NCBI GenBank assembly: GCA_913049915.1
Contig: CAJWZC010000020.1
Coordinates: 1 to 46,996, forward strand
Direction: 5' to 3'
Length of the DNA stretch: 46,996 nt
Source of the DNA: an uncultured Colwellia sp.
GTDB lineage: Bacteria > Pseudomonadota > Gammaproteobacteria > Enterobacterales > Alteromonadaceae
In this document: positions 1-46,996 of the stretch, piece after piece
Numbering within the stretch: position 1 is the first letter of the stretch
Layout: each line of letters begins with the position of its first letter
Translations under genes and position numbers: made by a program
Notes under the pieces: generated by a model
Databases searched by the model: none
Told to the model about the DNA's origin: nothing
What the model saw: the letters and a program-made list of their open reading frames with translations, nothing else

Positions 1-613
1 ACTGCCAGTACTTGCCGATAGTACCGATGCGTTCTTAAATGATGAGCTGGTTTGGGACGGACATAAAACGTTATTAACTGATCATAAAATCAATAAGTTC
101 AAAGCGTTATTACAGCGTGTTGATATGGATAAAGTTAATGCGATGACTGAGGCGTCAAAAGACAGTTTAGCGGGCACTGTAGAAGAACAGAAAAAATCAG
201 CTAAGAAAAAGAAAGCGCCTAAAATAGTTGATAACTCTGCGGCATTAGCTGACCCTTTAGCGGCTGATCCAATCTCTGAAGAAATTGGCTTTGATGATTT
301 TGCTAAAATCGATTTACGTATTGTTAAAATCATTAATGCTGAACATGTTGAAAAAGCTGATAAATTAATACAACTAACCTTAGCGCTTAATGAAGAAGGT
401 ACCGAAACTCGTCAAGTGTTCGCGGGTATCAAATCTGCTTATAATCCTGAAGATTTAATTGGTAAACATACGGTGATGGTAGCTAATTTAGCACCACGTA
501 AAATGCGCTTTGGTATGTCTGAAGGTATGGTACTAGCAGCTGGTCCTGGCGATAAAGATTTGTGGATATTAAATCCAGATGATGGCGCCATAGCCGGTAT
601 GCGCGTTAAGTAA
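1..613 (+). CDS. metG: Methionyl-tRNA synthetase, C-terminal part (5' end outside window)
   Basis: The frame is open from the left edge of the window to the TAA at 611-613, so this is the 3' end of a longer gene. The first residues include the stretch [16 protein letters not shown] in the variant form typical of the end of the MetRS anticodon-binding domain. A Lys-rich linker follows, then a C-terminal tRNA-binding OB-fold of the Trbp111/EMAP type ([37 protein letters not shown], with the GD and AGMRVK ends). The enzyme charges tRNA-Met with methionine in the cytosol, and the OB-fold appendix supports dimerisation and tRNA binding. No start is visible; the ATG at 125 is internal. Family assignment is certain; the catalytic part cannot be judged here. 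Confidence 0.95.
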
Positions 614-641
614 CTCAAACAGTTATTTATACCCGTATAAC

Positions 642-785
642 TTGAAGATGCACGATTTAGTAGTAATTATCAACGCCTTTAGGTAAGGCGTTGATTAAAG
701 AGAATAGTTATTCTATTGTCTCAATCAATAACGTAGCATAAAGCTTTTATAAACCAGCTCTTTGGCTGAAAACGAGCATCTTCAA
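642..785. repeat. MITE-like element with imperfect terminal inverted repeats
   Basis: TTGAAGATGC at 642-651 is repeated in inverse orientation as GCATCTTCAA at 776-785. The match extends inward with mismatches (TTGAAGATGCxCGxTTT). The 144-bp segment contains a perfect 11-bp hairpin (ATCAACGCCTT 669-679, loop 680-684, AAGGCGTTGAT 685-695) and no ORF. Size, ends and non-coding interior resemble a miniature inverted-repeat element. No second copy was noticed in this window, so mobility is inference. Confidence 0.45.
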
Positions 786-811
786 ACACAATGGTGAGGT
801 TTAACGATTTG

Positions 812-840
812 AAAAGGTATCATTAGTAGTGATACCTTTT
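812..840 (+). terminator. Probable rho-independent terminator downstream of metG
   Basis: AAAAGGTATCA (812-822) and TGATACCTTTT (830-840) form a perfect 11-bp stem with a 7-nt loop, ending in four T residues and then CTTGTTTA. The A-rich/T-rich flanks allow use in either direction. It lies 200 bp after metG and before the next plus-strand gene. Confidence 0.65.
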
Positions 841-935
841 CTTGTTTATAAAAACTAATAAAATCTGAAGTCGTAAGTAAATAATTAGCGCTTTTAGCTA
901 TTAAGAAATTAACTAGTGAAAATAGGTATAAGCAC

Positions 936-3134
936 ATGTTCACGAAGCTAAGTCATTTCATGAGTAAAATACCATCTTCCTCGCGCATCCTATTAGCCAT
1001 GATGATAGGTTTAGTGTTAGGTAGCTTATCTTCTTCCGTATATGTCGGCGTTAATGAATTAGCTAATGCTTTTGTTATGCTGTTGCAGATGACAGCCCTT
1101 CCCTACATTGCCCTATCACTTATTGTCGGTATTGGTAGTTTATCGCCACTAAAAGTCACTAACACCTTAAAAGTAACCCTTGTAATTTTAATGGCATTAT
1201 TGGTGGTAGTAATAACCTTTATATTACTTGCACCAATCGCTTTTCCAAACTGGAAAAGCGCCGACTTTTATAGTCTTAATACCATAAGCATCACACCAGA
1301 ATTTGATATTATTTCACTGTTTATCCCGACAAACCCTTTTTATGCCCTAGCGAATGGCTTAATTCCTAGTGTAGTGCTGTTCAGTATTTTTATGGGTATT
1401 GGCTTGATGCAGGTAAAAGTTAAAAAACATACCTTATCGGTTTTAAATAGTTTGAATAAAGCCGTTGTTAATGTAAGTATTATGGTAATGCGCTTTGCAC
1501 CTATTGGCATATTTTGTATTGCTCAACGTGCTGCTGCAACGATAAACAGTGAACAACTCGACGGATTACAAGTCTATATTGTTACCGCCGCGGTTTTAGT
1601 ACTCTTACTGTCGTTCATCGTACTGCCAGCCATTGTGGCAACCATTACGCCCTTTGGTTACCGCCAGATACTAAAGAGTTCGCGCGAAGCGATGGTCACC
1701 GCTTTTGCTACGGGGAGTTTCTTTATTGTTATTCCTATTATTGTTGAAAAAATGAAACACCTTATCGAGCAAATGCCCGCTACTGAAAATGGGAATAAAA
1801 CACTAAAAGCAGACGTAAGTAATATGCCCAGTATTATTGTACCAATCAGTTTCAGTCTGCCTGTTGGTGGTAAGCTGTTAGCCTTATTATTTACCTTATT
1901 TGCCGCTTGGTTTTCAGGTTCACAAGTTAATACCAGCGATTACCTACAGCTATTAATCGCTGGTATCCCGCAATTATTTGGCACAACAACATTAGCAATA
2001 CCTAATTTATTAGATATTTTTAATGTGCCTAGCTCATTATTTGATTTATTTTTAGTCGCTGAAAATATTATTGTTGGTCGTCTGAATGCACTATTAAGTG
2101 TTGTTTTTTCTATTAGTTTGGTCCTACTTATTGCCACCAGTATGCTGAAAAAATTTACCTTTAAATGGCGTTCATTTAGTCTCTATTTAATAATCTTGCC
2201 TATTCTCTCTGTGATAGCGTTTATTTCATTACGGTTTACTTTTGATGCTATCACTTACCAATACCAAGGTTATAGTAAATTTATTGAACGGGACTTTATA
2301 CTGCTTGATGTAAAAGCTAAGGTATTAGCTGAGCGAGAACTAGGCGTTGATAAAAAAACACCTAACGTGTCTGTTTTAGAAAGAATTACTCAGCGTGGTT
2401 TTATTCGAGTTGGCTATTTCCGTGACGATTTACCCTACACGTTTCATAACAACGAAGGGAAACTTGTTGGTTTTGATATTGAAATTATTAATCTATTAGC
2501 CGATGACTTAGGCGTATCAATCGAATTTGTCCGTATTTACCACAATCAAGCAAAACAGTTACTCTCATCTGGCTACTTAGACATGACCACAGGCATGCCA
2601 GTAACACCCCATAATATGAAGAAATATACCTTAACGGTGCCTTATTCTAGTCAATCGATAGCGTTTCTAGTTAAAGAAGAACGACGAAAAGAGTTTAGTG
2701 ACTGGCAGAATATTTTTGCCAGAGAAGATTTGATTATAGGTATTCCTGAAATTTTTTATAGTGAAAATATTGTTCGTCGCTATTTTAAAAAAGCGACCGT
2801 ATGGGAAATTTCTACTCCTCGATTATTTTTTAAAGAAAAATATGAAAATATCGATGCCATGCTTTTTGGCGCAGCAACCGCCTCCGCTTGGACACTAATA
2901 AATCCAGAATACACGGTTATAGTACCAAAGCCAGCAAGACCAGAGTTATCCATGGCTTTTGCTATTAATACCGATGATAGTACCTTTGAAATTTATTTAA
3001 GAAATTGGATTTTTATGATGCAAAAAAATCATACCATAGACCAGCTATTCCATTATTGGATAGCAGGAAAAAAGCCAAATACCTATTTAGGTTTTACCAA
3101 ACAACCTATCCGTAAGGAAACCGTACATGACTAA
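936..3134 (+). CDS. Dicarboxylate/amino acid:cation symporter fused to a periplasmic solute-binding domain
   Basis: A 732-residue protein with two parts. Residues about 10-440 form a hydrophobic DAACS-type (sodium:dicarboxylate symporter) transporter with many membrane segments (for example LVILMALLVVVITFILLAP). It ends in a last helix near 418-436. Residues about 485-715 look like a family 3 extracellular solute-binding domain: RGFIRVGYFRDDLPYTF, then GKLVGFDIEIINLLADDLGV, then a TTGMPVTP stretch. A substrate-binding domain tethered to a secondary symporter would sit in the periplasm and feed the carrier. The likely cargo is an amino or dicarboxylic acid; the exact substrate is unknown. The ATG at 936 has only a weak upstream AGGT. 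The stop overlaps the rcsF start by 8 bp, suggesting co-translation. Fusions of this kind exist but are uncommon. Confidence 0.85.
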   Translation: MFTKLSHFMSKIPSSSRILLAMMIGLVLGSLSSSVYVGVNELANAFVMLLQMTALPYIALSLIVGIGSLSPLKVTNTLKVTLVILMALLVVVITFILLAPIAFPNWKSADFYSLNTISITPEFDIISLFIPTNPFYALANGLIPSVVLFSIFMGIGLMQVKVKKHTLSVLNSLNKAVVNVSIMVMRFAPIGIFCIAQRAAATINSEQLDGLQVYIVTAAVLVLLLSFIVLPAIVATITPFGYRQILKSSREAMVTAFATGSFFIVIPIIVEKMKHLIEQMPATENGNKTLKADVSNMPSIIVPISFSLPVGGKLLALLFTLFAAWFSGSQVNTSDYLQLLIAGIPQLFGTTTLAIPNLLDIFNVPSSLFDLFLVAENIIVGRLNALLSVVFSISLVLLIATSMLKKFTFKWRSFSLYLIILPILSVIAFISLRFTFDAITYQYQGYSKFIERDFILLDVKAKVLAERELGVDKKTPNVSVLERITQRGFIRVGYFRDDLPYTFHNNEGKLVGFDIEIINLLADDLGVSIEFVRIYHNQAKQLLSSGYLDMTTGMPVTPHNMKKYTLTVPYSSQSIAFLVKEERRKEFSDWQNIFAREDLIIGIPEIFYSENIVRRYFKKATVWEISTPRLFFKEKYENIDAMLFGAATASAWTLINPEYTVIVPKPARPELSMAFAINTDDSTFEIYLRNWIFMMQKNHTIDQLFHYWIAGKKPNTYLGFTKQPIRKETVHD

Positions 3135-3606
3135 TACAATCACTACATTATTATCTGAACACTTATCGAAAAATTCAGCTAAAAAACTAGCTATATTGTG
3201 TCTTAATTTTTTACCAAAAAAAACGTTATCTATTTTAATTGTACTGCCGTTACTTGCCAATTGTAGTAGTAATTATACCTTTGAAAGTAACGTAAAAGCT
3301 GATAATGCTAAAGAGTACTTTAGTGCTAGTAAGGTTAAAATATTTAAAGATGAAACTGAGTTTATGTCTAGCTTTAAGTATGTCGGTTTAGTCGAAGGAG
3401 AAGATTGTCAACAAGCGCAGCATCTTGCCCCACCAGATGCTATTAATGCGCGCACCCAAGCAAGAAAAATAGCATTTTCACAAAAGGCCAACGCCGTTAT
3501 TTTTACTAGTTGTATTGATATTGAAAGCAAACATTGTGTCGCACAAGTGGTCTGTTATGCTAAAGCTTATCGATTAGGCGCTCCACATGAGCCAATAGAG
3601 CAATAA
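3127..3606 (+). CDS. rcsF: RcsF-like outer-membrane stress-sensor lipoprotein
   Basis: A lipoprotein signal ends at the lipobox LLANC with Cys46. The mature part carries four cysteines (94, 129, 137, 143) in the pattern GxDCQ ... SC ... HC ... VCY, matching the disulfide-bonded core of E. coli RcsF, together with KANAVIFTSC. RcsF signals outer-membrane and LPS damage to the Rcs phosphorelay; no other Rcs gene is in the window. The neighbour trmO follows after one base, the same order as rcsF-trmO in E. coli. The region before the lipobox Cys is long at 45 residues, so a later start (for example TTG at 3196) is possible. Family call is strong; regulatory role is inferred. Confidence 0.85.
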   Translation: MTNTITTLLSEHLSKNSAKKLAILCLNFLPKKTLSILIVLPLLANCSSNYTFESNVKADNAKEYFSASKVKIFKDETEFMSSFKYVGLVEGEDCQQAQHLAPPDAINARTQARKIAFSQKANAVIFTSCIDIESKHCVAQVVCYAKAYRLGAPHEPIEQ

Positions 3607-3607
3607 A

Positions 3608-4354
3608 ATGTTAAAATCATGTGTTATAACTAATGAAATACAAAACTTTACGTTTGATGCTATAGGCGTTGTTGAATCACCTTACCAAGAAAAATTTGCT
3701 ATTCCTCGTCAGCCAAACTTAGTCAGTGCGGCCAAAGGTAAAGTTATACTCGTTGGTGAAGCAAATAATCACGAATTAGTTCGTGGTATTGAGCAATTTA
3801 GCCATCTTTGGTTAATCTTTGTATTCCATGGTACACAAGGTCAAGGGTGGAAACCATTAGTACGACCACCTCGACTTGGCGGTAATATGAAAACTGGTGT
3901 ACTTGCTACGCGATCAACATTTAGACCAAACCCCATAGGCATGTCGGTAGTGAAACTTGATAAAGTTGTCACAGAGAAACAACAAACGGTTTTACATCTC
4001 TCAGGATTAGATTTATTGAATGGCACACCAATTATCGATATCAAACCTTATGTCCCCTATTCTGACGCAATTATCGGTGCTGATGCAGGTTTTGCACAAC
4101 AGCAACCTGAAACAACTTTAACGGTAGAATTTAGTAACAAAGCCCAAACTGATCTAGCGCAATATACACAAAAATATAGTGAATTAGCCTTATTCATAGA
4201 GCAAGTATTGAAACAAGATCCACGCCCAGCCTATAAACAAGGTAAAGTTGATAATAAGACTTATGGCATGAGCTTGTACGACTTAAATATTCAATGGCAA
4301 TTAACCACGTTGGACACCGTATTAGTGCTTAATATCACCCAAATTAATAAATAA
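3608..4354 (+). CDS. trmO: tRNA (N6-threonylcarbamoyladenosine(37)-N6)-methyltransferase TrmO
   Basis: A 248-residue TsaA/TrmO-family protein (E. coli about 235). The beta-barrel methyltransferase signatures are visible: IGVVESPYQEKFAIPRQP near the start, IEQFSHLWLIFVFH, the basic PPRLGG segment, then ATRSTFRPNPIGMSVVKL, and LDLLNGTPIIDIKPYVPY. It uses S-adenosylmethionine to methylate the t6A at position 37 of tRNA-Thr, fine-tuning decoding. The gene starts one base after the rcsF stop, so the two are surely co-transcribed. Length and motifs are complete. Confidence 0.93.
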   Translation: MLKSCVITNEIQNFTFDAIGVVESPYQEKFAIPRQPNLVSAAKGKVILVGEANNHELVRGIEQFSHLWLIFVFHGTQGQGWKPLVRPPRLGGNMKTGVLATRSTFRPNPIGMSVVKLDKVVTEKQQTVLHLSGLDLLNGTPIIDIKPYVPYSDAIIGADAGFAQQQPETTLTVEFSNKAQTDLAQYTQKYSELALFIEQVLKQDPRPAYKQGKVDNKTYGMSLYDLNIQWQLTTLDTVLVLNITQINK

Positions 4355-4396
4355 TTAGTCGTAAGTCACTATTTAGCCTCCGTTAAAGAGATAACC

Positions 4397-5056
4397 ATGA
4401 AAAAATATATTATTCATTCAGCCATTTCGATTAACAAAAATATAAACTTTAGTCCTGATTGGCAAGCAATCGAAGCTTTAGATGTTAACCATTTCCCCTG
4501 GTACCAAGCGGGTAAAAAACAAAACACACAAGTTAAGCTTAGCGCCAATAGCGATACTTTATTTATACAGATAATTGCTCAAGACAAACACAGTTTTGCC
4601 AAGCAGACTAAGTTAAATCATATGCTTATTTGTGAAGACTCTTGTGTTGAATTTTTCTTTAGTCCTTCTGGGGTACTGGGTAGTAGTTACGTTAATCTAG
4701 AGGTAAATTGTTGTGGGACTTTACATTTAGCTTATGGCGCAGGACGCGACAATCGTCAATTTATCAGTGTTGAAGCTGCAAGCTTAATACAATGTAAAAG
4801 CAGTCTTAACCTTGCTATGGACAATCCAGTAAAAATTGAAAGCGAAGATGATAGTCAATGGTGCGTTGAAATTATACTACCTTTTTCTGCGATTGAACAA
4901 CTAACTGGCGAAAGCGTCAATAAGCATAAGTGGTTTGCTAACTTCTACCGTTGTGGCGGCAGAACAGAGCCACAATACGCGGTATGGAATAATATCGGTG
5001 TAGTTGAACCGGATTACCATAGACCCGAATACTTTGGTGAATTAGTGTTTGTATAG
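4397..5056 (+). CDS. Carbohydrate-binding family 9-like protein (no signal peptide)
   Basis: A 219-residue protein resembling the CBM9-like domain found alone in many marine bacteria. The pattern is an N-terminal W-rich strand (PDWQAIEALDVNHFPWY), a central CEDSCVEFFFSP turn, YVNLEVNCCGTLHLAYG, and a C-terminal WFANFYRCGGRTEPQYAVWN. No signal peptide is visible, so it may act in the cytosol. It starts 42 bp after trmO with an RBS-like AGAGAT. A second CBM9-type gene lies on the opposite strand at 5888-6658, and a beta-glucosidase remnant sits between them, so a link with saccharide use is likely. The ligand is unknown. Confidence 0.7.
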   Translation: MKKYIIHSAISINKNINFSPDWQAIEALDVNHFPWYQAGKKQNTQVKLSANSDTLFIQIIAQDKHSFAKQTKLNHMLICEDSCVEFFFSPSGVLGSSYVNLEVNCCGTLHLAYGAGRDNRQFISVEAASLIQCKSSLNLAMDNPVKIESEDDSQWCVEIILPFSAIEQLTGESVNKHKWFANFYRCGGRTEPQYAVWNNIGVVEPDYHRPEYFGELVFV

Positions 5057-5059
5057 ACG

Positions 5060-5880
5060 TTAGATAGCTTTTTAACTCTCTATATTTATCTTGCCGGTAT
5101 AGTTATACGACTTCTACCGCCTTGACAACTCCTATATTGGTTAGCTTTACTGTCACCATAATACCTTAATCAGCAATAATTTTTGATAATGACAAGTATT
5201 ATCAGTTAACGAAAATTGTGTCTATGATAAGTCATGACCAAAGGTAAACGTTGCTTTAATATTTTGTTGTTCAAACCACCGATAACTAATAAAGATCCCT
5301 TCACTCTATAAACGTTCTTTCACGTTATAATCATTACGTACAATAGTTACGGTCTATTCAAGGCAAGCAGGTAAAGTAGTTTACTTAACCACTTTACTTA
5401 ACCACTTGGGTTAACATAACCCGTTAAAATATAAGCAAAGGTATTACCTGCTTCCATACCGCTATACCAGCCCTAAACAATATCGTTAGTCTATTATGGC
5501 CAAGGTATTTGAACTACTAAGCCTGCAACAACAAAGACGACGATTTTTTATTGGCTACAAGTAAATTACTTATAATTTCGTCTTACCACTTAGACAATCT
5601 TATACCTGGGAAGTCCAGTCAATTGATTCCTACCGTCACCGTTACTCAATCCACCAAAGTAGATAACGGTATCAGCTTATTCTACTTCGTTAATATAATC
5701 AGCTTGACCACTGAACAATTCATCAGAGATATTCTAGCCTAAAGTAAAACGTTCACAACCCTCATATTTAATTTCAAATAAGTAGGTTCCGCCCGCCGTT
5801 AGTTCAATATGATACGATAAGGCTCATTGCATTAGTTACATTGAATGCATTGCTTGTATTAACCGATTTCAAACCATCTA
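5060..5880 (-). pseudogene. Remnant of a GH3 beta-glucosidase (C-terminal part)
   Basis: The space between the two CBM9-like genes looks empty, but the minus strand reads as the C-terminal third of a family 3 glycoside hydrolase. From high to low coordinate: ELTAGGTYLFEIKYEG and TLGWNISDELFSG (about 5730-5800), ADTVIYFGGLSNGDGRN (about 5620-5670), KIVVFVVAGLVVQIPW (about 5505-5550), GWYSGMEAGNTFAYILTG then VNPSG (about 5403-5475), EGIFISYRWFEQQNIKATF and FGHDL (about 5226-5306), and a fibronectin-III-like VTVKLTNIG (about 5130-5160). These match the usual GH3 sequence order. In-frame stops interrupt it repeatedly and frame changes occur around 5340-5400. The catalytic N-terminal barrel is missing; the remnant begins right after the stop of the 5888-6658 gene. 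It was probably the last gene of the decayed saccharide operon. Confidence 0.88.
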
Positions 5881-5887
5881 ATTAACA

Positions 5888-6658
5888 TTACTTGAGCAGC
5901 GTTAACTGGCTAAAAACATCCGCGGTGATATAACCTAGATTTTTATCACCGTTTACCGCTTTTATATCAGTAGAACCGACAAAGTGTTCACGTTCTTTAC
6001 TGCCATCGTTATCGCAATAAGCTAGCATAAAGCCAAGGTTTTTCCCCTCAAATAACGTCACTGCCTGTGGGTTTTTCTTTTGCATAGTTGTAGTCAGTGA
6101 GAAGCTATCGTCATAAACCCGCACAGACACTTCCCAAATAACTTTATTGGGTGATTTTTCACTACGGCGCCAGACACTGGTTACATGGTCATTTAGTAAG
6201 ACAAAGTTATCTGAGCCATCGGCATTCTTCTCACCAATGTCTACGGCCTGATTATCAAGAGCTATATGATAAGCAAAAGCATTAAAGTTAAATTGATGAT
6301 TACCACCAGAGGCATCTTCATCTAGAAAAATTTCTAAACAGTCATCATCCCAATATAAATGACGTGGGTCGGCATGTTGATCGAATAAAATATCATCGGT
6401 AATTTCTACTAATAGATATAATTGCTGCTCATCCCACATTATTTTAAATTGCCCAGAAAAATCATCCGCGCTGGGTTGTGACCCTAGAATAAGCTTATCT
6501 ATTGGCTGCCATGAAGCTAACTGCCAGCTAGCCTCATTAGCTAATCCATCAATCAGAATTTTCTCTGGTGACTTTACCGCTTCGAGTGCAGATACATGAA
6601 TCGAGGCAGTGATTAATAATCCAGTGATTATTTTTAAATAATTAATATAGTTAGTCAT
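5888..6658 (-). CDS. Secreted carbohydrate-binding family 9 (CBM9) protein
   Basis: A 256-residue protein with an N-terminal signal peptide (LKIITGLLITASIHVSALEA). A single CBM9-type beta-sandwich follows: KILIDGLANEASWQLA, QFKIMWDEQQLYLLVEI, then the acidic DDCLEIFLDEDAS and NFNAFAYHI, and near the end GFMLAYCDNDGS. CBM9 domains bind the reducing ends of beta-glucans and xylans, or act as sugar-binding modules in esterases and hydrolases. No catalytic domain is attached. Its ATG at 6658 overlaps the end of the kinase gene by 8 bp, so it is translationally coupled. It is intact although the genes around it are broken. Confidence 0.75.
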   Translation of the reverse strand: MTNYINYLKIITGLLITASIHVSALEAVKSPEKILIDGLANEASWQLASWQPIDKLILGSQPSADDFSGQFKIMWDEQQLYLLVEITDDILFDQHADPRHLYWDDDCLEIFLDEDASGGNHQFNFNAFAYHIALDNQAVDIGEKNADGSDNFVLLNDHVTSVWRRSEKSPNKVIWEVSVRVYDDSFSLTTTMQKKNPQAVTLFEGKNLGFMLAYCDNDGSKEREHFVGSTDIKAVNGDKNLGYITADVFSQLTLLK

Positions 6659-7199
6659 GTTTATTGTTCCTTGTTATTTGCTTAGTTAGTTTATTTATGT
6701 CATCAATAACTAACGAAAAATCGCGATCTACCTTGATAATACTTACGTCTAACTCATTGAGCAAAGGTGGTTCCATCGCTTCAACTTGGCTATCCAGCAG
6801 AGCGTGTGAAAAAAAATGATTTGCTCGCTGAGTAATTCGCTTAGCAATAATATCCTTATTAGCCGTTAGATAGAAGAAGTGGCAATAAAATGGCAATTTT
6901 CTAAATAAATTTCGATGTGCCGACTTTAAGCCTGAGTAAGCAAGCACGACTGAATTACCCGGCTGAAAAATTAAAATTAAGTGGTCTGTAATACTTACTA
7001 ACCAAAGCGCTCGCATTTCATCGGTTAATGACTTATTTGCAGCCATATGCTTTTTGGCTTGCGCGCTGTGAAAATCATCCGCATCGATATAAATCAGTAA
7101 AAATTCATTAGCGAGTTGTTGCGCTAGGCTTGATTTACCCGTCCCGCTCACCCCTATAACAATAAATAAATTCGGCACGTTTTTCGCTCGATTAACCAT
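6651..7199 (-). CDS. gntK: Gluconokinase (GntK family)
   Basis: A 182-residue P-loop kinase of the thermoresistant gluconokinase family (E. coli GntK is 175). The P-loop GVSGTGKSS is at 16-24. The substrate region IDADDFHSAQAKKHMA (about 38-53) corresponds to the GDxxHPxxNxxKM motif, and SLTDEMRALW to PLxDxDRxPWL, with several departures. It should phosphorylate D-gluconate to 6-phosphogluconate. Upstream is a GH94 phosphorylase overlapping by 8 bp. Cellobionic acid phosphorylases of this family release glucose-1-phosphate and gluconate, so a coupled gluconokinase fits that pathway. Substrate is inferred; the divergent motif leaves room for another aldonate or sugar acid. Confidence 0.8.
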   Translation of the reverse strand: MVNRAKNVPNLFIVIGVSGTGKSSLAQQLANEFLLIYIDADDFHSAQAKKHMAANKSLTDEMRALWLVSITDHLILIFQPGNSVVLAYSGLKSAHRNLFRKLPFYCHFFYLTANKDIIAKRITQRANHFFSHALLDSQVEAMEPPLLNELDVSIIKVDRDFSLVIDDINKLTKQITRNNKHD

Positions 7200-9621
7200 G
7201 TCGCGGCACTCTCACCTGTAGTTGATAATGTTGTCCTGACTGTAAGTTAGTTAGTACATTGCCAGCGATGACTTTCTTATCAAGGGTTATTTCCATGACA
7301 ATAATATTGATGTCCTGCTTAATATAAAAATTAATAATTGCTCCTCTAAAAAGCCGCTGACCTGATAAATATTGTAACTTTGTTGGCATTTTCGGTGCTA
7401 TTTTCAAGCCACTAACACAGCATTTTAACCCGCACAGTTCTTCGACTAAACAACGATATAACCAAGACGTAGTACCAGTGTTAAATAAGTGACTAGAACG
7501 CCCCGCTTGTTTGGGTAACTGATAATAAGCACCACGATAATAATTAGGCACATAGATAGGTAACTGCCCAGTAATGTCAGCACTTTCAATAGATGGCAAC
7601 ATTTAATTGAGTAGTTCAAAAGCTAAGTTATTTTGCCCTACTTTATAAAGTGCATAAATATAAAATATGGCTGCGTGATTATAAACAGAGCCATTTTCAG
7701 ATACCCCTGGATGTTTTTGGGTAATACGGCCAATATCTTCCACCATACTGGTATAACTTGGCGCCAGCATCATCACGCCTTTAGGTGAAATTAATTGCCG
7801 AGAGATGGCCGCAATCATTTCAGTTTGTTGATACTCATTTGCCGCACCACTGAGCATGGCCCAACTTTGAGGGTTAAGAAATATTTTCCCTTCAGATTCA
7901 TTATCTGTACCAAAAACACGACCCTCATCAGTAATGCCACGGGCAAACCATTGACCATGCCATAAGTGCTTATTTACAGCCTTGTTAATCGCTTGAGCAA
8001 CAAAACGGTAGTCGTCATATTTTTGTAGAGAAATTGTAATACGGTATTCATCACAAAGATCACACCAAGTGGTTAACGCATAAGCTGTCGCTAAAGATAA
8101 CCAAGTAGAGACGCCTTTGCCCTGATAACCCACCATATTCATAGGGTCACACCAGTCACCTTGTTCAATAAAACTCAAACCTCTATAGTCAGTAGCATTA
8201 ATCAAATAATCTAATGCTAGCTCTATATGACAGGAAAACGATTTTTTATCTGCTGAATCGGCAAAAGCTATCATTTCAGTGAATAAGCTGACATCCGCGG
8301 TTTCATTCAAATAGACCGATAAACAAATAGGTAACCAAACACCATGGTCTGCATGGGGTATTTGATTAATATATTTAAGCTCTGCTTTCTCATACAACAA
8401 GACACCTTCTGGCATAGCACCATTAATAGTTTGCTGAGAAACTGCTAATATATACGCTTGACGGGTATTTTTAGGCTTGATAAAAGCCATACCCATATTA
8501 TCTTGAATATAGTTTCGCGTTTGCGGGTCGGTACTTAATCGGTTCACGTCACCATGATAAAACATCAGCCTTGGTAACCAATGATTAAATAAATCATCAA
8601 AGCCTTTATTTTCTTTACTATCACCACTGTTAATGGTTAAACAGGCTTTTCCTTGAGCAAGGTACTCTCCATAGGATTTTTTCGCCCGTTTACGTTCTTT
8701 ATGACCAAGATATTTGTCCTTGATCTCCATAATTTCAATATTATCTTTTGCTGGACCAAATAGAAATTGATAGCTTTTTCGCTCACTAGGCATTAACTGC
8801 TGTTGAAACTGCATAACAGCAACAGGCGTTTCATAACGGGCTTCAACATTACCTAATAACTTCGCCTGTAATGCACTGGGTTGATGCAACCCACCTTCGC
8901 CTTCAAAGACTTTTTGATTCGCATACCAGGCAGTAGGCTCTGTATCACTTATAAAGAAGGTTTTATCTTTTAACTCTTTGTTATTGAAGTAATCTACTAC
9001 TTTCTGATAAGGGGTGACAGAATCAGCAATAATGGCATTTAACGTTTCATCATAGCTTGCCGACTGATTCATCCATGACATATAACCAATAGAAAAGTAT
9101 GGGTAAACGCTAATGTTTTTTATTGTTTTCGTTAGATTACTCACAGAAAAAAACCAGCATTCAACTAAGTCGTCTTGCGTTAAATTAACGTTAATGGTTA
9201 TTTTTAGGCCACTATGCTCAATTTCCCAAGTAATATCATTATTACTTAACTCAAAAGAGAAGCTATCAAGTTTAACTCGCATAGGCTCATAAGGTAGAGA
9301 AATTATTTCACCACTATCTTCATCTTTAAGGTAAAAAAATCGTCCTGGGTGATGACTAAAATAACTGTGCTCTGGTTGAATAAAACTTTTAGCTTCCATG
9401 TTAGGCGCGTAAGAGTATTTAGCTGGCTCTGGTTGCATAAACTGTGAATTAACATAACCTCGACAGTTTACTTGCATGACCATGGCGCGATTCCATAAAA
9501 ATCCAGTCGCATTGGGTAATGTAGTTGGGCTTGTAAGAGTCACCTTACTAAAACTATCAAGCGCGCTATTAATATTAATCAAAGGCTTCTTTAAAGACTT
9601 ATTTAAAGGTAAGTTAGACAT
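7192..9621 (-). pseudogene. GH94 phosphorylase (probable cellobionic acid phosphorylase) split by one in-frame stop
   Basis: The sequence reads as one GH94 protein of about 810 residues, the usual length, but a TAA at 7603-7605 interrupts it in frame after LAFELLN. The next codon begins MLPSIE and continues with the GH94 C-terminus (VPNYYRGAYYQLPKQAGRS, FNTGTTSWLYR, GLKIAPKMP). The catalytic Asp lies in EQGDWCDPMN, followed by YQGKGVSTWLSLATAYAL. Pairing with gluconokinase favours 4-O-beta-D-glucosyl-D-gluconate (cellobionate) phosphorolysis over plain cellobiose. The ATG at 9621 is chosen because AAGGTG lies about six bases upstream; a GTG at 9630 is also open. It overlaps the transporter stop by 8 bp. 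If not a sequencing error, the protein lacks its last ~136 residues, including part of the sugar-binding barrel. Confidence 0.85.
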
Positions 9622-10988
9622 TAACCACACCTTTATTCACATCACCTGCATGCTGTTTTCCTTGTGTCGGTAATCCTTGTTGTGTTGATGTCTGCTCTAC
9701 TGATTCTTCTTGTAAAAGTAATTCATCTTGAATTTTTTTCAACTGTCGTTCATCTAGCGGATAAAAATAAATTAACGGTACGGTAATCGCTGCAAATATT
9801 GCTGGTATCAAAGTAATCAATAGTACGATTACTTCTTGAGATGATCCCGTTTGAACTTGATTAGCCACATAATCCAATGAGGCGAGCATCCAACCAATCA
9901 TAGCACCAGCCAAGGCACCACCAAGCTTTTGCGCAAATGCGGCAGCTGAAAAAATCATTGCTGTTGCCCGCCTCCCCGTTCGCCACTGTGAAAAATCGGC
10001 AGTATCTGCATACATAGAAAAAATCAAGGATGATTTTGGCCCCAATGCTAAACCAATCAGTATTTGTAAGACGAACATCAAGGTAATGTTGTCGTTTGGC
10101 ACAAAATAGAAAACGAGTGAAAGTGCAGCGACAATCGCCATCAAAATCATCAACAGTCGACGCTTATCTATAAACTTGGTTAACAGAGGTGTTAAGGCAG
10201 TACCAACAGCTAGTGCTATCATGTAGGCCATAGCAAAGCTGCCATTAAATCAGCACGTTCAACGTAATATTTAAAATAAAAAGTACCAGTAATAGCTCTT
10301 AATGAGATAGTCATCATGATAATAAAAAAAGAATCTTCCAAGGTGAGTTCTGGGTCAAATCTTTTAAATCCTGTAATACCAGTGTTTTTTTGCTGTGCAG
10401 GCGGAGAAATACGCCCTTTAGTTGATAAGAAGGTAACAACAAAAAGTATCGCTGCAACTAACCCATATACTAACATAGTGAACTGCTAGCCAAGTGCTTC
10501 ATTCCCCTGTCCCAAATAAGCTAACAACTCTGGTATCATATAAGCTACTAAGCTGTCCCCTAAAAAGGTACCAATAAAACGAAAGCTCGTTAGCGTCGTT
10601 CTTTGTTGGCTATCTCCCTTAACAACACCGAGTAAGGCACCATAAGGTACACTTATAAAGGTGTATGCCAGCATCATAAATATGTAGGTGCCGTGAGCCC
10701 AAATTAATTTATTACTGTCACTGACATCAGGTACAGTAAAGGTAAGTACTCCTGCAGCAATCAGAGGGATTATTCCACAAAGTAACTAAGGTCTAAACGT
10801 ACCAAAACGGGTATTCGTTCTATCAACAATTGCGCCCATTAACGGATCAGAAAAGGCATCAATAAGGCGTGTCACTAACATCATGGTACTAACCGCTACC
10901 GCTGGTAAAAATTTGAGGCTACATTACCACACGGATAACCGACTTTTTCACCTAAACTCAATTGATTTTTTTTAATATCTTTATTTAT
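9614..10988 (-). pseudogene. GPH-family sugar:cation symporter, broken by stops, a frameshift and a deletion
   Basis: Translating the minus strand gives the order of a glycoside-pentoside-hexuronide (GPH, MFS) transporter: QLSLGEKVGYPCGNVASN, a gap, MMLVTRLIDAFSDPLMGA, RTNTRFGTFRP, FMMLAYTFISVPYGALL, then the second half to the C-terminus. Breaks: TAG where family members have Trp in RPWLL (about 10786), TAG in ALG-stop-QFTM (about 10485, Trp expected), a frameshift near 10225-10235 between ADLMAA and AMAYMIALAVG, and loss of about 20 residues near 10917. The start is also ruined: an ATG at 11000 is followed by an in-frame TAG. It would have carried the oligosaccharide across the inner membrane for the adjacent phosphorylase. 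Confidence 0.9.
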
Positions 10989-11089
10989 TACCTATCTCAT
11001 TTTTGTTATCAGTATCATTATGAAAGTTACATTTATGTATTGATATCAAAAATGAGAACAATGACTTTATTTTAATCTAAATAAATCAT

Positions 11090-11103
11090 TATAAGCGCTT
11101 ACA
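11090..11103. promoter_or_regulatory. LacI-family-type operator, site 1 (TATAAGCGCTTACA)
   Basis: A near-perfect palindrome around a central CG, of the kind bound by LacI-family sugar repressors. On the minus strand a TATAAT hexamer (11088-11093) overlaps it, about 90 bp upstream of the decayed GPH transporter, a suitable place to repress that operon. It differs by one base from site 2. No LacI-type regulator gene is in the window. Confidence 0.6.
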
Positions 11104-11299
11104 AATAATACTTATATTAGTATTATTTGTAATATGAATTTTATTACTTACATGAACAAATATAAATAAACCATTGTTAAATAATATTATTAAAAAATAA
11201 AATAAAAATATCACTATAAACTTCCTGGCTATTTAGAGTATAAGCATTAATTTAGTTTAAAATATTTATTGACCTACTTTTATTAATAACTTACCTTTA

Positions 11300-11313
11300 T
11301 GTAAGCGCTTACA
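11300..11313. promoter_or_regulatory. LacI-family-type operator, site 2 (TGTAAGCGCTTACA)
   Basis: A perfect 14-bp palindrome with the AAGCGCTT core, located just upstream of the -35 region of the TonB-dependent receptor gene. Its centre is 210 bp from that of site 1. Sites of this type regulate saccharide genes in Alteromonadales; binding here is inferred. Confidence 0.65.
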
Positions 11314-11333
11314 TTGCTGCATAGATTTATAAC

Positions 11334-11361
11334 TTGATGTGCAAATCTGGTGTATTATATT
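11334..11361 (+). promoter_or_regulatory. Candidate sigma-70 promoter of the TonB-dependent receptor gene
   Basis: TTGATG (11334-11339) and TATATT (11356-11361) are separated by 16 bp, which would place transcription start near 11368, about 65 bp before the GTG start codon. The LacI-type palindrome ends 20 bp upstream. AAGGA (11422-11426) is the ribosome binding site. Confidence 0.45.
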
Positions 11362-11432
11362 TTTTGTATCATCCTTTAAGCGTTACACTAAACTGATAAT
11401 TATAAAATGGTCTAAGAGACTAAGGATATAAC

Positions 11433-14400
11433 GTGATTCAGAAAAAATTTACTAAAACAAAACTAGCAACTAGCCTATCATTAATTTTAGGGGTTACTTC
11501 TTTACCTGCTTTTTCAGCTGAAGAAGCAAGTGTAGAAGAAAGCGTCGAAATAATTACAGTTACTGGTATGCGCTCAAGCATTAAAGAATCAACAAGACTT
11601 AAACGTGATGCTTCTGGTGTTGTTGATGCTATATCAGCAGAAGATATTGGTAAGTTTCCTGATACTAACTTAGCCGAATCGCTACAACGTATCACTGGTG
11701 TGTCAATTGATCGTACTAACGGTGAAGGTAGCCGAGTAACGGTTCGTGGTTTTGGTCCACAATATAATATGGTTACGTTAAATGGCCGTTCTATGCCAGC
11801 TTCTGCTATCGGCACTGGTGGTGGCGATACACGTGCATTTGATTTCCAAAACTTAGCTTCTGATGCCGTTTCTTCGGTTGAAGTTTTTAAAACTGGCCGT
11901 GCAGATATCGCTACTGGTGGTATTGGTGCTTCAATTAACATCAATACAGCTAAGCCATTAGATAACCCTGGCTTCCAAGCTACCGTTGGTGCTAAAGCTA
12001 TGATGGACACATCGGTAAGAGATGGTGTTCGTGATTATGGTGACCAAGTTACACCTGAATTTTCTGGCTTATTCAGTTGGACTGATGACAACGAAATATT
12101 TGGTGCTTCTGTAAGTGCTAGTTTCTCTGAGCGTCACAGTAGTTCAACAGGCGCAGGTCTTAATGGTTGGACACGTCGCAACTATGTAGATGTAGAAGGT
12201 CTTGGTCCTCGTGAAGTTGACGCAGCATCTGATGACCGTGGTGACTATCCAGCATCAGTAGTTACTGGCCGTCCTGTAGAAGGCGAGGCATATTTCCTTC
12301 CAACTAACCTTGCTTACAAAATAAAAGATACTCTACGTGAACGTACTAATGCACAGTTAACATTACAGTTTCGTCCTATAGAAACCTTAACAGCAACCTT
12401 AGATTACACTTATTCAGAGCTTGACAGCCAAGGTTACGCTACTGAACTTTCAGGCTGGTATGATAGTGATTTAGGTGTAGCTAACATGACTGATGGTTTA
12501 AACCCTACGTCAGGACACTATGTTGAATACCGTAATGCAAACTCACCACGTGACGTTGCTACTAAGCAAATGCACGAAAACTACAACACAGAAAACAATT
12601 CAATTGGTTTAAATCTTGAATGGGAAGCTAATGACAACCTTACTTTTAGGTTTGATGCTCATAATTCAGAATCAAAAACTGATCCAACTGAAGCTTATGG
12701 TCACAACTTAGTTGTAGGCATTGGTTCAAACACGCATAAAAAAATTGGTGCTGAATATACTACAAGTGGTCTACCCAACATGATCACCGAGTTTGATGAT
12801 TGTGATGACCGTATATCTACAGAAGCAGGTGGCCAAAATTCTGGCATGAACTGTAATGGTGTATTGGATATACAAGATCTTGGTAGTACCATGATGCAAA
12901 CCAATTATGATAATCAAGCAAATGAAATCTCAGAATTCCATCTTAGTGGTTCATATGAATTTGAAGAAAGTTCCATCGACTTTGGTATAGAGTCTCGTGA
13001 ATTAAAAAATACAACAGTCCAATCAAATACTGGCAACCAAACCATGGGTGGTTGGAGTGCAGCTAACGCAGGTGAATTTGAAGGTCTTGGTTTCCTTGAT
13101 AAGATTAACCTTAATGATTCGTTAGATGATTATAAAGTTCGTGATACAACAGGTACTGTTGGTGGAAATGAAAGCCAAACTTTAGTCGCTTTCCGTGGCG
13201 ACGCTAAACAAATTGGTTTATGGGCCGATGAAAAATATGGTGATCAAATTAGCATGATTCGTAACCCTAACGAAGCTGTTAATCGTTCTATAACAGAAGA
13301 CGTTATATCCGCTTATGTACAATATAATGCAGATTTTGAATTAGCTGACATGCCAGTTCAGATAACCGTTGGTTTACGTTATGAAGAAACTAAAAGTACC
13401 TCTAGCGCTTTTTCAGCCGTACCGTCAGAAGTGCAATGGGATAGTGATAACGATATGCAAGTTATCCAGGGTGACTTTGCTGGCGCACAAGCTTACGGTA
13501 GCTCAAATACTTATGACCACCTACTACCAAACTTTGATTTCAGCATAGACCCAATAGAAAACGTGAAAGCACGTTTTTCTTACAGTAAAACTATTGCTCG
13601 TCCAAGTTATAACTCATTAAGTGCACAAGCAACAGCAAATGGGGGTCCTGGTATTCCAACAATACTTGATAGCCAAGCTTATGGTGACGCAAGTCAAAAC
13701 AACCCTAATTTAGTACCACTTGAATCTGATAACATCGATTTATCAGTAGAATGGTATTTCGATGACACTAGCTATGTTTCAGCGGGTTATTATAGTAAAG
13801 ATGTTAAAAACTTTATTGGCTCTTCACCATTGATTAGTGACTTTTTTGGTTTACGTGACGTAACTAACGGTCCACGTGCAATACAAGCACTTGCTGACTT
13901 AGAGTCTCAAGGTATAAAAGTTGATGCTACATCTTTATTTGCAATGGTTGCAGCTAATGAAGTGGGTTTACCTATAACTGACCGTTCACAAGAACAATGG
14001 GCTCTAGATTATGATCTTCATGCTAATAGTGACGATCCTTTAATGGAGTTTCGTTATGATGCACCTGTGAACACTGAATCAGCTAAAATTGACGGTTGGG
14101 AATTTGCATTACAACACTTCGTTGGTGATACTGGTTTCGGTTTCCAAGCTAACTACACCATAGTAAACGGTGATATTGGTTTTGACTTAGCTTCAGATGG
14201 CGCTCAATTTGCTTTAGAGGGCTTAAGTGATACTGCCAACCTTGTATTGATGTATGAAAAATATGATTTTTCTGCTCGTATTGCATACAACTGGCGTGAT
14301 AAGTTCTTAGCTTCAGCTAACCGTGGTGCAGGCGAACCATTGTTTACAGAAGAGTATAGTCAAATTGATATCAGCGCTAGCTACGCAATAACTGAAGCGT

Positions 14401-14531
14401 TCTCAGTATCATTTGCAGGTATTAACATTACCGGTGAAGATATTCGTCAATCAGGTCGTAATGAAAACCAATTTATCTTCGGTGAAGAAGGTGATGCTCG
14501 TTATGAGATCGGTGCTCGTTATAATTTCTAA
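11433..14531 (+). CDS. TonB-dependent receptor, Xanthomonas/Caulobacter type
   Basis: A 1032-residue outer-membrane receptor. Signal peptide to about residue 28 (SLPAFSAEE), then a TonB-box-like segment (VEIITVTGMRSSIKES). The plug domain has DAISAEDIGKFPDTNLAESL, RITGVSID and VTVRGFGPQYNMVTLNGR. A 22-strand barrel follows and ends in the aromatic YEIGARYNF. Many members of this subclass import oligosaccharides, powered by TonB-ExbBD. The start is GTG at 11433 with AAGGA six bases upstream. LacI-type palindromes and a divergent beta-glucan-type operon suggest a saccharide substrate; the downstream SapC-halogenase genes are a typical neighbourhood of such receptors. The barrel is uninterrupted. 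Confidence 0.92.
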   Translation: MIQKKFTKTKLATSLSLILGVTSLPAFSAEEASVEESVEIITVTGMRSSIKESTRLKRDASGVVDAISAEDIGKFPDTNLAESLQRITGVSIDRTNGEGSRVTVRGFGPQYNMVTLNGRSMPASAIGTGGGDTRAFDFQNLASDAVSSVEVFKTGRADIATGGIGASININTAKPLDNPGFQATVGAKAMMDTSVRDGVRDYGDQVTPEFSGLFSWTDDNEIFGASVSASFSERHSSSTGAGLNGWTRRNYVDVEGLGPREVDAASDDRGDYPASVVTGRPVEGEAYFLPTNLAYKIKDTLRERTNAQLTLQFRPIETLTATLDYTYSELDSQGYATELSGWYDSDLGVANMTDGLNPTSGHYVEYRNANSPRDVATKQMHENYNTENNSIGLNLEWEANDNLTFRFDAHNSESKTDPTEAYGHNLVVGIGSNTHKKIGAEYTTSGLPNMITEFDDCDDRISTEAGGQNSGMNCNGVLDIQDLGSTMMQTNYDNQANEISEFHLSGSYEFEESSIDFGIESRELKNTTVQSNTGNQTMGGWSAANAGEFEGLGFLDKINLNDSLDDYKVRDTTGTVGGNESQTLVAFRGDAKQIGLWADEKYGDQISMIRNPNEAVNRSITEDVISAYVQYNADFELADMPVQITVGLRYEETKSTSSAFSAVPSEVQWDSDNDMQVIQGDFAGAQAYGSSNTYDHLLPNFDFSIDPIENVKARFSYSKTIARPSYNSLSAQATANGGPGIPTILDSQAYGDASQNNPNLVPLESDNIDLSVEWYFDDTSYVSAGYYSKDVKNFIGSSPLISDFFGLRDVTNGPRAIQALADLESQGIKVDATSLFAMVAANEVGLPITDRSQEQWALDYDLHANSDDPLMEFRYDAPVNTESAKIDGWEFALQHFVGDTGFGFQANYTIVNGDIGFDLASDGAQFALEGLSDTANLVLMYEKYDFSARIAYNWRDKFLASANRGAGEPLFTEEYSQIDISASYAITEAFSVSFAGINITGEDIRQSGRNENQFIFGEEGDARYEIGARYNF

Positions 14532-14560
14532 GGTTTAACTGAGTCGTAATAAAACAATAT

Positions 14561-14596
14561 AAACCGTTGTTCTTTTTCCTAAGTTCAGCGGTTTTT
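14561..14596 (+). terminator. Probable terminator between the receptor gene and sapC
   Basis: AAACCGTTG (14561-14569) pairs with CAGCGGTTT (14586-14594), one G-U pair included, followed by a short T run. It lies 30 bp after the receptor stop and may limit read-through into the downstream genes. A second small hairpin, AAAAGC-ttc-GCTTTT (14706-14720), sits just upstream of the sapC ribosome binding site. Confidence 0.5.
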
Positions 14597-14737
14597 AATT
14601 TAGTTAACGTTATTCGCAATTTTTAATTGCATTATTTTTTTGTTGAAATAAATTTAATAGTTTATCTAGGTTATTTAGGTAAGAAACAACAACAAGTCAC
14701 AGCTGAAAAGCTTCGCTTTTATGATCAGGATACAGCA

Positions 14738-15460
14738 ATGTCAAACCATATTCAGTTAAATAACCAAACACATAAAACATTAAAGGCATCAATAAAATTT
14801 AGTAATGAATTTGGCGATAATGTTAGTAGTGCATTAACTTTTCCAACCGAATTTATGAATATACAAAAAGAGTATCCTATTTTATTTAGTAAAAACCCTG
14901 ATACAGGAGAGTTTCAATCTGTCGTATTATTTGGTCTTAAAAAGGATGAAAATCTATATTTACAAAAAGGTGAATGGAACGCTAATTATATTCCTGCCGT
15001 CATGGCTAAAGGCCCTTTTCTAATTGGGAAAGAAGATCAAGAGATAGAAGGAGAAACGGTCAATAGCGCTATTATTGTTGTTAATATGGACAGCCCACGT
15101 ATAGATAATATTAATGGCGAAGCTGTATTTTTAGATAATGGCATTAGCAGCCCTTATTTAGACAAAATAACGCATGCATTGTCGATTATTGATCAAGGTA
15201 CTGCAATGAGTAAAGCGATGTTTGATGCCTTCAATGAATATGATCTTATAGAGCCAATAACGCTAGACATTGAGTTAAATAACGGCGAGAAATGGAATAT
15301 TTCAGGTAATTATACTATTCATGCAGAAAAATTAGCACAACTTGACGGTCTAGCTTTGGATAAACTAAACAAAGCTGGCTTTTTATCTTTAGCATTTTCG
15401 GTTACAGCATCATTAAGTAACGTTAAGAAATTAGTCGATATAAAAAACGCGAGTGTATAA
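14738..15460 (+). CDS. SapC family protein
   Basis: A 240-residue protein of the SapC family (named after an S-layer-associated gene; biochemical role unknown). Visible features: EYPILFSKNPDTGEFQSVVL, GEWNANYIPAVMAKGPFLIG, and the C-terminal GNYTIHAEKLAQLDGLALD. No signal peptide is evident. The start at 14738 is preferred over an in-frame ATG 111 bp upstream, because AGGA lies about seven bases before it and the extra N-terminus does not look like the family. SapC genes commonly sit beside TonB-dependent receptors and tryptophan halogenase-like genes in Caulobacter, Xanthomonas and Alteromonadales, as here. A protein-partner or substrate-presenting role is speculation. Confidence 0.85.
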   Translation: MSNHIQLNNQTHKTLKASIKFSNEFGDNVSSALTFPTEFMNIQKEYPILFSKNPDTGEFQSVVLFGLKKDENLYLQKGEWNANYIPAVMAKGPFLIGKEDQEIEGETVNSAIIVVNMDSPRIDNINGEAVFLDNGISSPYLDKITHALSIIDQGTAMSKAMFDAFNEYDLIEPITLDIELNNGEKWNISGNYTIHAEKLAQLDGLALDKLNKAGFLSLAFSVTASLSNVKKLVDIKNASV

Positions 15461-15509
15461 CTATTATTAGGATAAAACTTCCGTTTTAAAAATACAGGTA
15501 ACTTAAATT

Positions 15510-16190
15510 ATGAGTACTTTACAAGACTTTATTAAATGGAATGAAGAAAAGTGGGAAGATAAAAACCAAGAAATGTATACTGGGGAAAATGAAGATAACA
15601 TCTGGCCCTGGTTTAGTAAAAAATTAGATCTAGATGTTATTAATTTTATTGAAGAAAATAATATTGAGTCCGCTAAAATCCTTGATCTTGGTACCTGTAG
15701 TGGTGCTCAAGCAATTGCTTTAGCTAACATGGGTTTTGATGTTGTTGGTACAGATATTTCACATACAGCGCTAAATAAAGCAATTAAATTGGCCAAAGAA
15801 CAGTCAACTAAAACTAAGCCTAACTTTATAATTGATGACATACTCGATACTAAACTTGCAGCAAATCAATTTGATTTAATATTAGACCGAGGTTGCTTTC
15901 ATTCAATTTGCTGTATCAGTACCAAAAAGTATATTGCTAACTTAACAAAGATACTCAAACCGGGCGGTAAAATAATTCTTAAAACGATGAGCTTGAAAGA
16001 AAATAGATTTTCTGGATTTGACACCTTTGCAGGGCAAAAAATTCCGATGCCTTATCGTTTCGATGAAGACATTATTCGCAATGTTTTTAATGACCATTTT
16101 ATAATAGATAACATCGAAGATAGTTACTTTTATAGTTCAGTGGTTACACCTCCCGCACAAGCAATGTTAACTATTTTATCAAAAAAATAA
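15510..16190 (+). CDS. Class I SAM-dependent methyltransferase
   Basis: A 226-residue Rossmann-fold methyltransferase. Motif I is ILDLGTCSGAQAIALA (about 57-71), the acidic end of strand 2 is VVGTDIS (78-84), strand 4 is LILDRGCFHSI, and ILKPGGKIILKTM follows. The LDRGCFH stretch is shared with thiopurine/TehB-like small-molecule methyltransferases. The substrate is unknown. It lies 49 bp after sapC and 116 bp before the first halogenase, same strand, so it probably belongs to the same unit. A methyltransferase is not a routine member of receptor-SapC-halogenase loci as I know them, which makes it a lead to the modified compound. Confidence 0.85.
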   Translation: MSTLQDFIKWNEEKWEDKNQEMYTGENEDNIWPWFSKKLDLDVINFIEENNIESAKILDLGTCSGAQAIALANMGFDVVGTDISHTALNKAIKLAKEQSTKTKPNFIIDDILDTKLAANQFDLILDRGCFHSICCISTKKYIANLTKILKPGGKIILKTMSLKENRFSGFDTFAGQKIPMPYRFDEDIIRNVFNDHFIIDNIEDSYFYSSVVTPPAQAMLTILSKK

Positions 16191-16306
16191 AACTTAAGTG
16201 TATTTATCATACTAATTAAATGTACTTAATTTATTCCATAAGAACTATTTTTATATTAATACCTTACCTGTAAATTTTCTATTATTTAATAATTAATGAG
16301 TCAAAA

Positions 16307-17797
16307 ATGAAAAATGAAAAAATACAAAAAATTGTTATTGCTGGAGGGGGTACTGCTGGTTGGATGACCGCAGCATCATTATCAAAATTATTAGGTAAAG
16401 GTTTCGATATAACAATAGTCGAATCTGACGAAATTGGTACAGTCGGTGTTGGTGAAGCGGCAATCCCTACGCTTGTTACTTTTCATCGTTTACTGGCTAT
16501 TGATGAACAAGCATTTATGCGAGCCACGCATGCGACGTTCAAGTTAGGCATTAACTTTGAGAATTGGAAACAGAAAAATGAAAATTATATGCATGGATTC
16601 GGCAATGTTGGCAAAGCATGTTGGGCAGGTGAATTTCAACATTTTTGGTTACATAGTTTAAGAAAAAATGTCGATGTACCTTATGATAAGTACTGCTATG
16701 AAATACAAGCAGCAAAAGCGGGTAAGTTTGCAAAGAGCCAAGAAGCTCCACTTAATTATGCTTATCACCTCGATGCCACTTTATATGGTCGTTTTTTACG
16801 AAATTTTAGTGAAGAACTAGGTGTAAAACGTATCGAAGGAAAAATAGTTTCTGTTATTAAAAATGAAGATAATGGTCACATATCTTCATTAATGTTAGAT
16901 TCAGGAAAGCAAATAGAAGGACAACTATTCATTGATTGTACCGGTTTTAACGGCTTATTAATTGAAAAGTCATTACATACTGGCTACGAAGATTGGTCGC
17001 ATTGGCTACCTTGTGACAGTGCCATTGCAGTGCAAACAAAGCCAACTGACTCAGCACTTCCTTATACACGTTCAATAGCCCAAGACTCTGGCTGGCAGTG
17101 GCGTATACCACTACAAAACAGAGTCGGTAATGGCTTAGTTTATTGTAGTAATTATCTTACTGATGAAAATGCAAAATCTTTGCTGTTAAAAAATATTGAT
17201 GGAGAAACAATTAATGAACCTCGGGTGATTAAATATCGTACCGGACGTCGTCGCAAAGGTTGGAATAAAAACTGTATTGCTATCGGTTTATCAAGCGGCT
17301 TCGTTGAACCTTTAGAATCTACCAGTCTTCATCTTATTATGTCAGGTATTCTCCGTTTAATAAAATTATTCCCATTTGCGGGTATTAATCAATCTGCTAT
17401 TGATGAATACAATCAACAATTTAATGAAGAAATTGAGAGTATCCGAGACTTTATCATCATGCATTACCATGTGACCGAAAGGGATGACAGTCCGTTTTGG
17501 CGATACTGTAAAAATATGGACGTGCCCCCGTCGTTAAAGCACCGCATTAATCTCTTTGAAGAAACTGCTCGCCTTTCAGTTAATGATGGTGAACTTTTTC
17601 ATCCTGATTCTTGGTCTCAGGTAATGTTTGGCCAAGGTATTATACCTAAACAATATCATCAAATTGCGAATGTTATGGGTAAAGACGAATTTACCAATTT
17701 TTTGCGTGGCCTCAGAGAACCGATCAAGAAAAAAGTTGAACAATTACCTAGCCATCAAGAATTTATTGATTATTACTGCAAGGCAGAAAAAACCTAA
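16307..17797 (+). CDS. Flavin-dependent tryptophan halogenase family protein (copy 1)
   Basis: A 496-residue FAD-dependent halogenase of the tryptophan halogenase family (PrnA about 538). FAD-binding GGGTAGW is at 13-19 and GVGEAAIPT at 47-55. The Lys that reacts with hypohalous acid is at 79 in THATFKLGINFENW. The halogenase signature WxWxIP is complete (W263, W265, I267, P268), and GFVEPLESTS carries the second catalytic Glu (E337). The enzyme should halogenate an electron-rich, probably indole-like, substrate using FADH2, O2 and halide. A separate flavin reductase is needed and is not in the window. Family members from receptor-SapC loci in other bacteria act on free indoles in vitro; the natural substrate is unknown. 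Confidence 0.9.
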   Translation: MKNEKIQKIVIAGGGTAGWMTAASLSKLLGKGFDITIVESDEIGTVGVGEAAIPTLVTFHRLLAIDEQAFMRATHATFKLGINFENWKQKNENYMHGFGNVGKACWAGEFQHFWLHSLRKNVDVPYDKYCYEIQAAKAGKFAKSQEAPLNYAYHLDATLYGRFLRNFSEELGVKRIEGKIVSVIKNEDNGHISSLMLDSGKQIEGQLFIDCTGFNGLLIEKSLHTGYEDWSHWLPCDSAIAVQTKPTDSALPYTRSIAQDSGWQWRIPLQNRVGNGLVYCSNYLTDENAKSLLLKNIDGETINEPRVIKYRTGRRRKGWNKNCIAIGLSSGFVEPLESTSLHLIMSGILRLIKLFPFAGINQSAIDEYNQQFNEEIESIRDFIIMHYHVTERDDSPFWRYCKNMDVPPSLKHRINLFEETARLSVNDGELFHPDSWSQVMFGQGIIPKQYHQIANVMGKDEFTNFLRGLREPIKKKVEQLPSHQEFIDYYCKAEKT

Positions 17798-17898
17798 TCT
17801 GTTGTAAGGTAAACATAAGATTATTTTATGTTATAACATTTTTATACACTTACTGTTTATCACCTTTAATGGTGCTTAGATGAAAAAGAGAACAAGCA

Positions 17899-19458
17899 AT
17901 GAGTAAAGTAACAAAACGAGTAGTCATCGTGGGTGGCGGATCTGCTGGTTGGATCACTGCGGGAGTTATTGCCGCCGAACATAAGGCAAATTCACCTTCC
18001 GGCATTCAGGTAATCCTAATAGAGTCACCCGATGTACAAACGGTAGGTGTTGGTGAAGGTACCTGGCCAACCATGCGTAAAACACTAAAAAAAATTGGTA
18101 TCTCTGAAAATGATTTGTTTAAGGAGTGTGACGCCTCCTTTAAACAAGGTGCAAAGTTCGCCAAATGGGTAACTGGCGCGGAAGATGACTTTTATTATCA
18201 TCCTTTTGTTTTACCACATGGTTATCTTGAAACTGACTTAGTTATCCCGTGGCAAAAAACACAGGCTAAAATCCCTTTTGCTGATGTTGTTTCCTTTCAA
18301 GGAAAGATTTGTGAACAAGGCTTAGCACCGAAACAAATAACAACGCCTGAATACGCTGCGGTTGCGAATTATGCTTACCATTTAGATGCTGTAAAACTAG
18401 GGCAGTTTTTACGAAAACATTGCATAGAAAAATTAGGTGTTCAACACATAATAGATCATGTAACTCAAGTGAACTCTGCCCACGATGGCGACATCGCGTC
18501 AATTTTAACCAATGAACATGGCAGTGTTGAAGGTGATCTATTTATCGATTGCACCGGAAAAGCTTCATTGTTATTGGGACAGCATTATCAAATACCTTTT
18601 ATTTGTAAAAAAGGCATATTATTTAACGATAGCGCCTTAGCTGTTCATGTGCCCTACCCTGACGAAGATAGCCCTATCGCTCCTCACACAAATTCAACCG
18701 CACAAAGTGCGGGTTGGATATGGGATATAGGTTTACCCACTCGACGTGGTGTAGGTTATACCTATTCAAGTAAACACATTTCAGATGAAGATGCTGAAGT
18801 TGAATTAAGAAAATACATAGAAGACTCTACCAGTAAAAATATCGTTGATTCGCTAATGGTTAGAAAAATCACGATAAAACCAGGGCATAGAGAAAAATTC
18901 TGGCATAAAAACTGTGTGGCTGTTGGTATAGCTGCTGGATTTTTAGAGCCTTTAGAAGCCTCAGCACTGGTCTTAATTGAACTCGCTGCAGAGAAAATCA
19001 GCAATGATCTACCTGCAACAAGAGATGTAATGGATATTGTTGCTAAACGTTATAATAAACAGTTTTTGTACCGCTGGAATCGTATTGTTGAATTTTTAAA
19101 ACTACATTACATTTTAACCAAACGAACTGACAGTGCCTATTGGATTGACAACTGTAAAGAGGAAACCATTCCTGACAGTTTATTAGAATTATTAGTATTA
19201 TGGCGGCATCACCCACCTTGCCCTGATGATTTTATTCATATAAACGAAGTGTTTCCTTCTGCTAGTTGGCAATACGTACTTTATGGAATGGGTTTTGAAA
19301 CTCAAGCAAGAAGCACAACGCGTAAGTCAGTAAATACTGAAGCAGCACAAAGATTATTTTCTGAGAATAAAGCGATCACAAACAAGTATTTATCCGCTTT
19401 ACCCGTTAATAGAGAGCTTATTGATAAAATTAAAAAATACGGTATGAAAAAAGTATAA
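17899..19458 (+). CDS. Flavin-dependent tryptophan halogenase family protein (copy 2)
   Basis: A 519-residue paralogue of the preceding gene, 101 bp downstream. GGGSAGW is at 12-18 and GVGEGTWPT at 50-58; the catalytic Lys is at 82 in CDASFKQGAKFAKW; GFLEPLEASALVLIEL carries the catalytic Glu. The signature motif reads WIWDIGLPT, so W-x-W-x-I is kept but the following Pro is replaced by Gly-Leu. An internal insertion near residues 93-130 (including FYYHPFVLPHGYL) is absent from copy 1. The two proteins are clearly diverged rather than a recent duplication, so they probably act on different positions or substrates. Expression with copy 1 is likely. An AT-rich hairpin (17812-17832) lies between them. 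Confidence 0.88.
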   Translation: MSKVTKRVVIVGGGSAGWITAGVIAAEHKANSPSGIQVILIESPDVQTVGVGEGTWPTMRKTLKKIGISENDLFKECDASFKQGAKFAKWVTGAEDDFYYHPFVLPHGYLETDLVIPWQKTQAKIPFADVVSFQGKICEQGLAPKQITTPEYAAVANYAYHLDAVKLGQFLRKHCIEKLGVQHIIDHVTQVNSAHDGDIASILTNEHGSVEGDLFIDCTGKASLLLGQHYQIPFICKKGILFNDSALAVHVPYPDEDSPIAPHTNSTAQSAGWIWDIGLPTRRGVGYTYSSKHISDEDAEVELRKYIEDSTSKNIVDSLMVRKITIKPGHREKFWHKNCVAVGIAAGFLEPLEASALVLIELAAEKISNDLPATRDVMDIVAKRYNKQFLYRWNRIVEFLKLHYILTKRTDSAYWIDNCKEETIPDSLLELLVLWRHHPPCPDDFIHINEVFPSASWQYVLYGMGFETQARSTTRKSVNTEAAQRLFSENKAITNKYLSALPVNRELIDKIKKYGMKKV

Positions 19459-19987
19459 CCATTGTAAGCAAGTATTCAAAACGTACTAATAACTAGGGCC
19501 TATTTATCTTTTAGGGTTAAAGTTTATTCGATTTTAAGCAGACTTAATCGCTTAGGAAGCTTTGTATCATAGTTATTTGATTATAAAAGCGTGCAACAGG
19601 AATTTGTACTTTCCTCAATGCGTATTTATTGTTAATTTTATCAAAACTGCATATGTCATAATCAGACCAACAATGATTTGAAGTGATGATAGTTATTAAT
19701 AAAGGAAGTCTTGGTATTGAACTTACTTTATAATCCGGAGGTTATATAGGTACAAAGTATTATGGGTTTATCTTAATAATTTTAATAACACTCGATTTTG
19801 GCTGGTGTAGATATATTATTAATACTTAACCTTTTTAGTCAATTTGGTATTGTAAATTTTCTCCTCCGTGCCTACATACCCAATTGGAAGTATTGTTCTT
19901 TATATTCCTTTAGAAAAATTAAAGATGATTAAAGGTTTTATTATTTAAGGGTAGTCCCCCCTAAATATTTATTGATTGGAGTAATAT
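19459..19987. other. Non-coding 529-bp gap with no recognised content
   Basis: No ORF, remnant or convincing hairpin terminator was recognised on either strand. The end of the gap carries the DUF6445 ribosome binding site TTGGAG (about 19976-19981). The AT-rich stretch before it could hold a promoter, so the DUF6445 gene may be transcribed separately from the halogenases. Confidence 0.5.
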
Positions 19988-20695
19988 ATGAGTAGTTCTT
20001 TTCTGTCGTTAAGTCAGAATGCCAATATATCTAGTGTAAAGTTTGGGGTAGAGAGTCAACCATTACTCAAAGTTGATTCTTATCTTCAAAATCCACAAGT
20101 GTTGATTGATTACGCGATTAATAAAAATGATTTTACTGTTGCGGATAATTATTACCCAGGTATACGTATGCCCTTGCCTCTTTCCTATTTAAAGGCGTTA
20201 GTACTTAATTTAGGCCCTAATATTGAAGCGACCTTTGGTGTCGATTTGAAACAGATAAAAACAGCTACAGCTGCTTTTTCTATTATTACCACACCGTTAG
20301 ATAAACTTGGCTTTGTTCATACCATTCCTCACTTCGATGGATTAGGAAAAAATAAATTAGCAATATTACACTACCTATGTGATATGCCAGATACAGGCAC
20401 CTGTTTTTATCACCATAAAGCCTTAGCTTATGATTATGTCGATGATAATCGTGCGGTTTGGTATTTTAATTATCTTGAAGAACAGTTTAAAAATAAAAGT
20501 AAGGTATATAATTCATATATATGTGAAGAGTCACCTGAATTTGAAAAAATAGCCGCTTATGAGTGTATATTTAATAGATTACTTATCTACAAAGCATCTA
20601 GTTTACATTCAGGACATATTACGCCAGATTATAATTTTGATCCAAACCCTAAAACGGGTCGCTTAACTATTTCTAGTTTTATTGAATTTAATTAA
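19988..20695 (+). CDS. DUF6445 family protein, probable Fe(II)/2-oxoglutarate oxygenase fold
   Basis: A 235-residue protein of the DUF6445 type that recurs next to tryptophan halogenase-like and SapC genes. A jelly-roll iron-site pattern is visible: H115-x-D117 in HTIPHFDGLG, a distal His (H207 or H210) in YKASSLHSGH, and Arg225 in KTGRLTISSF placed like the Arg that holds the 2-oxoglutarate carboxylate. This suggests a hydroxylase or related oxidation, but no activity is known to me. The ATG at 19988 has a good upstream GGAG. It is separated from halogenase copy 2 by 529 bp but keeps the same strand and the usual company. Confidence 0.75.
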   Translation: MSSSFLSLSQNANISSVKFGVESQPLLKVDSYLQNPQVLIDYAINKNDFTVADNYYPGIRMPLPLSYLKALVLNLGPNIEATFGVDLKQIKTATAAFSIITTPLDKLGFVHTIPHFDGLGKNKLAILHYLCDMPDTGTCFYHHKALAYDYVDDNRAVWYFNYLEEQFKNKSKVYNSYICEESPEFEKIAAYECIFNRLLIYKASSLHSGHITPDYNFDPNPKTGRLTISSFIEFN

Positions 20696-20742
20696 TTAGA
20701 CGTAACCTCTAGTCATATGGTTAGTTGCTCGGATAATGACTA

Positions 20743-21297
20743 TTGATAATAGCGGTTAAATCGCATAAATTTAGTAAAGAGCTCTATTTCTATGATCTCA
20801 TTTCCAACTTCCTTATCTCACTATGTGACTGTCCTGTTATCTTTGATGAACATACATATATTTATCAAGATGCTAAGCAAGTATTAAGCTTTCCAGGTAC
20901 TTATCCTAAAACAAAGCACCTATCGCCATTTCAATTGAGAAAGCAAGTGCTGAGAGGTGATGTAAACAAAAGAAAACATATCGTTTCATGTTGCATGATG
21001 CTCGCCAATACGGCTTACGAATCACTAAAAAAATACAATGATGGCTCCGAGATCTTTCAATTATTCCGCCACATTCGAAATACCTCTTCCCATTTAAATT
21101 TTTTTCAATTCAATCACAAAGAGCCTGCTCACCCAGCACAATAGCGAGGTTCGATTATTGAGCATCAACAAAAGGATGATAAAAATGTGCTTTTTGCTAA
21201 GCCTTGTTTTGGCCACTTTATAGGTGTGGCTGATTTACTTAATTTATTGATGGATATCGAGAGAAAAATAATAGCACAAATTGAAAAATCTGAATGA
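20743..21297 (+). pseudogene. HEPN-like protein gene with an internal amber codon
   Basis: A frame starting TTG at 20743 runs for 133 codons to a TAG at 21142-21144, then continues in the same frame to a TGA at 21295-21297 with protein-like sequence (KPCFGHFIGVADLLNLLMDI). Around the stop it reads EPAHPAQ-stop-RGSIIE; a Trp (TGG) would restore a WRG motif. The stretch FRHIRNTSSHLNFF (RxxxN...H type) is typical of HEPN-domain proteins, which are often RNases or toxins. I place it there only tentatively. The start is uncertain. As it stands the product would be truncated by about 50 residues. Confidence 0.6.
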
Positions 21298-21358
21298 CGT
21301 TAAAATAAGAGTAAATGTATTATTCACTCCAATCATACCCTCACATAAATCGCCTTAT

Positions 21359-22145
21359 TTACTGCTCAATATTAACAGGTAAGTGTTCATCTAAAAAGTC
21401 ACTCATTGCGTTGAAGGTAGCTAAGCGATTCGTTTCATTCGCTAAGTAATGGTCTTCATTGAGTAACTCTACATAGGTATGTTTTTTACCTGACTTTTTC
21501 AATTCATCTCTCATATTACGGCTATGTTTGACGTTGACTTGACGGTCACTATCACCATGAACTAACAACACAGGTACTTTAATTTCTTTTGCTCGAGTGA
21601 CTGGCGATATTGCATGTAAATGTGAACCCATGCTTCCAACTTACTCTTCGACAACATTATAGCTTGCCCAAAACCGTCTATTATCTCTAACTAAGTCATA
21701 AACACTGCTAACACCAGCAATGCTGATAGCACATTGATAAAAATTAGGCGTTTTAACCACTCCCATCAATGCCGCATATCCACCATAACTTGCCCCTGCT
21801 ATACATATTTGATTAGCGTCAGTTATACCGTCGGCAATCAGCTGTTTAGCGCCATCTTCAATATCATCTTGCATTTCCTTACCCCAGTTTTTTAAACCTG
21901 CGCTGAATAATTCCTTGACCATCTGAGCCACGAAAGTTCATTTGCAATACCGCATAACCTTTACTGGCAAAGAATTGCACCCAGTAATCAAACGCTTTAC
22001 TATCCCGAGCTTGTGGGCCGCCGTGTGGGAAAAAAATCGTCGGTAAATTATTTTTAACCTCACCATGAGGAAGCGCTAAATACCCCTGTATAGTTAGGCC
22101 CCACGCGTTTTATAACTGTATTCTTGTACTTTAACTAAGTCCTTG
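21359..22145 (-). pseudogene. C-terminal remnant of an S9-family prolyl oligopeptidase
   Basis: The minus strand reads, with breaks, as the catalytic alpha/beta-hydrolase domain of an S9 peptidase: PTIFFPHGGPQARD, AFDYWVQFFASKGYAVLQMN, the nucleophile in CIAGASYGGYAALMG, the Asp in VHGDSDRQVNVKHS, and the His in LNEDHYLANE. Breaks are a frameshift near 22095, another near 21932, and an in-frame TAA at 21641-21643. The N-terminal propeller of about 350 residues is missing, and the remnant abuts the end of the 22167-23915 gene. Active-site residues survive, but no continuous product is possible. Confidence 0.9.
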
Positions 22146-22166
22146 GGAAATAGGTCATTATAACGG

Positions 22167-23915
22167 TTAAATATGCCAAATATAACTTGCTGTCACTAAA
22201 GTACCTTTTTCTTGATATTCTAAGGTATCACACAGCTTGTTGACTAATTCGACTCCTCGACCACTTAATTTTAAACCATCATTAATCGCAATACTGTTAT
22301 CCTTTATAACTTTTAATACTTCAAATCCTTGACCACTATCTTTAATGTTAATGACCATTTTACCACCATGTGAAAGAGGGAAGTATTTTAGTGAAATTCG
22401 AACAAAATCATCTGGTGTATTGATAACATTACCAACAAGTTTATCTAATCGCTTTGACCGCTCATTAAAATATTGACTAAAACCTTCCGCTGAATCTTTT
22501 AACGATGAATTTAACTCTAAAACCCCATGGTCTAACGCATTAATAAAAAGTTCGGTTAATATCGTATATAAACTTTGCCAGTGTTCACCAGCCCCCTCTA
22601 AATCATTAATTTGATTCATCACCAACGGAATAGGGTTAACTGTCTTTAATAACTTTCCAGTTAAGTGTAAATGATAAGACCACGTTGGTAAGGCACCTTG
22701 CGGAATACCAAAGTAATTTTCTTCTTCAGAAAAACCTTTAGGTATCGAAACCTTATTGGTAACTTTAATTTTTTTCCAGCCGCTACAGGGTATATTGACT
22801 AAGGAAATATCATCTTCTTGTTCGCATTGCTGACAAAATTCATCAAGATATTTAAGTACATTATTGGTTAAATCTTTTTTTGCTATACCTTCTATCGCTG
22901 CTTTTTCAAAACGGAGAAAACCAAAAAATTCACCCAAGGGATTTCTTGCTTCAACTATTCCATCAGTGATGAATACTATTCGATCATTATTCTTGACTTG
23001 AATAACTTCGAGTTGGGCATCAGGTAAGAGTTGCGGTAAAATTCCTAACGGCGGGTGCGTTGAAGCAAACTGCTGCATAATTTTTGCATCATTATTAAAT
23101 AGATAACCATCAGGTAAACCAGCATTAAATATATATGCTGACTTTTCATGTTCTGAAATACTAGCAAAACTTGCTGCAAAGAATAAATCACCAGGGAGTA
23201 AGGTATACATTTGCTTGTTTATTTGAGCGATAATTTCTAAAATTGAAAAACCTTTTTTAGTCATCGCTCTAAACGTTTCAGTTACCGGTATAGCACCAAT
23301 AGAAGAACGTAAACCATGGCCGGTAAAGTCGCCAAGTAAGACATGCAGTTCACCATTTGGACACAAGGCACTCAATTGAATATCGCCACTAAAAATAGTC
23401 GCTGGTTTTTTAATAATGCCAATTTTATCTAAAGCAAAATTTCTAGCTTCAATCACATTCGACATCATTTTTTCAGCAAGCTCAGCGTCATTTTGTTGTT
23501 CTTGCTGAAGGCCTTTTACCTGTTCGACTAAATCACTTATTCTTTGCATCGATTTTATTTTAGCTTTAAAAACATTAGGGGTAAAAGGCCTTACTAAAAT
23601 GCTATCCCCTCCAGCATCAACGCTTTGAATAAAAGCTTGTTCACTGTCCATACTAGTAATAAAAATAATAGGTGCTAAATTACCTACCCCAGAAAGTTTT
23701 TTGATTCTTCTAGTAGCTTCAAAGCCATTCATAATAGGCATATTAATGTCCATTAAGACTAGGTCAGGTTGGTATTTAATGTACATTTTCACACCACTTT
23801 CACCATTATTTGCAACAACTACACGATAGTTTTCTTCTTCAAGTAGTACAGACAATAATTTACATTGCATTCTAGAATCATCAACAACAAGTGCAATTTT
23901 TTGGCTTTGAGACAT
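22167..23915 (-). CDS. Partner-switching regulator: REC, PP2C/SpoIIE phosphatase, HATPase (HsbR/CrsR-like)
   Basis: A 582-residue protein. Residues about 5-125 are a receiver domain (D12-D13, phosphoacceptor D56 in LVLMDINMP); the usual Lys of the KPF motif is Arg109 (VRPF). Residues about 165-360 form a SpoIIE-type PP2C phosphatase (FSGDIQL, LLGDFTGHGL, FITDGIVEARN). Residues about 400-580 form an anti-sigma-type histidine-kinase ATPase domain (ELFINALDHGVLEL, INIKDSGQGFEV, SGRGVELVNKLCD). This is the layout of Pseudomonas HsbR and Shewanella CrsR, which control a STAS anti-anti-sigma protein by phosphorylation and dephosphorylation and so set free or sequester a sigma factor. Its STAS partner is 61 bp upstream. 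All domains look complete. Confidence 0.9.
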   Translation of the reverse strand: MSQSQKIALVVDDSRMQCKLLSVLLEEENYRVVVANNGESGVKMYIKYQPDLVLMDINMPIMNGFEATRRIKKLSGVGNLAPIIFITSMDSEQAFIQSVDAGGDSILVRPFTPNVFKAKIKSMQRISDLVEQVKGLQQEQQNDAELAEKMMSNVIEARNFALDKIGIIKKPATIFSGDIQLSALCPNGELHVLLGDFTGHGLRSSIGAIPVTETFRAMTKKGFSILEIIAQINKQMYTLLPGDLFFAASFASISEHEKSAYIFNAGLPDGYLFNNDAKIMQQFASTHPPLGILPQLLPDAQLEVIQVKNNDRIVFITDGIVEARNPLGEFFGFLRFEKAAIEGIAKKDLTNNVLKYLDEFCQQCEQEDDISLVNIPCSGWKKIKVTNKVSIPKGFSEEENYFGIPQGALPTWSYHLHLTGKLLKTVNPIPLVMNQINDLEGAGEHWQSLYTILTELFINALDHGVLELNSSLKDSAEGFSQYFNERSKRLDKLVGNVINTPDDFVRISLKYFPLSHGGKMVINIKDSGQGFEVLKVIKDNSIAINDGLKLSGRGVELVNKLCDTLEYQEKGTLVTASYIWHI

Positions 23916-23976
23916 ATCTGTCCTTAAAATCTATAGGTTATAATTATGTTTATATTTCAACCTAAAGATAAAAATG

Positions 23977-24282
23977 TTATTCAATTGTCATCAAACGCTG
24001 AAATTGAGCTATCTCTAGTATTTTTCTTACGGTATCACTCGGCCTAGAAATAATGATTTTCCCGGCATAAAGTTGAGCATGATCTTTTAACAATAAAATC
24101 ATCCCCAATGCCGAGCTATCCATATATTCAGTTTGGCTTAAATCCACAACATAGGTTAAGTCTTGGGTCATCACACTGGTGTATGCATCCCGAAATTTTT
24201 GATGTAGAGAGAAATCAAATCGTTCATCAATTAACATGACAAGTTTTTTACCATCTCCTGAAATTTTACAGCTAATAGTCAT
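23977..24282 (-). CDS. STAS-domain anti-anti-sigma factor (HsbA/CrsA-like)
   Basis: A 101-residue single STAS domain. The phosphorylatable Ser lies in LSQTEYMDSSALGMILLL, the classic DSSxLGMLL motif of anti-anti-sigma factors. Preceding strands (CKISGDGKKLVMLIDERFDF) and the C-terminal helix complete the fold. In partner switching the unphosphorylated form binds an anti-sigma or other target, while the regulator encoded just downstream resets it. The gene is transcribed first in the pair. The cheW and chemoreceptor remnants upstream (24361-25111) suggest the pair once sat in a chemosensory operon. Confidence 0.92.
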   Translation of the reverse strand: MTISCKISGDGKKLVMLIDERFDFSLHQKFRDAYTSVMTQDLTYVVDLSQTEYMDSSALGMILLLKDHAQLYAGKIIISRPSDTVRKILEIAQFQRLMTIE

Positions 24283-24360
24283 AATTTTCTTCCTTATATA
24301 ATAAATTTAAAAGATTAGAATAAATGTATTTTACTTTTATCTATATTTTCTTATTTAACC

Positions 24361-24534
24361 CTACGCAAATAAATTATGTAACTCTTTAAAGTGTTTTGAT
24401 ATACCCATAACTAAATCTGAAACTAAGATCTTTATACGTTGTAACTCTTTTTCTACGATATTTATTTCTTGGTGAATACATTACTGTAACTCAAAAATAA
24501 TACTTTAGATTAATTCATCATAAAATACTGACAT
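24361..24534 (-). pseudogene. Possible remnant of a chemoreceptor (MCP) gene
   Basis: The gap between the CheW remnant and the STAS gene holds one minus-strand frame with coding-like sequence. It begins MSVFYDELI, then TAA, a short segment, TAA, and then a helical stretch with INIVEKELQRIKILVSD and GISKHFKELH before a TAG at 24361-24363. The heptad-like pattern and the place next to cheW suggest the start of a soluble methyl-accepting protein, but similarity is by impression only. It could be any coiled-coil protein. Confidence 0.35.
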
Positions 24535-24613
24535 AGTACTTACATTTTTAGTACTACCTTTTAATAAGATAATATTGATTAATTGAGTGTACTTGATAAA
24601 AACAGTACCTGTT

Positions 24614-25111
24614 TTATTTGATACATATAGGCCCTCCTATATAAATTTTTGCTAAAACGTCCTTCATTTCGGTTCTATTTAAAGATGTGTAATCCAGTAT
24701 GTTTTTGGCTGTTTTTATCAAAGGCAGCTCTATAGTATGTGCGGAAATAGCATTTACTTTGCCTGGCATTCCCCAGATAAGACTTGAGTTTTTGTCTTGT
24801 ATTAGCGTTATAGCACCTACACAGCCGCCAAATGCAGGTACTGGTTTAATATCAGCTTGTTCAACATTGAATACATCGGATACGGTATCAACAACAAAAC
24901 CAATAGTGCGCGATTTATCTTTACTTTGATAAGTAAACACTATTACTACGGTTCTTTCTAAATAATTAGCGTGACCAATGGTAAACTTAAGACGTAAGTC
25001 GACGATAGGAACAATTATTCCTCTCATATTAATGACACCTTTTATATAACTTGATGCATTAGAAATTTTTGTTGGTTGTTCCCAACTTCTTATTTCTTTA
25101 ACAATAAATTA
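24614..25111 (-). pseudogene. CheW-like chemotaxis coupling protein, 5'-truncated
   Basis: The minus strand encodes most of a CheW domain: FIVKEIRSWEQPTKISNASS, YIKGVIN, MRGIIVPIVDLRLKF, RTVVIVF, IGFVVDTVSDVFNVEQADIK. CheW links chemoreceptors to CheA. The best ATG at 25027 lies inside the domain; the same frame extends upstream with good CheW sequence for 27 codons until a TAA at 25109-25111, and the first strands (about 35-40 residues) cannot be found. The C-terminus after about 24780 (GMPGKVNAISAHTIELPL onward) does not look like a normal CheW end. I call it a pseudogene, though a short product from 25027 cannot be ruled out. Confidence 0.75.
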
Positions 25112-25386
25112 CAGCTTGATATTTCTCTCATTGGTGGATGTTTTACAGTGGTCATTAAACTTGACGTTAGAGCAACTTGCTCTTTATAAAAGTACAATTA
25201 TATAAATCCTGTTCGTTGATGTAGAGTAGTGACAATGGTGAAAGAAAAATTTTATAGTTTGGTAATATGCAATTATAAGCTTGGCTATTAAACCCGTATT
25301 CGTTAAAATTATATTATTCGTCGTATCGTGATTATTAAAATAGTATTTAACTTCACTTTCATAGTCACTTTGAACAATGGTCTTAT
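25112..25386. other. Gap of 275 bp with nothing recognised
   Basis: This AT-rich stretch lies upstream of both the CheW remnant (minus) and yciB (plus). It would be expected to hold the lost 5' end of cheW and a yciB promoter. I recognise neither with confidence. Confidence 0.4.
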
Positions 25387-25970
25387 ATGCAGTTATTTCT
25401 TGAGTACTTCCCTCTCGTTATTTTTTTATTATTAATTCCATTGCAGATATTTATTGGGCTACCGGTAGTTTAATTATCGCAGCCTTCTTACAAATTATTT
25501 ATTTCATCGTTATGAAAAATAAAATACCTGCTAAGCAATGGATAATCTTTGGTTTGATCGTTGTTTTTGGTGGCCTGACTATTTATTTGCAAAATGATGC
25601 CTTTCTTAAATGGAAAGTGACCATTATTAATACTTTTTTCGCTGGTGCATTATTAATAAGCAATGCACTATTTAACAAAAATATAATTAAAGAATTTTTA
25701 GGTGAGTCGTTATCATTACCCGAAAATATTTGGGCCAAATTAAACGCTGCTTGGGCGCTATTCTTTCTCTTTTGCGCAGGACTCAATTACTACATTGCTT
25801 TTAATTACGACCTTGATACTTGGGTTAATTTTAAGGTGTTTGGCTTGACTGGCTTAATGTTTTTCTTTTCTATTACTTCTATTTTATTTTTATATAAATA
25901 TTTATCAATTGAAGAAGATGAAAATGACATTAATACTTTTATCGATGGAAAAATCCATAAACCTAAATAA
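25387..25970 (+). pseudogene. yciB: Inner-membrane septation protein YciB/IspZ, frameshifted in a T7 run
   Basis: The usual N-terminus MQLFLEYFPLVIF starts at the ATG at 25387, but the rest of YciB (ADIYWATGSLIIAAFLQIIY, VFGGLTIYLQNDAFLKWKVT, then four more membrane segments) is in another frame. The frames join at a run of seven T (25421-25427); one extra T would restore PLVIFFIINSIADIYWATG. YciB is a five-helix membrane protein tied to envelope synthesis and septation. An intact ORF from ATG 25512 lacks the first membrane helices. This may be a real mutation, a phase-variable tract or a sequencing error. yciI follows 54 bp downstream. Confidence 0.85.
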
Positions 25971-26023
25971 ATAACCCTGTTTTAAATTAGCTACCTCAAC
26001 TATTATTTAAAGGAATACATGTC

Positions 26024-26326
26024 ATGTTTTATGTTATATATAGTGAAGATATTGAAAACTCACTCAGCCTACGTCTATCTGTTCGCGATAAGCATATTGA
26101 AAGATTAAAAGACTTACAAAATCAAGGGAAATTACTAATTGCTGGTCCATGTCCTGCCATTGATAATGAAGACCCTGGTGAAGCTGGATTTACTGGTTCA
26201 TTAATTATTGCTGAATTTGATAGTTTAACTGCTGCTCAGGCATGGGCAGACCAAGACCCTTATATAAGTGCTGGTGTTTATAAAAAAGTAACAGTAAAAC
26301 CTTATAAAAAGGTATTACCCGCTTAA
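26024..26326 (+). CDS. yciI: YciI family protein
   Basis: A 100-residue YCII-domain protein. Visible are [11 protein letters not shown] near the start, [19 protein letters not shown] in the middle, and the [20 protein letters not shown] end that carries the conserved Asp. The family has a ferredoxin-like fold and an unknown cellular role; yciI often lies near yciB (ispZ), as here. The start ATG has AAGGA about nine bases upstream (26011-26015). Length is typical. Confidence 0.9.
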
Positions 26327-26437
26327 TAAAATCACTTACCTTTACATGAATATCAGCTAGACTTAATCCTAATATTTGCTGTTATCTGGCAAAGTAATTA
26401 GCCTTTAGCAAATTTTTTCATAATAACTAGAGTATAA

Positions 26438-26869
26438 ATGATGCGTAATAAAATATGTTTAGCTACAACACTTTTTTGTCATTTATTGATGATTTCATCT
26501 GCTAATGCGACAAAAAATATTGAAGAGTGTAAAAATCAAAACGCGGATAGTATTTCCTCTGCTCCAATGTCTCAGTGTTTAGACAGCGTTATATCTTTTG
26601 TTGATCGAGAATTACAAACATGGATAAATTTACATACTTTTAATTTGGAAGAAAAAGCATTAGTTAATGGTCGTTATTCGTCATTAAAGATGTTTAAGCG
26701 CTCGCAAAGTAACTTCATTACTTACAGAGAAAATGATTGTCGCTGGCAATATCTGGCGATATCACCAGAAACGGGGGCAGATTTGGCCTATAAAACGTGT
26801 TATGTGATGCTAAGTCAAAGCAGGATAACAGCACTCAGTAACATTAAAACAACTAACCCTACTCCTTAG
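26438..26869 (+). CDS. Secreted DUF1311 / LprI-like protein
   Basis: A 143-residue protein with a signal peptide ending near ANA (about residue 24). The mature part shows the DUF1311 pattern: Cys before a helix (IEECKNQN), QCLDSVISFVDRELQTW, FKRSQSNFITYRENDCRWQY, and KTCYVMLSQSRITAL. The four mature Cys probably form two disulfides in the periplasm. LprI of mycobacteria, in this family, inhibits lysozyme; that function is not demonstrated for proteobacterial members. It is a stand-alone gene, convergent with the permease downstream. Confidence 0.7.
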   Translation: MMRNKICLATTLFCHLLMISSANATKNIEECKNQNADSISSAPMSQCLDSVISFVDRELQTWINLHTFNLEEKALVNGRYSSLKMFKRSQSNFITYRENDCRWQYLAISPETGADLAYKTCYVMLSQSRITALSNIKTTNPTP

Positions 26870-26972
26870 TTATTTAGTCTTATTAAACCTGTTGAAAGTA
26901 AGTGTTTTATCACAAATGAGCGATGACTACTCAAACGTTCTCATAGAGCTGGTTAAAAAACATTTAACTTAC

Positions 26973-28037
26973 CTAATCAAGTAAAGCTTGCTCGGTTTTG
27001 TCTACCAACTCAACTTCATCACTTAATAGCACTGCTAACCAACGACCTTCAGGGGAACTTTCTAGACCAATCTTTAGTATCATCGTTAGTGGTACGCTTA
27101 GTAACATGCCGACAGTACCAAGTAACCAGCCCCAAAAAATTAGTGATAAAAAAACTACTAAAGTAGACAAACCTAACCCTTTACCAAGATACCTAGGCTC
27201 AATAATATTGCCCATAACCATATTAATCGAAATGAAACCTAAACCTATCAGACCGGCCTCTCCGATACCCAACTGTAAAATAGCTAGCGTCATTGGTGGT
27301 ACAGCAGCAATAATAGAGCCAATATTAGGAATATAATTAAGTAAAAAAGCCAATACTCCCCACAATAAATAAAAGTCTAAACCAAAGCCCCATAACATCA
27401 ATGAAACGATACAACCTGTAGCAATACTAACTAATGTTTTAATAGCGATGTAATCGTTAACAGAAGATAGGAATCGTTCAATTTGTTTCAAACGCATTTG
27501 AGGATCATCAAGCGCTAAATGTAACTTTTGAGGAAAGGAGGATGATTCAAATAAAATAAAAACTACCGTCAAGATAATCAAAAATAAGTTTGTCATCACA
27601 GAGCCAAAGCTTGATAACATTTCAGCGGCTAGTCCCATCGCTGCTGCAGGATCAAAATATTCAGTCAAGATCGTGGAAGAAAGCTTGATATCATGGTTAC
27701 TGAGAAAGTCTGTTAACCAAGCAAATTGCTCTTTGAGCTGTACTCGATATTGGGGTATATACTGCGAAAGTTCATTTAAAGAACTTCCTACTAAACCAGT
27801 TAAAAAAACAGCCATGGTGACAAAGACAGCAATGACAAAGATGATAGAAAATGCTTTGGGTATTTTGAATTCACTGGCTTTATTAATTAATGGATTACAG
27901 ATAATTGCGATAAATACTGACAGCAGGAAAGGCACTAATATATTTGCAGCGATTTTAATACCCGCAAAAATGATAAAAATAGCGGCGACTGTAACAAAAG
28001 CTTTAGCTATAGAGCTTTGATTTAAACTTGAAACCAT
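26973..28037 (-). CDS. AI-2E family transporter (PerM/TqsA-like permease)
   Basis: A 354-residue membrane protein with the AI-2E transporter family layout. There are two N-terminal helix pairs (IAANILVPFLLSVFIAIICN), a soluble central region (LSQYIPQYRVQLKEQFAWL), and C-terminal helices containing FLLNYIPNIGSIIAAVPP and NIIEPRYLGKGLGLSTLVVF, the most conserved stretches of the family. Members are implicated in export of autoinducer-2 or in Na+/H+ exchange; substrate cannot be predicted. It appears to be a single-gene unit. Complete length. Confidence 0.88.
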   Translation of the reverse strand: MVSSLNQSSIAKAFVTVAAIFIIFAGIKIAANILVPFLLSVFIAIICNPLINKASEFKIPKAFSIIFVIAVFVTMAVFLTGLVGSSLNELSQYIPQYRVQLKEQFAWLTDFLSNHDIKLSSTILTEYFDPAAAMGLAAEMLSSFGSVMTNLFLIILTVVFILFESSSFPQKLHLALDDPQMRLKQIERFLSSVNDYIAIKTLVSIATGCIVSLMLWGFGLDFYLLWGVLAFLLNYIPNIGSIIAAVPPMTLAILQLGIGEAGLIGLGFISINMVMGNIIEPRYLGKGLGLSTLVVFLSLIFWGWLLGTVGMLLSVPLTMILKIGLESSPEGRWLAVLLSDEVELVDKTEQALLD

Positions 28038-28207
28038 AAAAATTTTCCTTATGTTATATCGCTTTAATATACCTTAATTATTAAATTTACACTAGGAACT
28101 GTTGATTTTTCAAGGTTACACTTCGTCCAATTTAAAGCGATTTTAACCACTAATCCTGTTTTTCAAAATTTAGTGCTCCCAGGTAAAGCCCAGAAGCCCT
28201 TTGTTAA

Positions 28208-30721
28208 TTAAGCAAGCTTTCTTAATAAGCCTTGGGTATTTTGCCTCATGGTTCTTGCAACCATAAAGTAACCGATAGAAGAAACAAAAACAGCACCACT
28301 AAACGGCCCTAATAACCAAATATAAGGATGAAGCTGACCTTTAATGCTAAAGAGTTGTTGTTGAATTACCAGTAAAGCAACATCACTGACAATTGCCGCA
28401 ACTAAGCCCGAAATAGCGCCTAATAACATAAACTCATAAAGTGTTGCCAGTTTAATTAACCGACCTTTAGCGCCTAATGTTCGTAATATCACCACTTCTT
28501 GCATGCGCTCAGCTAAACTGGCTTGTACTTGTGAAATAAGTACTAAAGCACCACTGACCAACACAATCGATAAAACAAAACCAATCGCTAATGACACTTG
28601 CGCAATAATAGATTGAGCTTGTTCAATTTGGGACTTGATATCAATCATACTTATCGTCGGATAACGTTGTAATAACTGACTAATATCTTGGGTGTGTTTG
28701 TCTTGCAGCTTTGCGGCGCTAAAATAAGTGACCGGTACCAAGCCGGCCATATTGGGACTTAAAATCATGACAAAATTAGGTTTAAGCGTACCCCAATCAA
28801 CATCCCTGAAACTAGTGACTTTAGCTTCTATTGGTTGTTCATTAACTAACAGTGTAATGGTATCGCCCAGTTTTAGATCAAGTGATTCTTTCCATCCATC
28901 AAAAACGGACACCTCGATCTCATCACCAAGCAAACCTTCATCAGAGAACCATTGTCCTTCAGTGATCTCATTACCTTCAGGTAAAGTGTCTAGCCAAGTT
29001 AGGTTAGGCTCTCTACTAACTCCTTCTTTAGCGTCTTCATCTTTTTCTTCACCTTCTTGCTTTGATACTCTTCGAGCAAATTTATCACCATTTACTGCAT
29101 CAACTCTACCACTGAAAATAGGATAAAAAGCTTCATGGCCTATATTGTTTTCATTAAAGAATTGTTCAATTGGAGTAACTTCGTTTTCGGCAATATTAAT
29201 GATAAACATATTGGGTGCATCTGGCGGAACCTGCATTTGCCAATCGGCAATGATGTCGGTTTTTAAGACCACCAAAAATAACATCAACTTAATCGCTAAA
29301 GCGAAACTGATCAGTTGAATAGCATTAGCATTAGCTCTTTTTTGCAATGTCGCTATCGCCAAAGACCAACTAGAGCCAGGTCTAAGGCCTAAACTCCGAC
29401 CTGCAGCAAATAATAATCGAGATATACCGAATAAAATAGCAATAACTAATAAAGTAGAAGCAAATAAAATTAGAGTAGTAATAATCTCTCCACTAAATAT
29501 CCACATTAAAACAAAAATAGTTATAAATGATAGCGCAAGATGAAGACGACTAACGGCTAAGGTATCACCTAAGTTTCGACGTAAAACACGCAGTGGCGGA
29601 ATATCAAATAAATCGAGTAAAGGTTTAAGTGAAAACATCATCGCGCAAATAAGACCGATAAAGCTAGATAATAACCAAGGTCGAATACCTGCTTGTGGTA
29701 ATTCGGTACCCATAAATGTTGCCAAATAATCGGCACCAATAGTTTGTAAGACAAAACCTATAGCTAAGCCCGCAGCAATAGAAAAAGTTGTTACTAGGCT
29801 AAGGTGTAAAAGAAAAATATTACGGATAACTTTACGACTGCCGCCAAGTGTTTTCATCATAGCGACGGGATCATACTGGCGTTCACAGTACCGTTTGGCT
29901 GAAACGGCCATAGCAACCGCGGCGAGCATAATACCAAATAAACCGGCTAGTAATAAAAAACGTTCCGCGCGCTCTAAATTATTACCCAAGGGTGATTGTC
30001 TATCTTTAATACCTTCCCAATTTTGATTACTTTTAAGTTCTGGTTTAAGCCAAGCATAATAATCACTTAGTTGTTGTTCATTACCTGAAAATAGAAGACG
30101 ATGAAATACTCTACTACCCGCTTGAACTGCTTGGGTTGTCGGGATATCGTCATAGTTTAGCAAGACACGTTTATTACCCGACAAAGAGAAAAATGGCGCG
30201 TCAGGTTCTTTTACCAACACTTTACTGACGTTAAAAAGACCTGCCCCTAATTCGACCTGATCACCAATTTTTAAGTCAAGGGTATAAAATAAACCTTCAC
30301 TCAACCAGACTGAACCAGCCTTAGGACCACTATCAACCTCGTAATCTGGGCTAGTTAAGCTGTCTTTAATTATTATTTTCCCGCGCAGAGGATAAGTCTC
30401 AGTAGTGGCTTTTACTGAACCTAACACCAATTCATCATTGGCAAATAACATAGAATCAAAGTAGAGCATCTTTGCTGTTTCTAAACCAAACTCACTCGAT
30501 TTTATTAATATTTGTGGGTCAAAAGCATGATTACTAGACAAACGACGATCTGCAGCAATAAAATCACTACTTTTTTGTGCTATGTTCAAACCAATTCTTT
30601 CGGTAATTGACGACAAACTAAAAACAGTAAGAACCGCCAGCGCAATTGCAGCAAAGATAATGGTTAATTCACCACGACGAAACTCTCGTGAAAAGAGTTT
30701 AAAAGCCAGCTTAACCCACAT
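28208..30721 (-). CDS. ybbP: ABC transporter permease YbbP (FtsX/MacB type)
   Basis: An 837-residue FtsX-like permease. The N-terminus (VKLAFKLFSREFRRGELTII) leads into the first membrane helix, followed by a large extracytoplasmic domain. Three helices come around 265-400 (LLLAGLFGIMLAAVAMAVSA), then a second module with four helices at the C-terminus (SLAIGFVLSIVLVSGALVLI). The start at 30721 is chosen because GGGGGAG precedes it by six bases. An upstream in-frame start at 30766 would overlap ybbA by 56 bp. The chosen ATG overlaps the ybbA stop by 11 bp. YbbA-YbbP is thought to act in lipid or envelope transport; the substrate is unknown. Confidence 0.9.
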   Translation of the reverse strand: MWVKLAFKLFSREFRRGELTIIFAAIALAVLTVFSLSSITERIGLNIAQKSSDFIAADRRLSSNHAFDPQILIKSSEFGLETAKMLYFDSMLFANDELVLGSVKATTETYPLRGKIIIKDSLTSPDYEVDSGPKAGSVWLSEGLFYTLDLKIGDQVELGAGLFNVSKVLVKEPDAPFFSLSGNKRVLLNYDDIPTTQAVQAGSRVFHRLLFSGNEQQLSDYYAWLKPELKSNQNWEGIKDRQSPLGNNLERAERFLLLAGLFGIMLAAVAMAVSAKRYCERQYDPVAMMKTLGGSRKVIRNIFLLHLSLVTTFSIAAGLAIGFVLQTIGADYLATFMGTELPQAGIRPWLLSSFIGLICAMMFSLKPLLDLFDIPPLRVLRRNLGDTLAVSRLHLALSFITIFVLMWIFSGEIITTLILFASTLLVIAILFGISRLLFAAGRSLGLRPGSSWSLAIATLQKRANANAIQLISFALAIKLMLFLVVLKTDIIADWQMQVPPDAPNMFIINIAENEVTPIEQFFNENNIGHEAFYPIFSGRVDAVNGDKFARRVSKQEGEEKDEDAKEGVSREPNLTWLDTLPEGNEITEGQWFSDEGLLGDEIEVSVFDGWKESLDLKLGDTITLLVNEQPIEAKVTSFRDVDWGTLKPNFVMILSPNMAGLVPVTYFSAAKLQDKHTQDISQLLQRYPTISMIDIKSQIEQAQSIIAQVSLAIGFVLSIVLVSGALVLISQVQASLAERMQEVVILRTLGAKGRLIKLATLYEFMLLGAISGLVAAIVSDVALLVIQQQLFSIKGQLHPYIWLLGPFSGAVFVSSIGYFMVARTMRQNTQGLLRKLA

Positions 30722-31424
30722 TAGCTGCTCCCCCTTCACTAATTCTTTCAAGCTGTCCACCTTCAATGTGTATGATGCGTTGGCATTGTTTTGCTAATTG
30801 TTCATCGTGAGTCACTAACACAAGTGTTGTCCCGTTTTGTTTGTTTAAATCAAATAATAACGTTTCAATCAAGTGACCATTTTTACTGTCTAGATTTGCT
30901 GATGGCTCATCAGCAAACAATATTTTTGGTGAGCCGATAAAAGCCCTAGCAATAGCGACTCGTTGTTGCTCACCTCCTGACAATTGTGAAGGATAATGCT
31001 CAAGTCGATGTGTAAGTCCTACTTTTTCTAATAATTCAATCGCTTGTTTTTTGGCATCATGATCGCCTGCAAGCTCTGCGGGTAACATAACATTTTCAAG
31101 TGCGGTTAAACTTTGTACTAACATAAATGATTGAAAGACAAAGCCAATTTTCTCTGCTCTAACACGAGCGCGGGCTTCTTCATCAAGGCTACTTAAAGCT
31201 TCACCATCCAGATGTACATCGCCTTCACTGGCTACATCTAGTCCAGCTAATAAACTTAATAATGTTGACTTGCCAGAGCCTGAGGCGCCAACAATAGCCA
31301 CTGACTCTCCTGACTTGACAGAGAAGTTAATATCGCTAAGGATAGTAAGGCTTCCCTCAAGTGTACTAACACGCTTTGTAAGCCCTGACACTTGAATAAC
31401 ATTTAACTGAGAAAGTACTGACAT
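30711..31424 (-). CDS. ybbA: ABC transporter ATP-binding protein YbbA (LolD/MacB type)
   Basis: A 237-residue ATPase. Walker A is GASGSGKSTLLSLLAGLD, the Q-loop is in FVFQSFMLVQSL, the signature is LSGGEQQRVAIARAF, Walker B is ILFADEPSANLD, and the switch His is in LVTHDEQLA. It energises the YbbP permease encoded downstream with an 11-bp overlap. Its start codon overlaps by two bases with that of tesA on the other strand, so its promoter must lie inside tesA. Confidence 0.95.
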   Translation of the reverse strand: MSVLSQLNVIQVSGLTKRVSTLEGSLTILSDINFSVKSGESVAIVGASGSGKSTLLSLLAGLDVASEGDVHLDGEALSSLDEEARARVRAEKIGFVFQSFMLVQSLTALENVMLPAELAGDHDAKKQAIELLEKVGLTHRLEHYPSQLSGGEQQRVAIARAFIGSPKILFADEPSANLDSKNGHLIETLLFDLNKQNGTTLVLVTHDEQLAKQCQRIIHIEGGQLERISEGGAANVG

Positions 31425-32043
31425 GACGCGTTATTTCCTAAAATTTATTATTATATTAATTTTGACAAACCTATCATTTACAAGCGTTGCAAATGATAAA
31501 ATTTTACTTATTGGTGATAGCTTAAGTGCTGGCTATGGTCTTAAGCAAGAGCAAGCATGGGTTTATTTGTTACAAAATAAATATAATGACGATAACACAC
31601 CCATCACCATTATTAATACCGCCATCAGTGGCCAAACCACGGATAACGCCTTATTAAAAATAGATACTTGGTTAGAGACACACCAACCTAGCCATGTGCT
31701 AATTGAGCTAGGTGGTAATGATGGTATAAGAGGGTTTCCTGTTAAATTATTACAAAAACATTTAAACCTACTTATTACTAAAAGCCAGCAACATGGAGCA
31801 AAAGTTGCCCTAATGGAAATTCAAATACCCCCTAACCTAGGCCCAAGATATCTGCAAATGTTTACCGACAGTTATGATAAAGTTGCCAAGCAAACAGGCG
31901 CCTATCTCATGCCATTTTTTATGGAAAGTATTGCAATAGATTCATCTCTAATGCTAAACGATAATTTACATCCTAATGTGAAAGCACAGCCAATAATTCG
32001 TGATTTTATGAATAAAGAAATTACAAAGTGGTTACAAAAGTAA
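31423..32043 (+). CDS. tesA: Multifunctional acyl-CoA thioesterase I / arylesterase TesA
   Basis: A 206-residue SGNH hydrolase with an N-terminal signal peptide (FIIILILTNLSFTSVAND). Block I is IGDSLSAG with nucleophile Ser33, the oxyanion Gly is in NTAISGQTTDN, the Asn is in ELGGNDGIRG, and the Asp-His pair is in NDNLHPN. It cleaves acyl thioesters and esters in the periplasm. Divergent from ybbA, the same neighbourhood as in E. coli. Start codons of the two genes share the CATG at 31422-31425, so the tesA promoter must lie inside ybbA. The length matches the family. Confidence 0.93.
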   Translation: MTRYFLKFIIILILTNLSFTSVANDKILLIGDSLSAGYGLKQEQAWVYLLQNKYNDDNTPITIINTAISGQTTDNALLKIDTWLETHQPSHVLIELGGNDGIRGFPVKLLQKHLNLLITKSQQHGAKVALMEIQIPPNLGPRYLQMFTDSYDKVAKQTGAYLMPFFMESIAIDSSLMLNDNLHPNVKAQPIIRDFMNKEITKWLQK

Positions 32044-32126
32044 TGTGTAGTTAAATCATGAAAGAATATTAAAATGTACTAGTTTATTAGTAATCAAAGT
32101 AGCTAAGTAAATCGAATATCCAATAA

Positions 32127-32160
32127 CATAACAGGTTATAAACCCTAATAGCCTGTTATG
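32127..32160. repeat. Hairpin with a 9-bp perfect stem downstream of tesA
   Basis: CATAACAGG (32127-32135) and CCTGTTATG (32152-32160) pair perfectly around a 16-nt loop. There is no T tract, so it may be a factor-dependent terminator or an mRNA-stabilising hairpin. The rest of 32044-32404 shows nothing recognisable. Confidence 0.5.
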
Positions 32161-32404
32161 TACTCATTTAAGCGCTTTATTCATTACATTTATCCTTAAT
32201 AAGATCCTCATATGAGCTAATTTAATTAGTATAATAGATTGTTTTTTTAAATAAAATCCCTTTACATGGTGATAGATTATAAAATATCATCCGATAGAAA
32301 ATCCTGCATGTTCTATCGTTAGTGTTAAAATAAATTTCGCATCAATTGTCAAAAAAATCAAAACCTTTTCTGCTTAATAAATTAATATAAACTAGATTAA
32401 TACT

Positions 32405-33519
32405 ATGGACTTTATCTGAATTATTTTCGATTTTATCTTTGCCCTAGGGGCAAAAACAATCTCGCTATCTCCATCCATTTGGGCATTTTCGCTGCTCTCC
32501 TTGTTTTTCATAAAACCCCTTATTAATAGAGTGATTAATCATGTTGGCCATGGTGAGTTAATTCCTTTAATCGGCTTCTTTCTAGCCTTAGGTAGTTATG
32601 AGTTATTTGAGTTAGTTAACATTAAAGGCGACTTAGGTGTATTACTTGTCGGCATGTTCTTAGTTACTCATCTTAAAGCGGCTGAAATTAGTAAAGCATT
32701 AATGGGTTTTAAAGATATATTCTTAATAGGATTTTTCTTATCTATAGGGTTTATCGCTGTACCAACTTTAGAAATGTTAGGTTTGGCAACGTCATTAATA
32801 CTATTAAATCCTGTTAAGATAATGATGTTAAAGTGTATTTTTAGTATATTAAAAATGCATTGTCGTAGTGCTTTGTTAAGCGTCTTATCTTTAAGTAACT
32901 TCAGTTAATTTAGTTTAATTGTTAGTTCCATAAGTGTAACTGCTGGCTGGCTTAGTAATGATTGACTAGTAATCCTTTCTTTAAGCATGGTCATCTCATT
33001 TATTTTGACAAACATAGTTTATCGGTTTGCCCATACGCTCTTTGCTAAATATCGAGGATTTTTATCTCTTTTGAGCGACAAGAAAAACTTGAAGAAGATG
33101 ATTTCTGTCAACTATATCAGCGCCCTATCGTTATGATTGGTATGGGGGCTTATCGAGCCATTAATAGCCATAGTGACATCCTGCATGGGGTCTAGATGCG
33201 GACAAATAAAAATCACATTAATAACAAATAAAGGTATAAAAGCCTACGATAGTGATGCTGAAAATATCTATTTTTGAGAGAGTATGGACCTTTACGATTT
33301 GAACTCGTATTACTTGCCCTACCTTCAGTACAAGAGGCGATCAGTATTACTACGCAGTTTAATGCGGCAAATTATCAAGGAAGAATTGCCGCTGTTGTAC
33401 GGTATGATGATGAACGTTTACAACTAGAAGAGTTCGGTATTGATAAGGTATTTAACTTTTATACTGAAGCTGGTGTCGGTTTTGCTGAGGAAAGTTTAGC
33501 ATTGCTGCCTAAACCATAA
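32405..33519 (+). pseudogene. Remnant of a CPA2 (Kef-type) cation:proton antiporter with TrkA-N domain
   Basis: Fragments read in order as the second half of a Kef-type antiporter: FALGAKTISLSPSIWAF, IPLIGFFLALGSYELFE, LGVLLVGMFLVTHLKAAEIS, DIFLIGFFLSIGF, and WLVILSLSM in variant form. The linker FERQEKLEEDDF and the nucleotide-binding VMIGMG of the TrkA-N domain follow, then LVLLALPSVQEAI and KVFNFYTEAGVGFAEESL. The N-terminal helices are missing. There are in-frame stops near 32415, 32908 and 32963 and at least two frame changes between 33050 and 33275. No functional antiporter can be made. Confidence 0.88.
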
Positions 33520-33818
33520 AGTAAAGCTGAAATAGGACTATCATTTACAGTATCTAAAACTACTTATCTTAATAAATACATAGCCAAAAATCATCAGAAA
33601 AAACTAGAGCTGATACTGCGTCAAGACTGTGGATAACCTATAATAAAGCGGTATTATAACGGTGAGTATTGCTATAAAAAAAAGAAATAAAATACAAGAA
33701 GAAAAAGCAATAAGCATCTGCAATAAAACAATAAAATAAATAGATATAAAAATATTAGCTATTTAAAAAACATACACTACACTTAATATCACAAACTTAG
33801 CATGAAGTGATTTTTTCA
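33520..33818. other. Gap of about 300 bp with nothing recognised
   Basis: This AT-rich stretch follows the antiporter remnant. It shows no ORF or remnant that I recognise; the candidate small RNA promoter begins at its right edge. Confidence 0.4.
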
Positions 33819-33848
33819 TTGTTAAGGTGTAGTAAATTGAATTATAAC
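33819..33848 (+). promoter_or_regulatory. Candidate promoter of the small RNA
   Basis: TTGTTA (33819-33824) and TATAAC (33843-33848) are separated by 18 bp. Transcription would begin near 33855. There is no ORF between this and the terminator at 33921-33949. Confidence 0.4.
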
Positions 33849-33854
33849 CTTAGT

Positions 33855-33949
33855 TTTTTTATCTTAATTACTAGATGATAGTTAATTAGCGCAGTGCTCA
33901 ACCCCTTGAGCCAACTCTTGAACCCAAACCTATGTTTGGGTTTTTTTTT
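33855..33949 (+). ncRNA. Candidate small RNA of about 95 nt with terminator
   Basis: Between the antiporter remnant and the convergent tatD gene lies a non-coding stretch with its own promoter-like hexamers. It has a hairpin GCTCAA-cccc-TTGAGC (33896-33911), a single-stranded linker CAACTCTT, and a strong intrinsic terminator (AACCCAAAC 33921-33929, GTTTGGGTT 33934-33942, then a run of T). This is the architecture of a trans-acting, Hfq-type small RNA. It matches no RNA family I recognise. The 5' end is an estimate. Confidence 0.4.
33921..33949 (+). terminator. Intrinsic terminator
   Basis: A perfect 9-bp stem with a 4-nt loop (33930-33933) is followed on the plus strand by nine T (33941-33949). 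Orientation is plus, so it does not serve the minus-strand tatD; it closes whatever is transcribed from 33520-33920. Confidence 0.8.
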
Positions 33950-33989
33950 CACTGAAAGTAATGAAAATAATGGTTATGTTATCAAATTA

Positions 33990-34757
33990 TTACAGCTTAA
34001 AAAGACGGTTGAAGTTATCACTCGATAGCTTAGCTATTTCTTCAACGGATTGTCCACGAATACTTGCCAAGTGTTTAGCAACTTCAATCACGTAGGCTGG
34101 CTGATTTTCTTTTCCTCGGTGAGGCACAGGTGCAAGATAAGGTGCATCAGTTTCGATCAAGAATTTATCATCAGGTACTAAAGCAGCAACTTCTCTTAGA
34201 GCTGTAGCATTTTTAAAGGTGACAATACCTGAAAAGGAAATATAAAATCCTAACGCTATCGCTTGTTCAGCCATATCCCAGCTTTCCGTAAAGCAATGAA
34301 GAATACCGCCTACCTGGTCCGCCCCTTCACTGCGTAATAACGACAAGGTATCTTCTTGTGCTGCTCGAGTATGAATAATAAGCGGTTTATTTAATTGCTT
34401 AGCAACATGAATGTGTTTTTTGAATGAATCAAGTTGCAGATCTTTAGTCTCTGGTGCGTAATGATAATCCAAGCCTGTTTCACCAATAGCGATAACACGA
34501 TCATTTTCACTTAATGCTAGTAGTTGCTCAGGTATAACTGTATCTTCTTGATTTAAAGGGTGAGTCCCACAGGTCAGTAAAACATTATCATAATGAGCCG
34601 TTTTCGCAGCCATTTCAGGAAAGTCAGCTAACGTTACACTAACACACAATAGTTTATCTACTTTAGCTGCTTTTGCAGACTGAATAACATTATCAAGATT
34701 ATTATCATGTAGTGATAAGTTAAGGCGGTCTAAGTGGCAATGAGAATCTATAAACAA
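33990..34757 (-). CDS. TatD family metal-dependent hydrolase (YcfH-like)
   Basis: A 255-residue TIM-barrel metallohydrolase. Metal ligands are visible in FIDSHCHLD, GETGLDYHY, PLIIHTRAA, GGILHCFTES and LIETDAPYLAP. TatD proteins act as metal-dependent DNases or D-aminoacyl-tRNA-related hydrolases; the in vivo role of YcfH is unclear. It is the last gene of the plsX-to-tatD run and matches the position of ycfH after holB in E. coli. The 129-bp space before it (34758-34886) shows no clear terminator. Confidence 0.92.
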   Translation of the reverse strand: MFIDSHCHLDRLNLSLHDNNLDNVIQSAKAAKVDKLLCVSVTLADFPEMAAKTAHYDNVLLTCGTHPLNQEDTVIPEQLLALSENDRVIAIGETGLDYHYAPETKDLQLDSFKKHIHVAKQLNKPLIIHTRAAQEDTLSLLRSEGADQVGGILHCFTESWDMAEQAIALGFYISFSGIVTFKNATALREVAALVPDDKFLIETDAPYLAPVPHRGKENQPAYVIEVAKHLASIRGQSVEEIAKLSSDNFNRLFKL

Positions 34758-34886
34758 CGTGGAACTCCTGTGCTTTAAAGGTTTATTAAAAAATGTATGC
34801 TACCTAGAACCATCACCAATCAAGATGTAATTTTAACGTACATGTTGAATGGTAACGGATATAATTTTTGTAACAAGAAAACCAAA

Positions 34887-35213
34887 CTACATAGTGAGTG
34901 TTGGCTCTGAAGAATTTAAATGTCGAGAGAGTATTTGTTCAATTTGGTGACGAATTTTTTCAGGATCTTTAATAAAAGTGACACCTACACCTGGCGGAGT
35001 ACCATTTTGCGCACCAACAGGGGTTAGCCAGCAGACTTCACCATGAACTATCGACTCTTCTAACGCATCTGGTAGTAATATATTTAATTCAACTTCATCG
35101 CCTAAATCATATTGGCGTGGAGTACGCACAAAAAGACCACCTTCTTTAAGAAAGGGCATAAAGGCAAGGTATAAATCACGCTCTGAATGGAACTCTACGT
35201 TTAATGGGACCAA
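34887..35213 (-). CDS. pilZ: PilZ domain protein (type IV pilus PilZ)
   Basis: A 108-residue stand-alone PilZ protein. Visible are LYLAFMPFLKEGGLFVRTP, YDLGDEVELNILLPD, and GEVCWLTPVGAQNGTPPGVG. It resembles the Pseudomonas PilZ needed for type IV pilus assembly rather than a strong c-di-GMP binder: the N-terminal RxxxR motif is not visible. It follows holB by nine bases, the same arrangement as holB-pilZ in Pseudomonas. The start is TTG at 35213, supported by AGGAG six bases upstream; no ATG fits. Confidence 0.9.
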   Translation of the reverse strand: MVPLNVEFHSERDLYLAFMPFLKEGGLFVRTPRQYDLGDEVELNILLPDALEESIVHGEVCWLTPVGAQNGTPPGVGVTFIKDPEKIRHQIEQILSRHLNSSEPTLTM

Positions 35214-35222
35214 GTTGGTCTC

Positions 35223-36224
35223 CTATGTCGATGGTCTAACGATATCGTTTATCGTCATAAGGAGCTGTTCTGCGACGAATTGTCGATTAGCTTGAGTATA
35301 AGACTTTATCAGTTTATTACTGCTGATGATAGCTTGATATATTTGATTAAGTACCTGTGCTGAAATTTTCTGATTAACAACCGGAGTTACTTGCTCAACT
35401 TCTTTGACTAGATAATATTGCCTAACTAGATTGCAGATTATTTTCTCTAACCAACGTAAAGCATGCTTATTATCTACAAGTTGACTAAGCACTTTACTTT
35501 CACTTTGACCAAGATATAAAAAATCTAAAAAGCTTTGATTGAAAGTCTGATACTCTTGAAAAATAGTATCGTCTGTTAATTCAGCTAACTGTGATAGATT
35601 GATAAAAGCATTATCATTTAATCTTGCGCTCAAGGTAACGTTACTTGGTAGCTGAGCATCACTATGACTCGATGGTTTAAGTAGTGCCAAGAGTGCTTCA
35701 CCCACCATAGGTCTGATGGCATACACTGCACATCGACTTATTATTGTTGGTAATAAACTATCAAGATCGTTGGTCATTAAAACAATATAGCTGTTCGCAC
35801 TTGGCTCTTCTAATGTTTTTAATAAGGCGTTAGCAGCAGCAACTGTCATGGCCTGAGCTTGTGGAATGAATATTGTTTTTACTTTACCTAAATGTGCTGT
35901 TTTCTCGAGAAATGCATTGCCACGACGAATATCATCAACACCTAAGGTTTTATTCTCGCTTCTCAACAATAAGTGATCTGGATAGCTATCACTTTTTCTT
36001 AACAAGCAAGCCTTACATTGCCTACAGGCAGAAACAATCGGTACATGCTCCGCAGTACTATTTGCTGACAACGGTTTATGACATATTAATAATTCAATTA
36101 ACCATTGTGCTAATGCCTCTTTACCACAACCTTCGATGCCTTGAATAATAATAGCATGTGCTAAAGTTTGTTGCTGATATTGTCGGCTTAATTGACTTTG
36201 TTTTTCACGACAAATAGGTAACAT
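35223..36224 (-). CDS. holB: DNA polymerase III delta' subunit
   Basis: A 333-residue AAA+ clamp-loader subunit. A degenerate P-loop is visible in IQGIEGCGKEALAQWL, zinc-binding cysteines in CRQCKACLLRKSDSYPDH, and the sensor region in AQAMTVAAANALLKTLEEPS followed by SRCAVYAIRP. It helps load the beta clamp at replication forks. Its stop is followed within ten bases by pilZ, and tmk ends ten bases before its start, so the three are co-transcribed. Length matches E. coli HolB (334). Confidence 0.95.
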   Translation of the reverse strand: MLPICREKQSQLSRQYQQQTLAHAIIIQGIEGCGKEALAQWLIELLICHKPLSANSTAEHVPIVSACRQCKACLLRKSDSYPDHLLLRSENKTLGVDDIRRGNAFLEKTAHLGKVKTIFIPQAQAMTVAAANALLKTLEEPSANSYIVLMTNDLDSLLPTIISRCAVYAIRPMVGEALLALLKPSSHSDAQLPSNVTLSARLNDNAFINLSQLAELTDDTIFQEYQTFNQSFLDFLYLGQSESKVLSQLVDNKHALRWLEKIICNLVRQYYLVKEVEQVTPVVNQKISAQVLNQIYQAIISSNKLIKSYTQANRQFVAEQLLMTINDIVRPST

Positions 36225-36233
36225 TTTTGCTCT

Positions 36234-36872
36234 CTAAACCAAGGCTGTTTTAACAATAAACGCAATAACAGATTTCTCTATATCCTGATGCACTTTTAAC
36301 ATTGCTTGAGACGCATCAACGGTAATAATAGACTCATCTTGTTTGGCTAGTTCTCGATACTTATTATGAACGCGGATAAAAAACTCCATTTGTTCTAACT
36401 CTATACGGTCTAAATCACCCCGAGCTTTTGCACGAGATAAACCAATATGCGGGTCTATATCTAAATAAAGCGTAATATCAGGACGAAAGCCTTTTAAGGT
36501 TATATCACTAATGGTATTCATTATCGCTTCGTCAAAGCCACGACCTCCACCTTGATAGGCGCGAGAGCTCAAGTCATGACGATCACCTATCACCCACTTC
36601 CCTGCCGCTAAAGCCGGAAGAATTTTGTTCGCAAGCAATTGACTGCGACTGGCATACATAAGTAATAATTCTGTTTCCACCGTAAGCTTTTCTTGATGGT
36701 CTACTGATTTAACCATGTTACGTAAAGCTTCAGCTAATGGCGTTCCACCTGGCTCCCTGGTGTTAACATATTCAATACCATATTTATTTAGGGTACTTTC
36801 AATGACGGCAATCGCTGAGGACTTACCAGCACCTTCCATACCTTCAATAACAATAAATTTTCCTGTAGACAT
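36234..36872 (-). CDS. tmk: Thymidylate kinase
   Basis: A 212-residue dTMP kinase. The P-loop is EGMEGAGKSSAIAV (about 9-22), the substrate region is NTREPGGTPLAEALR, the DR motif is in VIGDRHDLSSRAYQGGGRG, and the lid is in LYLDIDPHIGLSRAKARGD. It makes dTDP for DNA synthesis. Order mltG-tmk-holB is the same as in E. coli. An AT-rich 88-bp space separates it from mltG. Confidence 0.96.
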   Translation of the reverse strand: MSTGKFIVIEGMEGAGKSSAIAVIESTLNKYGIEYVNTREPGGTPLAEALRNMVKSVDHQEKLTVETELLLMYASRSQLLANKILPALAAGKWVIGDRHDLSSRAYQGGGRGFDEAIMNTISDITLKGFRPDITLYLDIDPHIGLSRAKARGDLDRIELEQMEFFIRVHNKYRELAKQDESIITVDASQAMLKVHQDIEKSVIAFIVKTALV

Positions 36873-36960
36873 ATGTAAACTTTTACCTTGGGTTAGTTAT
36901 ATTTTTAATTTATTCAATTTAGTAATTGTAGAATTGAGAAAATATTGACTTGTGTTTATG

Positions 36961-37974
36961 TTATTTTTCTCTTTTCTCCCTTTGTTTTTTCAAGTAATCC
37001 CTAACTGCACTATTATGCTCAGAAAGCGTTTTACTAAATACATGTCTGCCGTTTGCATTGCTAACAAAATAGAAGTATTCGCTCGTTGACGGGTGCAAAG
37101 TAGCCTTAAGAGCTGACAGACCGGACAGTGCAATTGGTGTTGGCGGTAGACCATTAATACGATAAGTATTATAAGCGGTTTTTTCTCGTTTATGTGCTCT
37201 AGTAATGTCACCTTGATAACGGTCACCTAAACCATAGATGATTGTAGGATCCGTTTGTAAGCGCATATTCTTACGTAAACGATTAACAAACACCGATGAT
37301 ATAAGTGGTTGTTCAGCGATATAGCTGGTTTCTTTTTCGATGATTGAAGCCATAATTAACGCTTGATAAGGTGTTTTATAAGGTAAGTTATCCGCCCTAT
37401 TTTGCCATGCTTTATTTAATTTTCTCTGCATGTTTATGTAAGCACGTTTCAATAACGTTATATCTTGAGTATCTGCTGTAAAGGCATAGGTATCAGGAAA
37501 TAACCACCCTTCAGGGTTTTCACCCTTAACTCCTAACGTTGTCGCTATCTTGCTAATATCCATATCTTGGATAGTCTGCTTAATATAAGGATGCTCTACC
37601 AGTATAGATAAGGCATCTTTAAAACGTGTTCCTTCAATAAAAGTCACCGAAAACTGGTGTTCCTTACCTTCAACAAGCTGAGTTAATAATTGCGCTAAGG
37701 TTGAATTTTTGGCAATCAGGTAGGTACCAGCTTTAATATTTGCCTTCTGTGGAAATAGACGACCATAGTTCCTTAGCCAAAAACGCGTAGGGATCCATTG
37801 TATGCGCTCTAATTGCTTTGCAAAAGAGCTAATAGAGCTACCTGCTTTTATTTTTAAAAAGCTATTTTTTTCAATCGCTAAAGGGGTCTTTAGCGCCTGA
37901 TCAAATTGATAGACTAAAGCACTTGCAGTGCCAAGTAAGACTAACAATATTATTATAATAAATTTTCTGAACAC
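36961..37974 (-). CDS. mltG: Endolytic murein transglycosylase MltG
   Basis: A 337-residue YceG/MltG-type lytic transglycosylase. One N-terminal membrane helix (IIIILLVLLGTASALVYQF), a LysM-like N-terminal subdomain, and the catalytic Glu in MASIIEKETSY (about residue 213). FVNRLRKNMRLQTDPTIIYG and YNTYRINGLPPTPIA follow. It cuts nascent glycan strands and sets their length, acting at the outer face of the inner membrane. It lies between pabC and tmk as in E. coli. Length is typical. Confidence 0.95.
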   Translation of the reverse strand: MFRKFIIIILLVLLGTASALVYQFDQALKTPLAIEKNSFLKIKAGSSISSFAKQLERIQWIPTRFWLRNYGRLFPQKANIKAGTYLIAKNSTLAQLLTQLVEGKEHQFSVTFIEGTRFKDALSILVEHPYIKQTIQDMDISKIATTLGVKGENPEGWLFPDTYAFTADTQDITLLKRAYINMQRKLNKAWQNRADNLPYKTPYQALIMASIIEKETSYIAEQPLISSVFVNRLRKNMRLQTDPTIIYGLGDRYQGDITRAHKREKTAYNTYRINGLPPTPIALSGLSALKATLHPSTSEYFYFVSNANGRHVFSKTLSEHNSAVRDYLKKQREKREK

Positions 37975-38021
37975 GAACTATCCTTAATGGCTAATGACTA
38001 GAAAACAACAGAAAAAATCAT

Positions 38022-38828
38022 TTAAATAAGTCCTTTCATTTGCCTTTGAAGTTGCTGTACATTATCGACAGTAAGTATGCGATTATTGTACGTTTTTACT
38101 GGCATGATGCCCATCAAAGAATTACAAATAAACATGGCTTGTGCTTGTTTAAGATCGCCAGGCTGAGTTTTGCATACCTTTACTTGCGGACGATTGGCTA
38201 TAACTGTCTGTCTAATAATACCATCGACACCTGAGTTAGATAAATCTGGAGTGCATAATTGACTATCAAGCCAATAAAATAAATTTGAACTGGTCGCCTC
38301 TATAACATTGCCTTGGCAATTAGTAACAACCAAATCATCTTCAATTCGCTCATCAAGTTCTGCTCTTAATAAAACTTGCTCAAGCCTATTAAGATGTTTA
38401 AGGCCGCCTAACATTGAACTTGTCGCAATCTGTTGTTTACTGTCTCCGAGGTCAATACCTCGTTGGGCAAGTGCTTGGTAATGATTTGGAAAATCAGACA
38501 CCATGATAATTAAATTCGTCGCATTATCGTTTAGTCCTAGCCGAGAGTAACCTCTACCACCACTACCTGCCGTGATCATCACTTTTAATACTGCTAGCGG
38601 ATAATTTTTGGCAACCGATTGCAATTGCTCCATTAAACGTTGACGAGATGGTGCTTGGATTTTTAATCGTTGGCAGCCATCGGCTAATCGCTCAATGTGC
38701 TTGTCTAATAGTATTACTTTGCCATTGAGAATTTTAGCGGTAGTAAATATGCCATCACCGTAGGCTAGTCCCCTGTCGGTAATCGATATATCTGTTTGCT
38801 GTTGACCATTCACCGAGCAATATTTCAT
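38022..38828 (-). CDS. pabC: Aminodeoxychorismate lyase
   Basis: A 268-residue fold-IV PLP enzyme. The N-terminal SITDRGLAYGDGIFTTAKIL and the PLP Lys in SSMLGGLKHLNRLEQVLLRA are visible, as is the cofactor-phosphate loop in VIEATSSNLFYW. It converts 4-amino-4-deoxychorismate to 4-aminobenzoate and pyruvate in folate synthesis. The place after fabF and before mltG is conserved. A related D-amino acid transaminase is less likely given the context. Confidence 0.93.
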   Translation of the reverse strand: MKYCSVNGQQQTDISITDRGLAYGDGIFTTAKILNGKVILLDKHIERLADGCQRLKIQAPSRQRLMEQLQSVAKNYPLAVLKVMITAGSGGRGYSRLGLNDNATNLIIMVSDFPNHYQALAQRGIDLGDSKQQIATSSMLGGLKHLNRLEQVLLRAELDERIEDDLVVTNCQGNVIEATSSNLFYWLDSQLCTPDLSNSGVDGIIRQTVIANRPQVKVCKTQPGDLKQAQAMFICNSLMGIMPVKTYNNRILTVDNVQQLQRQMKGLI

Positions 38829-38861
38829 TGAGTCCCACTATAACATGGATAATTTTGACAT

Positions 38862-38905
38862 AAAAAAACCTGAGGACTTCCTCGAGTTAGAGGTTAGTAT
38901 TCAGG
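38862..38905 (-). terminator. Possible terminator between fabF and pabC
   Basis: On the minus strand CCTGA...TCAGG (38901-38905 with 38869-38873) encloses a smaller CCTC/GAGG hairpin and is followed by seven T (38868-38862). It lies between fabF and pabC and may reduce read-through from the fab genes into pabC-mltG-tmk. Confidence 0.5.
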
Positions 38906-38972
38906 CTTACTCATTATTTTACAAGCCGTTTAACGCTTTATAAATAACGACACTTAAACAAAGTTAAGAACG

Positions 38973-40211
38973 TTAAATTTTCTTAAAGATTAATGAGCCG
39001 TTTGTGCCGCCAAAACCAAATGAATTACAAAGTACATATTCCAATTCAACATCACGTGCTGCACCTGCAATATAATCTAGATCACAACCTACATCAGGGT
39101 TATCTAAATTTATTGTCGGTGGAACTTGGTTATTCATTAGTGCTTGGATGCTGAAAATCGCTTCAACAGCGCCTGCAGCGCCTAACAAGTGCCCGGTCAT
39201 TGACTTAGTAGAACCCATCATTACATTCTTTGCACCCGCACCAAATACAGTTTTAACTGCATTAGTTTCTGCCATATCACCCGCTTGTGTAGAAGTACCA
39301 TGGGCATTGATGTAACCAATCCTACTAATATCTACTTTGGCATCATTAATGGCATTTTGCATAGCACGAGCGGCACCATCACCATTTTCAGGGGGTGAAG
39401 TCATATGATAAGCATCGCCACTCATACCAAAGCCGACAAGCTCAGCATAAATTTTTGCGCCACGGGCTTTAGCATGTTCATATTCTTCAACAACGATAAC
39501 ACCAGCGCCATCTCCAAGAACAAAACCATCACGATCTTTGTCCCAAGGACGAGATGCGGCTTCAGGATCGTCATTACGACGAGATAAAGCGCGTGCAGCA
39601 CCAAAACCGCCCAAACCTAATGGAGTAGAAGCTTTTTCAGCACCACCAGCAACAACAGCGTCTGCATCACCATAAGCAATCATGCGTGCAGCATGTCCAA
39701 TATTATGAACACCACTAGTACACGCTGTAGTAATCGCAATATTAGGACCTTGCAGACCAAACATGATTGATAAGTGACCAGCAATCATATTAATAATGGT
39801 TGATGGCACAAAGAATGGCGATAACTTACGTGGGTTACTTTCAGCTTTTATCAGTTTATTATGGTTTTGCTCAATTAAACCTAAACCACCAATGCCAGAG
39901 CCGATAGCAACACCAATACGGGGTGCATTTTGCTCAGTAACTTCAAGACCAGAGTCTTTAATAGCTTGGACACCCGCTGCAATACCATATTGAATAAAAA
40001 GATCCATTTTTTTGGCTTCTTTTCGTTCCATATAATTTTCGGCATTAAAGTTTTTAACTAAGCCTGCAAATTTAGTAGGATAATCTGTGATATCAAAATG
40101 CTCAATAGTAACTATACCACTTTTACCAAGCAGCAAGTTTTGCCATGTTTCTTCTGCGGTGTTGGCTAATGGGCTAACCATACCAATGCCAGTAACTACT
40201 ACACGTCTCAT
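38973..40211 (-). CDS. fabF: Beta-ketoacyl-ACP synthase II
   Basis: A 412-residue thiolase-fold condensing enzyme. The nucleophile Cys is in [15 protein letters not shown], and the two catalytic His are in [12 protein letters not shown] and [14 protein letters not shown]. The C-terminal [12 protein letters not shown] loop is present. It elongates acyl-ACP with malonyl-ACP and in the cold adjusts the unsaturated fatty acid content. The ATG has GGAGG about nine bases upstream. It is separated from acpP by about 200 bp with a palindrome and a terminator-like hairpin. Confidence 0.97.
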
Positions 40212-40270
40212 AACAGAGCGGCCTCCGAAAAATTAAATATACTATCAAATTTTATACGTATTAGTATAAG

Positions 40271-40284
40271 AAAGTGATCACTTT
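40271..40284. promoter_or_regulatory. Perfect 14-bp palindrome upstream of fabF (AAAGTGATCACTTT)
   Basis: It sits about 60 bp upstream of the fabF start. A looser inverted repeat (TCCAATA 40291-40297, TATTGGA 40310-40316) lies next to it. An operator is possible; it does not match a regulator site I can name. A fabF promoter probably lies in this gap. Confidence 0.4.
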
Positions 40285-40337
40285 TTTATGTCCAATAGTA
40301 TTAATATATTATTGGATAATAACGTCATATTAAAGAT

Positions 40338-40377
40338 AAAAAAAAAGCGGCCACTTGTAATTAAGTATACCGCTTTT
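40338..40377 (-). terminator. Terminator-like hairpin between acpP and fabF
   Basis: On the minus strand AAAAGCGG (40377-40370) pairs with CCGCTTTT (40350-40343) around a 19-nt loop, followed by T's to 40338. It lies about 40 bp after the acpP stop. Partial termination here would keep acpP transcripts far more abundant than fabF, fitting the high demand for ACP. Confidence 0.7.
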
Positions 40378-40417
40378 ATTATTTTACTAAGCCCGATAAT
40401 ATCGAACTTATTAACAA

Positions 40418-40651
40418 TTACTGGTTAGCAGTAACGTAATCAATTGCTGCTTGAACTGTTGTAATTTTTTCAGCTTCTTCGTCAGGAATTTCAGTATCAA
40501 ATTCTTCTTCTAACGCCATAACTAATTCAACAGTGTCTAATGAGTCAGCACCTAAGTCATCAACAAATGATGAATCAATTTTCACTTCTGCTTCACTAAC
40601 ACCTAGCTGTTCAACTGTGATTTTCTTTACGCGTTCTTCGATATTACTCAT
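40418..40651 (-). CDS. acpP: Acyl carrier protein
   Basis: A 77-residue acidic four-helix carrier. The phosphopantetheine Ser is in [20 protein letters not shown]. The start at 40651 ([10 protein letters not shown]) is chosen because AAGGA lies nine bases upstream and this is the standard ACP N-terminus; the frame is open for 25 codons further up but that stretch is not ACP-like. ACP carries the growing chain in fatty acid synthesis. It has its own candidate promoter and a downstream hairpin, so it can be expressed above the rest of the fab genes. Confidence 0.98.
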
Positions 40652-40693
40652 TTTATTTCCTTTACTGAAAGTGCAGTTTTTCAAATTGTGTGT

Positions 40694-40722
40694 AGTGTAT
40701 TCGTCAACAGCTTGCCATGCAA
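40694..40722 (-). promoter_or_regulatory. Candidate acpP promoter
   Basis: On the minus strand TTGCAT (40722-40717) and TACACT (40699-40694) are separated by 17 bp, which puts the transcript start about 35 bp upstream of the acpP ATG. A GCTTGC-cat-GCAAGC palindrome (40710-40724) overlaps the -35 box. Confidence 0.5.
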
Positions 40723-40742
40723 GCATCTAATTCACTTTTTTA

Positions 40743-40759
40743 ATCTGGTCTAACCTGTT
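40743..40759. promoter_or_regulatory. FadR-like operator upstream of acpP (ATCTGGTCTAACCTGTT)
   Basis: The 17-mer fits the enterobacterial FadR consensus AACTGGTCNGACNNGTT at all but two of its fixed positions. It lies 20 bp upstream of the -35 box of the candidate acpP promoter. FadR activates several fab genes in E. coli, so fatty-acid-responsive control of acpP is plausible. The match is by eye only. Confidence 0.5.
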
Positions 40760-40811
40760 GAACTATTGAAAAATATTATTTAAAAACAATGTAAGCTTTA
40801 AAAATAAAGGC

Positions 40812-41558
40812 TTACACCATGTACATGCCACCATTCACATGAATAGTTTCACCAGTAACATAAGCAGCTGCATCTGATGCTAAAAAGGCTACTGTACTCG
40901 CTATTTCTTCTGGCTTACCCAAACGATTCGCAGGAACTTGAGAGAAGATAGCTTCTTTTTGCTCATCAGTTAGACCTTGTGTCATATCTGTGTCAATAAA
41001 ACCAGGTGAAACGGTATTAACCGTTATACCTCGAGAAGCAACTTCACGGGCTAAGGCTTTAGTAAAACCAAGCAAACCGGCTTTAGCTGTAGCATAGTTG
41101 ACTTGACCAGCGTTACCCATGGTACCAACAACAGAGCCAATATTAATAATACGTCCAGTACGCTTCTTCATCATAGGACGAATAGCCGCTTTACTTACTT
41201 TAAATACAGACGTTAAGTTAGTTTCAATAATATCTGACCACTCATCATCTTTCATACGCATAAACAAGTTATCACGTGTGATACCTGCATTATTGACTAG
41301 AATATCAATGGAACCATGTGCTGCTTTAATAGCGACGAACATTTCAGCGATAGATTCATCACTAGTCACGTTAAGTACTAATCCCATACCACTACCGTTA
41401 TCAGTAGTTAAGTATTCAGTTATATTATTGGCTCCGTTATCGGATGTCGCAGTACCAATAACCGTTGCACCAAGTGACTGTAATTGTGTTGCAATTGCTT
41501 TACCAATACCACGGCTTGCACCGGTCACCAAAGCGACTTTACCTTCTAAAGAAAACAT
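40812..41558 (-). CDS. fabG: 3-oxoacyl-ACP reductase
   Basis: A 248-residue short-chain dehydrogenase. The cofactor loop is TGASRGIGKAIA (about 13-24), NNAG is in ILVNNAGITRDNLFMRMKD, the catalytic Ser is in INIGSVVGTMG, YxxxK is in VNYATAKAGLLG, and SPGFIDTDMT follows. It reduces beta-ketoacyl-ACP with NADPH. It lies between fabD and acpP, as usual in gammaproteobacteria. Confidence 0.97.
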   Translation of the reverse strand: MFSLEGKVALVTGASRGIGKAIATQLQSLGATVIGTATSDNGANNITEYLTTDNGSGMGLVLNVTSDESIAEMFVAIKAAHGSIDILVNNAGITRDNLFMRMKDDEWSDIIETNLTSVFKVSKAAIRPMMKKRTGRIINIGSVVGTMGNAGQVNYATAKAGLLGFTKALAREVASRGITVNTVSPGFIDTDMTQGLTDEQKEAIFSQVPANRLGKPEEIASTVAFLASDAAAYVTGETIHVNGGMYMV

Positions 41559-41656
41559 ATTTCTTCCTACTGTTTATATTTTATAACGCTATCTAGATAA
41601 TTAAGAATACGCATCATTTATGTTGTTGTGTTTTTATTATTTATTAATGACTAAAT

Positions 41657-42595
41657 TTAGCTATTAATTAAATCTTTTGCTTGTTGTAACGAGTCTGTAG
41701 TATTGAAACTAACACCACGTAGTGATTTATTTATACGCTTATTTAGACCTTGTAAAACCTTACCTGGTCCAACTTCAACAACTTTTTCGATACCATCACT
41801 TACCAGCAGATTGATGGTTTCGCTCCAACGTACTGGTGAATATAATTGCTTAACTAATGCTGATTTTATCGCTACACTTGCTGTTTCTTTTTTGACATCT
41901 ACATTATTAACAACATTAATAACGGGTGCGTTAAAAGTAACCTTATCTAATTCAATAGCCAGCTTAGTTGCTGCATCTGTCATTAAAGCACAATGTGATG
42001 GTACGCTTACTGGTAACGGTAAAACACGTTTAGCGCCTGCTACTTTACAGAATTCACCAGCACGCTCTACCGCTTCTTTGTGACCCGCAATAACGACCTG
42101 ACCTGGCGAGTTAAAATTAACCGCTGATACTACCTGATTTTCCTTGGCATTTTCACAAGCCTTAATAATAGCTTCATCGGCTAAACCAATAACCGCTGCC
42201 ATGGCACCAACACCTGCAGGAACACAAGCTTGCATAAACTCACCTCGTTTTTTAACTAAGACTACCGCATCACTAAGAGATAATACACCCGCACAAACTA
42301 ACGCTGAATATTCACCTAGGCTATGACCAGCCATGACATCTGGAGTCACTTCCGATTCGACTTGCCAAACTCTCCATAAAGCTACACTTGCGGTTAATAA
42401 CGCAGGTTGAGTAAAATTAGTTTTATTAAGTTTTTCTACAGGACCTTGTGCAACTAACTGCCATAAATCATAGCCTAACGCTTTTGATGCTTCTACAAAG
42501 GTTGCTTGTACGATACTATTTTCTGCAAAGTCACTGAGCATGGCAACCGTTTGTGAGCCCTGCCCTGGAAATATGAATGCTAATTTATTTTGCAT
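41657..42595 (-). CDS. fabD: Malonyl-CoA:ACP transacylase
   Basis: A 312-residue alpha/beta-hydrolase-like transacylase. FIFPGQGSQ is at the start, the nucleophile Ser is in MAGHSLGEYSALVCAGVL, Arg is in VKKRGEFMQ, and the catalytic His is in VSVPSHCALM. It makes malonyl-ACP for FabF and other synthases. It directly follows plsX with a 116-bp gap; fabH, which normally sits between them, is absent. Confidence 0.97.
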   Translation of the reverse strand: MQNKLAFIFPGQGSQTVAMLSDFAENSIVQATFVEASKALGYDLWQLVAQGPVEKLNKTNFTQPALLTASVALWRVWQVESEVTPDVMAGHSLGEYSALVCAGVLSLSDAVVLVKKRGEFMQACVPAGVGAMAAVIGLADEAIIKACENAKENQVVSAVNFNSPGQVVIAGHKEAVERAGEFCKVAGAKRVLPLPVSVPSHCALMTDAATKLAIELDKVTFNAPVINVVNNVDVKKETASVAIKSALVKQLYSPVRWSETINLLVSDGIEKVVEVGPGKVLQGLNKRINKSLRGVSFNTTDSLQQAKDLINS

Positions 42596-42711
42596 ATTGA
42601 TACTCTATTGAATTTTTTGTTAGTAAATACGTTGATTTTATACTTTTCACTTAAAAAAGTTAGCTTTATGAAAATATATCGCAGCATATAATTTTTATTA
42701 TTTAATAGGGG

Positions 42712-43761
42712 TTATCGACTGGCACAGCTATCTTCAAATGAGATTTTTATTTTCTCAGGCACTTGCCTTTCAACTTCTTTTACTGCTTCTTCTATTGCAG
42801 ATAAAAAAGCACTTGAATTGGCATTACCATGACTTTTAACCACTATACCCCGTAATCCTATCAGACTTGCGCCATTGTACTGGTCGGGGTTCATGGTTTT
42901 AAATAGTTTTTTGAAACTAGGTTTGAGTAATGAGCCAAATAACTTAGCCAATAAGCTCGCACTAAAAGCAGCTTTAGATTTTTGATAAACTAGCCTAGCA
43001 ACACCTTCACAGGTTTTTAGGGCGACATTACCAACAAAACCATCACAGACGATAACATCGGCTTTATTAGAAAATATATCACTACCTTCAATAAAACCAA
43101 TATAGTTGATCTCTTTATTTTCACTTAATTCAAGCGCAGCGAGCTTAATATGATCACTACCTTTAATGGATTCTTCTCCCATATTAAGTAAAGCAACACG
43201 TGGTTGACTAATACCATCGACTTGTTCAGCCATTATCGAGCCCATAACACCAAATTGATATAATACATGAGAGTCACAAAAAACATTGGCGCCTAAGTCG
43301 AGCATAAAAACATGTTTATCTTCATCATGGGTGGGTAAAGATGAAATAAGTGCTGGGCGCTCTACCCCTGGTATATTTTTTAACACAAAATGTGCCATCG
43401 AAAATAATGCCCCAGTATTGCCAGCGCTTACACAAGCTTGTGCTTTTCCTTCATGAACAAGATCAAGCGCTTTACGCATTGATGAGTCTTTTTTGGTTCT
43501 AAGTGCGACAATTGGCTTATCCGACATTAATACTACTTGGGAGGTTGGGAAAATACTTAACTGTTTATGAGTAGCTAGAGTTTCTTGGGAAATATTAAAA
43601 CTGGCAAGAGTTGCTGTAATGATTGGTTCATCACCACAAAGAATTAGGTGCAAGTTAGGCTGTTGATTAATTGCCATGATTGCTGAAGAAATAGTTATAA
43701 AGGGGCCTTGGTCGCCCCCCATAACATCTAACGCTATGGTTAGATCACTATTTAAGCTCAA
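42712..43761 (-). CDS. plsX: Phosphate acyltransferase PlsX
   Basis: A 349-residue protein beginning with the [11 protein letters not shown] motif; also [34 protein letters not shown] and [15 protein letters not shown]. It makes acyl-phosphate from acyl-ACP for phospholipid synthesis. The start is TTG at 43761: no ATG fits and the N-terminal spacing agrees with the family. It lies 27 bp after rpmF. The C-terminal extension [14 protein letters not shown] is not conserved. Confidence 0.95.
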
Positions 43762-43788
43762 ACTAAAGTAAGCCTAAAATGTAATCGC

Positions 43789-43959
43789 TTATCTAGCGAT
43801 TACTTTAACGCCTTTGTAAAAACCATCAGCAGTTATATGGTGACGACGATGCGTTTCACCTGATACTGGATCTACTGATAAGTTTTCGATTGCTAATGCA
43901 TCATGTGAACGGCGCATGCCACGTCTTGAACGAGATTTTTTACTTTTTTGTACTGCCAT
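43789..43959 (-). CDS. rpmF: Ribosomal protein L32
   Basis: A 56-residue protein: [20 protein letters not shown] at the start, then [17 protein letters not shown] and the end [11 protein letters not shown]. This is the zinc-free form of L32, as in enteric bacteria. The ATG at 43959 has AGGAGT about eight bases upstream. It lies between yceD and plsX, the standard order. The frame and stop (TAA 43789-43791) were read by hand. Confidence 0.97.
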
Positions 43960-44007
43960 GAGTTACTCCTGAACAGGTTATAAGTTAAAAGGCTTTATGC
44001 TTATTAA

Positions 44008-44520
44008 CTATTTGAATTGTTTTAATAAATCAAATGGATTTGGCTTCTCAAGTTCTTCTGGTAATTCACCCCAAACTGAATCAGCATCGGCTGAACAGTC
44101 TTGAACTTCATGCCTTGGAATTAATGGGATCGTGAGCATTAACTCTTCTTCCACTAATTCACATAAGTTTACTTCGCCATTTTCATCTAATTCTACTACG
44201 TCATAATATGACGGGATTTTCTCAGCGGCTTCCTCATTTTTGGCAGGGCTAAAAATAAAATCTACTTTAAGTTCCTGGTCAAAACTTTCGTTACACCGCT
44301 GACAAGTTAATGCAACTAATGTCGAGCCCGTACCTGACATTACTGTCAAACCACGTTCATCAACATCAAACTTAACACTAACTTTAACATGCTCGCTTCT
44401 GCTTTCGCATTCACCAAGCAGTCTAGTCATATCAGACAATTTAAACACACCTTCGCACACAAGTCTGCGTTGTGAGCTACGGGATGGATTTATTGTTACT
44501 GGAAGTTTAAGATTCTGCAT
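44008..44520 (-). CDS. yceD: YceD family protein (DUF177), 23S rRNA accumulation protein
   Basis: A 170-residue YceD protein. The conserved CxxC is in VALTCQRCNESFDQEL, and DVVELDENGEVNLCELVEEELMLTIPLIPRH in broken form matches the family's acidic C-terminal region. It is linked to 23S rRNA accumulation in E. coli and plants; the mechanism is unknown. It is the first gene of the yceD-rpmF-plsX-fab run and is divergent from maf. Confidence 0.93.
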   Translation of the reverse strand: MQNLKLPVTINPSRSSQRRLVCEGVFKLSDMTRLLGECESRSEHVKVSVKFDVDERGLTVMSGTGSTLVALTCQRCNESFDQELKVDFIFSPAKNEEAAEKIPSYYDVVELDENGEVNLCELVEEELMLTIPLIPRHEVQDCSADADSVWGELPEELEKPNPFDLLKQFK

Positions 44521-44624
44521 AAGGCGCGCATATTATAGTCCCTACAGGCAAGTGTCAAAAGAAAATTGCACTATTTTGTTTAAAAGCACAAGATAGTCTC
44601 ATTATTCACAATTATAGTATAATA

Positions 44625-44664
44625 ATTGTTTATTTTGACAACAACCGCTATTTAAATAAACAAT
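44625..44664. repeat. Inverted repeat in the yceD-maf divergent promoter region
   Basis: ATTGTTTATTT (44625-44635) and AAATAAACAAT (44654-44664) are perfect inverted 11-mers with an 18-bp spacer. The 258-bp region must hold promoters of both yceD (minus) and maf (plus). TTGACA at 44635-44640 overlaps the left arm, but no good -10 follows at 17 bp. It may be an operator or simply AT-rich symmetry. Confidence 0.35.
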
Positions 44665-44778
44665 GTTGTTCATAATAGCTAGTTAATACTAACGCGTATA
44701 AGAAAGTCCTTACTTCTTTATTCTAATAGTATTATAGCAAACAGACTACTTTAAAAGAATCTATATAAGAGGGTAAAT

Positions 44779-45381
44779 ATGAAAACCTTAGTGCTTGGCT
44801 CTACGTCTCCATTTCGTAAAACTATTTTAGAAAAACTCCAACTGCCTTTTCAATGCGCAAAGCCTGATATCGATGAAACAGCACACAAAGATGAAACACC
44901 TCACGCTTTAGTTGAACGTCTTGCTATAGAAAAAGCAAAAGCGGTTATCTCACAATACCCAAGTGCTTTGATAATAGGCTCAGATCAGGTAGCTGTATGT
45001 GAAGGAGAAATATTAGGTAAGCCTCACAACTTTGACAATGCTGTTATTCAATTAAGTAAATTTAGTGGTAAAAGTATTATTTTCTATACTGGCCTATGTG
45101 TTTATGACAGTGAAAATGATAAAGCAATCGCTTTAGTTGAACCCTTTACGGTTCATTTTAATCAACTGAGTAAAATAGAAATAGAAAATTATCTACATGC
45201 AGAAAAGCCCTATAATTGTGCTGGTAGTTTTAAAAGTGAAGGTTTGGGTATTTGCTTGTTTAGCAAACTTGAAGGTGATGATCCCAATACTTTAATCGGA
45301 TTACCGTTAATTAAACTTGTTGCGCTATTAAAGCAACAGGGCGTGGATGTATTAGCTGAGCAACCTAGAGTGGCTGGTTAA
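44779..45381 (+). CDS. yceF: Maf family nucleoside triphosphate pyrophosphatase (YceF-type)
   Basis: A 200-residue Maf protein. [15 protein letters not shown] is at the start, the acidic catalytic pair follows in [13 protein letters not shown], then [18 protein letters not shown], and the C-terminal [15 protein letters not shown]. YceF-type Maf enzymes hydrolyse 7-methyl-GTP and related non-canonical nucleotides, a house-cleaning role. Divergent from yceD as in E. coli. The ATG has AGAGGG about eight bases upstream. Confidence 0.94.
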
Positions 45382-45434
45382 TCGAATTAGATAGAGTAGA
45401 TAGGTATACTATTGTTAAGTGTTACTTATCTATC

Positions 45435-45455
45435 ATAAACACGCTAAGTGTTTAT
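45435..45455. terminator. Possible bidirectional terminator between maf and the HAD gene
   Basis: ATAAACAC (45435-45442) pairs with GTGTTTAT (45448-45455) around a 5-nt loop, between two convergent genes. There is no long T tract. Confidence 0.4.
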
Positions 45456-45462
45456 CTATGCA

Positions 45463-46116
45463 CTACGAGGGTAATAGTATTTGTTGCAACTCAGCAAGAG
45501 AGTCAACAATGGCTATTGGTTGGAATTTGTTTAATATTTCTCTACCGTGTACACCGAGAGTAATACCTATCCTATCTATACCTGAAGCTTGTGCCATTTG
45601 CATATCATAACTGGTATCACCAATCATCACTGCTTGCTCTGGTGCAATACTTAATTCAGCTAATAAGCTTAATAACATTTGAGGATCTGGCTTAGATCGA
45701 GCTTCATCAGCACAGCGTGATGCATGAAAGAAATGTTCAGTTTGGCTCGCAGAAAATACACGTTGTAAACCTTCTCGCCCTTTACCTGTTGCAACGGCCA
45801 ACAGCTTATCATTATCGGTTAGTGCTTTTAATAACAACAGCGCATGTTCAAATAAAGGTGCCGGTGTACTATTTCCTTCGACATATTGAAACTTGTATTG
45901 CTCAAGTAACGCGGTTATGTCCGTTTTCGAAGCCCCAGGAAATAATATATCAAGTACCTTAGGTAAACTCAGACCTATGGTATTTTTTACGCTATTTACG
46001 GAAGGTATAGTTAATTGACAATGATGTGCTGCTGCTTGCATTGATGAAACAATACGCGCAATGGAGTCCATCAAAGTACCATCCCAATCAAAAATAACTA
46101 ATTTGTACTCGGTCAC
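45463..46116 (-). CDS. HAD-IA family hydrolase
   Basis: A 217-residue HAD phosphatase. Motif I is LVIFDWDGTLMDS, motif II is in VATGKGREGL, the motif III Lys is in EARSKPDPQML, and motif IV is in MIGDTSYDMQMAQASG. A cap domain of the phosphoglycolate phosphatase/pyrophosphatase type lies near residues 20-80. The substrate is unknown; a house-cleaning phosphatase is likely. It follows rluC by five bases and is surely co-transcribed with it. Confidence 0.9.
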   Translation of the reverse strand: MTEYKLVIFDWDGTLMDSIARIVSSMQAAAHHCQLTIPSVNSVKNTIGLSLPKVLDILFPGASKTDITALLEQYKFQYVEGNSTPAPLFEHALLLLKALTDNDKLLAVATGKGREGLQRVFSASQTEHFFHASRCADEARSKPDPQMLLSLLAELSIAPEQAVMIGDTSYDMQMAQASGIDRIGITLGVHGREILNKFQPIAIVDSLAELQQILLPS

Positions 46117-46121
46117 TTAAA

Positions 46122-46996
46122 CTATTCTTTAACCAACTTAGTTAATAATTTCTCTAAGCTAGCCTCCATCGGCGCTTCAATTTTCAAGCGTTCTTCTGTA
46201 CTTGGGTGCGTGAACTCAATACTAGCGGCATGTAAGAACAGTCTTTTTAATCCTTTACTCTTCATTTGCTCATCAAACTCTTCATGACCATATTTTGCAT
46301 CCATAGCAATAGAATGACCACTCGTTTGACAGTGTACGCGTATTTGATGTGTTCTTCCGGTTACCGGAAAAGCCCTTACTAACGTTGCACCACGATAGCG
46401 CTCTAATACTCTAAAGCGTGTTTCAGACTCTTTACCATCTATATTATCAACAACGACAACGCGTTCGCCTGACTTTAAATCGTTTTTCTTAAGTGACTCA
46501 GTAACGCGAGTCAATTTAGTGGGCCAATGGCCTTTAACTAAAGCGTGATAAAACTTTTGTACATTTTTTTCACGAAACTGTTCATGTAAATGCCGCAAGG
46601 TAGAGCGTTTTTTAGCTACCAGTAAACAGCCTGAAGTATCTCTATCTAAACGATGAACGAGTTCTAACATTCGCGCATCAGGTCTTAACGCACGAAGTGC
46701 TTCAATTAACCCAAAGCTTAATCCACTTCCACCATGTACCGCCATACCCGATGGTTTATTAATAACAATTAACCGATCATCTTCAAAAAGTATTTGCTTC
46801 TCTAAGTTAGCGACAACATTTAATCCAGTAGAAACAGCATCTTTTTCTTCTGAAACTCTGATAGGTGCAATGCGTACTTCATCATTTATTAGTAATTTGT
46901 AGACAGGTTTAATACGTTTTTTATTCACCCTTATTTCACCTTTACGCAGTAAACGATAAAGATGACTTTTGGGGACACCTTTAAGTGTTCTTAATA
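46122..46996 (-). CDS. rluC: 23S rRNA pseudouridine(955/2504/2580) synthase, 5' end outside window
   Basis: The frame is open to the right edge of the window, so the true N-terminus is not seen; the ATG-like start at 46928 is inside the gene. The end of the S4 domain is visible (GVPKSHLYRLLRKGEIRVN), then the RluA-type catalytic domain with DRLIVINKPSGMAVHGGSG, the catalytic Asp in LVHRLDRDTSGCLLVAKK, and HQIRVHCQTSGHSIAMD. It converts three uridines of 23S rRNA to pseudouridine. Position next to maf and yceD matches E. coli. Confidence 0.95.
   Translation of the reverse strand, partial: LRTLKGVPKSHLYRLLRKGEIRVNKKRIKPVYKLLINDEVRIAPIRVSEEKDAVSTGLNVVANLEKQILFEDDRLIVINKPSGMAVHGGSGLSFGLIEALRALRPDARMLELVHRLDRDTSGCLLVAKKRSTLRHLHEQFREKNVQKFYHALVKGHWPTKLTRVTESLKKNDLKSGERVVVVDNIDGKESETRFRVLERYRGATLVRAFPVTGRTHQIRVHCQTSGHSIAMDAKYGHEEFDEQMKSKGLKRLFLHAASIEFTHPSTEERLKIEAPMEASLEKLLTKLVKE

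What the first reader, a model, noticed from the sequence alone, without database searches (positions are those of the whole stretch)
11433..20695. TonB receptor - SapC - methyltransferase - two halogenases - DUF6445: candidate halogenation system of unknown purpose
Seen: six plus-strand genes in order, the enzymes with intact active-site motifs. Known: related receptor/SapC/tryptophan-halogenase-like sets occur in Caulobacter, Xanthomonas and Alteromonadales; some of their halogenases act on free indoles in vitro, but the natural product or target is unknown. Inference: the set takes up or modifies an outer-membrane-derived molecule by halogenation, methylation and possibly hydroxylation. There is no peptide synthetase, PKS or obvious precursor peptide, so the substrate is not an ordinary secondary metabolite made here.
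Basis: partly seen in the sequence, partly recalled or inferred. Interest (0 to 1): 0.75.

Follow-up and report, generated by a model that had tools for sequence, protein, structure and literature searches.

The report
Sugar receptor with its own halogenases
A marine bacterium keeps genes for chlorinating or brominating enzymes right beside the gene for a sugar-uptake receptor, and comparison with relatives suggests that the enzymes may chemically alter the receptor itself, which would answer what this widespread enzyme family is for.

Summary
The six genes are real and open: a TIGR01782 TonB receptor, SapC, a methyltransferase, two Trp_halogenase proteins with complete motifs (Xcc4156-like halA, 2pyx-like halB) and DUF6445, an oxygenase-like protein. 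The locus is a sugar-uptake locus, with a LacI-type operator and a decayed cellobionate pathway beside it; I found no secondary-metabolite genes in the 19 window proteins scanned. Of 80 halB loci 78 carry such a receptor, 61 within 500 bp. On the receptor tree halA presence changes once in 137 rows (42.8 when shuffled); sugar genes change relatively more. Among related receptors, most beside the same GH16-type gene, those with the halogenase set differ from those without it most strongly in the residues flanking one invariant Trp, inferred extracellular (permutation p 0.009). All 85 receptors beside halA have a further Trp that halB-type loci without halA mostly lack (4 of 40), but that is essentially one evolutionary event. 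Best explanation (0.47): these cytoplasmic enzymes modify Trp and other side chains of the co-encoded receptor before export. Phylogenetically controlled scans were negative or underpowered, and no chemistry is shown. The native substrate of BrvH/Xcc4156-type halogenases is unknown in the papers whose passages I read.

The parts
11300..11313 (+). Perfect LacI-family-type palindrome TGTAAGCGCTTACA, about 120 bp upstream of the receptor start
   Evidence: exact match; 0.24 matches with up to 2 mismatches expected in the window, 4 seen. The relaxed pattern also lies just upstream of the receptor in relatives such as L087 and L042
11090..11103 (+). Second LacI-like palindrome (1 mismatch), between the receptor and the divergent transporter remnant
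11433..14531 (+). TonB-dependent receptor of the TonB-Xanth-Caul type (TIGR01782)
   Evidence: AlphaFold model mean pLDDT 83.5, TonB-receptor fold by Foldseek
12168..12170 (+). Codon of receptor Trp246, in a loop inferred to be extracellular; nearly invariant among 52 halogenase-linked receptors, but also frequent without halogenase (15 of 28; 11 of 11)
12456..12458 (+). Codon of receptor Trp342, at the inferred extracellular end of a barrel strand; kept with and without halogenase in one receptor subfamily, in which its flanks change with the halogenase set
13053..13055 (+). Codon of receptor Trp541, in a long loop inferred to be extracellular; present in 85 of 85 receptors beside halA
14738..15460 (+). 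SapC (PF07277); confident model without a significant match among solved structures
15510..16190 (+). SAM-dependent methyltransferase, rare accessory
   Evidence: a homologue in 1 of 80 halB loci (L103)
16307..17797 (+). halA: Xcc4156-like flavin halogenase (K79, E337, WQWRI)
   Evidence: (6y1w, 600 bits)
17899..19458 (+). halB: 2pyx-like flavin halogenase (K82, E353, WIWDI)
   Evidence: (2pyx, 589 bits)
19988..20695 (+). DUF6445, HxD...H...R 2-oxoglutarate/Fe(II) oxygenase pattern
   Evidence: a paralogue also matches 2OG-FeII_Oxy_3, just under its cut-off
6651..7199 (-). GntK/IdnK-type gluconokinase
   Evidence: TIGR01313, 127.6 bits over cut-off 113.75
7192..9630 (-). GH94 phosphorylase, probably cellobionic-acid type (by its relative in L087), interrupted by an in-frame stop at 7603-7605
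9617..10923 (-). Remnant of an MFS_2 sugar transporter: stops at 10486-10488 and 10786-10788, frame change near 10222-10249

Best explanation
The locus is a sugar-uptake locus under LacI-type control (probably for beta-glucosides or cello-oligosaccharides) whose receptor carries its own modification set. The enzymes stay in the cytoplasm. While the newly made receptor is still unfolded there, the two halogenases (flavin, O2 and halide dependent, probably bromide) modify specific Trp side chains that end up in extracellular loops (candidates: Trp541 for halA; Trp342 for the halB/SapC/Cupin_8 set). DUF6445 (or Cupin_8 in sister loci) hydroxylates and the methyltransferase methylates further side chains, and SapC presents the substrate or links the enzymes. 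The altered loops then change ligand grip or block phages and bacteriocins that use the receptor. Shown: gene linkage, catalytic residues, co-inheritance with the receptor, and the residue patterns. Inferred: protein as substrate, the sites, halogenation itself, the role of SapC and the benefit.
For: (1) Halogenases sit beside TIGR01782-type receptors: 78 of 80 halB loci, 61 within 500 bp; 74 of 80 halA-type regions that I chose from 38 other genomes. (2) In 299 Pseudomonadota genomes 30 of 30 with a close receptor relative (E <= 1e-130) also have a halA-type halogenase (E <= 1e-100), and none of the 254 without the halogenase has the receptor; in 246 family genomes 167 of 175. (3) On the receptor tree (137 rows) halA changes state once against 42.8 shuffled, SapC 9 v 45.9, halB 11 v 46.0, Cupin_8 12 v 38.7; GH3 20 v 26.7, LacI 21 v 27.4, one MFS family 12 v 12.7 (the full list is in the report). 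(4) The module sits at loci for different sugars in one genome, and receptors of one subfamily occur with and without it beside the same GH16-type gene (6 of 9 linked, 12 of 13 unlinked; halB 9 of 9 v 0 of 13), so sugar alone does not explain it. (5) In that subfamily the two most discriminating of 957 columns are +1 and -3 of the invariant Trp, and that stretch is the top window (permutation p 0.009). (6) Trp541 in 85 of 85 halA-linked receptors (50 of 50 in the first set, 35 of 35 in the second, which was predicted beforehand), 4 of 40 with halB-type enzymes but no halA, 4 of 28 without halogenase. (7) By the model the Trps lie in long, presumably extracellular, loops. (8) BrvH and Xcc halogenases take indoles, not free Trp; for BrvH a site open to larger substrates was noted (passages, PMC5945002; PMC7336383). 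(9) Weak similarity of both halogenases to QhpG (30-34 bits), which by recall modifies Trp of a protein before export.
Against: halA has essentially one origin on the receptor tree, so the Trp541 link is about one event (1 contrast, 2). A phylogenetically controlled scan over all columns found nothing above permutation for any enzyme. Presence of any halogenase at all is no more tied to the receptor tree than some sugar genes: 8 changes v 16.4 shuffled (ratio 0.49) against 0.45-0.55 for CBM9, MFS2, GH20 and GH94; DUF6445 is at 0.40. halB and Trp342 do not co-vary: of 15 independent pairs Trp342 stays the same in about 14; it is kept in 11 of 11 receptors without halogenase neighbours and in 19 of 21 with halA alone. 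'WG' pairs are not enriched in linked receptors (p 0.13). In one search I placed L257, which lacks a neighbouring halogenase, with the linked group because it nests there; kept among the unlinked it is the one exception at the +1 site (9 of 9 v 1 of 13). Its genome has three halogenases elsewhere. Genes of one operon are co-inherited in any case. No mass-spectrometric or biochemical evidence exists here.
Confidence: 0.47

Rival explanations
1. The halogenases act on a small molecule: an aromatic compound imported with, or attached to, the glycan, or a diffusible signal or defence compound made when the sugar is present.
For: Relatives brominate free indole or indole derivatives in vitro (passages); the set is under a sugar-type (LacI-like) promoter element.
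Against: Enzymes of this superfamily sit at loci for GlcNAc, starch-type and glucan-type sugars; halA, SapC and halB follow the receptor more closely than the catabolic genes do; no biosynthetic genes among the 19 window proteins scanned; specific activity of BrvH on indole is low and its authors doubt indole as natural substrate.
Confidence: 0.22
2. The enzymes act on the receptor or a partner protein but do not halogenate: they work as Trp monooxygenases, like QhpG, together with the 2-oxoglutarate oxygenases.
For: Weak QhpG similarity of both, and weak LodB similarity of halA; the partner enzymes belong to classes with protein-modifying members (recalled); linkage evidence as for the best explanation.
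Against: Lys, Glu and the WxWxI motif typical of halogenases are kept in nearly all of 294 sequences; relatives are active brominases in vitro.
Confidence: 0.15
3. Trp541, Trp342 and their flanks are plain ligand-binding loops; receptor subtype, not modification, decides them, and the halogenase set serves another envelope component (for example the TonB complex or LPS).
For: Trp in sugar-binding proteins commonly stacks on sugars (recalled); Trp342 is kept without halogenase; phylogenetic scans negative.
Against: Receptors beside the same GH16-type gene occur with and without the set, and the flanks of the kept Trp differ; halA follows the receptor almost perfectly.
Confidence: 0.14
4. Chance neighbours or decaying remnants.
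For: The adjacent GH94 and transporter genes are broken.
Against: The linkage is repeated across genomes of the window's class and of other classes of its phylum; all six genes are open and conserved.
Confidence: 0.02

Closest known systems
Xcc4156 and related Xanthomonas halogenases, and BrvH (PMC7336383, PMC5945002; passages read)
   Same: halA aligns with Xcc4156 over its whole length (600 bits; about half of the residues identical, by eye), with the same catalytic motifs; brvH too lies next to a second halogenase gene (passage)
   Different: Those studies tested small indoles; their main texts contain neither 'TonB' nor, for BrvH, 'SapC', and the passages read propose no protein substrate
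Carbohydrate utilization loci with TonB receptors (CUT loci, PMC1790865; sugar loci of Shewanella, PMC2996990; passages read)
   Same: TonB receptor with sugar enzymes, inner-membrane transporter and sugar-responsive control
   Different: Their main texts do not contain the word halogenase; here a modification set is coupled to the receptor
QhpG-type protein-Trp monooxygenases (recalled)
   Same: Related flavin enzyme; acts on Trp of a protein in the cytoplasm before export (recalled)
   Different: Only weak similarity (30-34 bits against a cut-off of 240)
PrnA/RebH tryptophan halogenases
   Same: Same superfamily PF04820 and motifs
   Different: Free-Trp enzymes of natural-product clusters (recalled); lower similarity (about 300 bits for halA, about 200-220 for halB)

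Membership tests
Flavin-dependent halogenase (PF04820) | FAD GxGxxG, catalytic Lys and Glu, WxWxI(P) | tested here: met
   (halB has WIWDIGLP rather than WxWxIP)
Flavin-dependent halogenase (PF04820) | Halide incorporation into a substrate | not testable with these tools
   needs enzyme assay
Xcc4156/BrvH-type indole halogenase | Closest solved relative is Xcc4156 | tested here: met
   for halA: 6y1w best, 600 bits; 6frl (BrvH) 436 bits. halB is closest to 2pyx
Free-tryptophan halogenase (PrnA/RebH) | Natural-product gene cluster around the enzyme | tested here: not met
   19 distinct window proteins scanned, none of an assembly line; other window ORFs not scanned
TonB-Xanth-Caul receptor (TIGR01782) | Score above curated cut-off | tested here: met
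   643.8 bits v 310
Carbohydrate utilization locus | Receptor with glycoside enzyme, inner-membrane transporter and sugar-regulator site | tested here: met
   but GH94 and transporter are broken in the window; GH94 is open in relatives such as L087 and L080
2-oxoglutarate/Fe(II) oxygenase (DUF6445) | HxD...H iron ligands and Arg for 2-oxoglutarate | tested here: met
   invariant in 19 sequences; activity not testable
Protein-modifying Trp oxygenase (QhpG) | Score above the family's cut-off | tested here: not met
   30-34 bits v 240
Receptor-modifying halogenase (proposed) | Residue in the receptor that co-varies with the enzyme independently of descent | tested here: inconclusive

The most novel reading that the evidence does not exclude
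A widespread class of 'tryptophan halogenases' has outer-membrane receptors as natural substrates: each halogenase subfamily is matched to one receptor lineage and installs halogen on particular extracellular Trp residues of that receptor before export, with SapC as dedicated helper and 2-oxoglutarate oxygenases and methyltransferases adding further marks. It would be a dedicated, operon-encoded protein-halogenation system in bacteria, tuning sugar uptake or hiding the receptor from phages.
Probability: 0.35. Interest if true: 0.93.

Novelty: new variant of a known kind. Interest (0 to 1): 0.74.

Why it matters
halA-type halogenases are common: 200 of 246 genomes sampled in the window's family hold one at E <= 1e-140. 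Yet the passages read call the natural substrate of their characterised relatives unknown. If the substrate is the neighbouring receptor, the question becomes one mass-spectrometry experiment, a new kind of protein modification is added to biology, and receptor-mediated sugar uptake and phage entry in marine bacteria gain an unrecognised control layer. Even if the substrate is a small molecule, the coupling of halA to receptor lineage rather than to sugar is a strong constraint for anyone searching for it.

Tried and rejected
Natural-product cluster: rejected; no assembly-line genes among 19 distinct window proteins scanned; 38973-42595 looks like fatty-acid synthesis. SapC function by fold: confident model (pLDDT 95.6) but no PDB match with E <= 0.001 and no significant sequence match. 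Trp342 as halB mark by presence/absence: rejected, it stays in receptors without halogenase. General enrichment of WG pairs: not found, p 0.13. Group-specific Trp motifs by regular expression: W[GY][YF] in 20 of 24 group II receptors but also in 14 of 33 unlinked; a YNWG-like pattern in 15 of 16 group III receptors and 9 of 33 unlinked. Phylogenetically controlled scan of every receptor column for any halogenase, halB, SapC, Cupin_8, DUF6445 and halA: no column above the maximum of 60 permutations. Clean loss of halA within its receptor clade: searched in 246 family genomes; 8 of 175 receptor-positive genomes lacked a halA match, and their receptors fell outside the halA clade (motifs; tree and single halA contrast). 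In the joint alignment of 197 receptors the Trp541 motif was split over two columns; I merged them after seeing this. In the earlier 122-row alignment, and when the second set was added to it, it is one column (50 of 50 and 35 of 35 beside halA; 3 of 39 beside halB-type enzymes without halA in the first set). Ten paper searches: no listed title or abstract start joins these halogenases with SapC or a TonB receptor as a system. Five papers that hold both kinds of term were seen in the listing only; subscription papers and preprints were not searchable.

Sampling: loci L041-L120 were drawn by halB (best 80 of 188), L161-L240 by halA (80 regions that I chose from 38 of 44 other positive genomes), and L121-L143 because they lacked a halogenase, so class frequencies are not natural frequencies. 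Rows dropped near contig edges: 24 of 27 unlinked kept, 191 of 197 rows, 137, 154.


Full report
OBSERVATION. The six plus-strand genes at 11433-20695 are present and open. Family searches give a TIGR01782 TonB-dependent receptor (643.8 bits), SapC, a SAM methyltransferase, two Trp_halogenase proteins and DUF6445. Halogenase 1 (halA) is closest among solved structures to 6y1w, which is Xcc4156 of Xanthomonas by recall (600 bits); halogenase 2 (halB) is closest to 2pyx, named only 'Tryptophan halogenase' in the listing (589 bits). Both keep the FAD motif, catalytic Lys and Glu and WxWxI. DUF6445 shows the HxD...H...R pattern of 2-oxoglutarate/Fe(II) oxygenases, invariant in 19 aligned sequences. 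None of the four enzymes, nor SapC read from ATG 14738, begins with an evident signal sequence (by eye); the halogenases begin almost directly with the FAD motif. They should therefore be cytoplasmic, whereas the receptor is exported.

SURROUNDINGS. On the minus strand lie a GntK-type kinase, a GH94 phosphorylase and an MFS_2 sugar transporter. An open relative of the GH94 (L087) is most similar to 4zle (1048 bits; listed as 'putative b-glycan phosphorylase', by recall a cellobionic acid phosphorylase); that enzyme with gluconokinase makes a cellobionate pathway. In the window the GH94 has an in-frame stop and the transporter two stops and a frame change. An exact LacI-type palindrome lies at 11300-11313 before the receptor, and the relaxed pattern recurs just upstream of the receptor in relatives such as L087 and L042. 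This is a sugar-uptake locus. The genome belongs to Colwellia or a near relative, judged from the best hits.

THE SAME SET ELSEWHERE IN THIS GENOME. Nine Trp_halogenase genes form five loci. Four are beside a TIGR01782 receptor; the fifth starts at a contig end. Their neighbours are GH20/NagA/NagK/LacI (GlcNAc), GH3/LacI and a carbohydrate-binding protein, another GH3, and alpha-amylase-type enzymes (NagA, NagK, LacI and the second amylase-type gene named by eye). One of these loci has Cupin_8. The sugar differs; receptor plus halogenase stays.

NEIGHBOURHOOD SURVEY. A scan of genome contigs with halB returned the best 80 of 188 confirmed loci. In these 80: receptor 78, SapC 64, halA 49, Cupin_8 34, DUF6445 16, methyltransferase 1; 61 have a receptor within 500 bp. 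In 11 related genomes 33 of 46 halogenases lie within 6 kb of a TIGR01782 receptor, while 33 of 55 receptors have no halogenase on the contig, so the link is not a property of all such receptors. In 299 Pseudomonadota genomes a halA-type halogenase (E <= 1e-100) occurs in 45 and the window-type receptor (E <= 1e-130) in 30, all 30 also with the halogenase. In 246 genomes of the family 167 of 175 receptor-positive genomes have one at E <= 1e-140. I fetched 80 regions around halA-type matches, from 38 of the 44 other positive genomes; 74 hold a receptor gene.

WHO FOLLOWS WHOM. Halogenases were split into subfamilies on a tree of 294 sequences. On a receptor tree built without the three Trp regions the number of changes, observed v shuffled mean in 137 rows, is: halA 1 v 42.8, SapC 9 v 45.9, halB 11 v 46.0, Cupin_8 12 v 38.7, DUF6445 7 v 17.3, any halogenase 8 v 16.4; sugar-side genes: CBM9-like 4 v 8.8, MFS2 13 v 27.4, GH20 3 v 5.9, GH94 7 v 12.7, GH3 20 v 26.7, LacI 21 v 27.4, gntK 7 v 8.8, second MFS 12 v 12.7. 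In ratios: 0.02 for halA, 0.20-0.40 for SapC, halB, Cupin_8 and DUF6445, 0.45-0.95 for the sugar side, and 0.49 for 'any halogenase', which is no better than the sugar side. In the 191-row tree halA changes twice. So halA, and less strictly SapC and halB, are tied to the receptor lineage. The sampling (loci picked by halA, by halB or for lack of halogenase) inflates contrasts, but it cannot by itself make halA follow the tree.

RESIDUES IN THE RECEPTOR. In 122 receptors the column that best separates halA+halB loci (50) from loci with halB but no halA (39) is a Trp, window position 541 (weighted 1.00 v 0.14). I wrote down the prediction before fetching the second set. In the second set all 39 receptors of loci with SapC or Cupin_8 and a halA-type enzyme have Trp there, and all 35 beside true halA. 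In the joint set 85 of 85 halA-linked receptors have it, 1 of 30 beside the two main halB clades alone, 4 of 40 when all halB-type clades without halA are counted, and 4 of 28 without halogenase (two columns merged, see Tried and rejected). Receptors beside other halogenase subfamilies show other Trp motifs, such as AWGYP or YNWG, but looser forms of these also occur in unlinked receptors. The caution: halA arose about once on this tree, so Trp541 and halA are one contrast, not many.

A NATURAL EXPERIMENT. Eight family genomes with a receptor hit but no halA, and three other receptors without a neighbouring halogenase, led to 11 receptors (L249-L259) with no halogenase, SapC or Cupin_8 nearby; five of the 11 genomes have no Trp_halogenase at E <= 1e-30. 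With L131 and L133 they were compared with nine related halB-linked receptors. Both kinds have the same large neighbour (6 of 9 and 12 of 13); all six members of that cluster that I scanned are GH16, and 17 of the 18 receptors with such a neighbour show the GH16-like start motif in it (by pattern). Both kinds keep the Trp that corresponds to Trp342. Yet the residues around it are rewritten: typically F-G-V-W-F-N with the set, W-G-I-W-N-E without. The +1 and -3 positions are the two most discriminating of 957 columns, and the window that contains them is the highest in the protein (permutation p 0.009, with L257 counted as linked because it nests among them). An enzyme recognition site, or a pocket adapted to an altered Trp, would look like this; so would a subtle change in ligand grip. 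In the model Trp246, Trp342 and Trp541 follow strands that come up from very short turns and lie in or at long loops, that is, on the extracellular side (secondary structure; side inferred).

MECHANISM. I think it most likely that the set modifies the receptor before export. Steps shown: linkage, catalytic residues, co-inheritance, residue patterns. Steps inferred: substrate, site, halogen, the role of SapC (confident model, no solved match), the purpose. The published in vitro behaviour of relatives fits: BrvH brominates free indole but not Trp, at low activity, and its site might admit larger substrates (passages, PMC5945002); the Xanthomonas enzymes act on indole derivatives, not free Trp, and native substrates were unknown (passage, PMC7336383).

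NEGATIVE RESULTS. No column follows any enzyme when descent is controlled. Trp342 presence does not follow halB. WG pairs are not enriched. 'Any halogenase' follows the receptor tree no better than several sugar genes. halB occurs without a detected receptor in 2 of 80 loci, one of them on a short contig. SapC also occurs once without a receptor in the 20 kb fetched around it in this genome.

VERDICT. A real and widespread coupling of halogenases with sugar receptors, which none of my ten paper searches brought up as a system; a new variant of carbohydrate-uptake loci. The reading that the receptor itself is halogenated is unproven but specific and cheap to test.

Noticed in passing
7192-10923 (minus): GH94 phosphorylase with one in-frame stop and a sugar transporter with two stops and a frame change, while relatives such as L087 and L080 have an open GH94: the cellobionate pathway seems to be decaying beside an intact receptor locus.
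   Followed up: partly
L018:9673-10458: A fourth SapC gene of the same genome lies without receptor or halogenase in the 20 kb fetched around it.
   Followed up: no
window 14738-15460 (SapC): SapC model has pLDDT 95.6 but no significant match among solved structures; it may be an undescribed fold.
   Followed up: partly
L123, L145, L148, L149 (GlcNAc loci of related genomes) and L017: GlcNAc-type receptor loci carry different accessory sets in different species: Cupin_8 alone (L123), or one or two halogenases with SapC with or without DUF6445. The accessory set is modular even at constant sugar.
   Followed up: no
L125, L128, L130, L136 (receptors without halogenase): Some neighbours of halogenase-free TIGR01782 receptors look by eye (first residues only) like sulfatases and fucosidases, that is, loci for sulfated algal polysaccharides.
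   Followed up: no
20743-21144 (plus): 133-aa ORF just after DUF6445 without a Pfam match.
   Followed up: no
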